IMG/VR virus record: IMGVR_UViG_3300007609_001205
Span: 1-40,833 of that record
Origin: a virus
Length of the DNA stretch: 40,833 nucleotides
Reading direction: 5' to 3' (one strand)
Part shown: in pieces, positions 1 through 40,833 of the stretch
Position numbering within the stretch: position 1 is the first letter of the stretch
Layout: the number at the start of each line of letters is the position of its first letter
Translations under genes and position numbers: made by a program
Notes under the pieces: model-generated
Told to the model about the DNA's origin: nothing
The model's database searches: none
The model's input: only the letters and a program-made list of their open reading frames with translations

Positions 1-43
1 AAACATATACCAAATATAAGAAAAATATTGGAAAGTTTAATCA

Positions 44-946
44 TCATTTTGTTTTTTTTCTCAAAAACCCCAATAATTTCTCTCTTCTTTTCCACCCAAA
101 TACCACCAATGGAATAGCCACAGATGATGCAAACCATTCCCAATTGTTGTAAAAGAATCTTCTAATACTATATATGTGGTCAGCAGTTATGTTTATATCC
201 TTTTCGAAAACCGTTATACTACGATTCATATTGCCAAAATCGGTCTTTTTCTTTATATTGATTACCAATTTCAATTTACCACCACCCGAACGGATAGGCG
301 TAACCCCCCATGTCCATTCATTATACCTCTCGTCATTTTCAAGTGCCTGTACCCCATCAGTCAATGGTTTTATATCGAATTGTTTATTAACACCATCTGG
401 ATTCGGATCAGATAGAATAACTTCCATAACCTCTGATGTTTCTATTTCATATATTGTCGTATCATTCGAAAAACCAACTGAAATGTTATTATTCTTCTTT
501 CTACTTATTCTCAATTTAACAATATGTGCATCACCAACTACCATTTCAGTAGGACAATCATACACCATCGAACCAGTATTCAAATCCAATTCTGTTGGGT
601 CAGTGTCTATGTTCCTATCAACCACAACAGGCATTGATCCTGCCGATTCTGTTGATGGATTTGGTGCAAATGCGGGCATCTCGTTATTTGAAGTAGTTAC
701 ACTTGGTTCTACTGCAGTAGCTTCATCTGATGCCTTCTCACTTTCTTCTATTGGTTCTAATGCAACTAACTCTTCTTCGGGTTCTGTGATCATTGAATAT
801 TCTGCATCCTCTTTAGGCATATCACCATCATTTGTATGAACTTCCATGGACACATCGTGATATTCCACTTCAATAAATTCATCATTCACAACACTGGGTT
901 CATCATACATTTGCTCTGGTTCATCATAATCACTACTCGGTGACAT
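44..946 (-). CDS. Unknown tail-anchored protein with acidic N-terminal half
   Basis: A 300-residue protein whose family I do not recognise. Residues 1 to about 120 are strongly acidic and low in complexity (many E, D, S, T), typical of a disordered linker. Residues about 125-260 look like a beta-rich domain, starting near MVYDCPTEMVVGD and containing a WTWGVTP stretch. A single hydrophobic segment near the C terminus (WFASSVAIPLVVFGW) is followed by a very basic tail (KRREKLLGFLRKKTK). That topology fits a protein anchored by its C terminus with the short basic end in the cytoplasm. It lies 21 nt downstream of a 30-residue lipoprotein ORF on the same strand, so the pair may act together at the envelope. 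A role in lysis or envelope modification is only a guess. Confidence 0.75.
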   Translation of the reverse strand: MSPSSDYDEPEQMYDEPSVVNDEFIEVEYHDVSMEVHTNDGDMPKEDAEYSMITEPEEELVALEPIEESEKASDEATAVEPSVTTSNNEMPAFAPNPSTESAGSMPVVVDRNIDTDPTELDLNTGSMVYDCPTEMVVGDAHIVKLRISRKKNNNISVGFSNDTTIYEIETSEVMEVILSDPNPDGVNKQFDIKPLTDGVQALENDERYNEWTWGVTPIRSGGGKLKLVINIKKKTDFGNMNRSITVFEKDINITADHIYSIRRFFYNNWEWFASSVAIPLVVFGWKRREKLLGFLRKKTK

Positions 947-967
947 CTAGTTATACATAATCTCGTT

Positions 968-1060
968 TCACGAATAACCCGGGTCATTTGATTTCTGTGT
1001 CCTACAACCAAAAAATCCAATTAGAAAGATTGTCAATAGTAATATAGTGTGCTTTTTCAT
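968..1060 (-). CDS. Tiny lipoprotein (30 residues)
   Basis: A short ORF with start ATG at 1060 and stop TGA at 968. The protein opens with a textbook lipoprotein signal peptide: basic MKKH, then the hydrophobic run TILLLTIFLIGFF, then a lipobox FFGC with the acylated Cys at residue 19. Only RTQKSNDPGYS follows, so the mature lipopeptide would be about 12 residues. The motif TTTAATATATA ends 4 nt before the start. It lies between greA and the tail-anchored protein on the same strand. It may be a real microprotein, perhaps an outer-membrane spanin-like lipoprotein, or the signal-peptide remnant of a longer lipoprotein cut off by the TGA stop. Confidence 0.6.
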   Translation of the reverse strand: MKKHTILLLTIFLIGFFGCRTQKSNDPGYS

Positions 1061-1081
1061 ACACTATATATTAAATTCAAT

Positions 1082-1555
1082 TCAAGAATATGGTCTAATT
1101 GATAGAATTTCCAATTTCATATTTCCAACTGGAACATTAACATCAACAATTTCACCAATAGTTTTTCCAATAAGTGCCTTTCCAATAGGTGAATTAAAGG
1201 ATATTTTACCTTCTCGTATATTTATTTCATTTTCGGGAACCAATGACCACTCCACCACCGAGTTGTTATTGTGATTTTTTAGATTAACAATAGACAACAT
1301 ACCAACACATTTCAAATCCGTTGGTGCATATATCACTTCACTATTCATTATCTTTTGTGATAAGTTGGATATCTTTAACTGGACAGATTCTTGGTAAGAT
1401 TTGGCTGACTCGTATTCTTCGTTCTCAGAAAGGTCGCCCTTATCTACGGCATCTTGTATCATTGCCACTGCTTCTTTGGCATCTACGCGGATCAAATGGT
1501 TAAGTTGCTCTTTAAGTTGTTCTAAACCATTCTTAGTAACATAATTTTTATTCAT
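1082..1555 (-). CDS. greA: Transcription elongation factor GreA
   Basis: 157 residues, the usual size of bacterial GreA (about 158). The N-terminal coiled-coil domain carries the diagnostic tip motif GDLSENEEYESAK at about residues 39-51, including the acidic residues that enter the RNA polymerase secondary channel and stimulate cleavage of backtracked transcripts. The C-terminal FKBP-like domain shows the typical SPIGKALIGKTIGE stretch. Both domains are intact, so it should be functional. A phage-encoded GreA would act on the host RNA polymerase, or on a polymerase remodelled by the phage. No Shine-Dalgarno precedes the start; an AT-rich leader with TTATATAA does. A stand-alone GreA is unusual in T4-like genomes. 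Confidence 0.93.
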   Translation of the reverse strand: MNKNYVTKNGLEQLKEQLNHLIRVDAKEAVAMIQDAVDKGDLSENEEYESAKSYQESVQLKISNLSQKIMNSEVIYAPTDLKCVGMLSIVNLKNHNNNSVVEWSLVPENEINIREGKISFNSPIGKALIGKTIGEIVDVNVPVGNMKLEILSIRPYS

Positions 1556-1609
1556 ATTTCAATTTGGAATTTGGTGTATTATATAACCAAATACACAAAA
1601 GTTCTATGA

Positions 1610-2179
1610 TTAGTCAAAATTAATGTAATCTTTGAACTTATCTAATAAATATTCTGTTATAAGATCTGACGTATTTACTGCGTTAAGGTATCTCACCTCT
1701 AATTTTGCGGTTTTACTTTTATCCTCTGATTCACTCCCATCCCCTTCCGGGATAACTTCATGATAATCTGATTCAGTCAATGTAATTATTGCAGGATGAT
1801 ATTTTGCAGTATTGCCCTTTGAACAAAAAAGTGGTTTCATAAATTCTATTGTTACATCTGGTGAAATAACTATACCAGCCTCTTCCTCAATTTCCCTCAA
1901 TAATGTTTTTGTAGGACTTTCTCCTTTTTCGATTGTCCCACTCAAAACAGTCATATGATATTCTTGACCCTCGGAATACTTGAACGTTGGTATATACTCA
2001 TATCTCAGAATAAATTTGTTCTGTTCTATGAGGTATATTATACACACAGCCATATCAGGCTCATTCACAATTGACCAACCTTCATATTCAACAATACTTA
2101 GGTGGTCATTTTCAAATTTAATATCTTTATCATTTGGCTCGAACTCAGTTTTTGGTTTTATTTTAGAAAATACTTGCAT
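1610..2179 (-). CDS. Nudix hydrolase, ADP-ribose pyrophosphatase-like
   Basis: 189 residues. The complete Nudix box GX5EX7REUXEEXGU is present: it starts GTIEKGESPTKT and ends REIEEEAGI, at about residues 81-103, so the metal-binding glutamates are intact. The surrounding fold (a strand before the box, substrate-loop residues after it) resembles ADP-ribose or nucleotide-sugar pyrophosphatases more than MutT, but the substrate cannot be set from sequence alone. It is followed on the same strand by a second Nudix gene. The leader contains TTTAATATATA and an inverted repeat (ATATAGAT/ATCTATAT) about 10-35 nt before the start, a possible promoter and operator. Confidence 0.88.
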   Translation of the reverse strand: MQVFSKIKPKTEFEPNDKDIKFENDHLSIVEYEGWSIVNEPDMAVCIIYLIEQNKFILRYEYIPTFKYSEGQEYHMTVLSGTIEKGESPTKTLLREIEEEAGIVISPDVTIEFMKPLFCSKGNTAKYHPAIITLTESDYHEVIPEGDGSESEDKSKTAKLEVRYLNAVNTSDLITEYLLDKFKDYINFD

Positions 2180-2216
2180 ATGAATAAATATAGATGTTTA
2201 TCTATATATTAAATCG

Positions 2217-2678
2217 TCAAATACCGAACTGTTCGGCAATTCGAGTATCGTGATTAAATGCAAAATCATATTTATCCAAGTCATTTTTATGCACCCATTC
2301 AATGGCAATAACCTCTCCTTGGTCAACCTTTGATACATCAACTGAATATTCTTCACTAGCAAACATTCGGTAATGAAAGTGTATGTTCTGTTTTTTGCTT
2401 GAAGACGGATCTGAGTTAATTTCCATAAGTTCAATTTCTTCTACATCTATAAGGTAAAGACCAGTTTCCTCATAAACTTCACGATATGCACACTCTTCTA
2501 TAGTTTCATCATAATCAAGATATCCACAAGGCATACACCATTTCCCGGTTTGTGTAACATTTTCACCACGTTTTACACACAGAACATGTTCATTATGAAT
2601 TATCATAACAATAGAAACTACCGATCGACTAATCCAACCAACACCCCTCACAAACTTATTTTCTTTATTACTGAACAT
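2217..2678 (-). CDS. Second Nudix hydrolase
   Basis: 153 residues from the ATG at 2678. A TTG nine bases upstream would add three residues, but the ATG is preferred because it overlaps the stop codon of the upstream gene as TGATG, the classic sign of translational coupling. A full Nudix box is visible: GYLDYDETIEEC followed by AYREVYEETGL, at about residues 52-74. The short length and the early CVKRGENVTQTGKWCMPCG region are typical of small MutT/NUDT-like enzymes that hydrolyse nucleotides or nucleotide derivatives. Having two different Nudix enzymes side by side suggests nucleotide-pool or ADP-ribose/NAD clean-up during infection. Substrate unknown. Confidence 0.88.
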   Translation of the reverse strand: MFSNKENKFVRGVGWISRSVVSIVMIIHNEHVLCVKRGENVTQTGKWCMPCGYLDYDETIEECAYREVYEETGLYLIDVEEIELMEINSDPSSSKKQNIHFHYRMFASEEYSVDVSKVDQGEVIAIEWVHKNDLDKYDFAFNHDTRIAEQFGI

Positions 2679-2920
2679 CAGAACCAAGAACCTCTTTTAT
2701 TAAAAGAATTGCCTATTTTTGGTGGACTTTTGAATATGAGTGAATCTATTTTTAGAAATGGTCGAAATAGTTTGGACGTTATCACTGAGTAAGTGTAACC
2801 ATCTGTAGATTTCTTTATACCAAGTATAGAGTTCAGATTATCTCTTCCTTCACTTGATAGTTTTTTAGAATCTTCTCGGTATATATCCGATAAAATATCA
2901 TATGGGGACTTTTCTGCCAT
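2678..2920 (-). CDS. Unknown small protein, coupled to Nudix gene
   Basis: 80 residues with no family recognised. The N-terminal half (MAEKSPYDILSDIYREDSKKL) looks helical. The C-terminal third is basic and aromatic (KLFRPFLKIDSLIFKSPPK). Its stop codon overlaps the ATG of the downstream Nudix gene (TGATG), so the two are probably translated together. No membrane segment or Cys cluster. Coupling and strand context make it a believable gene even though its function is unknown. Confidence 0.65.
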   Translation of the reverse strand: MAEKSPYDILSDIYREDSKKLSSEGRDNLNSILGIKKSTDGYTYSVITSKLFRPFLKIDSLIFKSPPKIGNSFNKRGSWF

Positions 2921-2942
2921 CTTAAATTATTATATGGTTATA

Positions 2943-3554
2943 TTAATTTTCTTTATTTCGTTCATCTAATATCTCCCTCTCTCTCTGTGTGAGACTATCA
3001 ATTCCATCTTTTAGTATTTTATCAAGAATATCATCAACACTCGGATCATCTTCAACCTTTTCTTTCGGGACTTGTCCATCATATAAAGCCATATCTGCAA
3101 TTGGATCCAATCCAGACTTTTTCATCGTTTGTTTTAAATATTCTCGATCAACAAGATCACCATTTACATCAACCACATCATTTATTTTCTTACCGAAAAT
3201 AAAGTTTAGCATTTCTATGATATCATCAATTATTGAATCGTTTGGGAATTCTGATCGGATAACTTCTGATGTTAAGATTATTTTATTATTCTTAGTTACC
3301 GTAACACCCGCCTCAACAATATCCAACGTGATAACATAACCCGAAAAAATACCACCACGTATTTGAAATTGTGCATAATTATTTATCCTTGATACGAAAA
3401 TACATTTCCCAGATTCAATGGCAGATAATAACCCATACCAAGAATCTTTGATAATATTCAATTGCCTATCTTTAAGTGCTTTATCCACGGCTCGTGTAAC
3501 AATATAACCAACAAATGCGCCAATTAAAAAAACTAAAATGTGTGAAAATATCAT
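2943..3554 (-). CDS. Membrane-anchored protein with DUF6576-like tail
   Basis: 203 residues. Residues 4-23 (SHILVFLIGAFVGYIVTR) form one N-terminal membrane anchor, leaving a soluble domain of about 175 residues. The central part is mixed alpha/beta with no motif I recognise. The C-terminal 30 residues, around DDILDKILKDGIDSLTQREREIL, closely resemble the DUF6576-type tail seen at the ends of many Bacteroidota proteins such as rhomboid-family members. This is one of the host-range clues in the window. It lies 10 nt downstream of the nucleotidyltransferase gene, so the two are probably co-transcribed. Confidence 0.72.
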   Translation of the reverse strand: MIFSHILVFLIGAFVGYIVTRAVDKALKDRQLNIIKDSWYGLLSAIESGKCIFVSRINNYAQFQIRGGIFSGYVITLDIVEAGVTVTKNNKIILTSEVIRSEFPNDSIIDDIIEMLNFIFGKKINDVVDVNGDLVDREYLKQTMKKSGLDPIADMALYDGQVPKEKVEDDPSVDDILDKILKDGIDSLTQREREILDERNKEN

Positions 3555-3564
3555 ATAATATCTA

Positions 3565-4659
3565 TTAATTTATTATTTCTCTCCTAATTTTTACTAGTAA
3601 ATTCTCAACCAAAGACCTATCAACACTATCAGGTAAATCAGAATTCTTAAACCTATCACCCATTGCTTTAATATCCCGTTCTACATCATCAATAAGTGTC
3701 TGTAAATCAACCTTGCCCTTTCGAATGTCTATAAGTTCTTTGGCATTTTCTCTACGAACAATGATTCCCTTTCCCTCAGATATTTCCATTGCCATATCCA
3801 TAAGCCTACGACAATGCATCATATTCTTACCATCGATTTTTTGACCATGTGACTTAACATCAACCCACCTGGCTTCATTTCGTTCATCTAACCACACTTG
3901 GTATGATTTATAATCTTTGCAATGTTTGACATAACCATCTCTGTTATATGAAATAAAAGCATCTGGTAAAACTCCCTTAGGTATGGACGACAATCTTAAA
4001 TCATTCGAATTATCTTGAATGATGCCTCTCATACCATCTTGTTCTGATAATTGTGTATAAAGTACATAAACATCACGGGCATTACTGATATTAACAAGAC
4101 CACAGTCTTTTTGATCAACATTTCTATCACTCAACCACTTTTTAAGTGGGTATGTACCATTCTTTTCATCATTACCACCAATGACATAACAAAAATCCAA
4201 TGGTGTCTTGCGAACCATCCTTTTCTTCTCCCAATTCTGTTTTTTATTCTGACCCTTTGCCTTGTATATTTGTTGTTTAGCATACCCACCAAAAGAATTA
4301 AAACACTTCTTAGTGATAAAATCTTTCTTGTGCAAAAGGACTTCATCAAAAAGTGGATGTTTATAAACAATACAATCTTGGGGGGTATTCAATAATTCAA
4401 GAACAGTTGGATTATTACTTTCAATTAGTTCAAGAAATCGTTTGATTTCATAAATGACAACATCATTGGTACTATCATTCACTTGTTCTTTATAACTCAT
4501 ACCAAGAATGCTATCCATATCTTGAACAAAAACACCTGCATAATCAGTATCAGAGGTAGGAATATTAGTTCCATATGCATGTGACCCCCTCACCACCAAA
4601 AGAAGTGGTAATGAACCAGGTGCTTTTTCCTCAATTAAATCCAATAGTTCTTGTTTCAT
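3565..4659 (-). CDS. RlaP-like nucleotidyltransferase
   Basis: 364 residues. The N terminus carries the nucleotidyltransferase signature: VVRGSHAYGTNIPTSDTDYAGV at about residues 22-43, the G-S-x(n)-D-x-D arrangement in which the two aspartates bind catalytic metals. Family-specific features follow: KRFLELIESNNPTVLELL, and a helical C-terminal half with HCRRLMDMAMEI. The pattern matches the RlaP/YcgL group (PF10127) of the DNA polymerase beta superfamily, which is found in many large phages and linked by context to RNA repair. Related phages often encode it beside RNA ligase and kinase genes; none is in this window. The role in tRNA or RNA end repair is inferred. Confidence 0.82.
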   Translation of the reverse strand: MKQELLDLIEEKAPGSLPLLLVVRGSHAYGTNIPTSDTDYAGVFVQDMDSILGMSYKEQVNDSTNDVVIYEIKRFLELIESNNPTVLELLNTPQDCIVYKHPLFDEVLLHKKDFITKKCFNSFGGYAKQQIYKAKGQNKKQNWEKKRMVRKTPLDFCYVIGGNDEKNGTYPLKKWLSDRNVDQKDCGLVNISNARDVYVLYTQLSEQDGMRGIIQDNSNDLRLSSIPKGVLPDAFISYNRDGYVKHCKDYKSYQVWLDERNEARWVDVKSHGQKIDGKNMMHCRRLMDMAMEISEGKGIIVRRENAKELIDIRKGKVDLQTLIDDVERDIKAMGDRFKNSDLPDSVDRSLVENLLVKIRREIIN

Positions 4660-4679
4660 TTTACAAATATAAACATTAT

Positions 4680-4806
4680 TCCTTTATAATACTATAAACG
4701 ACACAAAGTTTTCCATATTTCATAAAAATATGGTGGTGGAGTCTGATTATTGTTCGAACAAGGTCAGCCCTAAGGTCTGAGTTCATTAACTCGGACCTTT
4801 CTTTTT
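4680..4806 (+). ncRNA. Candidate plus-strand structured RNA
   Basis: This gap between two minus-strand genes holds three secondary-structure elements: a perfect 8-bp hairpin (4713-4720 with 4726-4733), a 12-nt perfect palindrome TTGTTCGAACAA (4750-4761), and a terminator-like hairpin at 4772-4799 that ends in a U-run only on the plus strand. The hexamer AAGGTC occurs at 4760-4765 and again at 4772-4777. Both copies can pair with GACCTT at 4794-4799, giving two mutually exclusive hairpins. A TATAAT-like element sits at 4685-4690. This suggests a short plus-strand transcript or an antisense regulator. The transcript start and the function are unproven. Confidence 0.35.
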
Positions 4807-5270
4807 ATATACTCACCACAGAAAACAACAACCGCCCAATAAAAAATCATAAAAATGTTAAATATCGTGAAATTATTTGTCCACCCAAGACAAACAAAGA
4901 CAAAGGATATTAAAAAACACACACCCATTGAAATTAACCAAGGTCGTTTGATCAAATCAACCTTGAATGAATAACGCCTAAGTAAAGATAAAATATTCCT
5001 TACTCTCTGTTTTTTCGAACCAACCATATGAACAAGCTTATCATAACGTTTGGTTTTAATGTAACAATCCTCGCAATACATTTGACCATTATGCTTCCAA
5101 AACTCCTCTAAATCACCAAATCCTACATATTCCCTTTTTCTTAGACAATTCACACACCGATGACCATTTCGAATTTGTGCAGCAAAAATACTAGCACTCC
5201 GTTGGAATATGAAATTCCATAAAATAAGACCAATATAAACCATTAAAATAATACCATCAATCCACACCAT
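4770..5270 (-). CDS. Membrane protein with cytoplasmic four-Cys zinc motif
   Basis: 166 residues from the ATG at 5270. That start overlaps the stop codon of the upstream gene as TAATG, so it is preferred to the in-frame ATG 18 nt further upstream. One N-terminal membrane helix (IILMVYIGLILWNFIF) is followed by a loop with two Cys pairs (CVNC and CEDC) about 33 residues apart, a likely zinc ribbon, and then a basic linker (KKQRVRNILSLLRR). Two closely spaced C-terminal membrane helices follow. The upstream partner is also a Cys-rich zinc protein, and coupling suggests a shared role. Function unknown. Confidence 0.7.
   Translation of the reverse strand: MVWIDGIILMVYIGLILWNFIFQRSASIFAAQIRNGHRCVNCLRKREYVGFGDLEEFWKHNGQMYCEDCYIKTKRYDKLVHMVGSKKQRVRNILSLLRRYSFKVDLIKRPWLISMGVCFLISFVFVCLGWTNNFTIFNIFMIFYWAVVVFCGEYIKRKVRVNELRP
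4772..4808 (+). terminator. Rho-independent terminator on plus strand
   Basis: A 12-bp stem (4772-4783 with 4788-4799) around a CATT loop is followed by TCTTTTTATAT. One pair is U-G in the plus-strand RNA but would be an A-C mismatch in the minus-strand RNA, and the T-run is also on the plus side. The hairpin is therefore built to stop plus-strand transcription, although all flanking genes are on the minus strand. It overlaps the last codons of the minus-strand gene ending at 4770. Confidence 0.6.
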
Positions 5271-5680
5271 TAAGACATACTTATGCAATTTGGACCAATA
5301 CCTAGACGAATACTATCCGGGTCAGTTAACCTACGACCACAACGACCACAACGACCCTCGTGCCATATCTCCACTACTTCCGGCAATTCTTTTGTTCTCA
5401 ATTTACCTATAACATAATCGAAAACCCTCACGGATTGTGTATTCTGACCAATAGAACTTTTGACCGAATGTCGGTAATTTGTATTTTTTCTAATCGAACC
5501 AATAAATTGATAAATATCGGGACTTGTAAGAACACTAACAAACCAAATAGAATCTTTTTTGTGTTTTTTAACTTTGAATGTAAACCTTTTCCCGGTTTGT
5601 GAATTCTTAAAAGTAACGTGAGAATTACCTGCAAAAATAAAATCAATTGAGTTAGCCGTTTCTATTTGTTTTGTTTGCAT
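5270..5680 (-). CDS. DUF6011-like zinc-binding protein
   Basis: 136 residues. The C terminus holds the motif GRCGRCGRRLTDPDSIRLG followed by IGPNC, with three Cys residues in the CxxC...C spacing of the DUF6011-type zinc knuckle common in phage and actinobacterial proteins. The N-terminal 90 residues are beta-rich and carry a basic segment (FKVKKHKKDSIW), suggesting nucleic-acid contact. In other phages this module is often fused to helicases or other DNA-processing domains, but here it stands alone after an unassigned domain. Its stop overlaps the start of the next gene (TAATG). Confidence 0.75.
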   Translation of the reverse strand: MQTKQIETANSIDFIFAGNSHVTFKNSQTGKRFTFKVKKHKKDSIWFVSVLTSPDIYQFIGSIRKNTNYRHSVKSSIGQNTQSVRVFDYVIGKLRTKELPEVVEIWHEGRCGRCGRRLTDPDSIRLGIGPNCISMS

Positions 5681-5723
5681 ATATCAAAATTACAAAATAA
5701 AATTAACATATGAATATACAAAC

Positions 5724-6023
5724 TTATAATTTTTTTATCTCATCACGGACTATCGCTGCCTCCTCATACATCTCATTTTCAACATATACATTAAGTATGT
5801 CATTAAGTGTTTTGATCCTAATATCCACGGGGAGTAGTTCCATAAAATATATGTCAAAATAATAATATCTATCTGCAACTACATCATAATACCCATTTGA
5901 CATCCATTTTTCATAAACCAATATATCATAGTCATCCAATTCAATACTTACAACAGGAACCATATTATACTTTTTCACAAGTTCTTCAAATGGTATATCA
6001 TCAAAATCATCACTATCAAACAT
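5724..6023 (-). CDS. Small acidic protein with UVR-like C-terminal motif
   Basis: 99 residues, very acidic and tyrosine-rich. The last 27 residues (LNDILNVYVENEMYEEAAIVR, then DEIKKL) match the UVR motif pattern, a helical hairpin found in UvrB, UvrC and McsA/ClpC-type proteins that mediates protein-protein contact. The rest shows no recognised domain. It starts 5 nt after the stop of the RuvC-like gene on the same strand, so they form an operon. It could be an adaptor for a host repair or protease complex, but that is inference from the motif alone. Confidence 0.72.
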   Translation of the reverse strand: MFDSDDFDDIPFEELVKKYNMVPVVSIELDDYDILVYEKWMSNGYYDVVADRYYYFDIYFMELLPVDIRIKTLNDILNVYVENEMYEEAAIVRDEIKKL

Positions 6024-6028
6024 ACCTA

Positions 6029-6739
6029 TTATTCATTTATTAATTTTTTTTCACATATATGATACATCAATATTGCATCATTAATGTCTTCATATGGCTT
6101 TGGCACTTTTTTCATACCCATCAAATCTCCCCTCATAGATTTAATGTGTTTAAACCACTCACTCTCTATTTCATCATTCTCGATAATTGACATCAACATA
6201 TGTGTTTTTGTAAAATTCCCACCGGCAATTCCATTATTATTTCTATAAGACACCTCTATTCTCTTTTTTCTGACACCAACCTCTTTTTCTATTGGTGGAT
6301 ATGTCAATTTACACGACTCCAATTTTAACTGGGTTGGAGATAGAACCTCAATATCCTCAGTTATTCGGTCATATATCTTTTTTCTTAATAGTGTGGAAAA
6401 TGTTACAAGGTCAAGTAGATCACCAACCTGTGCCCCAAAATTATAACCCTCTATCATAACCTTGGTGGGTTTATTAACATCAATGTTGGATGTTATATCA
6501 TCTAATATCATGTCTGTTACCAGGTCATAATCTTTCAATTTTACAATTTCACCTTCTGAATAATTATCAAATTTTCTATATGATATGTATCTTAGATCAC
6601 AAAAGGGTTCTGAATATTTAAACCATTTAGAAAGTCCGGATTTATTTGTGGCATCTGATTCACGACAATAATTTATAATATGACCATTGGCGACCAGTGC
6701 GGTTGATATTAAAGATGGATCAATTGCAACTATGTTCAT
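6029..6739 (-). CDS. RuvC-fold Holliday-junction resolvase-like nuclease
   Basis: 236 residues with a RuvC/RNase H-type layout. The N-terminal strand MNIVAIDPSLISTALV supplies the first acidic residue. MIEGYNFGAQVGDLLDL, at about residue 98, supplies the catalytic Glu in the IEG context. A late DINDAILMYHIC helix supplies the C-terminal acidic residue, as in RuvC-like resolvases. VLSPTQLK in the middle matches the conserved SP-x-x-x-K turn of phage RuvC relatives. Such enzymes trim branched DNA before packaging and in recombination. The leader contains TATATATAATAAAAGG. The three acidic positions were placed by pattern, not by alignment. Confidence 0.8.
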   Translation of the reverse strand: MNIVAIDPSLISTALVANGHIINYCRESDATNKSGLSKWFKYSEPFCDLRYISYRKFDNYSEGEIVKLKDYDLVTDMILDDITSNIDVNKPTKVMIEGYNFGAQVGDLLDLVTFSTLLRKKIYDRITEDIEVLSPTQLKLESCKLTYPPIEKEVGVRKKRIEVSYRNNNGIAGGNFTKTHMLMSIIENDEIESEWFKHIKSMRGDLMGMKKVPKPYEDINDAILMYHICEKKLINE

Positions 6740-6800
6740 TGTTAATAAATAACCCTTTTATTATATATATGATAAGGATTATCCTACCTCCGACCCATGA

Positions 6801-8855
6801 TTATTCACTGGATTCATCACCGTGGTTTTTTGGGTCTAATTCTGGGTGTTTATGTAATACATATCCCATATAACTACCCCACTTTTCTTTTATATCTTCA
6901 TGTGTCAATTTATATGAAGAACCATCACTACCCCTTAACTTGAATGGCCCGGGACCCATTTCAGCCCTGCCTTCATCCACCCACTTCTGACACATCTTCA
7001 ATATTTCATACCTTCTCTCAGGTTCTCTTATATTTGTTTTACAAACACCCATCCAATCCATAGATTTGTTTATATCTATATTGTAGCCATTATCAAGCAA
7101 ATACTGCACAATATCCATTCTTTCCCATTGGAGAGCAATTCTCATAAGTTTACCATCAGACCTACCCTCAACTGCACCGGCATCCACTAAAAGTTTAACC
7201 ATGTCAATGTTCCCCATCTTTATTGCACATCTTATAGGCATACCACCACCCAAATCTGGGTCCATACCATTTTCGACACAGAATTTAACGGCTTCCATAT
7301 CGTCCAACACTGCACGGAAGGCATGTCTCGTTAATACCGCGCCATTATCAATTAACAATTTTAGTACGGGGAAAGAACGAGATTTATTTATACAAGAGTC
7401 AAAGCCGGTTTTAAGTGTGGCCACTGCACCATTATCAAGAAGATATTTAACCTTCTCAACATCATCTTCATCAATAGCATTTTCAAGTGGTTGACCATTT
7501 TGCGCATTTATATCACCACCATCTTCCTCGTGATATTGTTTTAGTTCATCAAGGGTTATATTAGACTTAACTATATTTCTGTTTGCACTTACCCTTCTTT
7601 TCTTTGCATCAATTTCTTCAGGTGTCATTGGTTCTAATAATTCCCAAAGACACCCTGGATCCGGCAAATCGTGATCCACTTCAAACCTAGAAAGAATGCT
7701 TCTCAAATTATTTTCTGATATGAAATGGTCTCGCTTATCATGTGTAGTTTCAACACTTTTATTTGGTCCGATTGTTGTTCCTATGAAACTAAGATCATCG
7801 GAAGAATCTAAATTGAAATTTACGATGACATACTGTTTATTATAAACAGTTTCACCACCAGCCCATTGATTCCAATAATGGAGGCTATTTTTTATACACC
7901 AAGATGTTGAACCACACAATTCTTGTGTTGCGGCAAATGATTTGAGTTCAAATATAATAACTTCATTCTCATCAAATAACAATTCTGCAGCGTGATCTGC
8001 ACCAAATCGCTTAGTTCTATATATCGCCTCTATAAATTTACTATATCCAGCATTTCCCTCTGCCTTGATGAAGTTCTTCGCACCCTTGACCATTGCCTCT
8101 AAATTTGGATATGCAGATATTTTACTATAAAATCTCTTCTGTATGGCTTTTCTCCTCCCCTTATTCATTACACCATCGACCATACCCAAGTTATCAAACT
8201 CGACTGCAATTTTAGCTAACTCACCTTTTATATATGGACCAGCTTTATCATACTCAGCCTTCATCGAAGACGGGAATTCATTTATGAATTTCTTAGACTT
8301 TCTATACATTTCAATATTCTCAAGGTCATCTTCAAGTTGTTCAAAATTTGGTTTCTCAGAATCCTGATCAATGTAATTGGTTATATTTCTACTTAACCTC
8401 TGTAAAAGGTCTGCATTCTTCTGTAAACGATCAAACATATATTTCAAGTCTTCATCACCAACTTTTTCAACAAGTTTGAAATACAAAAACATATAAACAT
8501 ATCCCTGCTTTTTACCCACTAACTTCTTTACATCCTCAATAGCCCCTGCTCGTTCTGCCTTTTCAAGTTCATCTTTTGTAATCTCAACCTTCTCTCTCTT
8601 ATCTAGCTCATTTGGATCTGTGTTTAAAATTTCCTTTGCCTTGTTTATCAAATCCGTTGGTAAATCCTTCTGTGCTATCGGATAACCATCAGAATCGTGT
8701 AACATAAGACCATCTTCGCTTGTTTTAAACTTTGAGTCTAGCCTAGTAACCACTTTATTTACTTGATACAGTTCTCTTGCCAATTTTTTAGCTTGTGCTA
8801 CATTCTCATTTAATAGCTTGTCATCTCTGAACGACCAATACTTAGAAAATCTCAT
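6801..8855 (-). CDS. Large ankyrin-repeat protein with capsid-targeting-like leader
   Basis: 684 residues. Residues 1-17 (MRFSKYWSFRDDKLLNE) fit the leader shared by at least nine other proteins here and end in L-N-E. A helical region follows. At about 308-370 there is a domain with ELCGSTSWCIKNSLHYWNQW and a beta-rich continuation, the G-x-WCI type of module seen in large phage proteins. Residues about 437-608 carry four to five ankyrin repeats (for example VEKVKYLLDNGA, MDIVQYLLDNGY). Ankyrin repeats bind proteins and are rare in phage virion genes. The start overlaps the stop of the upstream gene by 4 nt (ATGA), so it is the last cistron of a three-gene set. I infer a packaged protein that meets a host target; no enzymatic motif is visible. 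Confidence 0.82.
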   Translation of the reverse strand: MRFSKYWSFRDDKLLNENVAQAKKLARELYQVNKVVTRLDSKFKTSEDGLMLHDSDGYPIAQKDLPTDLINKAKEILNTDPNELDKREKVEITKDELEKAERAGAIEDVKKLVGKKQGYVYMFLYFKLVEKVGDEDLKYMFDRLQKNADLLQRLSRNITNYIDQDSEKPNFEQLEDDLENIEMYRKSKKFINEFPSSMKAEYDKAGPYIKGELAKIAVEFDNLGMVDGVMNKGRRKAIQKRFYSKISAYPNLEAMVKGAKNFIKAEGNAGYSKFIEAIYRTKRFGADHAAELLFDENEVIIFELKSFAATQELCGSTSWCIKNSLHYWNQWAGGETVYNKQYVIVNFNLDSSDDLSFIGTTIGPNKSVETTHDKRDHFISENNLRSILSRFEVDHDLPDPGCLWELLEPMTPEEIDAKKRRVSANRNIVKSNITLDELKQYHEEDGGDINAQNGQPLENAIDEDDVEKVKYLLDNGAVATLKTGFDSCINKSRSFPVLKLLIDNGAVLTRHAFRAVLDDMEAVKFCVENGMDPDLGGGMPIRCAIKMGNIDMVKLLVDAGAVEGRSDGKLMRIALQWERMDIVQYLLDNGYNIDINKSMDWMGVCKTNIREPERRYEILKMCQKWVDEGRAEMGPGPFKLRGSDGSSYKLTHEDIKEKWGSYMGYVLHKHPELDPKNHGDESSE

Positions 8856-10531
8856 TTTTTACTTCTCATTATTTTTTCAACTGCCTTTTCGAATATTATC
8901 TTAGACATAACACTCTCATTATTTGGAAGATATTTCTTCAGTTTCTCAATTTCAGCATAATTCTTATCATCCAATAATTGATTCAACACATCATTCAATT
9001 CCGCTTGACTCATTTGAGCATATCCACGTTTTTGGTTACGCATTTTATCAAGTTCATCACCACTATCATCATCGCCCGCAACTTCTACATCATCACCACT
9101 TATTTGATCATCCACTTCACCTCTTTCATAATCTGATATCTGTTGCAAAATCCCTGAAATGGTATTTTCTACCCATAATTTTGCCTTTGATGTCTTTTCA
9201 AATATACCCAACATCAATTCTAAGAATTGGTCTGTTGGTAATTGAACCATCTCACCAAAAACATATGTTCTAGCAGATTCCAATTTATCAGAGCCATCAC
9301 ATGAATTTATAAAATCTCTCAGTTCCGCTGCAATATATGGACCATATCGAGAACCCTCTGCTTCATCATATCCTGAAAATGTTGCTTTTTTAACAGCATC
9401 TCTTGTTGTGTCATCATATGACATAAGACCATTCGAAACTATCATAAGATATACTCCCTTAACAGCTTCATGGATAAGCATAGGCAAATCAACACCTCTA
9501 ACGGTAATAAGTCCGTGACCATCATTGGTCTCAACTTCCTCACCATCAACATCCCCACTTTCCTCGATATCGTTTAATAACTTTTCAAGGTCATCGGAGG
9601 CAAACATACCATTCTCGCCTTGACTTTCTTCTTCATCATTAACATCACCATCACCATCCTCACTAGAATCACTTTCCCAACTCACTTTACACGCCCCCGC
9701 CATATCTTGATACCTCTTCGCGAATTTTTCAGCAGCACTGTCAAGTGGGTCCAACCAACTCATTTTAATATGTATTTTTGATATTTCATCATATAATCTA
9801 TGAACTTCCGTTCCATCATCCTCACCCAATAACTCAACCAAACCAGCCTTGATAATATCACTATGTAATATATTCTTGGTATTAATTCCTTCACCATGGA
9901 CAACCATATCCATTAATTTCTTCTTATCAATGTCCCTCTTTAATTTTTCGGAATTAAGAAAAGCCATTGCATCCTCACGGGTATCAAATGGTACATCTTT
10001 TTCATCAAAATCGTCATCTTTATCAATTTCATCAGAATCGTCATCTTTGGTAATTTCATCGGCTTGGTCATCTTTGGACTTTGGGTCTTCAGGGATATCT
10101 TTAAGTTGAGGAAAATCTTCAGCAACCTCTCCGATTCTCGTCATTTTAATATCAAATCCAATATCATCCAAAATCTTCCCAAATTCTTCCCTAACTGCTT
10201 CCTCTGCCAGTTCAGAAAATTTTTCCTTTACGGTATTTTCGTCATAATTTTTTAAAATAGAAGCAACACCATTCATTTTATTCTTAAATTCAAGAGAAAG
10301 CCTCATAACTTGTGGTCCTGGTATTCTAGTACCAGGTGGGGGAACTTGCATTCCCTGAGGTGGTTGAAACCCAGGTGGGGGAGGTGGCAATGGCGGACCC
10401 GTAGGCTCATCCTTACGAACACCCAAATCTCTTTGTGCTTTTTGGTCGGTCTTATCCATCCAATCATCAGGGAGACCTTTATTACCTTTAAGTTCTGCTT
10501 CTTCTTTTATAAATTGTAAATAATTTTTCAT
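8852..10531 (-). CDS. Pro-rich, acidic protein with capsid-targeting-like leader
   Basis: 559 residues. The N terminus MKNYLQFIKEE closely resembles the T4 internal-protein leader MKTYQEFIAE and contains the gp21-type cleavage pattern I-K-E at residue 10. Residues 45-74 are proline-rich (PPLPPPPPGFQPP). Residues about 145-185 and 290-335 are strongly acidic and probably disordered. The rest is helical with no recognised domain. Both ends overlap neighbours by 4 nt (ATGA), linking it to the 87-residue gene upstream and the ankyrin gene downstream. Leader, composition and operon suggest a virion-internal or scaffold-associated protein. Confidence 0.8.
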   Translation of the reverse strand: MKNYLQFIKEEAELKGNKGLPDDWMDKTDQKAQRDLGVRKDEPTGPPLPPPPPGFQPPQGMQVPPPGTRIPGPQVMRLSLEFKNKMNGVASILKNYDENTVKEKFSELAEEAVREEFGKILDDIGFDIKMTRIGEVAEDFPQLKDIPEDPKSKDDQADEITKDDDSDEIDKDDDFDEKDVPFDTREDAMAFLNSEKLKRDIDKKKLMDMVVHGEGINTKNILHSDIIKAGLVELLGEDDGTEVHRLYDEISKIHIKMSWLDPLDSAAEKFAKRYQDMAGACKVSWESDSSEDGDGDVNDEEESQGENGMFASDDLEKLLNDIEESGDVDGEEVETNDGHGLITVRGVDLPMLIHEAVKGVYLMIVSNGLMSYDDTTRDAVKKATFSGYDEAEGSRYGPYIAAELRDFINSCDGSDKLESARTYVFGEMVQLPTDQFLELMLGIFEKTSKAKLWVENTISGILQQISDYERGEVDDQISGDDVEVAGDDDSGDELDKMRNQKRGYAQMSQAELNDVLNQLLDDKNYAEIEKLKKYLPNNESVMSKIIFEKAVEKIMRSKK

Positions 10532-10791
10532 TCTGCATCTGGGAAATATTTTTCAAGATCAACTCCTTGCTCACTTGCAACCTTTATGAATTTATCGATA
10601 ACATCTTCTTCGGTTGCCTTTGCAAGTGGGTCTGGCAAATTCTTTTCACCTGGGTTCTTCGTAGGAAAGGGTGATGGTCTTTTTGGTCGGGTCTTAGGTT
10701 TTGTCTCAGTTTTATCGGGTTTAACCACTGGTTTTTCCTCTGCAACTGCTGCACTTTCCTGAAATTTCGTAAATTTTTTAATATATGCCAT
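10528..10791 (-). CDS. Small Lys/Pro-rich protein with capsid-targeting-like leader
   Basis: 87 residues. MAYIKKFTKFQES at the N terminus fits the shared leader, with F-Q-E at residues 10-12. The middle is rich in Lys and Pro (KPRPKRPSPFPTKNPG type), fitting a basic, extended, DNA-contacting peptide. The C terminus forms a short helix (DVIDKFIKVASEQGVDLEKY). It is the first gene of the overlapping set running down to 6801. Its leader contains TTAATATATA at 10811-10820, 19 nt before the start. Small basic proteins with this leader in T4 (the internal proteins) are packaged with the DNA and injected; the same is inferred here. Confidence 0.75.
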   Translation of the reverse strand: MAYIKKFTKFQESAAVAEEKPVVKPDKTETKPKTRPKRPSPFPTKNPGEKNLPDPLAKATEEDVIDKFIKVASEQGVDLEKYFPDAE

Positions 10792-10810
10792 AATAAGGAA
10801 CTATTTTATT

Positions 10811-10861
10811 TATATATTAAGAACCAAAACTCTTAATTATACATCTACCATTTAATATATA
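10811..10861. promoter_or_regulatory. Divergent pair of TTTAATATATA elements
   Basis: The gap between divergent genes holds TTAATATATA on the minus strand (10811-10820, facing the gene starting at 10791) and TTTAATATATA on the plus strand (10851-10861, facing the gene starting at 10886). The plus side has a second ACATATATAG 8 nt before its ATG. Both genes carry the capsid-targeting-like leader, so co-regulation by a late-type promoter is plausible. This is a motif match only. Confidence 0.45.
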
Positions 10862-10885
10862 AGGTGAAAAACATATATAGACCAA

Positions 10886-11407
10886 ATGAAAAAATTCACA
10901 ATAATTGAAGAAAAAGTTGCATCAAAGTGCAATGAAAATATGATGGAACAACCCATTCCGGAATTTGATGAAGGAGAAGGCAACCTTACACAAACTGAAA
11001 CAGATGAATCAAGTGAGGAAGTATCAGAATCCAACCCCGTTAAATTCATATCAAAACTATTCGAATCAAGAGAAATGGCACATATGTTTCATTTAAAGGC
11101 ACAAGGAGATGGCTCACATGCAAGTCATTTGGCACTTGAAGGATATTATGAAGAAATAATTAACACAATAGATGACCTAGTTGAAGTTTACCAAGGTCAA
11201 TATGATATAATTGAAGGATATGATATAATAGATAAAGAAAATGAAAATTCAACTGAGCCGGTACAATATTTCATAGATGTTGCAGAATTCGTAAAGAGGA
11301 CAAGATATTCTGCAATACTTGAAGAAGATGCACATATACAGGCAATAATTGATGATGTTCTTATAAACCTTTATAAACTAGTGTATAAGTTAAGATTCCT
11401 TAAGTGA
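10886..11407 (+). CDS. DUF5856-like helical-bundle protein with leader motif
   Basis: 173 residues. The leader MKKFTIIEEK has the [I]-x-E pattern. An acidic disordered stretch runs from about 20 to 50. From about residue 52, the segment FISKLFESREMAHMFHLKAQGDGSHASHLALEGYYEEIINTIDDLVEVYQ-type layout, with HxxH-like spacing and the LALEGYY turn, matches the DUF5856 family found in many T4-like and other large phages. Its fold looks like a ferritin/Dps-type four-helix bundle. Binding of DNA or metal inside the head would be consistent with that fold but is not shown. The gene converges on, and overlaps by 18 nt, the microprotein gene at 11390-11581. Confidence 0.78.
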   Translation: MKKFTIIEEKVASKCNENMMEQPIPEFDEGEGNLTQTETDESSEEVSESNPVKFISKLFESREMAHMFHLKAQGDGSHASHLALEGYYEEIINTIDDLVEVYQGQYDIIEGYDIIDKENENSTEPVQYFIDVAEFVKRTRYSAILEEDAHIQAIIDDVLINLYKLVYKLRFLK

Positions 11408-11581
11408 TTTAATCATATTCCTAAGTCTATTTTCAAATGACTCAGGTTTATATTGTGAAAACATAGATACAAAATCTGTAACACCACTAACATCCCAATT
11501 TGATATATCAACATTTATAGTTGCACCATCCTTCGATACTGGATACCCATATAACTTATCAGTGTTGGTCTTCGATTCCAT
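11390..11581 (-). CDS. 63-residue protein with a single DUF285/BspA repeat
   Basis: A short protein whose middle, DISNWDVSGVTDFVSMF at about residues 26-42, is one clear copy of the DUF285 (BspA-like) repeat that occurs about eleven times in the protein at 20989-22503. The C terminus is a basic helix (FENRLRNMIKSLKES). It overlaps the end of the plus-strand gene by 18 nt and the upstream 66-residue gene by 23 nt. It may be a free-standing repeat derived from the large protein, or a remnant of a former longer repeat gene. Confidence 0.5.
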   Translation of the reverse strand: MESKTNTDKLYGYPVSKDGATINVDISNWDVSGVTDFVSMFSQYKPESFENRLRNMIKSLKES

Positions 11582-11759
11582 TTATGATATTCTTCAATTT
11601 TTCGACAAATGTCAGTGGCGAACCAAAGTCAGTAGTTTTATAATACCGGGACTTTATATTATATAAAGCCCAATCCGCCTCTACTACGTCATTATTCATC
11701 ATAATATATGGTGTCCAAGTATAACCTTTATCAACACTATCTTTATTGGCTTTATTCAT
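11559..11759 (-). CDS. Unknown 66-residue protein
   Basis: The start is taken at the ATG at 11759 (MNKANKDSVDKGYTWT); a longer frame to 11804 would add a hydrophobic N terminus encoded by the AT-rich leader and is less likely. No domain recognised. The C terminus (TFVEKLKNIINGIEDQH) has the same helix pattern as the end of the downstream neighbour (FENRLRNMIKSL), so the two small genes may be distant tandem copies. Confidence 0.5.
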   Translation of the reverse strand: MNKANKDSVDKGYTWTPYIMMNNDVVEADWALYNIKSRYYKTTDFGSPLTFVEKLKNIINGIEDQH

Positions 11760-11813
11760 AATAATATTATACAAATATAAGTAAAAGTTTACACATAAAC
11801 CCAAAACTGAATA

Positions 11814-12122
11814 TCAAAACAATTCTTTTCTACCATCTTCTCGATAATCATCAATGTTCGAAACAATTTTTGAAATTCTTTCCTGTGATTCGATAAATGT
11901 TTTATTCAATAATTGGAGTTCGGTCATGATTTCATCAATTTGATCCACTTTTTTATTTGATTGGCTTTTGAATTGAGAGATCTCATTTAAAAGGAGATCT
12001 ATGAGGTCCACTTTATTGTTCAATGTATCAGACACCTCTGCCATATCTGTTGAAATTTCATCCAATCTCTCATTTGATATTTCACCAACATTGGATTTTT
12101 CATCGAAACGTTTTATATGCAT
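11814..12122 (-). CDS. Small coiled-coil protein with leader motif
   Basis: 102 residues from the ATG at 12122; the longer frame from 12194 reads through the promoter region and the opposite gene. The N terminus MHIKRFDEKS fits the shared leader with F-D-E at residues 6-8. Nearly all the rest is a predicted coiled coil with heptad-spaced Leu, Ile and Val (LIDLLLNEISQFKSQSNKKV, then QIDEIMTELQLLNKTFI). Such a protein could form an elongated oligomer inside the virion. It is divergent from the gene starting at 12154, with only 31 nt between the starts. Confidence 0.68.
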   Translation of the reverse strand: MHIKRFDEKSNVGEISNERLDEISTDMAEVSDTLNNKVDLIDLLLNEISQFKSQSNKKVDQIDEIMTELQLLNKTFIESQERISKIVSNIDDYREDGRKELF

Positions 12123-12137
12123 TATAAGATTTTCCTT

Positions 12138-12148
12138 TTTAATATATA
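12138..12148 (+). promoter_or_regulatory. TTTAATATATA element between divergent genes
   Basis: An exact TTTAATATATA ends 5 nt before the ATG at 12154. The surrounding ATTAATATATATTAAA is nearly palindromic, so it could serve both divergent genes. The very short spacing would give a nearly leaderless transcript if it acts as a -10 element. Confidence 0.4.
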
Positions 12149-12153
12149 TTAAT

Positions 12154-12837
12154 ATGAGAAAGCCTAAACTAATCCTTGAATTTTCTGAATTCAACTTACA
12201 ACGTATGAACCCCGATACAGTTCAACCAGCAACTTGGGTACAGAATCCGGAATTGTCAATAGATGCACATGATCGACATTTAGACCAAATAAGAACGGCA
12301 CTTTCAAGGATTGGCGATATACACAAATCAATGGCGGGGTCAGCAGCATATAGATCACTCAAATCACAATTATCTTTGGATGACCAAGATGTTAAAAGCC
12401 TTAAAATAATCAGAATTGTGAAAAATTCAAATTATACATATGATGCTTATATAAGTTTCACTATCAGTGAAAGTGAATATTGGGGCGTGGTGAAGGATAT
12501 ACTATCTGCACCAAAAGTTATTTCCGAAGTATTCCAAGAAGAAACACTTATACTAACTGAAATATGGGTAAAAAGATTAAAGGGGTTTCTTATAAAGTCA
12601 GTACAGAATTTCCTTAAACCACAGACCGGATTCTTCAAGCAAATAAAAGATGAGGTTATCTGTTATTCATCAACTAATGGTAAAATGATGAAATTGAAAG
12701 AAGGTGTTGAAATTGAAGTTCTCAAATCATATAATGATGTAATACATATAAATTATGATGGAGAACAGTATAAACTGAAAGGCGACAACCACGTTTATTT
12801 CAAGTGGTGGTTTGAACCAATTGAAGACAAAGACTAA
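12154..12837 (+). CDS. Unknown protein with leader motif
   Basis: 227 residues from the ATG at 12154. The frame is open back to 12001, but that stretch is antisense to the coiled-coil gene and reads through the promoter. The N terminus MRKPKLILEFSEFNLQRMNP fits the shared leader, with both I-L-E (7-9) and F-S-E (10-12) possible sites. The middle (SLKIIRIVKNSNYTYDAYISF) is mixed alpha/beta. The C terminus has a small beta-rich module (KLKEGVEIEVLKSYNDVIHI) resembling an SH3-like fold. No known family recognised. Leader and position suggest a virion-associated protein. Confidence 0.72.
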   Translation: MRKPKLILEFSEFNLQRMNPDTVQPATWVQNPELSIDAHDRHLDQIRTALSRIGDIHKSMAGSAAYRSLKSQLSLDDQDVKSLKIIRIVKNSNYTYDAYISFTISESEYWGVVKDILSAPKVISEVFQEETLILTEIWVKRLKGFLIKSVQNFLKPQTGFFKQIKDEVICYSSTNGKMMKLKEGVEIEVLKSYNDVIHINYDGEQYKLKGDNHVYFKWWFEPIEDKD

Positions 12838-12936
12838 ATCATATGAGTGATTATATCATCAACGATATTATTGGTATATTCGAAAATAAATATTTTGATT
12901 TGTTTGGTATATAAGACATTTTTCATTTTATTTTTC

Positions 12937-14436
12937 TCACATTAAAAACCACCCACTCCCATTACTCGCAAGTGTATAAGATGTTTCATTACCAAGTAGC
13001 AACGATTCATCATATTCTATTTTATTCGATCCACTCATAGTATGTATTAATAATACACTATATGTGCTAGAATCAATTCTTCTGAATTTATACTCACCAC
13101 CACCATCTGTATTTGGATCAGGTAGAACCATTTGTATATTAGAGCTAGTGGCATTTATAAAATATGTCCGGGTAGATGTACTCACAACAGTATTTGTTGA
13201 AGTATTGTTATATGGATAGACACCTACTGGACCAGTTGCCCCTGTTGCACCCATTGGACCAACTGATATTTCTTCCCAATTCCGCCTCTTGTTTAATATT
13301 TTCCATTTAATATTACGCCCAGATACAAATGATATCATATTTATAGATTCACCTGAATGAAGAACAACATCAGTAACATTACCAGTCATATCAACAATAT
13401 CATTAGTTGATTGTATGATAGCCTTGCTCCCAATAATTGAATTAGAACTTTGATATGATATATTAACACACCGACCAATATGATCAGTATTATCACCAAG
13501 GCTTCCGAGATTAATATACATTGTTGCCTTTGTAGTGGAATCTATAATCAAATTCTCATCTCTTTGTCTCAACTTATATGTCGAACTGCCACTTACACTT
13601 GTACTTGGTATAGAAGAATTTTGGCGATTTATACCATATTGCGATATTATATTTGAACCATCATATGTGAGCCAAGTAACCGATTCATATTTTGCAGAAT
13701 TCGTTCGAAGTGGACCATCAATATAAACATGTTGTGGTTTCTTATAGGTAACAATCGGAACACCAACTCCAAATGTTTGATTATCAAAAACAACCTTACC
13801 ATTTACAAAATTTCCAGTACCCGGAGTTTTTATTATGTTCCACTTACCACCTTGTGTCGTTTTATTGAGTTCGAATATGTCATTATATCTAACCGCAAGG
13901 TCGCCAGCATTTCGAACAGATGCAACAAAGTGACTTGTACTCCCATCAAAATTCAATTTCAAAGAACCTTGTGTCAATCCATGAACACTATTACCAGAAT
14001 CATATTTCCAGTTATAAGAAAATCCTGCACCAATTGTACTATCGTTATAGATATTTATAGGACTATTACTATTTGACCCACTTAATTGTAAAATGGATGT
14101 CGGTGATAATGGAGATGTCACACCATATGGTGAAATACCAACATACCCCTTTGATGCATCAATGTAAATATTCGATGCTGTTAAAGAATTAGTACCTGTT
14201 ATTTTAGTAAGATACCCAGTATTACCAACTAATCCGGAAATGCCAGTTTCTTCCAATTCCCATGTTTTGCTTGGAGAGTTCCAAACCCAAGACTCTCTTG
14301 TATCGGTCTGAAAAACCCTAAGTCCATCATATTTATGTTTTATAGAAGTTCTTTGAGATGAGTTTTTTGCAACTATCCTAGTATCGATAGGAGTTGGTCT
14401 GCCCAAGTAAAATCCATCTGTTATATTTATAGCCAT
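12937..14436 (-). CDS. Fibre-like structural protein with collagen-like segment
   Basis: 499 residues, rich in Ser, Thr, Asn and Gly and beta-strand prone, as in phage fibres. The N terminus (MAINITDGFYLGRPTPIDTR) includes a YDGLRVFQTDTRESWVWN stretch typical of structural adaptor domains. The collagen-like run VGPMGATGATGPVGVYPYNN sits near residue 395. The C-terminal domain after it (MVLPDPNTDGGGEYKFRRID) is a compact beta domain typical of trimeric fibre tips. It begins 22 nt after the preceding fibre-like gene ends, so the two form one operon. The leader has TATATAAAAGG. Probably a tail or head fibre subunit; the receptor is unknown. Confidence 0.72.
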   Translation of the reverse strand: MAINITDGFYLGRPTPIDTRIVAKNSSQRTSIKHKYDGLRVFQTDTRESWVWNSPSKTWELEETGISGLVGNTGYLTKITGTNSLTASNIYIDASKGYVGISPYGVTSPLSPTSILQLSGSNSNSPINIYNDSTIGAGFSYNWKYDSGNSVHGLTQGSLKLNFDGSTSHFVASVRNAGDLAVRYNDIFELNKTTQGGKWNIIKTPGTGNFVNGKVVFDNQTFGVGVPIVTYKKPQHVYIDGPLRTNSAKYESVTWLTYDGSNIISQYGINRQNSSIPSTSVSGSSTYKLRQRDENLIIDSTTKATMYINLGSLGDNTDHIGRCVNISYQSSNSIIGSKAIIQSTNDIVDMTGNVTDVVLHSGESINMISFVSGRNIKWKILNKRRNWEEISVGPMGATGATGPVGVYPYNNTSTNTVVSTSTRTYFINATSSNIQMVLPDPNTDGGGEYKFRRIDSSTYSVLLIHTMSGSNKIEYDESLLLGNETSYTLASNGSGWFLM

Positions 14437-14457
14437 CCTTTTATATACTGTTCTTTT

Positions 14458-15906
14458 TTAAAAATTAAATTGATATGTTTGTGTTGGCAACGTCACCTCA
14501 ATTGGAACTGTTGTACTATAAACTTTATATGTAACTCCCGACCAAATACCCAATTCACTTGAAACCCCGGTAACAGTTGAGTGTGTCCATGTTGACGAGG
14601 GTGTTCCAAAATCAAATATCAAGAACCCATTACCATCATATATTTCACTTATATCACCATACGATGACGGATAACAATAATGTAAATATCCTTCTCCTGT
14701 GATAGCAAGTGATTGACTTCCATAAACATCTACCAACTTACTGAATGTTCCACCCGATATAAGAGATGCAACATTTGATGTTGTTGCAGAGAACCCATAA
14801 TAATATGGATACACATATTCCAAAACACTTGAAGCAGTAGAAGACTGTGTTCCATCAGTAGTTATGAAAGAAAACGTGAATTTTCCACTACTACTGTTTT
14901 GAATCTGAACATTGGTTATGGACTGTGTTGCTGAATAATCATTAGTAACAAACCCACCACCTGTTATAGATGGTCCAATAACAGGGGAAATTGGTGGAAT
15001 TGCGCCACCCACCAATAAACTTGATGTTACATCACCACTACGTTTAACTATCTGATAATCATATGGAACTGAATCACTTGTTACGTGATTTCTTTCACGT
15101 ATAGGCGTAGATATACTAATAGAAGAAGCTGGACCCAAATATGGATATAATAACGTTCTCAACATTTCCTCAAATGCAACATTCGAGAAAGTAGTTCCCG
15201 CAGGAATCCCACCAATTCCAACAGGAACAGGTGTTGTTTCTGTAAATGTTGGTGCAGGTATGCCCGAAAATGATGCAGATTTCAACTCAATATACCCCGC
15301 AGATGTCCTAACCAAAAACTTATCCGTTGCATTTGCTTGATTTGAACCCATTGCAGTATATTCATCATAGGAGGGGAAAACCATCCCATTCAATGATATT
15401 CTACCCTTGGTACCCGCTTGAAAATTAAAATCACCACCAAATGGATTGGTGTGTATTATGTTAAGGTCTAATGAAGGGGTTGAACCCGATACTTTACCAA
15501 CCGATATATATGGTGCATATTCATACAGTGTATCATCATCACCACCAAGTATCTGTATTTTGGTCATTTGATTCGGAGCAGAATCTACCTTGGTATTATA
15601 AATAAAAATATCGGCATCGGAAGTTGCCAATGTATTTGATATTATATGACTACCATTCAGTTTCTTTTTACCTAATAATATCTTGTCTTTGATATCATCT
15701 CGGTCAATACCTATATACGAATCTGACCCATTCGATGTGTATCTTATTACTGAATTTTCCCAATTTGAAAAAACTGCATTCCTAACATCCTCAGGAGTTA
15801 TTTGATTGTTCGTATTATTCGGAAGGCCACTTAATACATCAGAAATGTTATTGTAACTTACCGCCTCGGTTGTACTTCCAGTATTTACAGAATATGTTGA
15901 TGGCAT
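14458..15906 (-). CDS. Fibre- or baseplate-associated structural protein
   Basis: 482 residues with fibre-like composition (Ser, Thr, Gly, Asn). The N terminus NTGSTTEAVSYNNISDVLSG and the region QITPEDVRNAVFSNWEN are the type of short adaptor used to attach fibres. From about residue 225 the sequence is entirely beta-strand-like with many Ser/Thr pairs and aromatic turns (LEYVYPYYYGFSATTSN). No enzymatic motif and no signal peptide. The leader has TTTTTTTATATATAAG. It is the first gene of a two-gene operon with the collagen-like fibre. Exact position in the particle unknown. Confidence 0.7.
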   Translation of the reverse strand: MPSTYSVNTGSTTEAVSYNNISDVLSGLPNNTNNQITPEDVRNAVFSNWENSVIRYTSNGSDSYIGIDRDDIKDKILLGKKKLNGSHIISNTLATSDADIFIYNTKVDSAPNQMTKIQILGGDDDTLYEYAPYISVGKVSGSTPSLDLNIIHTNPFGGDFNFQAGTKGRISLNGMVFPSYDEYTAMGSNQANATDKFLVRTSAGYIELKSASFSGIPAPTFTETTPVPVGIGGIPAGTTFSNVAFEEMLRTLLYPYLGPASSISISTPIRERNHVTSDSVPYDYQIVKRSGDVTSSLLVGGAIPPISPVIGPSITGGGFVTNDYSATQSITNVQIQNSSSGKFTFSFITTDGTQSSTASSVLEYVYPYYYGFSATTSNVASLISGGTFSKLVDVYGSQSLAITGEGYLHYCYPSSYGDISEIYDGNGFLIFDFGTPSSTWTHSTVTGVSSELGIWSGVTYKVYSTTVPIEVTLPTQTYQFNF

Positions 15907-15965
15907 TCTTAAAATGTGATTTTCTTATATATAAAAAAATCAATACCATTTAGTCTAAGAAATAC

Positions 15966-16370
15966 CTAAGAAAAAAGAAACTCTATCTTTATCATATCAG
16001 AAACCTTAGAAGTTCCACCATATTCAAGATCATCAAATGAAACTTTATCATATGGAATCTCATTTTCTACTTCCATAAGTTGTTTCATATCTTTATTGAA
16101 ACCATTCATATCCGATATCGTAACATGTCCTTCGATCGGATTACCATTATCATCCTTTGGTACAATAGGGTTACCATTATCATCACGAGCAATCCACTTC
16201 TCTCGGATTTTTTGCTCCATCTTTACCTTATCTTCTATTATGGAAGAAATGTGTTTCACTACACGTGCAAGTTTGAATGCAGAAGTTGCATTTATATCCT
16301 CATCTATCAATTTTGTGAGAACTGCGAGTGTTTCATTACTTAGTTGTGAATTTTTTACTTTAAATGACAT
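15966..16370 (-). CDS. DUF1617-like small phage protein
   Basis: 134 residues. MSFKVKNSQLSNETLAVLTKLIDEDINATSAFKLARVVKHI, followed by a helix and a duplicated DDNGNPI turn at about 71-83, resembles the DUF1617-type phage proteins, which share the N terminus K-x-K-N-x-x-L and a single long helix pair. Such genes usually sit among structural or tail genes, as here, upstream of the fibre genes. The direct DDNGNPI duplication looks like a recent small tandem repeat. Function unknown. Confidence 0.65.
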   Translation of the reverse strand: MSFKVKNSQLSNETLAVLTKLIDEDINATSAFKLARVVKHISSIIEDKVKMEQKIREKWIARDDNGNPIVPKDDNGNPIEGHVTISDMNGFNKDMKQLMEVENEIPYDKVSFDDLEYGGTSKVSDMIKIEFLFS

Positions 16371-16399
16371 ATACCAATTATTATTTTTTATTATATGAA

Positions 16400-17098
16400 T
16401 TACATTTTTAATTGTTTTACCTCATTCAACCTATCAATTGAAATATCATAATACTTCTCATCCTTTTCAATGCATATATATTCTCTACCAAGGTTCTCAC
16501 ATGCAACAGCCGTTGTTCCCGAACCAGAAAACATATCAAGTACAATATCCCCTCTATTTGAGTGTTTTTGTATGAGTTCTTCAAAAAGTCCTAATGGTTT
16601 TTGTGTTTTGTGAATTGTCTTCTTTTTACCATAACACAATGGATATTTATAAACAGCATTATCATACTCTGAATGGAAGGTTGGCTTTTTATCCTTAACA
16701 AATGAAAAGAAATATTCTGCAGAGTTTGAAAGGTAATTTCTTTTTGAATTCAACGGAACCGGGTTTGTTTTTAACCATTGACCAACCCTCGGTTGTTTAA
16801 ATCTTGCATTCAATGCCGCCTCTTTCACAAGACCTGATTTCCAAATATCATAGAACGTTATCAAAGTTCCACCTCTTTTCAATACTCTATGCGATTCAAT
16901 GAACATTTTCTGAAGGTCTATTTCTTCGAGGTCCCAATCCCCAAAATGATGTGTCATTGATGAAAATTTACTTTTCACATCTGTTTTTTCAAAAAATGAA
17001 CTTTTAGAAATTGCATATGGTGGGTCAGTTAATATAAGATCAATTGAATTTTTTTCAATACTCTCAATGAAACTCAATCCATCCCCACAATATATCAT
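16400..17098 (-). CDS. DNA methyltransferase (N6-adenine/N4-cytosine type)
   Basis: 232 residues, full length for a small methylase of PF01555. The catalytic motif IV LTDPPYAI lies at about residues 24-31. The S-adenosylmethionine-binding motif I DMFSGSGTTAVACENLGREYICIEKD lies near the C terminus, so this is the beta-class order (catalytic motif first). DPPY favours N6-adenine methylation, though N4-cytosine enzymes sometimes share it. No restriction enzyme gene is near, so it is an orphan methylase, probably shielding phage DNA or tuning expression. It is divergent from the gene starting at 17133. Confidence 0.9.
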   Translation of the reverse strand: MIYCGDGLSFIESIEKNSIDLILTDPPYAISKSSFFEKTDVKSKFSSMTHHFGDWDLEEIDLQKMFIESHRVLKRGGTLITFYDIWKSGLVKEAALNARFKQPRVGQWLKTNPVPLNSKRNYLSNSAEYFFSFVKDKKPTFHSEYDNAVYKYPLCYGKKKTIHKTQKPLGLFEELIQKHSNRGDIVLDMFSGSGTTAVACENLGREYICIEKDEKYYDISIDRLNEVKQLKM

Positions 17099-17132
17099 TT
17101 TGAAAAATTTGTTTTTTTATATATACACCATT

Positions 17133-17891
17133 ATGATCTACCTTGAAAGTTATGAAGAACACGAACCATATGAAGATGATGAACATTTCATAATCGAAAA
17201 TATAGATGATGTAGTTGAGATAACCAAAGATTATCTAGTAATGAAAATAGACACTTTCGAAGAACCCGAAATAGCACCATGTGAAATAGAGTGGTCGACT
17301 TATTTAAAGTTCAAATGCCACACATCATATAGATTAGACGAAAATTGTGTTGGATTTGAATTAAAACGTGAAAAATTGACAGATGATGACCTAATAGAAC
17401 TTACACATTACCTGAATGATAATTTCAGTGTGGAACTCATAGCAATAGAGTTATACAAAGGGTATAGCAACACACAACATATCGCCATCTGTGAAAAATC
17501 AACACTTGAGAAACTAGAATCAATAGAAAATGTGGCAAATGCCATTATAGATGGAATCGATATAAAATTAGAAGATATAAAACCAGATGGATTGGAAGTT
17601 ATAACAGATTCAATAAACACAATAACTTTCGTTCGTGATAGATATGAAATAGAAACCGTAATAAATGATAAGGGTGATGATGCACAAATATCACACATTC
17701 TATATGGTCTTTACAATGACCTGAATAATATATCCACACACATAAGAATAACATTGGATATCAAAGATGTGAATAATATTGAACACAATCATTATCTGAC
17801 CATACCTATAAATTCAACAGAAGATGAAATTACCAATTATATTTTTGAAAAACTGAGTGGCATAAAATTATTTACCGGAAATGATAAGTAA
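17133..17891 (+). CDS. Unknown acidic protein upstream of baseplate gene
   Basis: 252 residues from the ATG at 17133; the longer frame from 17067 is antisense to the methylase start and crosses the promoter TTTTTATATATA at about 17115-17125. The protein is acidic and mixed alpha/beta. The N terminus MIYLESYEEHEPYEDDEHF is a weak match to the shared leader. No domain recognised. It overlaps or nearly abuts the baseplate-like gene downstream, so a role in baseplate hub assembly is possible. Confidence 0.68.
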   Translation: MIYLESYEEHEPYEDDEHFIIENIDDVVEITKDYLVMKIDTFEEPEIAPCEIEWSTYLKFKCHTSYRLDENCVGFELKREKLTDDDLIELTHYLNDNFSVELIAIELYKGYSNTQHIAICEKSTLEKLESIENVANAIIDGIDIKLEDIKPDGLEVITDSINTITFVRDRYEIETVINDKGDDAQISHILYGLYNDLNNISTHIRITLDIKDVNNIEHNHYLTIPINSTEDEITNYIFEKLSGIKLFTGNDK

Positions 17892-17913
17892 CTTTTTAAA
17901 TGGAATATTGAAA

Positions 17914-18645
17914 ATGAACAAAGATCTGTCGGTGGAAATACTCCCATCCAAAGGTCTTTTTTATAAAGATGATTTTCAAATATCCATCAAAAAGGCTTCT
18001 ATGGAAGACATAACTGAATATGAAATTGGCTTTGATAAAGAAAATTTAGGAGAAATAATACACAAGATAAAATCTATTGTTAGAAAGAACACAATATTAC
18101 CAAATGGGTATACATTTGAAGATATTAAAGGGGCAGATGTTGTGTTTATCTTCTTGGAAATTGTCAAATTCACCAACAACAAACCAATTGAAATTGATTA
18201 TGTGGATAAATTGGGAGAAACCAACACAATTGAATTCGGAGAGAAAAATTTCAATTACATTAATGTCCCAGACCATGTGATGGAAAATTATGATGATATC
18301 AACAAAGAATTTGCCATTGATGGATTCAGATACTCAACACCATCCATAGGTGTTGAAAATTCACTCACTCACTTCTTAACATCAATGGCAAGTTCGGGTA
18401 AAATAGAACTATATAAAGATCACAACTACAATTTCATATATTTTTTAGGAAATAAGAATGATCTGACAACAGAAGAAATCCATAACCTCATACAAATTTT
18501 CAATCATGATTTAGATGATAATTCACAATCAACAGTGTGTAATATAATAGAAACATTCAGACCATTTACGGAATATTCACTTAAAAATGAAAGTGAAGTG
18601 ATTGAAATAACATCAAAGGTCAATTTGGAGAATATCTGGTCTTAG
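17914..18645 (+). CDS. T4-type baseplate protein (gp26-like family)
   Basis: 243 residues from the ATG at 17914; an in-frame ATG at 17881 overlaps the previous gene and would add 11 residues. The N terminus LSVEILPSKGLFYKDDFQISIKKASMEDITEYE carries the l-P-S-k-G-x-x-Y and following K-x-x-t-x-x-d-E pattern of the T4 baseplate-protein family PF12322, which includes gp26-like hub subunits. The C-terminal half is helical and acidic. The next plus-strand genes are fibre and adhesin-like genes, a consistent tail context. The family call rests on the N-terminal pattern only. Confidence 0.7.
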   Translation: MNKDLSVEILPSKGLFYKDDFQISIKKASMEDITEYEIGFDKENLGEIIHKIKSIVRKNTILPNGYTFEDIKGADVVFIFLEIVKFTNNKPIEIDYVDKLGETNTIEFGEKNFNYINVPDHVMENYDDINKEFAIDGFRYSTPSIGVENSLTHFLTSMASSGKIELYKDHNYNFIYFLGNKNDLTTEEIHNLIQIFNHDLDDNSQSTVCNIIETFRPFTEYSLKNESEVIEITSKVNLENIWS

Positions 18646-18662
18646 TATTAAATATATAGTTT

Positions 18663-20987
18663 ATGAGTAATTTCAGTAATCCAACATTCATAAATCCATT
18701 GAGTCAGACAGACCGGACCATCAAAATATATGATGAAGACCTTAACATAAGGCATACGATCAATGCGCACACAGTAAAAAATGTTTTTGTTGTGAATAAC
18801 CTTATAAAGATAAGTTTGAACTCGGATAGAGTAATAACATTAGACTTCAATTCTTCGAATGAGGCAACATTGGCACTACCCAAACTCAAACAACAAATAG
18901 ACCAATTGAGCAACAAAACCCCACTCAGAATTGATAAACCAATAGAAGAATATATCCAAGGAATGGGATTATCATATTCAAATGGAAACCTTTTTGTGAA
19001 TGCAAATATGATACCTGTATCTGGATCATATTCCATCGGTTCTTCTGCATCTCTTTGGAAAGATATTTTTGTATCAACAAGTTCGGTACATATTGGTGGT
19101 GCAACAATATCAAGTGATGGAAACGCCATATTAATGGATTCACTAGGATTGGTAAGTGGTACAAACTCATTGATACTCACAAATGATAATGGATTTCTGA
19201 ACATAGGTGGTTTAACTACATCAATGGGGACTACTGGACCAACGGGGGCTACTGGACCACAAGGTATTCAAGGTGCAACTGGGCCACAAGGACCAACAGG
19301 AGGTGGACTTGGATTATTGAACGGCTCAACTGTATCTATACCGGTAGGTATTATGAATATAAACTCAATACGTACTGAAATAAGCAATGAAAATTTTAAC
19401 TTTTTCACAACATCTGCAATATTCGATTACCCATATACATTTACAGGTGATATAGCAACATACTCAACTACTATTCAACCGGGCAATCGTCCATACACAC
19501 AAACCGTAATGACGGGATTGTTCAGTGTTGGAGAATTATTTCCGGGACTCGACATGATAGCAACCTATAAGTATTATATGTTTGGGGAAAGGGGAATAAC
19601 ATCATCATACTTAGAATCAAGTGAGTTCCAATCATCTGGAATAATCTCGAAATATACCTACATATATGCAGGACTAACCCCATCAAATGGATTATCTGCA
19701 TCAACACAACACCGCCACCGTTTTTATTATAACGATTACGTGGAAACATATGATAGTGGTGATGTATCACTGACATATGATGGTACTATGTCATACACAT
19801 ACAGTAATGATATAAATGAAGGACTTTCTGTAGAAAATTCATTTCAAATAGGGAAAGAATATAATTATGGTTTTGGGTTTATTGGAACACACTCATTGTT
19901 CATGAATGGAACATATTCAAATGTAACAAAACCAACCCACTCAGATGCATTCAGTGTATATGTTGGACAAGATTCGGCTCAATATATTTCTTCGGGAGAT
20001 AGTGCAACAGCATCAGCATTCAATGTTGCAGTCGGACATTCTGCAATGAAGGATAGTGTTCTATCATCTTTTAATGTTGCAGTGGGGTTCGAAGCAGGTA
20101 AGACTGCAGAAAATGCATTCAATACATATATTGGAACAAGTGCAGGTAGATATGACAAAGGGACATATAATACATACATTGGAACAAATGCAGGACAGAG
20201 TTCAACTGCAAGTTCTAACACAGTAAATAATACATTTATAGGCATAAATTCGGGACAATCATCATTAAGTGGCTCAGGTAATAATACATTTGTTGGTGCA
20301 AACTCCGGAAGTGATAACACCACAGGTGGATTTAACACATTCTTTGGGGCTTATTCCGGTGTTGATAATACAGAGGGTGATAACAATACCTTTATCGGTG
20401 CTTACTCAGGATTCAACCATACAACAGGAACTAACAATTTATTCATTGGCCACCAATCTGGATATGATACCATATCAGCATCTGCTTCTGTGATAATCGG
20501 TGGTTATTCTACAGAATTACTAGGATCACTATCTATTGAAAACATATACTTAGCAGATGGGAATGGGAATTTGAGATACCATTATGATGGAACACAATCT
20601 ATTATAAAAGATAACCTCAAAGTTGAAGGTGCTTTAGATATCGGTGCAGTATCTGAGAGATATGGACAATACACGACCTCATCAAATACACACTTTTATG
20701 ATTGCACATCCGGTAACATATTCTACCACGAATCTTTAACATCACCATTTAAAGTAGACCTCATAAACCTACAAGAGAATGATGTTAATACCATAACAAT
20801 AATATTAGAACAAAGTGGTACAATTTACCAACCAGAATCATATTTAATAAATGGAGTTACACATTCTGTTAAATGGTCAAATGGAACATACTCGTTTAAC
20901 TCTGACCAAACAGATATAATTGGACTTAGCATTTTAAAAACAGGTACATCATCAACTATACTTGGACAAACAAATACATTCAATTGA
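18663..20987 (+). CDS. Long fibre with collagen-like and YadA-head-like repeats
   Basis: 774 residues. A collagen-like run (GPTGATGPQGIQGATGPQG) lies at about residues 191-212. From about residue 440 to 615 there are eight or more repeats of the type N-T-[FY]-[IV]-G-x-x-[SA]-G (NNTFIGINSGQ, NNTFVGANSGS, NTFFGAYSGV), the pattern of left-handed parallel beta-roll heads in trimeric adhesins. The C-terminal domain (YDCTSGNIFYHESLTSPFKV) resembles fibre tip domains. This is probably a trimeric tail fibre that binds the host surface. TTAAATATATA ends 4 nt before the ATG. One base separates its stop from the next gene's start. Confidence 0.82.
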   Translation: MSNFSNPTFINPLSQTDRTIKIYDEDLNIRHTINAHTVKNVFVVNNLIKISLNSDRVITLDFNSSNEATLALPKLKQQIDQLSNKTPLRIDKPIEEYIQGMGLSYSNGNLFVNANMIPVSGSYSIGSSASLWKDIFVSTSSVHIGGATISSDGNAILMDSLGLVSGTNSLILTNDNGFLNIGGLTTSMGTTGPTGATGPQGIQGATGPQGPTGGGLGLLNGSTVSIPVGIMNINSIRTEISNENFNFFTTSAIFDYPYTFTGDIATYSTTIQPGNRPYTQTVMTGLFSVGELFPGLDMIATYKYYMFGERGITSSYLESSEFQSSGIISKYTYIYAGLTPSNGLSASTQHRHRFYYNDYVETYDSGDVSLTYDGTMSYTYSNDINEGLSVENSFQIGKEYNYGFGFIGTHSLFMNGTYSNVTKPTHSDAFSVYVGQDSAQYISSGDSATASAFNVAVGHSAMKDSVLSSFNVAVGFEAGKTAENAFNTYIGTSAGRYDKGTYNTYIGTNAGQSSTASSNTVNNTFIGINSGQSSLSGSGNNTFVGANSGSDNTTGGFNTFFGAYSGVDNTEGDNNTFIGAYSGFNHTTGTNNLFIGHQSGYDTISASASVIIGGYSTELLGSLSIENIYLADGNGNLRYHYDGTQSIIKDNLKVEGALDIGAVSERYGQYTTSSNTHFYDCTSGNIFYHESLTSPFKVDLINLQENDVNTITIILEQSGTIYQPESYLINGVTHSVKWSNGTYSFNSDQTDIIGLSILKTGTSSTILGQTNTFN

Positions 20988-20988
20988 T

Positions 20989-22503
20989 ATGTTAGGAAGG
21001 CTTTCATCACATATTGGACCACTGAATAAAATTGGTCATATTAAAACTAGTTTGGGTGGTGATAGTTTTATATCAACTTGGGACACTACTCAGGCTGGTA
21101 GTGCATCTGACACAGTAGTTCTACCACTTGAATCGGGTGGTGTATATTCGGGCACAATTGACTGGGGTGATGGTAATACATCATCATTAAGTTATGCCAA
21201 CAGAACGCACGTATATGCCTCATCAGGTACTTACACAATTACTATAAGTGGTACTATCGAAGGATTCCAGTTTAACAATGGAGGTGATAAAGAGAAGATT
21301 ATTGATATATCTAATTGGGGTGCATTAAACCTTACTAATGGCTCAGTATTTTACGGATGTGTTAACTTAGATATAAGTGCGACAGATGCTCCTACAATAA
21401 CTACTACAACATTTAACTCAATGTTCAGAGATTGTCAATCCATAGTAAATGCAGATTTAAATAGTTGGGATGTTTCTGCTGTAACTGATATGACTTACTG
21501 TTTTGGGCGAATTGGTGGTGGTAATGATACCTGTCAGATAAACCCAAATATCAGTGATTGGGATGTTTCTTCTGTTACTAATATGAGTTATATGTTCAGT
21601 AAGAATATTACATTTAATAGACCACTTAACAGTTGGGACGTATCATCTGTAACAAATATGTTTGAAATGTTCAGTGGTGCAGATTTATTCAATCAGCCAT
21701 TGGATAATTGGAACACTTCATCTGTAACAAATATGGGAAGGATGTTCGGTGGATATTCACTTAGAACAAATACTTTCAATCAGGACATAAACGCCTGGGA
21801 CGTATCCAATGTAACAAATTTCGTTGAAATGTTTTCTTATGGTGATTTTGCTGGCGATATAAGGGATTGGAATTTAACATCTGCATCATCAACGAATTTA
21901 ATGTTTGCTTATAATAATGGTACACCAAACCTTTCAAATTGGAACACTTCTACCATCACAGATATGGAGGAGATGTTCAGAAACTCTAATTTCAATGGAG
22001 ATATAAGTGGTTGGGATACGAGTTCTGTTACTAATATGGTACGTATGTTCCAAGTTGCAACACAATTCAATCAAGATATCAGTAGTTGGGATGTGAGTTC
22101 TGTTACTAATATGATAAGTATGTTTTCGGGTGCAGGTTCTTTCAATCAACCAATCGGTTCTTGGACTACTACTTCACTTGTAAGAATTGATAGGATGTTC
22201 AGAAGACTTTCTAATGTAGTGTGTGTCTTTAATCAAGACATTAGTAATTGGGATGTAACTGGTATAACAAATGCATCAGAGTTTATGAGGTTAAGTACTT
22301 CTTTATCAACTACAAATTACGACCCAGTATTGGTGGCTTGGGAAGCACAATTACAAACAGCATATCCAGGTGGTATAGGCTCACCAAATGTTAATATACA
22401 TTTTAGTAATAGCCAATACACATTAGGAAGTGCAGCCGAAACTGCAAGAACAAGTTTAATTAGCACATTTGGTTGGTCAATAACTGATGGAGGTGGAATA
22501 TAA
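20989..22503 (+). CDS. BspA/DUF285-like repeat adhesin with PKD-like domain
   Basis: 504 residues from the ATG at 20989, one base after the fibre gene's stop; an in-frame ATG at 20962 overlaps that gene and is less likely. Residues about 20-95 hold a beta domain with the IDWGDGNTSSLSYANRTHVY turn and THxYxxxGTYTITI pattern of PKD-like domains. About eleven DUF285 repeats follow, each with [IL]-x-x-W-[DN]-x-S-x-V-T-x-M-x-x-M-F. This repeat type occurs in bacterial surface lipoproteins, including Bacteroidota, but no signal peptide is present. It probably forms a surface-exposed adhesin attached to the fibre encoded just upstream. Confidence 0.82.
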   Translation: MLGRLSSHIGPLNKIGHIKTSLGGDSFISTWDTTQAGSASDTVVLPLESGGVYSGTIDWGDGNTSSLSYANRTHVYASSGTYTITISGTIEGFQFNNGGDKEKIIDISNWGALNLTNGSVFYGCVNLDISATDAPTITTTTFNSMFRDCQSIVNADLNSWDVSAVTDMTYCFGRIGGGNDTCQINPNISDWDVSSVTNMSYMFSKNITFNRPLNSWDVSSVTNMFEMFSGADLFNQPLDNWNTSSVTNMGRMFGGYSLRTNTFNQDINAWDVSNVTNFVEMFSYGDFAGDIRDWNLTSASSTNLMFAYNNGTPNLSNWNTSTITDMEEMFRNSNFNGDISGWDTSSVTNMVRMFQVATQFNQDISSWDVSSVTNMISMFSGAGSFNQPIGSWTTTSLVRIDRMFRRLSNVVCVFNQDISNWDVTGITNASEFMRLSTSLSTTNYDPVLVAWEAQLQTAYPGGIGSPNVNIHFSNSQYTLGSAAETARTSLISTFGWSITDGGGI

Positions 22504-22519
22504 AATAAATAAAATAGAA

Positions 22520-22711
22520 ATGACAAATTTAGAATATCCGGAAAATGAATTATGGTACATCCTAGTAAGGGATTTAGAAATCACAGGTTATGGTTCACTG
22601 CAACCAAGTCAAGTTCTATCAACAACTGCAGATATAGACGTATTTGAATCAGAAATAGAATGGGAAGTTATATTAACAGAAAATGACATAAAGTTAGATG
22701 AGTTGGAATGA
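22520..22711 (+). CDS. Unknown small acidic protein
   Basis: 63 residues from the ATG at 22520 (MTNLEYPENELWYILVRD). A longer frame from 22487 overlaps the adhesin gene. Acidic, with an N-terminal aromatic strand region and a C-terminal acidic strand (ESEIEWEVILTENDIKLDEL). No domain recognised. Same strand and close spacing suggest it belongs to the fibre operon, perhaps as a chaperone, but nothing proves this. Confidence 0.5.
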   Translation: MTNLEYPENELWYILVRDLEITGYGSLQPSQVLSTTADIDVFESEIEWEVILTENDIKLDELE

Positions 22712-22760
22712 TAGATATGCGATAGAGATACCAAAGAAAAATTAAAATACTAAATACATT

Positions 22761-23195
22761 ATGAATATACATAGATATAAAAAATTCAACGAATCAAGGG
22801 GTGGTGAACGAGTTTCCGAAGATCATGAAGATGTTGCTTTCGTCAAGGAAGTTTTCAGTGAGTTAGTTGATGATTTCCCAATTAACAAATCCAAGATATG
22901 GGGGTATCGTAAATATGGAAACGATAAAGATACCACTATAAGATGTATGTTATATTTTGAAGGCACGACACTTGAACTCTATAAACCATCAATAAGTATC
23001 ATACCCGAACTCCCAAAAATAAGTAAAACCATTGAAACAATACAAAAGATACACAAAACAATTAGTGATATGGTACAGATTATTGAAGGTTATGGTCTTA
23101 CTTGTGAAAAATATTCCATAAACCCACCCAATTCGGAACATGATCTATACATCTCCATAGATTTTCTAAGAACAGATGATCCACTCACGAAATAG
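22761..23195 (+). CDS. Unknown protein with leader motif
   Basis: 144 residues. MNIHRYKKFNESRGGERVSE fits the shared capsid-targeting-like leader, with F-N-E at residues 9-11 followed by Ser. The rest is alpha/beta with a central RCMLYFEGTTLELYKP strand pair and a helix (TIETIQKIHKTISDMVQII). No domain recognised. It ends at a hairpin shared with the convergent gene at 23214. Confidence 0.65.
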   Translation: MNIHRYKKFNESRGGERVSEDHEDVAFVKEVFSELVDDFPINKSKIWGYRKYGNDKDTTIRCMLYFEGTTLELYKPSISIIPELPKISKTIETIQKIHKTISDMVQIIEGYGLTCEKYSINPPNSEHDLYISIDFLRTDDPLTK

Positions 23196-23213
23196 ATTTA
23201 TCATCTATTTTGT
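23190..23213. terminator. Candidate bidirectional terminator
   Basis: An 8-bp inverted repeat (AAATAGAT at 23190-23197 and ATCTATTT at 23203-23210) with loop TTATC lies exactly between two convergent genes and contains the stop codon of the plus-strand gene. It is A/T rich with only short T-runs, so termination is plausible but weak. Confidence 0.4.
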
Positions 23214-23438
23214 CTATATTTCATCACTCAACAAACCAAGGAAAAAACTCAACCTATTTCTCCGTTTAATCATTTTATCATAACGCCTTTGGGCATCCAC
23301 ATCATCACAAACCCCACCCATATCACGGTCTATTTGCTCAAAACGCCAAAAATCTCGGATTGAACTCTCCAAGAGTGATAATTCTTTCTTGTTTTTTCTT
23401 CTTTCTTTTCCCGAAATAAAATAAGGTGATTCATTCAT
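23214..23438 (-). CDS. Unknown small basic protein
   Basis: 74 residues, highly charged and helical (KERRKNKKELSLLESSIRDFW; RRYDKMIKRRNRLSFFLGLL). The high Arg/Lys content suggests nucleic-acid or protein binding. It overlaps the end of the NADAR gene by 8 nt, so it is probably its operon partner. No family recognised. Confidence 0.6.
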   Translation of the reverse strand: MNESPYFISGKERRKNKKELSLLESSIRDFWRFEQIDRDMGGVCDDVDAQRRYDKMIKRRNRLSFFLGLLSDEI

Positions 23439-23964
23439 TTCCTTTACTTAAAAAATTTCTATTTACTCGATCTTCCAAAGATGGCTTTTCTTCATCCTTA
23501 ATACTTTCCCTTATCGACATTTGAAGGATTCCAAGTTTGTTCTCACCTCCCCCCTTCAAATTACAATTATCACATCTACAATCACCCCAATAATTGTCGT
23601 GATGGTAATTTCCCTCAATAATATGATCATCACCAGTTGCCAATAACATATCTTTGAGATCCTGATGTTTGGTGAATTTATAAGTAACACCAAATGACAT
23701 AACATCGTCTTTTATAGAATCCCAATCAGAACGTATCTTACGTGTTCTACCTAGCTTTTTAGCATCTGATGGGTCTTTTATACTCGAAATCATTTCTTTG
23801 AAATCGGGTTCAGTGAAATGATACCCACCATAGAATTGCATACCACGGAATTTTTGTGCTACATAATAATGCTCAACAGATGGATATGATATACCCTTGT
23901 GTTTTATCTCACATGGATAAAAGTTGGAAAGGAAAAAATATCTACCCCTAAACCTATCTATCAT
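23431..23964 (-). CDS. NADAR-domain protein (YbiA-like)
   Basis: 177 residues. The NADAR/YbiA family pattern is clear: FLSNFYPCEIKHKGISYPSV then EHYYVAQKF near the N terminus, KKLGR in the middle, and LLATGDDHIIEGNYHHDNYW followed by GDC and GGENKLGILQMSIRE in the C-terminal half. The family acts on ADP-ribose-linked N-glycosidic bonds. Some members remove ADP-ribose from guanine in nucleic acids, which reverses DarT-type modification. A phage copy could counter ADP-ribosylating or NAD-dependent defences, an inference strengthened by the two Nudix genes elsewhere in the window. The CRCDNC segment inside the domain could be a metal site. Confidence 0.87.
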   Translation of the reverse strand: MIDRFRGRYFFLSNFYPCEIKHKGISYPSVEHYYVAQKFRGMQFYGGYHFTEPDFKEMISSIKDPSDAKKLGRTRKIRSDWDSIKDDVMSFGVTYKFTKHQDLKDMLLATGDDHIIEGNYHHDNYWGDCRCDNCNLKGGGENKLGILQMSIRESIKDEEKPSLEDRVNRNFLSKGNE

Positions 23965-24299
23965 ACACGGATAAATTCATCTTTCTTAACAGCCTTCTGA
24001 ATCCATCTATTGAGGAATGAAGCCTTTATCTCATTATCAAAAGCCGTAGTACCAAGGTCAGACGACAACTCATATATGGTCATTGATCGATCATCTGAAA
24101 TATCAGCTAGTCCATATTCAGCAGCACTACTCATACAAAATTCATTTTCCACAGTAGGAATAGGGAACTGATATGTCCCACTTGACAATTCTACCTTGTA
24201 GTATAGGTTACCAGCCACATAATGACTGAAATGAGCAAGTGTTCTGCTTTTAATCAATTCTTTCTTGATTTCTGTTATATCCAATTGAGTTGTTTCCAT
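23961..24299 (-). CDS. Unknown protein upstream of NADAR gene
   Basis: 112 residues from the ATG at 24299 (METTQLDITEIKKEL). The frame stays open to 24401, but that stretch is the tmRNA terminator and T-arm, so the longer start is rejected. The protein is mixed alpha/beta with YKVELSSGTYQFPIP and a basic C terminus (FLNRWIQKAVKKDEF). It overlaps the NADAR gene by 4 nt (ATGA), giving a tight operon. No domain recognised. Confidence 0.6.
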   Translation of the reverse strand: METTQLDITEIKKELIKSRTLAHFSHYVAGNLYYKVELSSGTYQFPIPTVENEFCMSSAAEYGLADISDDRSMTIYELSSDLGTTAFDNEIKASFLNRWIQKAVKKDEFIRV

Positions 24300-24337
24300 A
24301 TAGGTTTTATAATAAATATTTAAAAAGTTGTTGAAAA

Positions 24338-24367
24338 GAAAAAACCCTACTTCGGTAGGGTTTTTTT
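24338..24367 (-). terminator. Rho-independent terminator of the tmRNA
   Basis: A perfect 6-bp stem (CCCTAC/GTAGGG, 24345-24360) with a TTCG/CGAA tetraloop sits 9 nt beyond the tmRNA 3' end, followed on the minus strand by a T-run. A T-run is also present on the plus side, so it may work in both directions. Confidence 0.85.
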
Positions 24368-24368
24368 G

Positions 24369-24738
24369 TGGAGGCGGAGGGATTCGAACCCTCATCTTCA
24401 TAACGGAACGATATCAATCATTCACAAGTTTAGTCAAATTTTTCTAAATCTGACAAAATATTCGGTTCTTTCGTATCTAAAAAACTCCGACAAAAAACCC
24501 ACACCATTTTAGACTGCTGTGTTTCAGTGGAACTTTTAATGAATCAGTGGTTAAACCAACTCAAGCTCAGTTGCCTCGAACTGTCCGTTTCGTAGAACCG
24601 CTACTACATCTTCACGAGTACCTACTTCATTTGTAACGTTGCCGTTTACAAGTTGATCGACTTATCAAATCGGTGTCAATCAGCCCGATACCTGCTCAAT
24701 AACGAACGACATTATAAATCAACTGCCGAAACGCCCCC
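24369..24738 (-). ncRNA. ssrA: Transfer-messenger RNA (tmRNA)
   Basis: A 370-nt RNA. The acceptor stem pairs GGGGGCG (24738-24732) with CGCCTCC (24376-24370), with one G-U, and the discriminator A is at 24369. The T-arm is GAGGG-TTCGAAT-CCCTC (24393-24377). CCA is not encoded. TTTCGGCAG replaces the usual TTCGACAG-type D-loop and follows the acceptor directly. A 9-bp helix 2 joins 24710-24718 and 24397-24405. The H-type pseudoknot PK1 uses 24685-24689 with 24669-24673 and 24675-24682 with 24654-24661. Ten nt after it, TAAAC precedes the resume codon GGC (24643). The reading frame encodes about 30 residues, beginning GNVTNE and ending ATELELV, with TAA at 24551. The function would be rescue of stalled ribosomes and tagging of the product. 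The long tag and non-ALAA end are unusual. Confidence 0.82.
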
Positions 24739-24750
24739 AGATCATCATTA

Positions 24751-24801
24751 CTATATATTATACAAATATACGAAAAAAAGTTTATACGGATTTTATATAT
24801 A
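24751..24801. promoter_or_regulatory. Divergent promoter region of tmRNA and AAA+ gene
   Basis: TATAATATATAG on the minus strand (24762-24751) lies 12 nt upstream of the mature tmRNA 5' end. TTTTATATATA on the plus strand (24791-24801) lies 10 nt upstream of the AAA+ gene start. Because a tmRNA is not translated from an ordinary start, the motif here supports a promoter role rather than a ribosome-binding role. Confidence 0.5.
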
Positions 24802-24811
24802 GATAATAGAT

Positions 24812-25759
24812 ATGGGAATTATTAAACACATAGGAAATTTCATAGTTGAAAGAAATGGTGATTTCGAAGGCGGTGACCACATTCATTCATTTATAGGAAT
24901 GAGTGACGATGAACTTGATAACATAACAATAGATGTGTTTGAACTTATCAAGGAAAAGGTTCTACAAGTAGCATATGGTTATGCAAATTCATTAATAATA
25001 ACAGGTCAATCGGGAGTTGGAAAGACACATGATGTAACAACTACACTAGAAGGTGCAAACTTACGAGAAGGAATTGATTATATATTCAACTCAGGTAACA
25101 TATCAGAAGCCAATCTTTTTGAGGAATTGTTTATGAACCACGACAAATTGATAATATTCGATGATTGTGATTCTGTTTTCAAAGATGTAAATACATTAAA
25201 ATCTGCACTTGATTCAAAACCCAAAAGAACCGTAACAAGAAAATTGAAAAGCCACTTCGATGTTGCAGGGATGACCATGAATGATATAATTGCAAATTTC
25301 AAAGGGGATAAATCAATGGCAGACAATAAACAACTGTTTTTTCCTAAGAATAAAGGGAAACTCCCAAAACAATTTACATTCACAGGAAGAGTAATATTCA
25401 TATCCAACCTTAAACAACACGAAATAGACCCTGCATTGGTAACAAGGGCAACTGCAAGTATTGATGTTGATCTAACACATGAAGAGGTATTGGAAAGGCT
25501 TAAAGGCATACTCACAAGTATGAAGCCTGATATCCCAGATGAAATGAAAGAAGAAGTTCTTAATTTAGTGGATTACCTGACCATGAACTTTGAAACAAGA
25601 CACCCACTTAGTATCAGAACAGTTGCAAATGCAATGGACACTCGTGTAAGTAATGATAAGAGGTATAAAACCATCAACGGTAAGAAATATCCATTGTGGG
25701 CTATTATGATAAAAGAAGATCTAGTTGGTAAGAAAGCCAAAAAAAGACCAACGGAATGA
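24812..25759 (+). CDS. AAA+ type P-loop ATPase
   Basis: 315 residues. Walker A GQSGVGKTH lies at about residues 67-75, Walker B LIIFDDCD at about 113-120, and a sensor-1-like FISNL at about 194-198. A later VTRATASIDVDLTHEEVL segment, with Arg in the arginine-finger region, and a helical lid domain follow. This is an AAA+ fold with no extra enzymatic domain. In large phages such ATPases often act as loaders, chaperones or replication accessories, but the exact role cannot be set. Its stop overlaps the next gene's start by 4 nt (ATGA). Confidence 0.85.
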   Translation: MGIIKHIGNFIVERNGDFEGGDHIHSFIGMSDDELDNITIDVFELIKEKVLQVAYGYANSLIITGQSGVGKTHDVTTTLEGANLREGIDYIFNSGNISEANLFEELFMNHDKLIIFDDCDSVFKDVNTLKSALDSKPKRTVTRKLKSHFDVAGMTMNDIIANFKGDKSMADNKQLFFPKNKGKLPKQFTFTGRVIFISNLKQHEIDPALVTRATASIDVDLTHEEVLERLKGILTSMKPDIPDEMKEEVLNLVDYLTMNFETRHPLSIRTVANAMDTRVSNDKRYKTINGKKYPLWAIMIKEDLVGKKAKKRPTE

Positions 25760-26349
25760 AAAAATTAAAACATTTCATAGAATTCATAAAGGAATCCAAT
25801 GACGAATGGGTAGAAAGAACTGTACCAATACCAGTAAAGGATTTTTTCAGCAAATGGTTCAGTGATAAGAAGAAAATTGACGAAGATGATAATTACATCA
25901 CTTATGTTTACCACAACAAAGAATATGATGATAAAGAAGGAGAATATTGGTGGGAGAAAAAGAAAATAATAAAATTAGACAAAAGTAGAGATGATGTAAC
26001 ACACTATTATGAATATGATGAAATAAACAGACCTCTATATAAAGTGAGAGAAGAAGGTATGACCAGAGAACAAGAACTGATGATACGTTGTTGGTGTGGT
26101 ACTGAAAAGAATCCAAAACCGAATGGGAAATACATTGGATTTGAAAAAGGATTGGCAATGTATAAAAGTTTCCTATCGGATAGGATAAATGGTAAATTAT
26201 ATCACGTTTTACCGGATGGGGATATATTAGAAATGTTGGATGATGAAAAATTAGAGGATGAAGATTACGTAAATGATAAAATAGATTTTCTCCTTGATAC
26301 AAGAAATGAAGATAAAATACACATCATACAAAGACAATTAGGAAACTGA
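25756..26349 (+). CDS. Unknown protein with strong capsid-targeting-like leader
   Basis: 197 residues. MKKLKHFIEFIKESNDEW is one of the clearest copies of the shared leader, with I-K-E at residues 11-13 followed by Ser. The body is charged and aromatic (YHNKEYDDKEGEYWWEKKK), with no recognised domain. It is translationally coupled to the AAA+ ATPase upstream (ATGA overlap). The end converges on, and overlaps by 12 nt, the gene at 26338. If the leader works as proposed, the pair mixes a cytoplasmic ATPase with a packaged protein. Confidence 0.72.
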   Translation: MKKLKHFIEFIKESNDEWVERTVPIPVKDFFSKWFSDKKKIDEDDNYITYVYHNKEYDDKEGEYWWEKKKIIKLDKSRDDVTHYYEYDEINRPLYKVREEGMTREQELMIRCWCGTEKNPKPNGKYIGFEKGLAMYKSFLSDRINGKLYHVLPDGDILEMLDDEKLEDEDYVNDKIDFLLDTRNEDKIHIIQRQLGN

Positions 26350-26907
26350 TGCCAACTTCTCTTCAAGTCTGGCTTTACGAGCCTTTGCTTCATCTACCTT
26401 GAACTTTGGTGCATTTTCAACGAAACCCTTATTGTTCAATTGTTTATTCACCTTTTCAAGACTACTTTTCAGTTTATCAACATCCACAACTATCTCACTA
26501 ACATCATCGACTTTTCTAAATTGTGGTTTCTGTCCCTCAATGTCAAATAAAATGCCTTTATCAGACGACTTCCCAAGTTTCACAAAAACAGTCTCATGTG
26601 ATGCCAGTTGAACCATCTTCCATTCTTTTAAAAATTCAGTTAGATCATTTTTTATATTACTCTCACCAGACATGATATCTCTCAGTTCAAATACTTCGGG
26701 TATAAAGTTCTTCCATTTATCAAATAAGCCAGTGTTTTGAAAGACACTGAACCAAGAACCAGAAGAAATAACTTGTGATATATCACCAATATCCATTCTG
26801 ATATCAGTCACAACCACACCATTCACTTCTATACTTTCAGAATCTATACGGGATTTTATATCATTTACCTTCAATCCCCATTCTTTCAATATTGTCTGTA
26901 GTTTCAT
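26338..26907 (-). CDS. S4-like RNA-binding N-terminal domain protein
   Basis: 189 residues from the ATG at 26907. The frame is open to 26949, but that start lies deeper inside the peptidase gene. The first 35 residues (MKLQTILKEWGLKVNDIKSR, then SIEVNGVVVTD) match the S4-type RNA-binding alpha-L pattern, with a helix pair and the VNG turn. The rest is unassigned, ending in a basic helix (DEAKARKARLEEKL). It overlaps the peptidase gene by 47 nt, so translation is probably coupled. S4 proteins bind structured RNA; the target is unknown. Confidence 0.6.
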   Translation of the reverse strand: MKLQTILKEWGLKVNDIKSRIDSESIEVNGVVVTDIRMDIGDISQVISSGSWFSVFQNTGLFDKWKNFIPEVFELRDIMSGESNIKNDLTEFLKEWKMVQLASHETVFVKLGKSSDKGILFDIEGQKPQFRKVDDVSEIVVDVDKLKSSLEKVNKQLNNKGFVENAPKFKVDEAKARKARLEEKLASVS

Positions 26908-28051
26908 TTTGTGTAAGTTTACGAGACAAAGGTAATGATTCCCAATCAATATTCACACATACATCTGATAATTTTTTCAAATATGTCATATCTAAACATT
27001 CATCAGGGGTGTGTTCGTTCATATAACCAACCGATATATTTGTACATTCGGGTATAACACCCATAAAAGATGCAGAATCACTACTCACACCTGTTGGGTC
27101 TTTCTTCATATCTAATCCATTTGAGTTCATTTGAGAACATAACTCATCAGAAAATTCATCAGAACAACACACTACATCCTTTTGTTTAGTTATAATGGAG
27201 TGGTTACCCTTTCTATCAAAGGCCACACACCGTTCAACACCATGTAGATGTGTCTGTGTATCAAATGAATCAGAAACTGCCTTAGAACCAATGCAACCAG
27301 CCTCCTCGCCAATGAAAAAGTAATATATCCCCGGAACTTCGTTGTACATCATATAAACCATTAGTGCAACGCCTGCTTTATCATCTGCACCAAGTATAGT
27401 TTCACCATCAGTCATTATCAATTCAGAGTCACCTTCCGACTTTGAAAATAAATTTATTTCGGTTTGGTCATCACTACGAGTATCCAGATGTGACACAAAC
27501 ATTGTTTTGGAATTCCCAATTACTTTATAATAGTTCCCAAATTCATCCACTTCAACATCAGGCAACATTTGTGCAACCTGCTCCTCATATCCGTGTGGGT
27601 ATGTCTTCTGAACCATAGCCAAAAAAGTGTATCTTATATCAGATGGGTCATAACCACTATCAGTGAACTCAATACGTTGTGTCCCCACATTGCCCTCATT
27701 AACCTTCAAATCCACGTGTATATCATATGAATTTTGCTCATCCCCAACAAATTTAACTTTGGAATGAACAACATTAACAGGCAATTCTTCTTTATATAAT
27801 TTAATTAACTCCCAAGCCACTTTTTTAAGAGTTTCTTTCGTAGGTAGTTTTTCACGAATACGAATAAGTGCAACATGTTGCCTCTTATCAACTAATTTAA
27901 CAACAACATCATCGTCATCACCCTTTACTCGAATAAGATAGTTACTTGAATCTACATCATTGCCCACAAATACTTTGAAACCATCAACCTCAATATCCTT
28001 GATATCAAAGGATGAACTCTTAGATTCATTGAATGTCATTATGTATCTCAT
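26861..28051 (-). CDS. M20-type metallopeptidase with capsid-targeting-like leader
   Basis: 396 residues. The leader MRYIMTFNESKSSS (F-N-E at 7-9) is followed by an N-terminal region of about 140 residues with no known domain. The catalytic core then begins: FVSHLDTRSDD gives the His and Asp of the H-x-D metal site, LGADDKAGVA gives the bridging Asp, FIGEEAGCIGS gives the catalytic Glu pair, and VAFDRKG and NEHTPDEC give the last Asp and His. All expected metal ligands of the M20/peptidase T family are present, so it should be active as an aminopeptidase-like enzyme. A peptidase carrying this leader may be packaged in the head. It lies 17 nt after the homing endonuclease gene. Confidence 0.85.
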   Translation of the reverse strand: MRYIMTFNESKSSSFDIKDIEVDGFKVFVGNDVDSSNYLIRVKGDDDDVVVKLVDKRQHVALIRIREKLPTKETLKKVAWELIKLYKEELPVNVVHSKVKFVGDEQNSYDIHVDLKVNEGNVGTQRIEFTDSGYDPSDIRYTFLAMVQKTYPHGYEEQVAQMLPDVEVDEFGNYYKVIGNSKTMFVSHLDTRSDDQTEINLFSKSEGDSELIMTDGETILGADDKAGVALMVYMMYNEVPGIYYFFIGEEAGCIGSKAVSDSFDTQTHLHGVERCVAFDRKGNHSIITKQKDVVCCSDEFSDELCSQMNSNGLDMKKDPTGVSSDSASFMGVIPECTNISVGYMNEHTPDECLDMTYLKKLSDVCVNIDWESLPLSRKLTQNETTDNIERMGIEGK

Positions 28052-28068
28052 AGAGTATATATTCCATA

Positions 28069-29976
28069 TTAAATATGATTACGCCTCCAAACATACTTAT
28101 CTTGACCACAACCATAAACACGATGATACCCACGATCACACATTATCTCAACCTCTGTTTTAAGTGGGTCAAATCCATCTTTTATCAATTTACTTTTATT
28201 ATAATTGAACCTATGTTTACGAATACCATCAACAACCCACCAATAATTCGGTGATGTTCTGTATAACATTTCAAATCCCATTTTTTCATAAACCTTACCA
28301 GAAAACATTGATATATCAGCAAATGTGGATATCTCATCAACATCATTATTATCTATGTAATATTTAAATAATTTTGAAGCAGACCCATGTACTGTAGTGT
28401 TTAATTTATTACAAAATCTAACTAATTCATTTCCTTTCTTTGGAGAATGGAATAACATACAAGATACCAATTCACCATTATAAAAAAGACCAACAGCATC
28501 TCTATACGTTGTCTTGCCCTGTATATGATTCATATCTAAAAATTCATTAACCAACTTCTTATCATTTATCACTCTTATATCACACTTCCTACCGGGTATT
28601 TTATACTTGGTCAATCCTAAAAAATTCCTAATTATAGATTCAACAATATCTCGTTTATACAACCAATCATCTTCCCATATGTGTAGTAAATTAATACCTT
28701 GTTCATTACACAAATCAGTCTTTTCCAAATGATAATTAGAATGTTTATATAAGTCTGAGTGCCAATATAAACCATTATACTCAATTGCTATATTTTTCGA
28801 AGGTATATAAATATCCAATTCAAAGGGTGGTATTATTGATTTACTGTTTGGTATATACTCAACTCCAATACTATCCAACCATTCCATTATATTTTTCTCT
28901 TGACCCGACCCACTATTCAATGGGTTACATATTGAACATGGTTCAATGTTTACTGACAATCTTCTCTGTAATGTTGTTGGGTGTATCGAAAATGTATGTC
29001 CACATGAATCATTCTTCAAATCAACAAACCCCTTAATGTCTGAGGCGGATATGAATTCAAATCCCATATCATCATAGAATTTAATTCGTTTCATTAGCCT
29101 TTTTTCAACAAATTCATCACTATTTATGAGATTTTTATATTCTTCTGTTTGAGTATAATGAGTAGCACCATATTTATCATTCATTATACCATCTATGGAA
29201 TTTCTGAATTCATAAGATTGAAAATACCAATCAGTTCCATACTTTGACTTATTCGTATTTTTTACCTTATCAACATATATTGGGGACTGTGAATAATGAT
29301 CAACACCATACTTTGAATTATTGGTGGCAATTGCCTTGGCTTTATATTCATCTGTTCGTGTGAACCAATCAACTCCATATTTTTCTCTGTTTGTTCTAAT
29401 AGTCTTATCAATATATTCCAGACTTTGTACATAATGACCAACACCATATTTATACATCATAGTATCTTTAGAAGTTTTTTTAAACTCCTCTGTTTTGAAA
29501 TAATGATCAACACCATATCTCTTCAAACACGTATCTCGATACTTTTTTTTAACTTCCTCATTCTGGAAAGATGATGTTGTACCATATCTTTCTAAGTTCG
29601 TTGAAGCCTGTTTTTTTTTAACCGATAACAATTTAGCAACATTATCAACACCATACTTAGACAATGTTGTTTTTTTTCTTCTTACCTTAGTTTCCTTACT
29701 ATTTTGTGCACACTTAGCAGAACAATTCTTTTTATACCCATTTAACCAATTACGATTGAATGTGGTATCATTTCCACACACACATTTATAATATTTTGGG
29801 TAATCATTAACCCAATGCCATATCATTTGCTTGAAAGGTAAATCAAGAATTGAACAGAAATTTTCAATTTCTATTAATACCTCATTATAATTTTTTTCAA
29901 AATAACTTCTACGCATTCTGCTAGAACTACCATCCAATATATCGTTTATAACATTTAATCTCTTTTTAATAACCAT
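28069..29976 (-). CDS. Large homing endonuclease-like protein
   Basis: 635 residues. The N-terminal region has a Cys cluster (CVCGND, then CSAKCAQ), a likely zinc finger. Residues about 107-290 hold eight repeats of about 23 residues built on [KR]-Y-G-[VT]-x-x-[YF] (for example KYGVDHYSQSP), the DUF7487-type DNA-recognition repeat of phage mobile endonucleases. A second Cys pair (CSIC) precedes a Vsr/PD-(D/E)XK-like nuclease core, FELDIYIPSKNIAIEYNGLY, followed by WHS and LLHIWEDDW. A C-terminal GNAT-like region follows. It sits just downstream of the major capsid gene and its terminator, the sort of conserved site such free-standing endonucleases invade. Confidence 0.85.
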   Translation of the reverse strand: MVIKKRLNVINDILDGSSSRMRRSYFEKNYNEVLIEIENFCSILDLPFKQMIWHWVNDYPKYYKCVCGNDTTFNRNWLNGYKKNCSAKCAQNSKETKVRRKKTTLSKYGVDNVAKLLSVKKKQASTNLERYGTTSSFQNEEVKKKYRDTCLKRYGVDHYFKTEEFKKTSKDTMMYKYGVGHYVQSLEYIDKTIRTNREKYGVDWFTRTDEYKAKAIATNNSKYGVDHYSQSPIYVDKVKNTNKSKYGTDWYFQSYEFRNSIDGIMNDKYGATHYTQTEEYKNLINSDEFVEKRLMKRIKFYDDMGFEFISASDIKGFVDLKNDSCGHTFSIHPTTLQRRLSVNIEPCSICNPLNSGSGQEKNIMEWLDSIGVEYIPNSKSIIPPFELDIYIPSKNIAIEYNGLYWHSDLYKHSNYHLEKTDLCNEQGINLLHIWEDDWLYKRDIVESIIRNFLGLTKYKIPGRKCDIRVINDKKLVNEFLDMNHIQGKTTYRDAVGLFYNGELVSCMLFHSPKKGNELVRFCNKLNTTVHGSASKLFKYYIDNNDVDEISTFADISMFSGKVYEKMGFEMLYRTSPNYWWVVDGIRKHRFNYNKSKLIKDGFDPLKTEVEIMCDRGYHRVYGCGQDKYVWRRNHI

Positions 29977-30044
29977 ATCTATATGTATTCAAGAACCTTT
30001 CGCCCCTCGTATATTATGATATATATTTAGAATGAAAAGTTTAT

Positions 30045-30079
30045 TAAAAAAAAAGAGGGTTCCGAAGAACCCTCTTTTT
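30045..30079 (-). terminator. Strong terminator after the major capsid gene
   Basis: A stem of at least 8 bp (GAGGGTTC/GAACCCTC), extended by A-T pairs, with a CGAA/TTCG tetraloop at 30063-30066 and a long T-run on the minus strand, lies 24 nt after the capsid stop codon. This is the clearest intrinsic terminator in the window. Confidence 0.92.
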
Positions 30080-30102
30080 AGAGAAATTATTATAACTAAT
30101 GC

Positions 30103-31824
30103 TTAGTTTAATAACTGTGCATCATCCTTCACACGGATTGTCATGTACTGCTTCTCTGGGAAGAAACCAACGTCAGCAATCGCGTATCTTGATCTAAGTA
30201 GCATTCTTGGTGCGAATGTTGCCTCAGAAATAACAGAGATTGACTGTGCCATCAAATATGGTACGAAGATCAATCCTGGCTGATCTGGGTTATTCTTTCT
30301 ACCAAGTACGATTCGGTTATCGTTGTACTTCATGTATGGATCAACATATACCTGAATATCAGCTACTTGTCCAATTGGGTACAACTGACCCTGACCGTTC
30401 AACTTAGATTTAACTGGATTAACAGTGTATCCAACTACATCCATAAGAGCAGCAGCAAGACCCCCGTTAGTTACAGCGAACTGTGCTGGTCCAACACGAC
30501 CCTCAGTTGCGATGTAGTTAGAAGCATGCATCATCCTAGTGATGAGTTTTCTTTGAACTGCGTGAGTGGTTTCACCACCTGGTCCAGTTGTAGCTGTAAC
30601 ATATGCAGTATCAAGGTCGAAAATTGTATGACCTGTAATAGTTGCTGTTGCGGCTGCTGGAGCAGTTCCACGGTTAGCATCTCCAAGTTCGAAGATTCTT
30701 GAAATAATCTGCTTAGAGATTACCTGAGAAAGTTCATTAACAAGGATTGACTCCATTTTCTGAACGATATCCATACCTGTGTTAGCTTTGATATCCTCGA
30801 TTTCAGTTCTTCTAAGTGCAGAAGATACTTCAATAGTACCAACAGCAACAGATTTAGACGAAATCTTCGGTCCAATAACACCTGCATATCTTGAATCATC
30901 TTGATCACGATCCATTGGGTAATCACCAGAACTTGTATTAGAGTTCCAATTTGCAGAGAACCCTGGAAGCTGATCTTCAAGAGCAGATACCAAATCAACT
31001 GATACAGAAGAGAAGGTAACTCCTGAGAATGTACCTGCTGCCAATTGAGCGTTCATATTTGAAGCATTATCAAATGTATTTTTATCCGCATCCCACTGAT
31101 ATGGGTAAGCACCACTACCTGCACTATTAGGAGCAGTTGTAGAGTTAAACTGACGGAATGCTCTAAAAATAGGAAGACCATCTACACGAGAGAATCCTAA
31201 GAATTCCAACCAACCTGCTTTAGTAGCCGTAGGACCAGCAGTACCGATAGTATCGCTCAAGAAATCCAAGAACAATTGACCATCTTCCAATCCACCTTGT
31301 GTTTCTCTAAGACCCTCACTAGTTATATTGTGAGAAAGAGTTGCAGTAAGTGCAGTAAGTGCAGTAGCATCAGTTGAACTCAACTTGAATACTTGCGGTC
31401 TTGAATCACCACCAACATCTCTAAGATCATCATATTGGAAATCAATATAAAGAAGATCGATTTTTGGACCCGGAGTAGGTTTTACAGCAACAAGGTCAAG
31501 ACCAATTGTCTGGGCTGCGATTTTCATAGCTACTGGAAGTAGGTTCTGACCAAGATCACCTGATCCGATGTTACCTGAAACAGCACCTTGTGATCCAAAT
31601 CCTGAACCACCACCAAGGAGACCTGGTAGAGTACCTGGTTGTGCAGATTGAACACCGCCCATACCGGCAGTTGTAGCATTAACGTAAGCATTTTCATTGA
31701 TTGAATGGAATTCAGCATATTCTGACAACCAATCAAGTCTTTCTTCGTTAGTTACACCCATGTTTTCCAATACTGGACCCCATTTCTTAATAGCTTTTTG
31801 TTTGTCTATTCTAATGTGTGACAT
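30103..31824 (-). CDS. 23: Major capsid protein, T4 gp23-like
   Basis: 573 residues. T4-type features are IDLLYIDFQYDD near residue 125, LSQVISKQIISRIFELG, the helix RKLITRMMHASNYIATEGR, and the C-terminal block VYVDPYMKYNDNRIVLGRK with IFVPYLMAQS and MLLRSRYAIADVGFFPEKQY. These match gp23. The N-terminal propeptide carries I-N-E at residues 42-44 just before NAYVNATTAG, the right place and pattern for removal by the prohead protease encoded next door. The codon use looks more GC-rich and regular than in its neighbours, as expected for the most abundant protein. It is followed by a strong terminator. Confidence 0.95.
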   Translation of the reverse strand: MSHIRIDKQKAIKKWGPVLENMGVTNEERLDWLSEYAEFHSINENAYVNATTAGMGGVQSAQPGTLPGLLGGGSGFGSQGAVSGNIGSGDLGQNLLPVAMKIAAQTIGLDLVAVKPTPGPKIDLLYIDFQYDDLRDVGGDSRPQVFKLSSTDATALTALTATLSHNITSEGLRETQGGLEDGQLFLDFLSDTIGTAGPTATKAGWLEFLGFSRVDGLPIFRAFRQFNSTTAPNSAGSGAYPYQWDADKNTFDNASNMNAQLAAGTFSGVTFSSVSVDLVSALEDQLPGFSANWNSNTSSGDYPMDRDQDDSRYAGVIGPKISSKSVAVGTIEVSSALRRTEIEDIKANTGMDIVQKMESILVNELSQVISKQIISRIFELGDANRGTAPAAATATITGHTIFDLDTAYVTATTGPGGETTHAVQRKLITRMMHASNYIATEGRVGPAQFAVTNGGLAAALMDVVGYTVNPVKSKLNGQGQLYPIGQVADIQVYVDPYMKYNDNRIVLGRKNNPDQPGLIFVPYLMAQSISVISEATFAPRMLLRSRYAIADVGFFPEKQYMTIRVKDDAQLLN

Positions 31825-31864
31825 AATTTTTTTAATTTAGTTTTTTATCTATTTTACCCACAGA

Positions 31865-34069
31865 TTAAAGGTTTTTGAATCTTTCCATAATAGAATTCAT
31901 TTCACTCTCTGGCAGTTTATCCTCTTGGATAAGTGCTTCGTGAGAAACTAATTTCTTAGTTACAGTCTCATTCGTTTTGAGATTTCTAGTGTTCCAGAAG
32001 TGTTCCAACTGAGCTTCAGTTTGGAGTACTTCATCTGGATAAAGTCTTGCCTGTGAAAGAACAGACTTTCTAGTGCTCTCGTTTAATTGGTTCCAGATCG
32101 GCTTCATGTTTTCCGGCATCAATCTGAGGACTCTTTCTTCAAGAGTCTCGTTTTTAGTACTCAACGCTTCTGTGATCAACTTCAATACATCTTGTGTAGT
32201 GAAGAAACTTTTTTCGTTTATGTAAAGTTTAACAGTTTCTTGTTCCTCATTAGTGAGGCTGTAGAAACTATCGACCTGAGATTTGTTCAAGAATTTCAAG
32301 AAATGTACATCGGCAGTTTCAGAAGCCTTACGCTTCTTAGCTTCACCGATCAATTTATCAATAGATTTAGATAGTTCAGAATCTGAATCACCCGTAAATG
32401 CGGGTGCTTCTTCTTCACTAGTTTCTTCATCAGAAGATTCCTCATCAGCTTCATCAGAAGATTCTTCCTCTTCGGAAGTCACAACTTCATCAGAAGATTC
32501 TTCTTCTGCACTTACTTCTTCATCAGAAGATTCTTCATCACTTTCGGATTCTTCACCTTCTTTTGGAGTTTCATCTTGTGATGGAGACTGTGCCTCATCA
32601 CCAAGAGTTTCTTCTTCTTCTTCGATTGCTGTGAATCCAACTTCTTCCGGTGTTGGGAACATATTAGCAGATGCTTCACCATCTTCACCTTCTACGCTCT
32701 CGTTTATAGCACCTTCATTAAGCTTCTCAACGATTGTTCTTTGATAATCAATAGATTTATCAAGAGATTCAGCTACATACTCAGAGTACGCAATGTTATC
32801 ATCAAGATTTTCAGCAATGTATTCAGAGTATGCAATGTTACCCTGTACATGCTCTGATAAATATTCAGAGTATGCAATTGAATTGTCAAGATTTTCAGCA
32901 AGATATTCTCCGTAAGAGATTGACTTGTCAAGGTTCTCAGCAATGTATTCAGAGTATGCAATGTTCTTATCAAGATTTTCAGCAATGTATTCAGAGTATG
33001 CAATGTTCTTGTCAAGGTTCTCAGCAAGATATTCTCCGTAAGAGATTGACTTATCAAGGTTCTCAGCAAGATATTCTCCGTAAGAGATTGACTTGTCAAG
33101 ATTTTCAGCGATATACTCAGAGTAATCGATATTCTTGTCAAGATTTTCAGCAAGGTATTCTGAATAGTTTATAGACTTTTCAAGATTTTCCGCTAAATAA
33201 TCATTATGTTCAATGATTTTTTCTGTTTTTTCTTGAAGAGATTTGTTTTCATTAACAACTACTTGTACTTTTTCAGCCAAGTAATCAAGATACTTCTCCA
33301 TTTTCTTATCAGTATCAATAAGTTCATCGTAGTACTCAAGGAGTTGTTCCAATTTCTTTGGATCCAAATTCCCCTTTGTAATAGCCTTCTTAACTTCCTT
33401 CTTAGTAGAAGCCAATTCATTAACAAGATACTTCGAGTAATCTGTTAATTGTTGTTTAGTTACATAATCATTTTGGTTCATGTTGAATAGTTCATTTATT
33501 TTTGATTCATCTTTCATTTCGTAGATTCTGAAGTTAGAATCCGCTTTATATCCAAGCGACTCATTAAGAGGCTGAACATGCATTTTGGCTGACCCAAAAC
33601 CAGGGTCGGCTACGATATCATATGTGAATAATTTTTTCAGTGCAACAGAGCCATCGGCTTCAGTTATACCTGCTGCGCGAGATGAAACAAAAATTGGGCA
33701 ACCATCACTAACAAGTGATTTTGCCTCTTTACCCCAATAAGTTGAAAGTAACCTTATTTCACCCTCTATACGATTTTGCTCAGATACATATTTTGTTCTT
33801 TGGATAGTGTGGGATGATCTTGACAACGATGTATCAAAAACATCCGGGTGGTCAAATTCACCATATACTGCACCAAGTGTCTGAATTCTTTCATTCAACT
33901 CATCCAAGGCAGGTAAGAACTTATCTGCCGTATAAACACGGTCATTCCTGTTCTTAACACCAAACTCAGTGAAAATACCACTCAATAGATACTTATCATC
34001 TGCGCTACGTGCCGCTTCGTTCATTTTCAACGAATTTGTTGAGTTTTCTACGACTAATACTGGTTTCAT
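31865..34069 (-). CDS. 21: Fused prohead protease and scaffold (gp21/gp22-like)
   Basis: 734 residues. Residues 1-170 are a gp21-type serine protease: YGEFDHPD gives His74, CPIFVSSRAAG gives the Ser at 129 or 130, and YDIVADPGF gives a candidate Asp. QPLNE at 166-170 fits the self-cleavage pattern L-x-E at the domain border. Residues about 285-445 contain about eleven 14-residue repeats of the type Y-S-E-Y-[LI]-A-E-N-L-D-K-S-I. Residues about 476-560 are extremely acidic and Ser-rich. A helical C-terminal domain follows. T4 encodes protease and scaffold separately, so this is a fusion. It lies directly upstream of the major capsid gene, as in T4. Confidence 0.9.
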   Translation of the reverse strand: MKPVLVVENSTNSLKMNEAARSADDKYLLSGIFTEFGVKNRNDRVYTADKFLPALDELNERIQTLGAVYGEFDHPDVFDTSLSRSSHTIQRTKYVSEQNRIEGEIRLLSTYWGKEAKSLVSDGCPIFVSSRAAGITEADGSVALKKLFTYDIVADPGFGSAKMHVQPLNESLGYKADSNFRIYEMKDESKINELFNMNQNDYVTKQQLTDYSKYLVNELASTKKEVKKAITKGNLDPKKLEQLLEYYDELIDTDKKMEKYLDYLAEKVQVVVNENKSLQEKTEKIIEHNDYLAENLEKSINYSEYLAENLDKNIDYSEYIAENLDKSISYGEYLAENLDKSISYGEYLAENLDKNIAYSEYIAENLDKNIAYSEYIAENLDKSISYGEYLAENLDNSIAYSEYLSEHVQGNIAYSEYIAENLDDNIAYSEYVAESLDKSIDYQRTIVEKLNEGAINESVEGEDGEASANMFPTPEEVGFTAIEEEEETLGDEAQSPSQDETPKEGEESESDEESSDEEVSAEEESSDEVVTSEEEESSDEADEESSDEETSEEEAPAFTGDSDSELSKSIDKLIGEAKKRKASETADVHFLKFLNKSQVDSFYSLTNEEQETVKLYINEKSFFTTQDVLKLITEALSTKNETLEERVLRLMPENMKPIWNQLNESTRKSVLSQARLYPDEVLQTEAQLEHFWNTRNLKTNETVTKKLVSHEALIQEDKLPESEMNSIMERFKNL
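32750..33205 (-). repeat. 42-bp tandem coding repeats in the scaffold
   Basis: About eleven near-identical 42-bp units plus diverged ends encode the 14-residue coiled-coil repeats of the scaffold. Variation alternates between units (LAE/IAE, SYG/AYS), suggesting duplication of larger blocks. Repeats like this can expand or contract by slippage and could be mistaken for a CRISPR-like array, but they are in frame and translated. Confidence 0.9.
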
Positions 34070-34192
34070 GTATTTCAGTGATTTATTTTAATGTATATAT
34101 CGACTTAAAATACCGCAAAATTGAAAGGTGGATTTTTTATAGGCAGTTTCAACCTTCATTAAACTTTATACACCATATTGAATAGTAACAGT

Positions 34193-34711
34193 ATGGAAGA
34201 ACTAAATGAAATAGATATCAAACGCCTAAAATCATTCTTAGAAACATGGGAAATGAAAATAGATGGCGAAAGAGTAAGTAAGGCAATAGACATACCGGAG
34301 GAAATGAAAATCGAATATGATGATGATACCAAAGAAGAAACCAAAAACCTGATACTTATGTTAATCGAATCAGGAAAAAAGGGTATAAACGTACATATGG
34401 ATCACACGAACATATCAATCGAAATAATCCACCAAAGCAATAGCCAAACCAACCCAATCCATCATAACACAAACATAATAATCATAAAGGGGGACGGTAT
34501 AGAACTTGGTACGGATTCAATTTTAAATTCATATTTCAATACCAAAATAAAATATGAGTCTTTATATGATGAAATATATGATAAAGCATATAGTATAGAA
34601 TCGGAAAGGCGTATAAAGAAGTCTAAACGTATATTCAAAGAGATTGCAATCAACACCGGACTCAATCGAAATATGAACCTAAATGAATTACTGAAGGATA
34701 AAAATACCTAA
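34193..34711 (+). CDS. Unknown protein preceding the polymerase fragment
   Basis: 172 residues from the ATG at 34193 (MEELNEIDIKRLKSFLETWE); a TTG 15 nt upstream is less likely. The N-terminal half is helical and acidic. The middle (HQSNSQTNPIHHNTNIIIIK) is beta-like. A basic helical C terminus (SERRIKKSKRIFKEIA) follows. It is not the missing N-terminal part of the polymerase: no exonuclease motif or DxxSLYP motif is seen. It opens the plus-strand block inside the capsid cluster. Confidence 0.65.
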   Translation: MEELNEIDIKRLKSFLETWEMKIDGERVSKAIDIPEEMKIEYDDDTKEETKNLILMLIESGKKGINVHMDHTNISIEIIHQSNSQTNPIHHNTNIIIIKGDGIELGTDSILNSYFNTKIKYESLYDEIYDKAYSIESERRIKKSKRIFKEIAINTGLNRNMNLNELLKDKNT

Positions 34712-34739
34712 CTATTTGAAAAAGAACCATATAATACGT

Positions 34740-36185
34740 ATGACAAAAGAAGAGAAAACAGAAAAATTAAAGAAATTAAGAGCCAGAGCATCCGAACTAA
34801 AAAAAGATGTTGATTATTACAATGCAATGCAATTGGCACTTAAACTTGTATTGAATGGATCATATGGTGCATTGGCAACACCATACTTCATATTATTCAG
34901 TGAACACGTGGCGGGGAGTATTACTGCACAAGGTAGGGAACTCACAAAACGGATGGATACTGACAATGAAGAGTATTGGTTCAATTTATGGCATAATGAC
35001 TTCGAACTACATAGTAGAATGGGTCTCAAAAATGCTAAAAGAATTCCAGATACAGAAAAAGTATCAATATACGCAGACACAGATTCACTATTTGTTTCAT
35101 TTGAACCGGTCATAAACCACTGTCAGTGGAAAAATAATTTCATAGACCCGACCCGAATGGAAAATATCACACACAAGGTTCTTATATTAGAACATCGCCA
35201 GAAAACGATTGTCAAGAACCCAAATATAAAATCCATTCATATAGATGATCTAGAAAATTTTGAAAAAATGGACATTACCAATATTCTCAAAGAAATACAG
35301 AATGGTGGTTATGAACGATTTGTCATAGATGGTGCATTTGTGAAAGATAGAACATTCAATGATAAAATACTCCCATTGATAAATGGAACCATATATTGGA
35401 ATTGGTCGTGTGAATTGGATTTCATCCAAGGATTTGACCATTTCAGATATGCACAATACTTCAAAGATTGTCTGGATACATATGCAAGTGAATATGGCGT
35501 AAAGAACAAAGAAGATTTCGAACTTGAAAGAATATCAGAATCCATTGTAAATATAGCCAAAAAGAAATACATCCAACATATATTATTCGAAGACGGAATC
35601 GATTACGAAAGACTTAATTATATCTTCCCAAAAGGTGTTGAACTTGTAAGGTCATCCACCCCATTGTTTGCAAGGGAGAAGATTATTGATATCGTTAAGT
35701 ATATTTTCTCACATCCGGATGATTTTAATATCAAAACCCTTCTCAAATTGGTCAAGGATCTCAGACGAGAATTTGAGATGGCAGACATGAATGAAATATC
35801 TATGCAGTCATCCGTTAATAAGTATGAAGAAAAAGTGATAGAAGATAAAGACAGACTCCTATTTGTCAGTGGGGCACACTTTGCAGTTAAGGCTGCAGCC
35901 CACCACAACCACTTATTACACAAGAAGAAAGAATTACAAGCAAAGTATGAATTCTTGAAATCGGGTATGAAGATAAAATACTATTATTGCAAGAATAACA
36001 GAACTGCACCAATATTTGCATTCCAACGTGGTTCCTACCCATTGGAGTTAGCACCAGAAATTGACTACGATACACAATTCCAAAAATGTATCTTATCACC
36101 CATAAATGCAATCATTGAACCACTTGGGATGCCGGAGATAACCAAAAGACTTACTGTGGTCATGGACATATTCTCTAAATTTTAA
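34740..36185 (+). CDS. 43: DNA polymerase family B, C-terminal fragment (gp43-like)
   Basis: 481 residues from the ATG at 34740 (an in-frame TTG lies at 34716). Motif B KLVLNGSYGAL and motif C IYADTDSLFVSF, the second metal-binding aspartates of family B polymerases, are both present, followed by a thumb region ending MPEITKRLTVVMDIFSKF. The exonuclease domain and motif A (DxxSLYP) are absent: an in-frame stop lies at 34692-34694, and the upstream gene is unrelated. The protein therefore starts inside the fingers and can work only together with an N-terminal half encoded elsewhere. Split gp43 genes are known in some T4-like phages. The location, between portal and protease genes, is not the usual one. 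Confidence 0.9.
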   Translation: MTKEEKTEKLKKLRARASELKKDVDYYNAMQLALKLVLNGSYGALATPYFILFSEHVAGSITAQGRELTKRMDTDNEEYWFNLWHNDFELHSRMGLKNAKRIPDTEKVSIYADTDSLFVSFEPVINHCQWKNNFIDPTRMENITHKVLILEHRQKTIVKNPNIKSIHIDDLENFEKMDITNILKEIQNGGYERFVIDGAFVKDRTFNDKILPLINGTIYWNWSCELDFIQGFDHFRYAQYFKDCLDTYASEYGVKNKEDFELERISESIVNIAKKKYIQHILFEDGIDYERLNYIFPKGVELVRSSTPLFAREKIIDIVKYIFSHPDDFNIKTLLKLVKDLRREFEMADMNEISMQSSVNKYEEKVIEDKDRLLFVSGAHFAVKAAAHHNHLLHKKKELQAKYEFLKSGMKIKYYYCKNNRTAPIFAFQRGSYPLELAPEIDYDTQFQKCILSPINAIIEPLGMPEITKRLTVVMDIFSKF

Positions 36186-36235
36186 AGGAAACTACACAAA
36201 GTTGATATATATGTTTAAAATACCAGTAGTTATTT

Positions 36236-36616
36236 ATGATATTGACCAGAGAAGTAGACATTAAGATAAACCAATCCAATTATCAATATTTTGATGATAT
36301 GGGTTATGAGATATGTATTGGTCAAATAATAACAATACCCATAGAATTATTATCAAAAGGATCACACCAAAAGTTAAAATGTAAGTGTGACGGTTGTGGC
36401 ATAATGAAAGATGTAATATTCAAAAATTATGTAAATTATGATAATAAATGGGGATATTACTATTGCAGAAAGTGTTCTGAATCTAAGAGGAAAGCAACCC
36501 TCAAAGAGAATTATGGGGTAGAATACCCACTTCAGAATGAAGAAATATATCACAAAATGAAATCCACTTTAAAGAAAAAAAGATACACACGAAATGAAAA
36601 AGTTGATAATAAATAA
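36236..36616 (+). CDS. Homing-endonuclease remnant with zinc finger and one YGV repeat
   Basis: 126 residues. A Cys cluster (CKCDGCG and CRKCSE), a likely zinc finger, is followed by one repeat, LKENYGVEYPLQNEEIYHKM, of the same type as the repeats in the large endonuclease at 28069-29976. No nuclease core follows: the protein stops after KKKRYTRNEKVDNK. It therefore looks like a truncated mobile endonuclease, or a small DNA-binding regulator derived from one. It lies 50 nt after the polymerase fragment and overlaps the next gene by 23 nt. Confidence 0.7.
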   Translation: MILTREVDIKINQSNYQYFDDMGYEICIGQIITIPIELLSKGSHQKLKCKCDGCGIMKDVIFKNYVNYDNKWGYYYCRKCSESKRKATLKENYGVEYPLQNEEIYHKMKSTLKKKRYTRNEKVDNK

Positions 36617-37322
36617 TAAAGAAGAAGATAGCCAAACTGTAGTTCTATCCGAACAAGATGCACAAGAAGAACTTATAAAAATGGGATTCCCGACATTCAT
36701 AAAAGAATATGACATAGATGATCAATTCATAAAAGACAATGTGGCATTAATCAACCCAAGTGATGTTTGGTTAGCAATCATAGAAGGCCTCCCAATTACT
36801 CAAGACCTTCTCGAATTCTTCTTAGATAAGAAAGTAATCAAAAAAGAATGCATAAGTGACCTCTCTATGTCGATATACTCTAAATTGGGTGATGGATTCA
36901 TCGATAAGTATAAAGAATACATAAATTGGACAAAGATGGTAACATATTTAGCATCTATTGAAAAATTGGACATTGAAAACTACTATGATATAATAGAAGA
37001 AAAGGGACTGTGGAATATAATATCATCAACTGAATTGCCTATTGATTTCATAAGAGAACACAAAGGTAAATTAAAATGGAATGTGTTACTGGCAACAAAC
37101 CACTTCACCGAAGAAGAATTGGAAGAATTCAGTGATCATATACCAAACAATACATATACAGGAAACCAAACAGTTGGAAGTTTCGACACTGAACTTTTCA
37201 AAGAAGAGTTGAAAAATAAAGGTATAAACATATATATGGGTGATTACACAGATGAAAAGACTGAACAACTTACACCAGATGAAATATCAAAGATAAAGAA
37301 TATGTTAAAAGTATTGAAATGA
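36594..37322 (+). CDS. Helical repeat protein of phage/giant-virus type
   Basis: 242 residues, acidic and helical. Repeats of the pattern [LP]-x-x-x-[FY]-[IL]-x-x-x-x-x-x-[IL]-x-W are visible (DGFIDKYKEYINWTKMV, DFIREHKGKLKWNVLL, with TEEELEEFSDHI after it). This F-I-x(n)-W repeat is common in large phages and giant viruses but has no assigned function. The start overlaps the endonuclease remnant by 23 nt, and the stop overlaps the next start (ATGA), so it is part of the inserted plus-strand block. Confidence 0.65.
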   Translation: MKKLIINNKEEDSQTVVLSEQDAQEELIKMGFPTFIKEYDIDDQFIKDNVALINPSDVWLAIIEGLPITQDLLEFFLDKKVIKKECISDLSMSIYSKLGDGFIDKYKEYINWTKMVTYLASIEKLDIENYYDIIEEKGLWNIISSTELPIDFIREHKGKLKWNVLLATNHFTEEELEEFSDHIPNNTYTGNQTVGSFDTELFKEELKNKGINIYMGDYTDEKTEQLTPDEISKIKNMLKVLK

Positions 37323-37762
37323 CATCAAAAATCAAAGTAGATAGACACATACGTGAGTTCGAAAAAATGCTAGACATCTATTCATCCTACAAAGGTTGTC
37401 TAAGAACACTTAAATTAAACTCCATACTTGGCAAAAAATCTAAATTCACCATAGAGGAGATGAACCCAAGAATGACCATTGATCTGAATAATAGTAATGG
37501 TAATTCCATATTAACCTCATCCGATTACCAAACATCTTCCGTATTCACAATAAAAAACTTATCATTTATTATCAGTGATGACCTATATGTTGATGAAATT
37601 GAGTTAAAATATGACATTATTAATAAAGAATTATTAAACAGAGTCATCGAAAATTCAAATGACATTAAAATATCTCTTAAAGTATCATATAATGGTCTAA
37701 CCAAAGAACAACAAGTTGCAGGGTTTTACCTTGAGTTGAGTGATTTGATTCTCAACGATTAA
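37319..37762 (+). CDS. Unknown protein closing the plus-strand block
   Basis: 147 residues. The N-terminal helix (VDRHIREFEKMLDIYSSYKG) is basic. The rest is beta-rich (MTIDLNNSNGNSILTSSDYQ, FIISDDLYVDEIELKYDI). No domain recognised. It is coupled to the gene upstream by ATGA. Its stop codon overlaps the stop codon of the convergent portal gene by 4 nt, so the insertion boundary is tight and leaves no room for a terminator. Confidence 0.65.
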   Translation: MTSKIKVDRHIREFEKMLDIYSSYKGCLRTLKLNSILGKKSKFTIEEMNPRMTIDLNNSNGNSILTSSDYQTSSVFTIKNLSFIISDDLYVDEIELKYDIINKELLNRVIENSNDIKISLKVSYNGLTKEQQVAGFYLELSDLILND

Positions 37763-39492
37763 AATTCAAATTCATCACCGCCACCGACACCACCTTCATC
37801 TGGACCACCTTCATCACCACCAATATCTGGACCACCTTCATCACCACCACCGAAGTCGTCACCGCCACCAAAGTCGTCACCGCCACCAAAGTCGTCACCG
37901 CCACCAAAGTCGCCGCCACCGCCACCGCCACCGGCACCGGCACCACCCTCCATACCTTCAGCACTACCGGCACCATTAGGATCTCTTTCCCAATACCGTC
38001 TATTTTCTTCTTTGTCCTCAGGAGATAATTTAAGAATGTGATCGACTAGATAATCAATGTGAAAATATGGACTACCATCGGGTTTAACAACACCCGTCAT
38101 TGTTTGAAGTATCTCAGCCTTTTTTGCAAGGTTACCCAATTTTTTCCACTCCTCAAATAATTGATTCGATAAGAAATCGATATCCATCTGATTCATGATC
38201 TTTTGGTCTTCTTTCAATTCAGGGAACTCAACCAACATCTGCAGTTTCAATGGTTTAACAATAAGTTCTTTGAAGATTGCTCTTTGTCTTTGTATGAAAC
38301 TAGAAAATTCTGCCTCATCTCTTGTTATCTCAGCAGCATCAGTGAATACATTACCACCACCATTCTCATCTTGAAAACGCAACATAGGAATCTTAGAAGC
38401 CCTTTTCAATATGTTAAAGAACCATTTAAGTATATTATCCTCATTCAAATCATGACCTTGTGGTGATACAATCTCCATACTCGGCTGACCAGCATCCCCC
38501 TCAGGAAACCAAAACTGCTTATTATATGGTAAATGTTTATGCCCATTTATACTCAATGTACCCATAGAATCATCCCACTCTACCTCTTCTGAATAATCTT
38601 GTATCAGTTGTCCAATTTGTTCTTCGGCTCTCTGACGACCCAGGCCCTTTGTTGGGATAACAAATTTCTGATAAAGTGTTGCATTTATCATATTGAACAT
38701 TATCTTGGTCTGTTCAATAATCTTCAATTGGTTATATGGCTTTATAAGACCTTCAACATAAGAAGTTTCTGAATAATCATTCTGTGATGAATATGAAATA
38801 AATACCATCTGAGAATCTAAGAAAATTCTTCTCAATTGTGGATCTTCCGGATACTGTATCCACAAATGACCAATATTTGGTTCATATGCAGGTACAATTG
38901 TCTGTGGTTCAAGTCTATTGAAACTTATAATATTCTTGTTCTTATCATCCCAAACAATCTCCATTGCAATGTGTCCATCTATAAGGAAATCTCTCATTAA
39001 GTTCCAAGCAGATATCGAGTCAGAGAACCCATAAGTGTTATAAATCGTATCAAAATATTCCAAATACTTATCTCTTACCTCTTGTGGGTAATCATTGGAT
39101 ATATGTGAAGCATTACAGAAATCCTTATCTGAATAAACAATTGCCTCATCACATACTGTTGAAACGAAATCACGAATCTCATCTTTAATAGAATATTCTC
39201 TGAGAATCCTTCTCTTATCTGCATAACTTCTATCAAGGTATGGTATTGACTTCTGTGATAAAACACTGGCAACTGCCTTCCTCGAAAAGAAATCATACAT
39301 TGAATTACCTTCAACTGAATGTGGGTCTTCATTGATATTCACACCAACTGTGTTACGCATGATCATATCATCATAATTCATACCCCAATTGGAAAGGTTT
39401 CTCAATATTCTTGAAAATAAACCTCGGTTCTCCACTGCCGAGTTCGCAAAAGAAAATTGATCTTGATTATTATTCGGATTATAACTAGCCAT
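37759..39492 (-). CDS. 20: Portal vertex protein, T4 gp20-like
   Basis: 577 residues from the ATG at 39492 (MASYNPNNNQDQFSF). The frame is open to 39549, but that part is antisense-frame shadow of the HTH gene, whose stop lies 4 nt before this ATG. The gp20-type body is seen in DEIRDFVSTVCDEAIVYSD, LMRDFLIDGHIAMEIVWDD, the clip/stem region KFVIPTKGLGRQRAEEQIG, and the long-helix and crown region PMLRFQDENGGGNVFTDAAE. The last 75 residues are Gly/Asp-rich repeats (GGGDDF repeated four times), unusual for gp20 and probably flexible. It makes the dodecameric ring for DNA entry and exit. Confidence 0.92.
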   Translation of the reverse strand: MASYNPNNNQDQFSFANSAVENRGLFSRILRNLSNWGMNYDDMIMRNTVGVNINEDPHSVEGNSMYDFFSRKAVASVLSQKSIPYLDRSYADKRRILREYSIKDEIRDFVSTVCDEAIVYSDKDFCNASHISNDYPQEVRDKYLEYFDTIYNTYGFSDSISAWNLMRDFLIDGHIAMEIVWDDKNKNIISFNRLEPQTIVPAYEPNIGHLWIQYPEDPQLRRIFLDSQMVFISYSSQNDYSETSYVEGLIKPYNQLKIIEQTKIMFNMINATLYQKFVIPTKGLGRQRAEEQIGQLIQDYSEEVEWDDSMGTLSINGHKHLPYNKQFWFPEGDAGQPSMEIVSPQGHDLNEDNILKWFFNILKRASKIPMLRFQDENGGGNVFTDAAEITRDEAEFSSFIQRQRAIFKELIVKPLKLQMLVEFPELKEDQKIMNQMDIDFLSNQLFEEWKKLGNLAKKAEILQTMTGVVKPDGSPYFHIDYLVDHILKLSPEDKEENRRYWERDPNGAGSAEGMEGGAGAGGGGGGGDFGGGDDFGGGDDFGGGDDFGGGDEGGPDIGGDEGGPDEGGVGGGDEFEF

Positions 39493-39496
39493 AATA

Positions 39497-39631
39497 TTAC
39501 TTCTTTTTTTTATCCAAGTATATATACCTACCTGATGGCGTTTTTTCAACGTTGATCAAACCCTTCTTTACCCAATTGGATAAAGTTCTTCTTGTAATAT
39601 TGTATTTTTCCATTACTTCTTTAGCTTTCAT
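39497..39631 (-). CDS. 44-residue MerR-like helix-turn-helix protein
   Basis: Start ATG at 39631, stop TAA at 39497. The sequence has AKEVMEKYNITRRTLSNWVK followed by KGLINVEKTPSGRYIYLD, the winged helix-turn-helix of MerR/IS607-type N-terminal domains: recognition helix RRTLSNW and wing TPSGRYIY. No effector or dimerisation domain follows. Its stop is 4 nt upstream of the portal start, and TTTAATATATA ends 6 nt before its own ATG. It may regulate the portal or late operon, or be a relic of a transposon-type regulator. Confidence 0.75.
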   Translation of the reverse strand: MKAKEVMEKYNITRRTLSNWVKKGLINVEKTPSGRYIYLDKKKK

Positions 39632-39637
39632 CAATCC

Positions 39638-39648
39638 TATATATTAAA
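39638..39648 (-). promoter_or_regulatory. TTTAATATATA element before HTH-portal operon
   Basis: An exact copy of the recurring motif ends 6 nt before the ATG of the HTH gene and so would drive the HTH-portal operon. See also the copies at 1065-1075 and 2203-2213 on the minus strand, each just upstream of a gene. Confidence 0.45.
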
Positions 39649-39678
39649 AGTGGGTTTCCTCTTTTTCTATATTTTTCA

Positions 39679-40119
39679 TCATATATCCCTTTTCCTTATT
39701 CTACTCACACTCCCAACCAATCTATATACGTAATCATCAGGTAACCACTTTTGTAAAAATGCCCGATTTACCCTGGATCTTTTATTTGACACTTTATGGT
39801 CCATCGGTTCTTCATTTGTTGGTATGTGTTCGATAGACATGAATGAAACATCCCTTTCTTTCAAAAATTCAACTGTTATCTCAGATATGGTTGCAAGAAC
39901 ATTATAAACATCGTTATTACCAACCATTTCATAATTACCATCAATGGTTATAAAATTTCTGTGCCAAGTTTCTCTAATATACATGAATTCAACTTTATAG
40001 ACAATATCATTCTTTGTTGTGAATGTATATTCAACATATCTTAACCCATCCTTGACCAATACATATGGGTAAATTGTATAATCTGTGAAAAGTTCGTTTA
40101 TGGTCTTTATATACTTCAT
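39679..40119 (-). CDS. Unknown protein with leader motif
   Basis: 146 residues from the ATG at 40119 (MKYIKTINELFTDYTIYPY); a longer frame to 40149 overlaps the upstream gene. The leader has I-N-E at residues 7-9. The body is alpha/beta, with LRYVEYTFTTKNDIVYKVEF strands, a helix VYNVLATISEITVEFLKERD and a basic C terminus with RVNRAFLQKWL. This arrangement recurs among unassigned large-phage proteins. TAATATATATATG lies just upstream of the start. No function known. Confidence 0.68.
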   Translation of the reverse strand: MKYIKTINELFTDYTIYPYVLVKDGLRYVEYTFTTKNDIVYKVEFMYIRETWHRNFITIDGNYEMVGNNDVYNVLATISEITVEFLKERDVSFMSIEHIPTNEEPMDHKVSNKRSRVNRAFLQKWLPDDYVYRLVGSVSRIRKRDI

Positions 40120-40135
40120 ATACATATATATATTA

Positions 40136-40831
40136 CTATGGGCGACCATATTTGGAATAACTTTTCTGTAACCTCTTTATATGACCACCCAATGCATCAT
40201 ATTTTTCATTTATACCATTCTCAATATCATAGAAATCACTTAGAACAGTTTGTATGATCTCACGATGCCTCTGTTCCTTTGTCTCTATTTTCTTCTTCCA
40301 AGTATCCATCAACTTATTTGGGTCATATTTATTCGTAGGGAACGAAGAATACAAGAACCTTGGAAGAATTTCAAGGTTAATCCGGTGAATACGGTCAATC
40401 TGTGCAACATTATACTCCTGTATCGAATATTCGAAACCTATCTTCAATAATTCAGAATACATGCCTCTGAAATTCACCTTTATTATTTCGTTTTCTTCAA
40501 TATTCTTTTCCGTTATGAATGGGTCAAATATCTTAGGTCTTAACTCCAATGGGATGAAATTAAAATTCACACCCATTATTATTATCATATTACCCATCTT
40601 TCTATAATCACAGCAGAATATTGGTGAATACCTCATCCAATTAGAATCATCCCTATAAACAAGATGGTAGAAACCACCGACCGTGATATCTTCTTTATTA
40701 ACACTCTCACACTCATTGGTAGATTTCCCATATAGATCATACATATACTCAGTATTGTTCTTGTAGTAATCCACAATATCAGTACCGAACACCTTTTGAC
40801 TCAATTTAACTCTTTCCATAAGAGGTCCCAT
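40136..40831 (-). CDS. Unknown phage protein, possibly cut by window edge
   Basis: 231 residues from the ATG at 40831, only two bases inside the window, so the true start may lie beyond the edge. The sequence has TVGGFYHLVYRDDSNWMRYSP and GVNFNFIPLELRPKIFDPF, a pattern of aromatic strands and the N-x-x-x-P-x-x-x-R turn, then a helical C terminus (LMDTWKKKIETKEQRHREII) ending basic. It lies upstream of portal in the structural cluster, so a head, neck or tail role is plausible. No family recognised. Confidence 0.7.
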   Translation of the reverse strand: MGPLMERVKLSQKVFGTDIVDYYKNNTEYMYDLYGKSTNECESVNKEDITVGGFYHLVYRDDSNWMRYSPIFCCDYRKMGNMIIIMGVNFNFIPLELRPKIFDPFITEKNIEENEIIKVNFRGMYSELLKIGFEYSIQEYNVAQIDRIHRINLEILPRFLYSSFPTNKYDPNKLMDTWKKKIETKEQRHREIIQTVLSDFYDIENGINEKYDALGGHIKRLQKSYSKYGRP

Positions 40832-40833
40832 AT

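Follow-up and report, generated by a model that had tools for sequence, protein, structure and literature searches.

The window, a stretch of viral DNA of 40,833 nucleotides corresponding to bases 1-40833 of the 151,869-base IMG/VR record IMGVR_UViG_3300007609_001205, carries a tmRNA gene whose 30-codon tag frame belongs to a large family of tags found in viruses only. Judged by its sequence, this is most likely a functional-looking gene of a Mahaphage-group phage of Bacteroidota, and the conservation of the family indicates selective constraint on the tag peptide as such. The features of the gene and of its surroundings are the following.

24369..24738, minus strand: tmRNA gene, mature RNA in one piece with the CCA unencoded (RF00023; end-to-end alignment with 23 homologues)
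24732..24738, minus strand: 5' strand of the 7-bp acceptor stem, GGGGGCG, G3 pairing with U70
24370..24376, minus strand: 3' strand of the acceptor stem, CGCCTCC
24377..24393, minus strand: canonical T-arm, GAGGG TTCGAAT CCCTC, most of the family having GGCAGTA-type arms instead
24644..24648, minus strand: TAAAC element directly before the resume codon
24551..24643, minus strand: tag frame from GGC (24643) to GTT (24554) and TAA, encoding GNVTNEVGTREDVVAVLRNGQFEATELELV (the same frame kept in some 70 viral loci)
24763..24770, minus strand: TATATTTG, a Bacteroidota-type -7 box (TAnnTTTG) lying 24 bases upstream of the tmRNA (family motif count)
about 24339..24360, minus strand: intrinsic terminator, CCCTAC-CGAA-GTAGGG-TTTTTT (direct reading of the sequence)
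23431..23964, minus strand: NADAR-domain gene, downstream neighbour of the tmRNA (PF08719, E 5e-29)
37759..39549, minus strand: portal protein (phrog_213), used for placement in the Mahaphage group

The portal protein shares 73% identity with that of LR756502 (642 kb), 72% with LR745206 (634 kb), 51% with LR756504 (636 kb), 47% with LR756501 (735 kb) and approximately 30% with the portals of Lak phages. Because its closest kin have genomes of 634 and 642 kb, the 151,869-bp record is probably a fragment of a far larger genome. The huge-phage report (PMC7162821) describes the largest Mahaphages as infecting Bacteroidetes, and the sizes given there agree with those of the portal relatives. In the clade of the window the tmRNA gene lies in a structural region close to head genes. 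In 40 loci the tmRNA is directly followed by a gene of the NADAR cluster, and in 30 a Dam-like methylase gene, recognised by eye, lies further downstream. Other genes of the window include a homing endonuclease-like gene (phrog_3339) amid the head genes at 28069-29976 (minus strand) and a repeat-containing surface protein at 20962-22503 (plus strand), with DNA similarity to a cyanophage protein of 26-residue repeats. In G000, region 143610-144450 (L086) holds eight tRNA genes, three of them for Phe and three for Lys, with several redundant anticodons.

A search with the covariance model RF00023 returned a match over the full model on the minus strand (cmscan, 24738-24366, 59.9 bits, E 4e-21, for a gathering cut-off of 47 bits), and the acceptor stem, T-arm, helix 2, downstream pseudoknots and terminator on which the preliminary description had based its call of a phage-encoded tmRNA are all present. 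ARAGORN, run on the window, called no tmRNA at 24369-24738 (minus strand). The RNA shares with the standard tmRNA (RF00023, ssrA) the G3-U70 acceptor stem, the T-arm, helix 2, the resume element, the tag frame and the pseudoknot region, but differs from it by its 30-residue tag, the lack of an -AA end and a helix-5-like hairpin inside the frame; the commonest length of tmRNA tags is 10 amino acids (PMC11915505). Together with 23 homologues it aligns end to end, and at 30 of the 47 consensus pairs both positions vary while remaining paired. The alanine identity pair G3-U70 occurs in 23 of these 24 sequences, the exception being a shifted alignment row. Of 44 distinct sequences upstream of family tmRNAs, 33 contain the TAnnTTTG box, compared with a frequency of 3.7% in shuffles; this is consistent with a Bacteroidota host. 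The D-loop linker, which had been described as several bases shorter than usual, proved to be of ordinary length: about 11 nucleotides separate the acceptor stem from helix 2 in the Rfam alignment of the window tmRNA, for 10 consensus positions, and relatives are similar in this respect.

The window tmRNA keeps a canonical T-arm with a TTCGA loop, whereas about 42 of the 60 readable members of the family have a non-canonical one, with a GGCAGTA-type (GCA-type) loop on a stem of 5-6 bp. For the 6-bp form, available in 12 distinct versions, 100% of the cells pair and 15 are compensatory, as opposed to 78% and 6 in shuffles. Members with this altered T-arm at the 3' tmRNA end (L005, L006, L013, L014, L019, L044, L046, L052, L053, L057 and others) also have one A-U pair more at the base of the stem and a D-loop without GG. 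At its gathering score Rfam finds 2 of 17 scanned family loci, and with a relaxed threshold 1 of 7 rescanned loci, at 16 bits. Many viral tmRNAs are thus missed by standard detectors because of their altered T-arm.

Homologous tags were collected by degenerate pattern scans of IMG/VR, and BLAST revealed two huge phages (LR756502 and LR745206) whose match covers precisely the tag region. Approximately 70 viral loci with homologous tags were obtained, giving 38 distinct tags of 27-30 amino acids with the consensus GN[VT](x)NEV[AG][ST]xEDLV[AF]ALQNN... A TAAA[CT] element precedes the resume codon in 64 of 70 loci, in agreement with the earlier reading of GGC as the resume codon after TAAAC. All 38 distinct tags are free of stops up to the same stop position (TAA or TAG), and indels within the tag region of the family alignment are of 3 or 6 nucleotides only, that is, in frame. 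The C-terminal residue is Val in 21 tags and Ala in 17, and one tag of the 38 ends in AA. ELELV, the non-ALAA end first noticed in the window, is therefore one variant among several, related tags ending in LEVA, ATV, AVA or, in one relative, ELELAA. The comparison of these many homologues confirms the long frame as the tag frame.

Several codons of the core are fixed by the search patterns, so that its conservation is partly selected, and RNA pairing in two hairpins located inside the frame adds to the conservation of the tag. Among positions free of the pattern, alanine 16 is nearly random at its third base; the Val or Ala end is likewise independent of the pattern. The pN/pS ratio rises along the tag from 0.35 in the first part to 0.55 in the middle and 0.79 in the last. 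The N-terminal two thirds are better conserved than the tail, a difference owed in part to RNA pairing and to the search pattern. For the tag core, pN/pS is 0.55 when the long frame is read and 1.27 when frame +1 is. A stop of frame +1 occurs in the core of 40 of 40 sequences, this stop being fixed by the search pattern and hairpins overlapping the frame. A scan excluding the fixed GTA codon returned a single clear relative, L129, with the tag GEITNEVGTRADVEAVIRFIAPVAQEVELELAA; this is the member ending in ELELAA, and it carries GTT for GTA and thereby lacks the frame +1 stop. In the AlphaFold2 prediction, residues 10-18 of the window tag form a helix, at moderate confidence with a pLDDT of about 79, and the tail is disordered.

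Outside viruses, a search of 84,980 bacterial and archaeal species genomes with the tag pattern gave no genuine match, and a host origin of the tag was rejected on this ground. Two pattern matches obtained in this search were rejected as the same long protein-coding frame, not a tmRNA, resembling glutamate synthase by eye. The core tag, compared with 50,697 phage records, matched only the tmRNAs of LR756502 and LR745206, so that the tag does not appear to mimic another phage protein.

Partner genes were surveyed in 19 records carrying a tmRNA of the family, these contigs often being fragments. SmpB is encoded in nine of the 19, including all eight records of at least 227 kb, and was not found in the 151,869-bp record of the window. 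ClpP is likewise encoded in nine, the window's record included (bases 110303-110920, PF00574 211 bits), where its Ser-His-Asp triad is intact. Six family records encode a ClpC-like unfoldase of about 710 amino acids with two ATPase domains and a VGF loop like that of unfoldases that bind ClpP, and a seventh has a shorter ClpC-like match of 397 amino acids; no such unfoldase was found in the window's record, its carriers being seven large relatives. These proteins align to ClpC only from residue 150 to the end, indicating that the N domain is missing. Since the single AAA_2 match in each of the 634- and 642-kb phages is the ClpC-like protein, these genomes show no ClpX. Full ClpP was more frequent in the family (9 of 19) than among other tmRNA-bearing phages (2 of 20, p 0.014), a comparison confounded by the length of contigs. 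Two huge phages, G003 (79293-81875) and LR756502 (364599-368013), have an additional and shorter ClpP-like gene no more than about 3 kb from SmpB.

Lak phages and other Mahaphages share with the window a portal-defined group and encode SmpB, the Lak phages ClpP as well, but their tmRNA tags differ from that of the window: DDEIDFRMAA in Lak-A1, DDEIEFRMAA in Lak-B5, GNNAEMRMAA in a 462-kb phage, and DNVNSFEQSILNELFAPVEMAVAA and GDYKMNAEDMMSIPTSLTGKVATESFVEDLVLA, the last taken from an RNA match that is weak. In the 636-kb phage, a 24-residue tag ending in AVAA occurs together with ClpP, a ClpC-like protein and a ClpX that lacks RKH; the 735-kb phage has a 33-residue frame ending in LVLA, its RNA match being weak at 21 bits, and encodes a ClpB-like protein that includes the N domain. 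The 10-residue RMAA tags of distant members such as Lak and the 462-kb phage suggest that the tag was lengthened inside the Mahaphage group. Both Lak phages encode, besides ClpP, a ClpX with the RKH loop, where the large relatives of the window have the ClpC-like unfoldase; it is suggestive that -AA ends appear to go with the RKH-bearing ClpX and Val or Ala ends with the ClpC-like type. The match of the Lak-A1 ClpX (L255, 1192-3258, minus strand, 689 amino acids) is split in two, as if by an intein or insertion of about 270 amino acids.

Outside the Mahaphages, the phage of L113 combines ClpP and a ClpC-like protein with the tag GNTFAKLAALGLTKEEAVVTI. Phage G, which has ClpP and ClpX with the tag AKLNITNNELQVA ending in LQVA, and the Bxz1-type and Calle_1 phages, which have non-AA tags and no ClpP, do not fit the pattern of unfoldases and tags neatly, and the independent lineages are few. 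ClpP alone does not track the tag type, Lak and the 636-kb phage having ClpP with -AA tags, and a rule linking phage ClpP to non-AA tags (Fisher p 0.045, post hoc, three lineages) was discarded, being broken by these same phages; the suggestive link with the type of unfoldase took its place. For Cellulophaga phage Calle_1 (L007, 370-729, plus strand), ARAGORN gives the tag AQIEANMEAVNAILNLEVAVGV, and a TTTAAACGGA element suggests an earlier start, yielding GNNTNAVNAQIEANMEAVNAILNLEVAVGV (30 amino acids). A second, unrelated family of long-tag viral tmRNAs (L120, L124, L149, L165) is represented by DEMSTMTFEDLMAFVGADYAVAA and its relatives, of 23-24 amino acids and mostly ending in -AA.

In the explanation that we favour, at about even odds, a Clp protease, plausibly one encoded by the phage, would receive the rescued products, the tag serving as a degron for that machine and not for host ClpXP. 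The tmRNA would be transcribed from its own promoter, charged with alanine and, with SmpB of the host or, as the large relatives encode it, of the phage, enter stalled ribosomes. Translation would resume at GGC and add the 30-residue tag, the added peptide beginning with A followed by GNVTNEVGTRED. An N-capped helix (TREDVVAVLR) may then act as a recognition or docking element, and a flexible tail with a small aliphatic C-terminus would provide the initiation end for a Clp protease. Tagged chains would be destroyed by that protease, probably in part by phage ClpP with the N-domain-less ClpC-like protein; the ClpP of such a phage machine comes from the window's record and the ClpC-type unfoldase, without its adaptor-binding N domain, from the large relatives.

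This degron reading is favoured by the Val or Ala ends of the 38 tags, taken together with the phage genes for SmpB, ClpP and the ClpC-like protein, and we also count in its favour that Lak phages, with their RKH-bearing ClpX, keep 10-residue RMAA tags. Counted against it are the lack of SmpB and of the ClpC-like protein in the window's record, the failure of ClpP to track tag type, the misfits named above and the part of the conservation explained by RNA hairpins. The ssrA tag of Mesoplasma florum is also unusually long. Its pairing with Lon in place of ClpXP, in use as a tag-protease pair, is a precedent for tags that are suited to another protease (PMC10873288), although that system differs from the window in its cellular genome, in its use of Lon and not Clp, and in its unrelated tag sequence. 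Among the different fates first suggested for tagged products, another protease is supported by the partner genes, whereas stability and relocation find no support, every one of the 38 tags still ending in Val or Ala and that of L129 in ELELAA.

A wider proposal, which we put forward tentatively, is that the clade possesses an orthogonal system of trans-translation and proteolysis, composed of its own tmRNA with an altered tRNA-like domain, SmpB, the degron, an N-domain-less ClpC and ClpP, which would work independently of host ClpXP and whose tag would have changed with the swap from ClpX to a ClpC-type unfoldase.

It is rather unlikely, if well worth weighing, that the tag is an ordinary degron read by the host, its length arising from a frame that runs through helix 5, its Val or Ala end being read by host ClpXP or other proteases, and phage ClpP and ClpC serving otherwise. 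The uniformity of the ends across 38 tags, the ELELAA end of the close tag L129 and the short RMAA-ended tags of the group agree with a host-read degron, and 51 distinct other viral tags that were sampled (44 ending in AA, 11 of at least 20 amino acids) indicate that length alone is no sign of a new protease. However, a host-read degron fits poorly with the single AA end among the family tags and with the better conservation of the N-terminal two thirds, which would be unexpected if the tail alone mattered but is partly owed to RNA pairing and pattern, and it leaves the complete-looking SmpB, ClpC and ClpP set of the relatives unexplained.

We regard as improbable a tag that stabilises products, relocates them or sends them to virion assembly. 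The long conserved helix-forming segment and the position of the gene near head genes would suit such a role, but small aliphatic C-termini are kept throughout, no target system was found, and the core tag matched nothing in the phage records beyond the two tmRNAs named above. Still less probable is a competitor or decoy that mainly titrates SmpB or displaces host tmRNA, with an incidental tag: inhibition of tmRNA has been reported for a tRNA-like fragment of phage DS6A that has no tag (PMC11915505, PMC4131195), but here a full mRNA-like domain and tag frame are kept across wide divergence and the large relatives carry their own SmpB. Finally, resumption in frame +1, giving the six-residue tag ATLQMK with RNA structure alone keeping the long frame, can be dismissed as very improbable, since the Rfam alignment of the consensus resume triplet with GCA, one base on, and the overlapping hairpins are outweighed by the pN/pS values, the in-frame indels, the common end of all 38 long frames in Val or Ala, and a stop that is fixed by the search pattern and missing from L129.

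Long phage tags, including V-ended ones, are already known from the Bxz1 type. Mycobacteriophage ET08 (GQ303260) of this type has a V-terminal tag of 25 amino acids, ATDTDATVTDAEIEAFFAEEAAALV, read from its sequence, which resembles the window tag in length and end but is unrelated in sequence, and ET08 has no ClpP. An -AA end, which the window tag (ELELV) lacks, is no strict requirement for tmRNAs, the Bxz1-type tag ending in ALV. The occurrence of tmRNA and SmpB in huge phages was also reported previously, and the accessible part of that report (PMC7162821) contains no discussion of tag sequences that we could find. As far as the literature was searched, what is new is a tag family confined to viruses and widely conserved with Val or Ala ends, the altered T-arm that conceals most of its members, and the SmpB, ClpC and ClpP genes that accompany it. 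This large family makes the question of a virus-owned degron directly testable; it could also be a source of new pairs of tag and protease with which to control the degradation of proteins.

Follow-up and report, generated by a model that had tools for sequence, protein, structure and literature searches.

In phage T4, the prohead protease gp21 cuts after L/I-x-E and the scaffold protein gp22 is broken down into pieces that exit the head ahead of packaging (PMC9026906, PMC9958956). Any residue is accepted at P2 by this protease, and processing of the T4 IPIII site is blocked by an Asp there (PMC9026906). The two T4 proteins derive from separate genes and are made in unequal amounts, and the sites in gp22 are irregularly spaced. 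Comparing other phages, we found the protease and the next ORF to be separate in GAP32 and PA5oct and fused in PTm1, pT24, MA9V-2 and Lak, the fused protein of the Tenacibaculum phages PTm1 and pT24 being named 'prohead core scaffolding protein and protease'. The largest reported genomes have been grouped with Lak as Mahaphage (PMC7162821). None of the papers searched described a phage scaffold whose repeats carry protease sites.

The stretch of viral DNA analyzed here, taken at its full length of 40 833 nucleotides and called the window below, has the gene order portal, protease/scaffold, capsid, which is the same arrangement as in T4 (21/22), with a gp23-family gene directly downstream of the scaffold-bearing fusion ORF. 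The coordinates and strand of this ORF were verified.

37759–39549 (−): portal protein, gp20 family (PF07230, E 9e-57)
31865–34069 (−): protease–scaffold fusion gene, 734 aa (ORF; PHROG 207 head maturation protease, E 6.6e-26; about 90 unique relatives)
30103–31824 (−): major capsid protein, gp23 family (PF07068, E 5.4e-28)

The product of the ORF at 31865–34069 (−) is a prohead protease of the T4 gp21 fold fused to a scaffold-like helical region, and was found to be organized as follows.

33569–34069 (−): prohead protease domain, aa 1–167 (Foldseek match to T4 gp21; invariant columns)
33557–33568 (−): border site L-N-E/S, aa 168–171, the predicted self-cleavage point
33479–33481 (−): Met197, a conserved Met where the scaffold part begins and a possible internal start
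33200–33457 (−): helical linker, aa 205–290, in which aa 263–290 form two degenerate 14-aa rows (AlphaFold helices; site excess in aa 168–290)
32738–33199 (−): eleven 14-aa repeats, aa 291–444, consensus YLAENLDKNIAYSE, with a candidate cut after Glu4 (TRF and row alignment)
32342–32617 (−): acidic Ser/Glu-rich stretch, aa 485–576, without internal candidate sites and predicted to be mostly disordered (site scan and AlphaFold model)
31868–32365 (−): C-terminal helical domain, aa 569–734, common to Lak phages (alignment; helices in the model)

Using the AlphaFold model of the fusion protein as a Foldseek query gave T4 gp21 as the top PDB match (5jbl, E 1.3e-7, TMt 0.68). Of the Pfam peptidase families, PF20034 (S80) scored 24.6 bits, just above its cut-off of 23.4, and PF03420 (S77) scored 19.7 bits, below its cut-off of 27, while matches to families such as plant LTI65 and PSCyt2 were discarded as low-complexity noise. 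His74 in FDHP and Ser129/130 in VSSR were invariant among the relatives, and His-Pro and Ser-Ser-Arg motifs are also present in T4 gp21. The protease part is of the T4 gp21 kind (peptidase S77/S80), with its predicted cleavage after L/I-x-E being read from motifs. The first-pass annotation, made from the letters of the DNA, had called the gene a protease–scaffold fusion, and the gp21 fold, the PHROG 207 profile and the scaffold-like remainder of the protein confirmed this. The likeness to T4 thus comprises the protease fold, the gene order, the L/I-x-E motif and a motif-rich scaffold; the scaffold part had no sequence homology to T4 gp22 in an hhalign comparison (probability 0.5%, E 0.12). By analogy, the scaffold part most likely works like gp22, the locus then presenting the T4-type gp21/gp22 mechanism in a new form.

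A 42-bp tandem array was located by TRF at 32757–33190, and all eleven consecutive 14-residue rows of the row alignment carry Y-[LIV]-[AS]-E followed by [NHS], in agreement with the earlier count of about eleven such repeats. Two looser rows, starting at aa 263 and 277, precede them in register. The proposal that each repeat comprises two heptads of coiled coil held in part: the row shows an amphipathic pattern that recurs every 3.5 residues, but in its second heptad polar residues occupy two places where core residues would be expected. In the AlphaFold model, helices span residues 205–232, 237–355 and 362–451, those of the array having moderate confidence (pLDDT ≈47–68), and are followed by the disordered acidic stretch and the small helical C-terminal domain. 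The PDB sequences that matched the array best (sc-CC-5-24, a three-helix bundle) were put down to composition-driven coil resemblance. The acidic stretch and the C-terminal, likewise acidic, part of T4 gp67 are alike in composition only. An extra segment (LTPGQVVKIDDDKTGEILAMNADNGIAVVKL...) lies between the acidic stretch and the C-terminal domain only in the clades of L003, L119, L124 and L126, and looks like a small beta domain.

Relatives of the fusion were collected from IMG/VR and a phage collection, giving about 90 unique sequences in seven clades (A–G). The nearest complete genomes having the fusion together with the array were the Mahaphages LR745206, LR756504, LR756502 and LR756501 (634–735 kb), with 46–69% identity and slightly different row counts, in records without annotation. 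The fused protease of Lak phages (540–550 kb) shares the protease, the border site, the acidic stretch and the C-terminal domain, but is without the 14-residue array. The PTm1 and pT24 fusions also lack the YLAEN array and have different helical segments. By eye, the PTm1 scaffold (locus L093, 5067–6761) has unrelated helical repeats of its own, of about 16 residues (EKWI...ELSEGI), many with x-x-E. Across all clades, 859 of 903 gaps between neighboring candidate sites in the arrays were exactly 14 residues, the spacing being near perfect in the large-array clades. In clade A, with about 66 sequences at close to 70% identity, row number and row identity were stable; single 42-bp units have been gained or lost there (11–13 rows; one extra in L076, one fewer in L086).

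Calling the rows blind to position 4, by masking it together with position 11, we found Glu at position 4 in 88% of rows (clade-weighted), with values of 96% in clade A (66 sequences), 92% in B, 97% in C, 100% in G, 88% in F, 76% in D and 70% in E. With equal clade weights, position 4 had the lowest entropy of all 14 positions (0.82 bit), whereas position 11 was the most variable (3.02 bit, Glu 15%), and position 2, corresponding to P3, was I, L or V in every row called. On a helical wheel, positions 4 and 11 both lie at about 154 degrees to the hydrophobic centre, and since position 11 on the same helix face varies most, coil packing alone is insufficient to account for Glu4. Codon differences within clade A were synonymous in 96% of cases at position 4 as compared with 33% at position 11, these being pair counts of non-independent events. 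These results support that one [LIV]-x-E per repeat is maintained by purifying selection, on the exposed side of the helix, where Glu would not be required for packing of the coil.

The claim that every repeat has a site had been paired with a refuting observation, namely homologues that keep the repeats but lack the Glu, and this was encountered in part. L005 (462 kb) retains 12 rows, but five of these have N, S or V at position 4, and clade E retains 8–9 rows with K, L, D or T there in some; across L005 and L099–L111, the residues found instead of Glu in part of the rows were N, S, V, K, L, D and T. In total, Glu4 was missing from 24% of clade D rows and 30% of clade E rows. Because divergent relatives lose Glu4 in some rows, the large-array clades are the only ones to which the wordings 'every repeat' and 'uniform peptides' apply, and even in these the interval between sites ranges over 7–28 residues. 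Along the arrays of the Glu4-losing relatives a candidate site still recurs within about 4–28 residues, and the constraint looks like one against long uncut stretches of rod, rather than for one site per unit without exception.

The abundance of motifs was not confined to the repeats. Among the 38 ORFs of the window, the fusion ORF had the strongest [LIV]xE excess, at z 4.1 against 2.3 for the runner-up. The shuffle p-value of the array is inflated, its rows being copies of one another; the non-repetitive linker (aa 168–290) was itself enriched, with 9 sites observed and 3.3 expected (p 0.0006). Scaffolds of other phages likewise had [LI]xE excess, with z values of 5.1 for T4 gp22, 6.7 for GAP32, 3.9 for PA5oct, 5.0 for PTm1 and 4.4 for pT24, and no such excess was seen in T4 mature gp23, gp20 and gp18 (capsid, portal and sheath). 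All clade representatives retained the scaffold motif excess (z 2.1–5.8), including clades D–F (z 3.7–5.8). Motif excess being general in T4-like scaffolds, the array of the window is a regularly spaced case of a general rule and no exception to it.

Candidate sites at the protease border and in the capsid protein were compared with those of the repeats. The QPLNE/S sequence (aa 166–170) that had been pointed out at the border between protease and scaffold proved to be strongly conserved, with N169-E170 invariant in 26 relatives including Lak, and the 59 distinct border sites among relatives were all [LIV]-N-E, with the pattern [LIV]-N-E-[SA]. In the capsid gene, a site of the form [ILM]-x-E-[NS] occurs at the same place in array-bearing relatives.

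31693–31824 (−): predicted capsid-protein propeptide, ending at SINE44/N45

The 36 distinct capsid propeptide sites had the form [ILM]-x-E-N. The 970 repeat sites have P3 and P1 in common with the border and capsid sites, and the favored Asn at P1' in common with the capsid sites, but differ at P2, which is Ala in the repeats and mostly Asn in the border and capsid sites.

We consider it probable that the fusion protein is a pre-scored, self-destructing scaffold rod cut after the Glu of [L/I/V]-x-E, the sites being candidates recognized by motif. The fusion product would make up the prohead core, with a gp21-type serine protease joined to a long amphipathic-helix scaffold, and its subunits would assemble as rods that template the shell. 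Once activated, the protease would cut after Glu of [L/I/V]-x-E at its own C-terminal border, where the motif is invariant, and also at the capsid-protein propeptide and at sites all along the rod. With the motif facing outward on the helix in nearly every repeat, the rod would be evenly scored and break up into short peptides which, by comparison with T4, may exit or be displaced before DNA packaging, while the site-free acidic stretch (aa 485–576) would be released whole as one larger, 92-aa acidic peptide. The array is old and under purifying selection, and its length would be no ruler for head size. More tentatively, and with some doubt, each rod could bring its own protease and be cut in register at every second heptad, so that each subunit would yield about eleven 14-mers of nearly the same sequence, and selection would act on the even spacing as such.

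As for other readings of Glu4, we find it distinctly unlikely that cuts occur only at the border, linker and C-terminal sites, with Glu4 kept for assembly through rod–rod salt bridges or shell docking and its likeness to a cleavage site being incidental. Such a role would agree with the P2 residue of the repeats being unlike that of the likely true sites, and also with Tyr1 and Tyr12 being nearly as conserved as Glu4, from which it follows that the exposed surface is under other constraint as well. It fits poorly, however, with Glu4 pointing away from the hydrophobic centre at the very angle of the freely varying position 11, with its likely i+4 partner Lys8 being just 50% conserved, and with the motif excess being found also in non-repeat T4-like scaffolds. 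That the array arose neutrally by DNA slippage and serves no particular function is hardly credible; its tandem nature and some near-identical neighboring units are what slippage would give, but codon differences between orthologous rows are mostly synonymous at most positions, and the stability of rows among the clade-A sequences also speaks against it. We therefore rejected neutral slippage, as the codon pattern contradicts it. The suggestion that repeat number sets core length, and hence acts as a ruler for core or head size, is very improbable and was not borne out when genome length was taken as the sole proxy for head volume: the gain and loss of single units in clade A would provide variation for a ruler, but about 12 rows are found alike at 462, 635, 636, 642 and 735 kb, and none in Lak phages.

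A further possibility, compatible with the self-destructing rod, is that a scaffold-only product is also made from Met197, so that most scaffold would be without protease. In phage lambda, C and Nu3 are such a nested protease and scaffold, the scaffold being made from an internal in-frame start. Unless a scaffold-only product starts at Met197, being fused gives every scaffold subunit a protease of its own, a situation different from T4, which uses gp22 in far larger amount than gp21 (PMC9958956). Met197 is present in 63 of 65 clade-A sequences, a Met is found near the same place in other clades, and synonymous variation is reduced just upstream of it. We nevertheless hold an internal start to be rather unlikely, as no start signal at Met197 is common to other genes and synonymous variation is lower still in several C-terminal stretches. 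The sequence AAAATAA, considered as a start signal at Met197, was found at 3 of 30 window genes and was dismissed as not general.

If the self-destructing, evenly pre-scored rod is true, it would be a feature of the largest known phages, for whose Mahaphage group this protein is a strong scaffold candidate. It gives exact peptide predictions for mass spectrometry, in the form of NLDKNIAYSEYIAE-type peptides and the 92-aa acidic fragment, and the even array would be a natural ladder for studying the attack of a prohead protease on a helical rod.

Some other elements were seen around the head genes. The C-terminal end of the portal protein is a Gly/Asp-rich tandem array of GGGDDF units at 37789–37944 (−). 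Between the portal and protease genes, on the opposite strand at 34716–36185 (+), a match to PF00136 (E 3.8e-19) marks the C-terminal portion of a family-B DNA polymerase, which among the fetched loci was present only in L008, L009 and at the edge of L010, and which accounts for the only PF00136 matches in the 151 869-base record. On either side of the head genes, at 28069–29976 (−) and 36236–36616 (+), genes for two DUF7487 proteins are found, both proteins having KYGV.HY repeats and one also weakly matching the MTES_1575 endonuclease fold; these genes look like insertions of the homing-endonuclease type.

Follow-up and report, generated by a model that had tools for sequence, protein, structure and literature searches.

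The window, by which we mean the whole 40,833-nt stretch of DNA that was analysed, comes from a 151,869-base record that is a linear fragment of a phage genome. Between the head maturation protease/scaffold gene and the portal gene, both on the minus strand, it carries five plus-strand open reading frames (34178/34193-37762), so that strand, position and content, judged from the ORF positions and the family matches of the flanks, agree with the original prediction of a cassette lying antisense between portal and protease-scaffold. The features are as follows.

28069..29976, minus strand: full-length homing endonuclease in the same head cluster (PHROG 3339, 1.6e-133; DUF7487, 9.1e-36; nuclease-like MTES_1575 match at 2.3e-4, below cut-off)
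30103..31824, minus strand: major capsid protein (PHROG 138, 4.5e-23)
31865..34069, minus strand: head maturation protease whose long remainder is rich in repeats and scaffold-like (PHROG 207, 6.6e-26), flanking the cassette
34178..34711, plus strand: 177-aa ORF (ATG at 34193) between the protease and PolC
34716..36185, plus strand: PolC, C-terminal half of a family B DNA polymerase whose gene is split (PF00136, 3.8e-19; PHROG 262, 3.2e-51)
34842..34868, plus strand: motif B, KLVLNGSYG, uninterrupted in the window
35070..35087, plus strand: motif C, YADTDS, the site of intein-like inserts in some relatives
36236..36616, plus strand: 126-aa zinc-finger/YGV protein, endonuclease-like, similar to DUF7487-type homing endonucleases in their N-terminal part
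36594..37322, plus strand: fast-evolving 242-aa ORF of a family with no assigned function (PHROG 3532), 37% identical to its counterpart in sister contig L036
37319..37762, plus strand: fast-evolving 147-aa ORF, common to L036 (about 50%)
37759..39549, minus strand: portal protein of T4 gp20 type (Portal_T4, 9e-57), flanking the cassette

The likely start of PolC is the ATG at 34740, giving a product of 481 aa with T4/RB69-type content: the second fingers helix, motif B, motif C, an insert of ~100 aa, and palm and thumb. Its match to PF00136 begins at profile position 136 and that to PHROG 262 covers positions 482-839 of 856, while the ORF has neither exonuclease domain nor motif A; a polymerase starting in the fingers had been read correctly from the letters alone. 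Profile A5 maps to residues 527-637 and, weakly, 700-791 of RB69 gp43. Comparison with L036, LR745206.1 and LR756502.1 (pN/pS 0.19-0.36) indicates purifying selection. AlphaFold modelled PolC on its own poorly (mean pLDDT 54.6), a Foldseek search with the model returned no fold match at E <= 0.001, and the structure was set aside.

The N-terminal half, proposed to lie elsewhere in the genome, was not found in the 151,869-base record: PF00136 and PHROG 262 match the PolC gene only, and neither PF03104 (the exonuclease family) nor an alignment of six N-halves gives a match, the alignment search having been run without a positive control, while PHROG 262 did detect N-halves in six other records. 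Nor was a complete polymerase, which would have made PolC a pseudogene copy, found in this fragment. A collinear sister contig places the expected N-half about 40 kb beyond the window's left end. Relatives were recovered by alignment searches of viral contigs, where a search with the single PolC protein found none, and their counts are from among the matches listed. All six huge-phage records searched (462-735 kb) have two polymerase genes with separate N- and C-half matches; on PHROG 262 the N-half ends at 498-505, the C-half starts at 469-497, and no match spans both. Short extra weak matches to this family were also seen in LR756501.1 and LR756502.1. Both halves likewise occur on at least seven IMG/VR contigs, 41-171 kb apart, and across these and the huge-phage records the N-half gene lies 10-618 kb from PolC. 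Profiles of 13 N-halves and 13 C-halves map to residues 103-502 and 527-637 of RB69 gp43, respectively; motif A (DFASLYP) is present in the N-half gene of six relatives, and the L161 N-half matches PF03104 at 1.6e-11.

Because relatives carry a complementary N-half gene elsewhere in the genome, PolC is, on this comparison, no stray fragment. Likewise, since all six huge-phage records have two genes and PolC is near none of 86 N-half loci within the available locus sequence, the split is by the same comparison clade-wide and older than the window's head-cluster insertion. Of the original reading, the half polymerase and its mobile-endonuclease context stand, and the insertion is not the cause of the split. 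Among 59 distant relatives, 46 have a fused polymerase, and in six the halves are separated by about 4-5 kb; ribonucleotide-reductase genes lie between them in those examined, and no endonuclease-like gene was seen in the examined stretches. This near-split arrangement is a possible intermediate. Titles and abstract beginnings yielded no account of a distant split in huge phages or of a bypass-like polymerase insert (supplements and most subscription papers lay outside this scope), and in Al-Shayeb 2020 and Crisci 2021 a term search of the available text did not find the word 'split'.

Five of 45 loci (the window, L036, L221, L222 and L242) have a match to portal or protease within 5.2 kb of PolC. 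Because the other 40 have PolC outside the head cluster, its position there looks derived, in keeping with the original prediction that relocation into the head module is unusual; relatives do not show the order portal-PolC-protease as ancestral. The ORF at 36236-36616 starts 50 nt past the PolC stop codon and matches PHROG 5104 (unknown function, 6.8e-12), PHROG 12131 ('homing endonuclease', 6.8e-5) and, over residues 84-118 only, DUF7487 (4.9e-5, 23.8 bits, below the 27-bit cut-off), with no match to an MTES_1575-like nuclease domain at E <= 0.01. Four lineages have kept its product at 125-129 aa (dN/dS 0.11-0.26), and by these values it is conserved and not decaying: a truncated endonuclease-like gene does follow PolC, but the label of remnant needs correcting. 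Relatives of it occupy the portal/protease gap of LR745206.1 and LR756502.1, both without PolC there, and for this reason an endonuclease-type gene was probably first at the site; LR756504.1 has a full-length endonuclease in this gap, again without PolC. The 147-aa ORF also has relatives in the gap of LR756502.1 (2.3e-7) and LR745206.1 (0.002).

At the 5' edge of PolC, the place of the window's 177-aa ORF is taken by an endonuclease-type gene in sister contigs L036 and L242; the window's ORF is itself not endonuclease-type, and no relative of it was found in the phage collection. Across the clade, endonuclease-type genes sit at this edge in 16 of 45 loci (none detected in 29) and at the 3' edge of the N-half in 13 of 86; such neighbours may be hitchhikers. 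Motif C is a further target, with intein-like inserts in some relatives, some of them fractured: LR756500.1 has an intein-like split there whose pieces flank an endonuclease gene, and L048 looks alike. Just upstream of PolC, 24 of 45 loci have a conserved ORF of about 258 aa, which is called clamp-like only, its first reading as a sliding clamp having been made by eye: Pfam gave nothing convincing in four members and PHROGs no match at 0.001 for three, while at E up to 1 PHROG 223 ('processivity factor') appeared in two of seven (best 0.0041) and two archaeal clamps at E 2.5 and 4.8.

Of the 45 PolC genes, 27 have a hairpin of 36-48 nt inserted in or just before motif B, and nearly every insert carries a stop; the 18 counted as lacking it include L046, which starts after motif B. 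The head-cluster sister L242 carries the insert, and the window, L036, L221 and L222 do not. The inserts occupy four sites (codons 42, 45, 49 and 50, in the motif-B helix), fall into 19 forms by codons and gap length, and have a stop within two codons of the putative take-off codon in 25 loci (exceptions L045 and L054). The flanking codons are rewritten into an upstream stem, and take-off and landing codons are matched in 24 of the 27. At sites 42, 45 and 49 the two codons share their first two bases in 24/24 cases, a count that includes seven loci found with a pattern demanding CTA (17/17 without them), and at site 50 one of three matches, that one being UAA. At site 42, all eight pairs of the 5' stem form in the 15 alleles from which it was derived, against 3-6 of 8 in 15 uninterrupted genes, L041 (which carries an insert) and L047 (no match) contributing no values as controls; two pairs covary, and the stem is weak in L038 (compared with 14 of the 15 controls giving values).

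C5...G5 hairpins passing the filter occur in 14 of 198 loci, all within PolC, and in whole contigs once in each of five and in none of G000 or W01-W06; longer C4+ hairpins, over 3.05 Mb of partly overlapping loci, fall within PolC, the exceptions being two that look like terminators (L036/L220 and L146), and a common repeat or terminator was accordingly rejected. The site-42 pattern has PolC flanks in 21/21 viral-contig matches versus 0/8 in the bacterial and archaeal genome collection, and the site-49 and site-45 patterns returned no contigs beyond those already known. Frameshifting was discarded because the alleles disagree in gap length modulo 3, with remainders of 0, 1 and 2 all occurring; even the near-identical L201 and L213/L214 disagree, through a difference in a G-run where a sequencing error is possible. 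A further pairing of GAGTC with GACT around the insert was dropped because several alleles lack it yet keep CTA.

We narrowly favour the reading that the PolC genes of this clade host their own family of elements for programmed translational bypassing, independent of T4 gene 60. As judged from sequence, these would be early-stop hairpins at codons 42/45/49/50 with a co-evolved 5' stem made of rewritten upstream codons and a synonymous take-off/landing pair ending in A in 24/27; they would often travel with a neighbouring homing endonuclease and may shield the gene from its cut. The window, L036, L221 and L222 would be element-free at the head-cluster endonuclease site, with L242 still bearing the element. 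If so, a peptide across the junction reading ...LQLALKLVLNGSYG... is expected. That the hairpins are instead removed from RNA, or that re-initiation splits off a third chain, is a less likely account, although two of the three site-50 (Tyr50) alleles (L038 and L039) have no matched landing codon and matched codons could also arise from a target-site duplication of 2 nt. Re-initiation is countered by three of 11 alleles examined (L045, L048 and L049) that have no in-frame ATG, GTG or TTG before +87 nt past motif B, the others having one nearer. As to RNA removal, Rfam searches of L242 and L041 gave no family at gathering score, and one hairpin region had matches only below it; known self-splicing introns are far longer than the insert, which also counts against it.

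As for PolC itself, we consider it probable that it is a working subunit of a two-gene replicative polymerase, moved to an endonuclease site in the head cluster. The N-gene product would contribute the first fingers helix together with the exonuclease and motif A, and PolC would contribute motif B on the second fingers helix, followed by motif C and the thumb; by analogy with Aeromonas gp43A/gp43B, the two chains would join without a peptide bond via a fingers coiled coil and the palm. The gene would have been opened at the fingers tip long ago, and in the window's lineage PolC would then have been placed between portal and head protease, at a site already holding an endonuclease-type gene, most likely by endonuclease-provoked recombination. 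The window's PolC would thus represent an uninterrupted, displaced allele of a gene repeatedly invaded by mobile elements: endonucleases at both cut edges, intein-like inserts at motif C and bypass-like hairpins at motif B.

A rival history concerns the route. Ordinary illegitimate recombination, with the endonuclease-type genes as coincidental neighbours at a crowded intergenic site, is a serious if less favoured option: in LR745206.1 other genes, too, lie between portal and protease, and the endonuclease-type gene may have been inactive when PolC arrived, because it is already truncated in LR745206.1 and LR756502.1. Against coincidence stand the full-length endonuclease in the same gap of LR756504.1 and the immediate endonuclease neighbours of the displaced PolC in L242 and L036, which belong to two different families. 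It is very improbable that PolC is a decaying copy, with replication by a complete polymerase in the missing part of the genome or by a host enzyme; the record is a linear fragment in which no N-half was detected, but PolC runs for 480 codons without a stop and differs from L036 at pN 0.14 and pS 0.73, and the six huge-phage records searched show the split form, with no match spanning both halves. Joining into one chain, by a split intein or RNA trans-splicing, is likewise very improbable. The intein-like inserts at motif C would fit it, but N-halves end in a plain fingers helix without an intein tail, PolC begins with Met and a helix, and no Rfam family reached gathering score in window positions 30000-40833.

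Under the two-subunit reading, a replicative polymerase would be encoded by two genes up to hundreds of kb apart, one half being free to enter an unrelated module; the essential enzyme would be separable without apparent loss and would offer a natural split-polymerase cut point. As to bypassing, the available text of one account names T4 gene 60 as the well-established gap skipped by bacterial ribosomes, 81 cases in yeast mitochondria, and, as unproven candidates, the terminase of a Streptomyces phage and an adhesin of Prevotella (PMC5009743). The hairpin inserts would, if truly bypassed, add 27 candidate loci (19 forms) in one gene and make take-off, landing and stem-loop rules directly testable.

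These elements resemble the T4 gene 60 insert, which also lies beside a homing endonuclease, but they are in another gene, have gaps of 36-48 nt rather than 50 and four insertion sites, use synonymous rather than identical codons, show no KKYK nascent peptide and are putative as bypass sites; the window allele has no such insert. The motif-C split of LR756500.1, and by its look L048, resembles a known system in which fractured genes carry split inteins and Vsr-like endonucleases; the likeness concerns this second break, while the fingers break shows no intein. For the Jug huge phages, the portion of the source at hand describes polymerase genes fragmented by local interruption, and neither distant halves nor a displaced C-half. 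Another close parallel is found in Aeromonas phages 44RR and 25 (43A/43B), which, like the window's relatives, encode a T4-type family B polymerase as two chains. According to the available text on these phages, an endonuclease gene is associated with the broken polymerase gene, matching the earlier claim that split gp43 genes are tied to mobile endonucleases in T4-like phages, and in phage 25 the two chains purify together and show polymerase activity (PMC2988022). What splits the one gene in those phages is a short untranslated sequence or the insertion of an endonuclease, whereas the halves are 10-618 kb apart in the window's relatives, and, unlike the Aeromonas split gp43, the window's PolC stands in the head cluster.

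The block flagged in the original prediction, half a polymerase followed by an endonuclease-like ORF, antisense between head genes, is real and was accurately described as to strand, position, content and 50-nt spacing. Five plus-strand ORFs lie between two minus-strand genes, with the polymerase fragment, hereafter PolC, as the second of the five:

31865-34069, minus strand, head protease/scaffold gene, one flank of the block
34716-36185, plus strand, PolC, the C-terminal part of a family B DNA polymerase
37759-39549, minus strand, portal gene, the other flank

PolC is matched by PF00136 from profile position 136 onward (3.8e-19) and covers positions 482-839 of the 856 in PHROG 262 (3.2e-51), with motif B (KLVLNGSYG) and motif C (YADTDS) both intact. 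After a 50-nt spacer comes an ORF that looks like the N-terminal portion of a homing endonuclease. Between motif C and the thumb, PolC carries an insert of ~100 residues (35103-35414, residues about 122-225 from the ATG at 34740), which is also found in the huge-phage records LR745206.1 and LR756502.1 and is absent from LR756504.1; it is the largest confidently modelled part of the protein, with no fold match at E <= 0.001. Elsewhere in the window, the head protease (31865-34069) has an extended stretch of repeats resembling 'YSEYIAENLDKSI', together with a region that is acidic and rich in Ser and Glu. Within the head cluster, a full-length DUF7487-type homing endonuclease (28069-29976) separates the peptidase gene from the capsid gene. 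The peptidase-like gene (26861-28051; PHROG 4191) is matched six times in LR745206.1, five times in LR756502.1 (some matches being pieces of one gene) and once in the sister contig G006. A strong DUF285 repeat protein with a PKD-like region (20962-22500, 1.1e-81) is possibly a surface or fibre protein.

The complementary N-terminal half is probably encoded elsewhere. The window's record is a linear fragment of 151,869 bases, in which we found neither a second polymerase match nor a detectable exonuclease domain. The closest named relatives are huge phages (LR745206.1, 61% identity; LR756502.1, 60%; LR756504.1, LR756501.1, LR756500.1 and Lak-A2), and in each of these six PHROG 262 picks out the N- and C-halves as distinct genes, the N-half ending at profile position 498-505 and the C-half matches starting at 469-497. 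As the records are written, the halves lie ~101 kb (LR745206.1), ~132 (LR756502.1), ~281 (LR756504.1), ~618 (LR756501.1), ~10 (LR756500.1) and ~221 (Lak-A2) apart. LR756501.1 and LR756502.1 also give short extra weak PHROG 262 matches. The N-halves carry motif A (DFASLYP) and end after the first fingers helix, and the exonuclease family PF03104 is recognised in one of them (L161, 1.6e-11). A profile of 13 N-halves aligns to RB69 gp43 103-502, and one of 13 C-halves to 527-637 and, weakly, 700-791, which places the cut between 502 and 527, a site we take to be the tip of the fingers. In contig 3300005613_000025 (loci L242 and L161), PolC lies at one end beside the protease, 81% identical to that of the window over the part present, with the N-half ~75 kb away, and two window genes recur there in the same order at similar distances. 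Since this contig is collinear with the window, the missing N-half is predicted ~40 kb beyond the window's left end.

The split is widespread. Alignment searches of IMG/VR returned at least 80 C-type and at least 80 N-type loci, and a third search 27. Among the matches listed, all 86 N-half loci (80 plus the six named records) showed an N-half match and none had PolC beside it in the 97 to about 8,000 bases downstream examined; both halves occur together on seven of the IMG/VR contigs listed, separated by 41-171 kb. Again among the matches listed, the 59 distant C-type loci comprise 46 with fused genes, seven of which sit at contig edges, eight with a neighbouring N-half and five in which no N-half was detected. 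Six of those eight (L057, L058, L059, L061, L063 and L064) have their halves ~4-5 kb apart, and the four we read have two long ORFs in between, which in L057 are the small (2.1e-70) and large (5.7e-155) subunits of ribonucleotide reductase. Fused, near-split and far-split polymerases all exist, the window grouping with the far-split ones, and the near-split group may be an intermediate stage in how the split arose.

At the N-half 3′ edge, 13 of 86 loci (several being near-duplicates) have an adjoining endonuclease-type gene, as do 16 of 45 at the PolC 5′ edge (both among the matches listed). Such a pattern is compatible with a split caused by endonucleases but does not prove one: the near-split loci read have metabolic genes and no endonucleases between their halves. 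A second PolC break, at motif C and with intein-like pieces, occurs in L008 (7359-10771), L048 (about 6400-8000) and L009 (9911-12059); a homing-endonuclease-type gene lies between the pieces in L008 and probably also in L048.

Placement in the head cluster is rarer. Among the matches listed, PolC has a portal or protease match no more than 5.2 kb away in 5 of 45 loci (the window, L036, the near-identical L221 and L222, and L242). With the portal 8-10 kb away in L052, L206 and L215, and partial matches to the capsid protein N-terminus within 3 kb in L041, L050 and L234, other loci may be more loosely associated with head genes; the distance from PolC to portal and protease is ~19-20 kb in LR756500.1. 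Among the matches listed, 24 of the 45 loci have a conserved ORF of ~258 aa whose end is at most 1.6 kb upstream of PolC (e.g., L048 5180-5950); by eye it is tentatively sliding clamp-like, with weak family matches. In LR745206.1 and LR756502.1, PolC is absent from the portal/protease gap, which holds antisense homologs of the window's 126-aa ORF (66 and 65%) and a relative of its 147-aa ORF (2.3e-7 in LR756502.1; weaker, 0.002, in LR745206.1), with further genes in LR745206.1; the gap of LR756504.1 holds a full-length endonuclease. Because endonuclease-type ORFs occupy this gap in relatives without PolC, the latter looks like a newcomer in an older cassette, and an endonuclease may have provoked its move; the gene adjoining PolC is a GIY-YIG endonuclease in L036 and a DUF7487 protein in L242. 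The 126-aa ORF keeps a length of 125-129 aa in four lineages, with dN/dS of 0.11-0.26, similar to PolC (rough values, as dS is high), so the supposed homing-endonuclease "remnant" is better named a conserved short protein that is not dying. Two other cassette ORFs (36594-37762) evolve fast (dN/dS 0.39 and 0.29 against L036), and the second of them has counterparts at this gap in both LR756502.1 and LR745206.1. A 644-aa ORF (L196 3386-5317, minus strand) lies between the 126-aa and 147-aa homologs in LR745206.1.

In many relatives, motif B of PolC is broken by a hairpin that nearly always bears an early stop. Among the matches listed this concerns 27 of 45 genes: 20 of 35 contigs found by homology, 7 of 7 found by hairpin pattern (by construction) and none of the window, LR745206.1 and LR756502.1; the 18 without include L046, which begins after motif B and is not judgeable. 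The insert-bearing loci are:

L038, L039, L041-L045, L048-L054, L069, L206, L208, L211, L212, L215, L217, L219, L230, L233, L238, L239, L242

In window codon numbering, the insert follows codon 42 in 22 loci, 45 in L242, 49 in L041 and 50 in L038, L039 and L045. An endonuclease-type gene lies at the PolC 5′ edge of 13 of the 27 insert-bearing genes versus 3 of the 18 others (L036, L221, L222). The gap spans 36-48 nt including the landing codon, in all length classes modulo 3, and a stop lies within two codons of the take-off codon in 25 of 27. The frame stays open past the insert, except in a few genes with motif-C breaks; L201 and L213/L214 have the same printed protein, with inserts that differ by one G and hence in frame, and in L045, L048 and L049 (3 of 11 alleles printed) the first standard start codon is no nearer than +87 nt past motif B. 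Judging from these open frames, frame-varying gaps and missing nearby starts, the two sides must be joined somehow.

At site 42, an arm 44-51 nt before the take-off codon's end pairs 8/8 with the arm just before that codon in all 15 distinct alleles, against 3-6 of 8 in 15 uninterrupted genes, a comparison that favours the alleles, as the stem was found on them. In the 11 found by homology every helix position is paired (100%), and two of the eight base pairs vary in both of their partners; the covariation score was reached by 1/500 shuffles and the count of covarying pairs by 11/500 (fractions that, the sequences being related, are not probabilities), while the number of pair types was no higher than in shuffles. 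The stem also forms at the other sites, shifting with insert position; duplex energies run from -15.5 to -27.0 kcal/mol for 19 of the 20 alleles, L038 being the exception at -8.1, and from -2.9 to -15.8 in 14 uninterrupted genes over four sites, ranges that barely meet.

The first two bases of the take-off codon recur in the landing codon in 24/24 loci at sites 42, 45 and 49 (17/17 without the seven found by pattern), the pairs being CUU or CUG/CUA, GUU/GUA and UCU/UCA, although few of these matches are independent, as related alleles share ancestry. At site 50 one of three matches, with UAA as landing triplet, and L038 and L039 are unmatched. A 2-nt target duplication could also yield matched codons, and the main rival to ribosomal bypass is removal of the insert from the RNA.

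Among the titles and abstract openings listed by our literature searches, none described a long-distance polymerase split across huge phages, PolC displacement into the head cluster or motif-B hairpins. Two-chain T4-type polymerases with their endonucleases are already known, as stated in the available text of PMC2988022, and Jug phage polymerase genes are described as split by endonucleases in that of PMC12363816. In T4 gene 60, part of an endonuclease-split topoisomerase gene, ribosomes skip a 50-nt insert after codon 46; helping them are a signal in the nascent peptide, two stem-loops (one 5′, one at take-off), a stop codon that follows take-off and a landing codon that matches, according to the accessible portions of PMC5009743 and PMC11194080. 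The relatives' inserts recall it in hairpin, upstream stem and early stop, with take-off and landing codons mostly alike in their first two bases, and are candidate translational bypass elements; the window's PolC, having no insert, is not a member.
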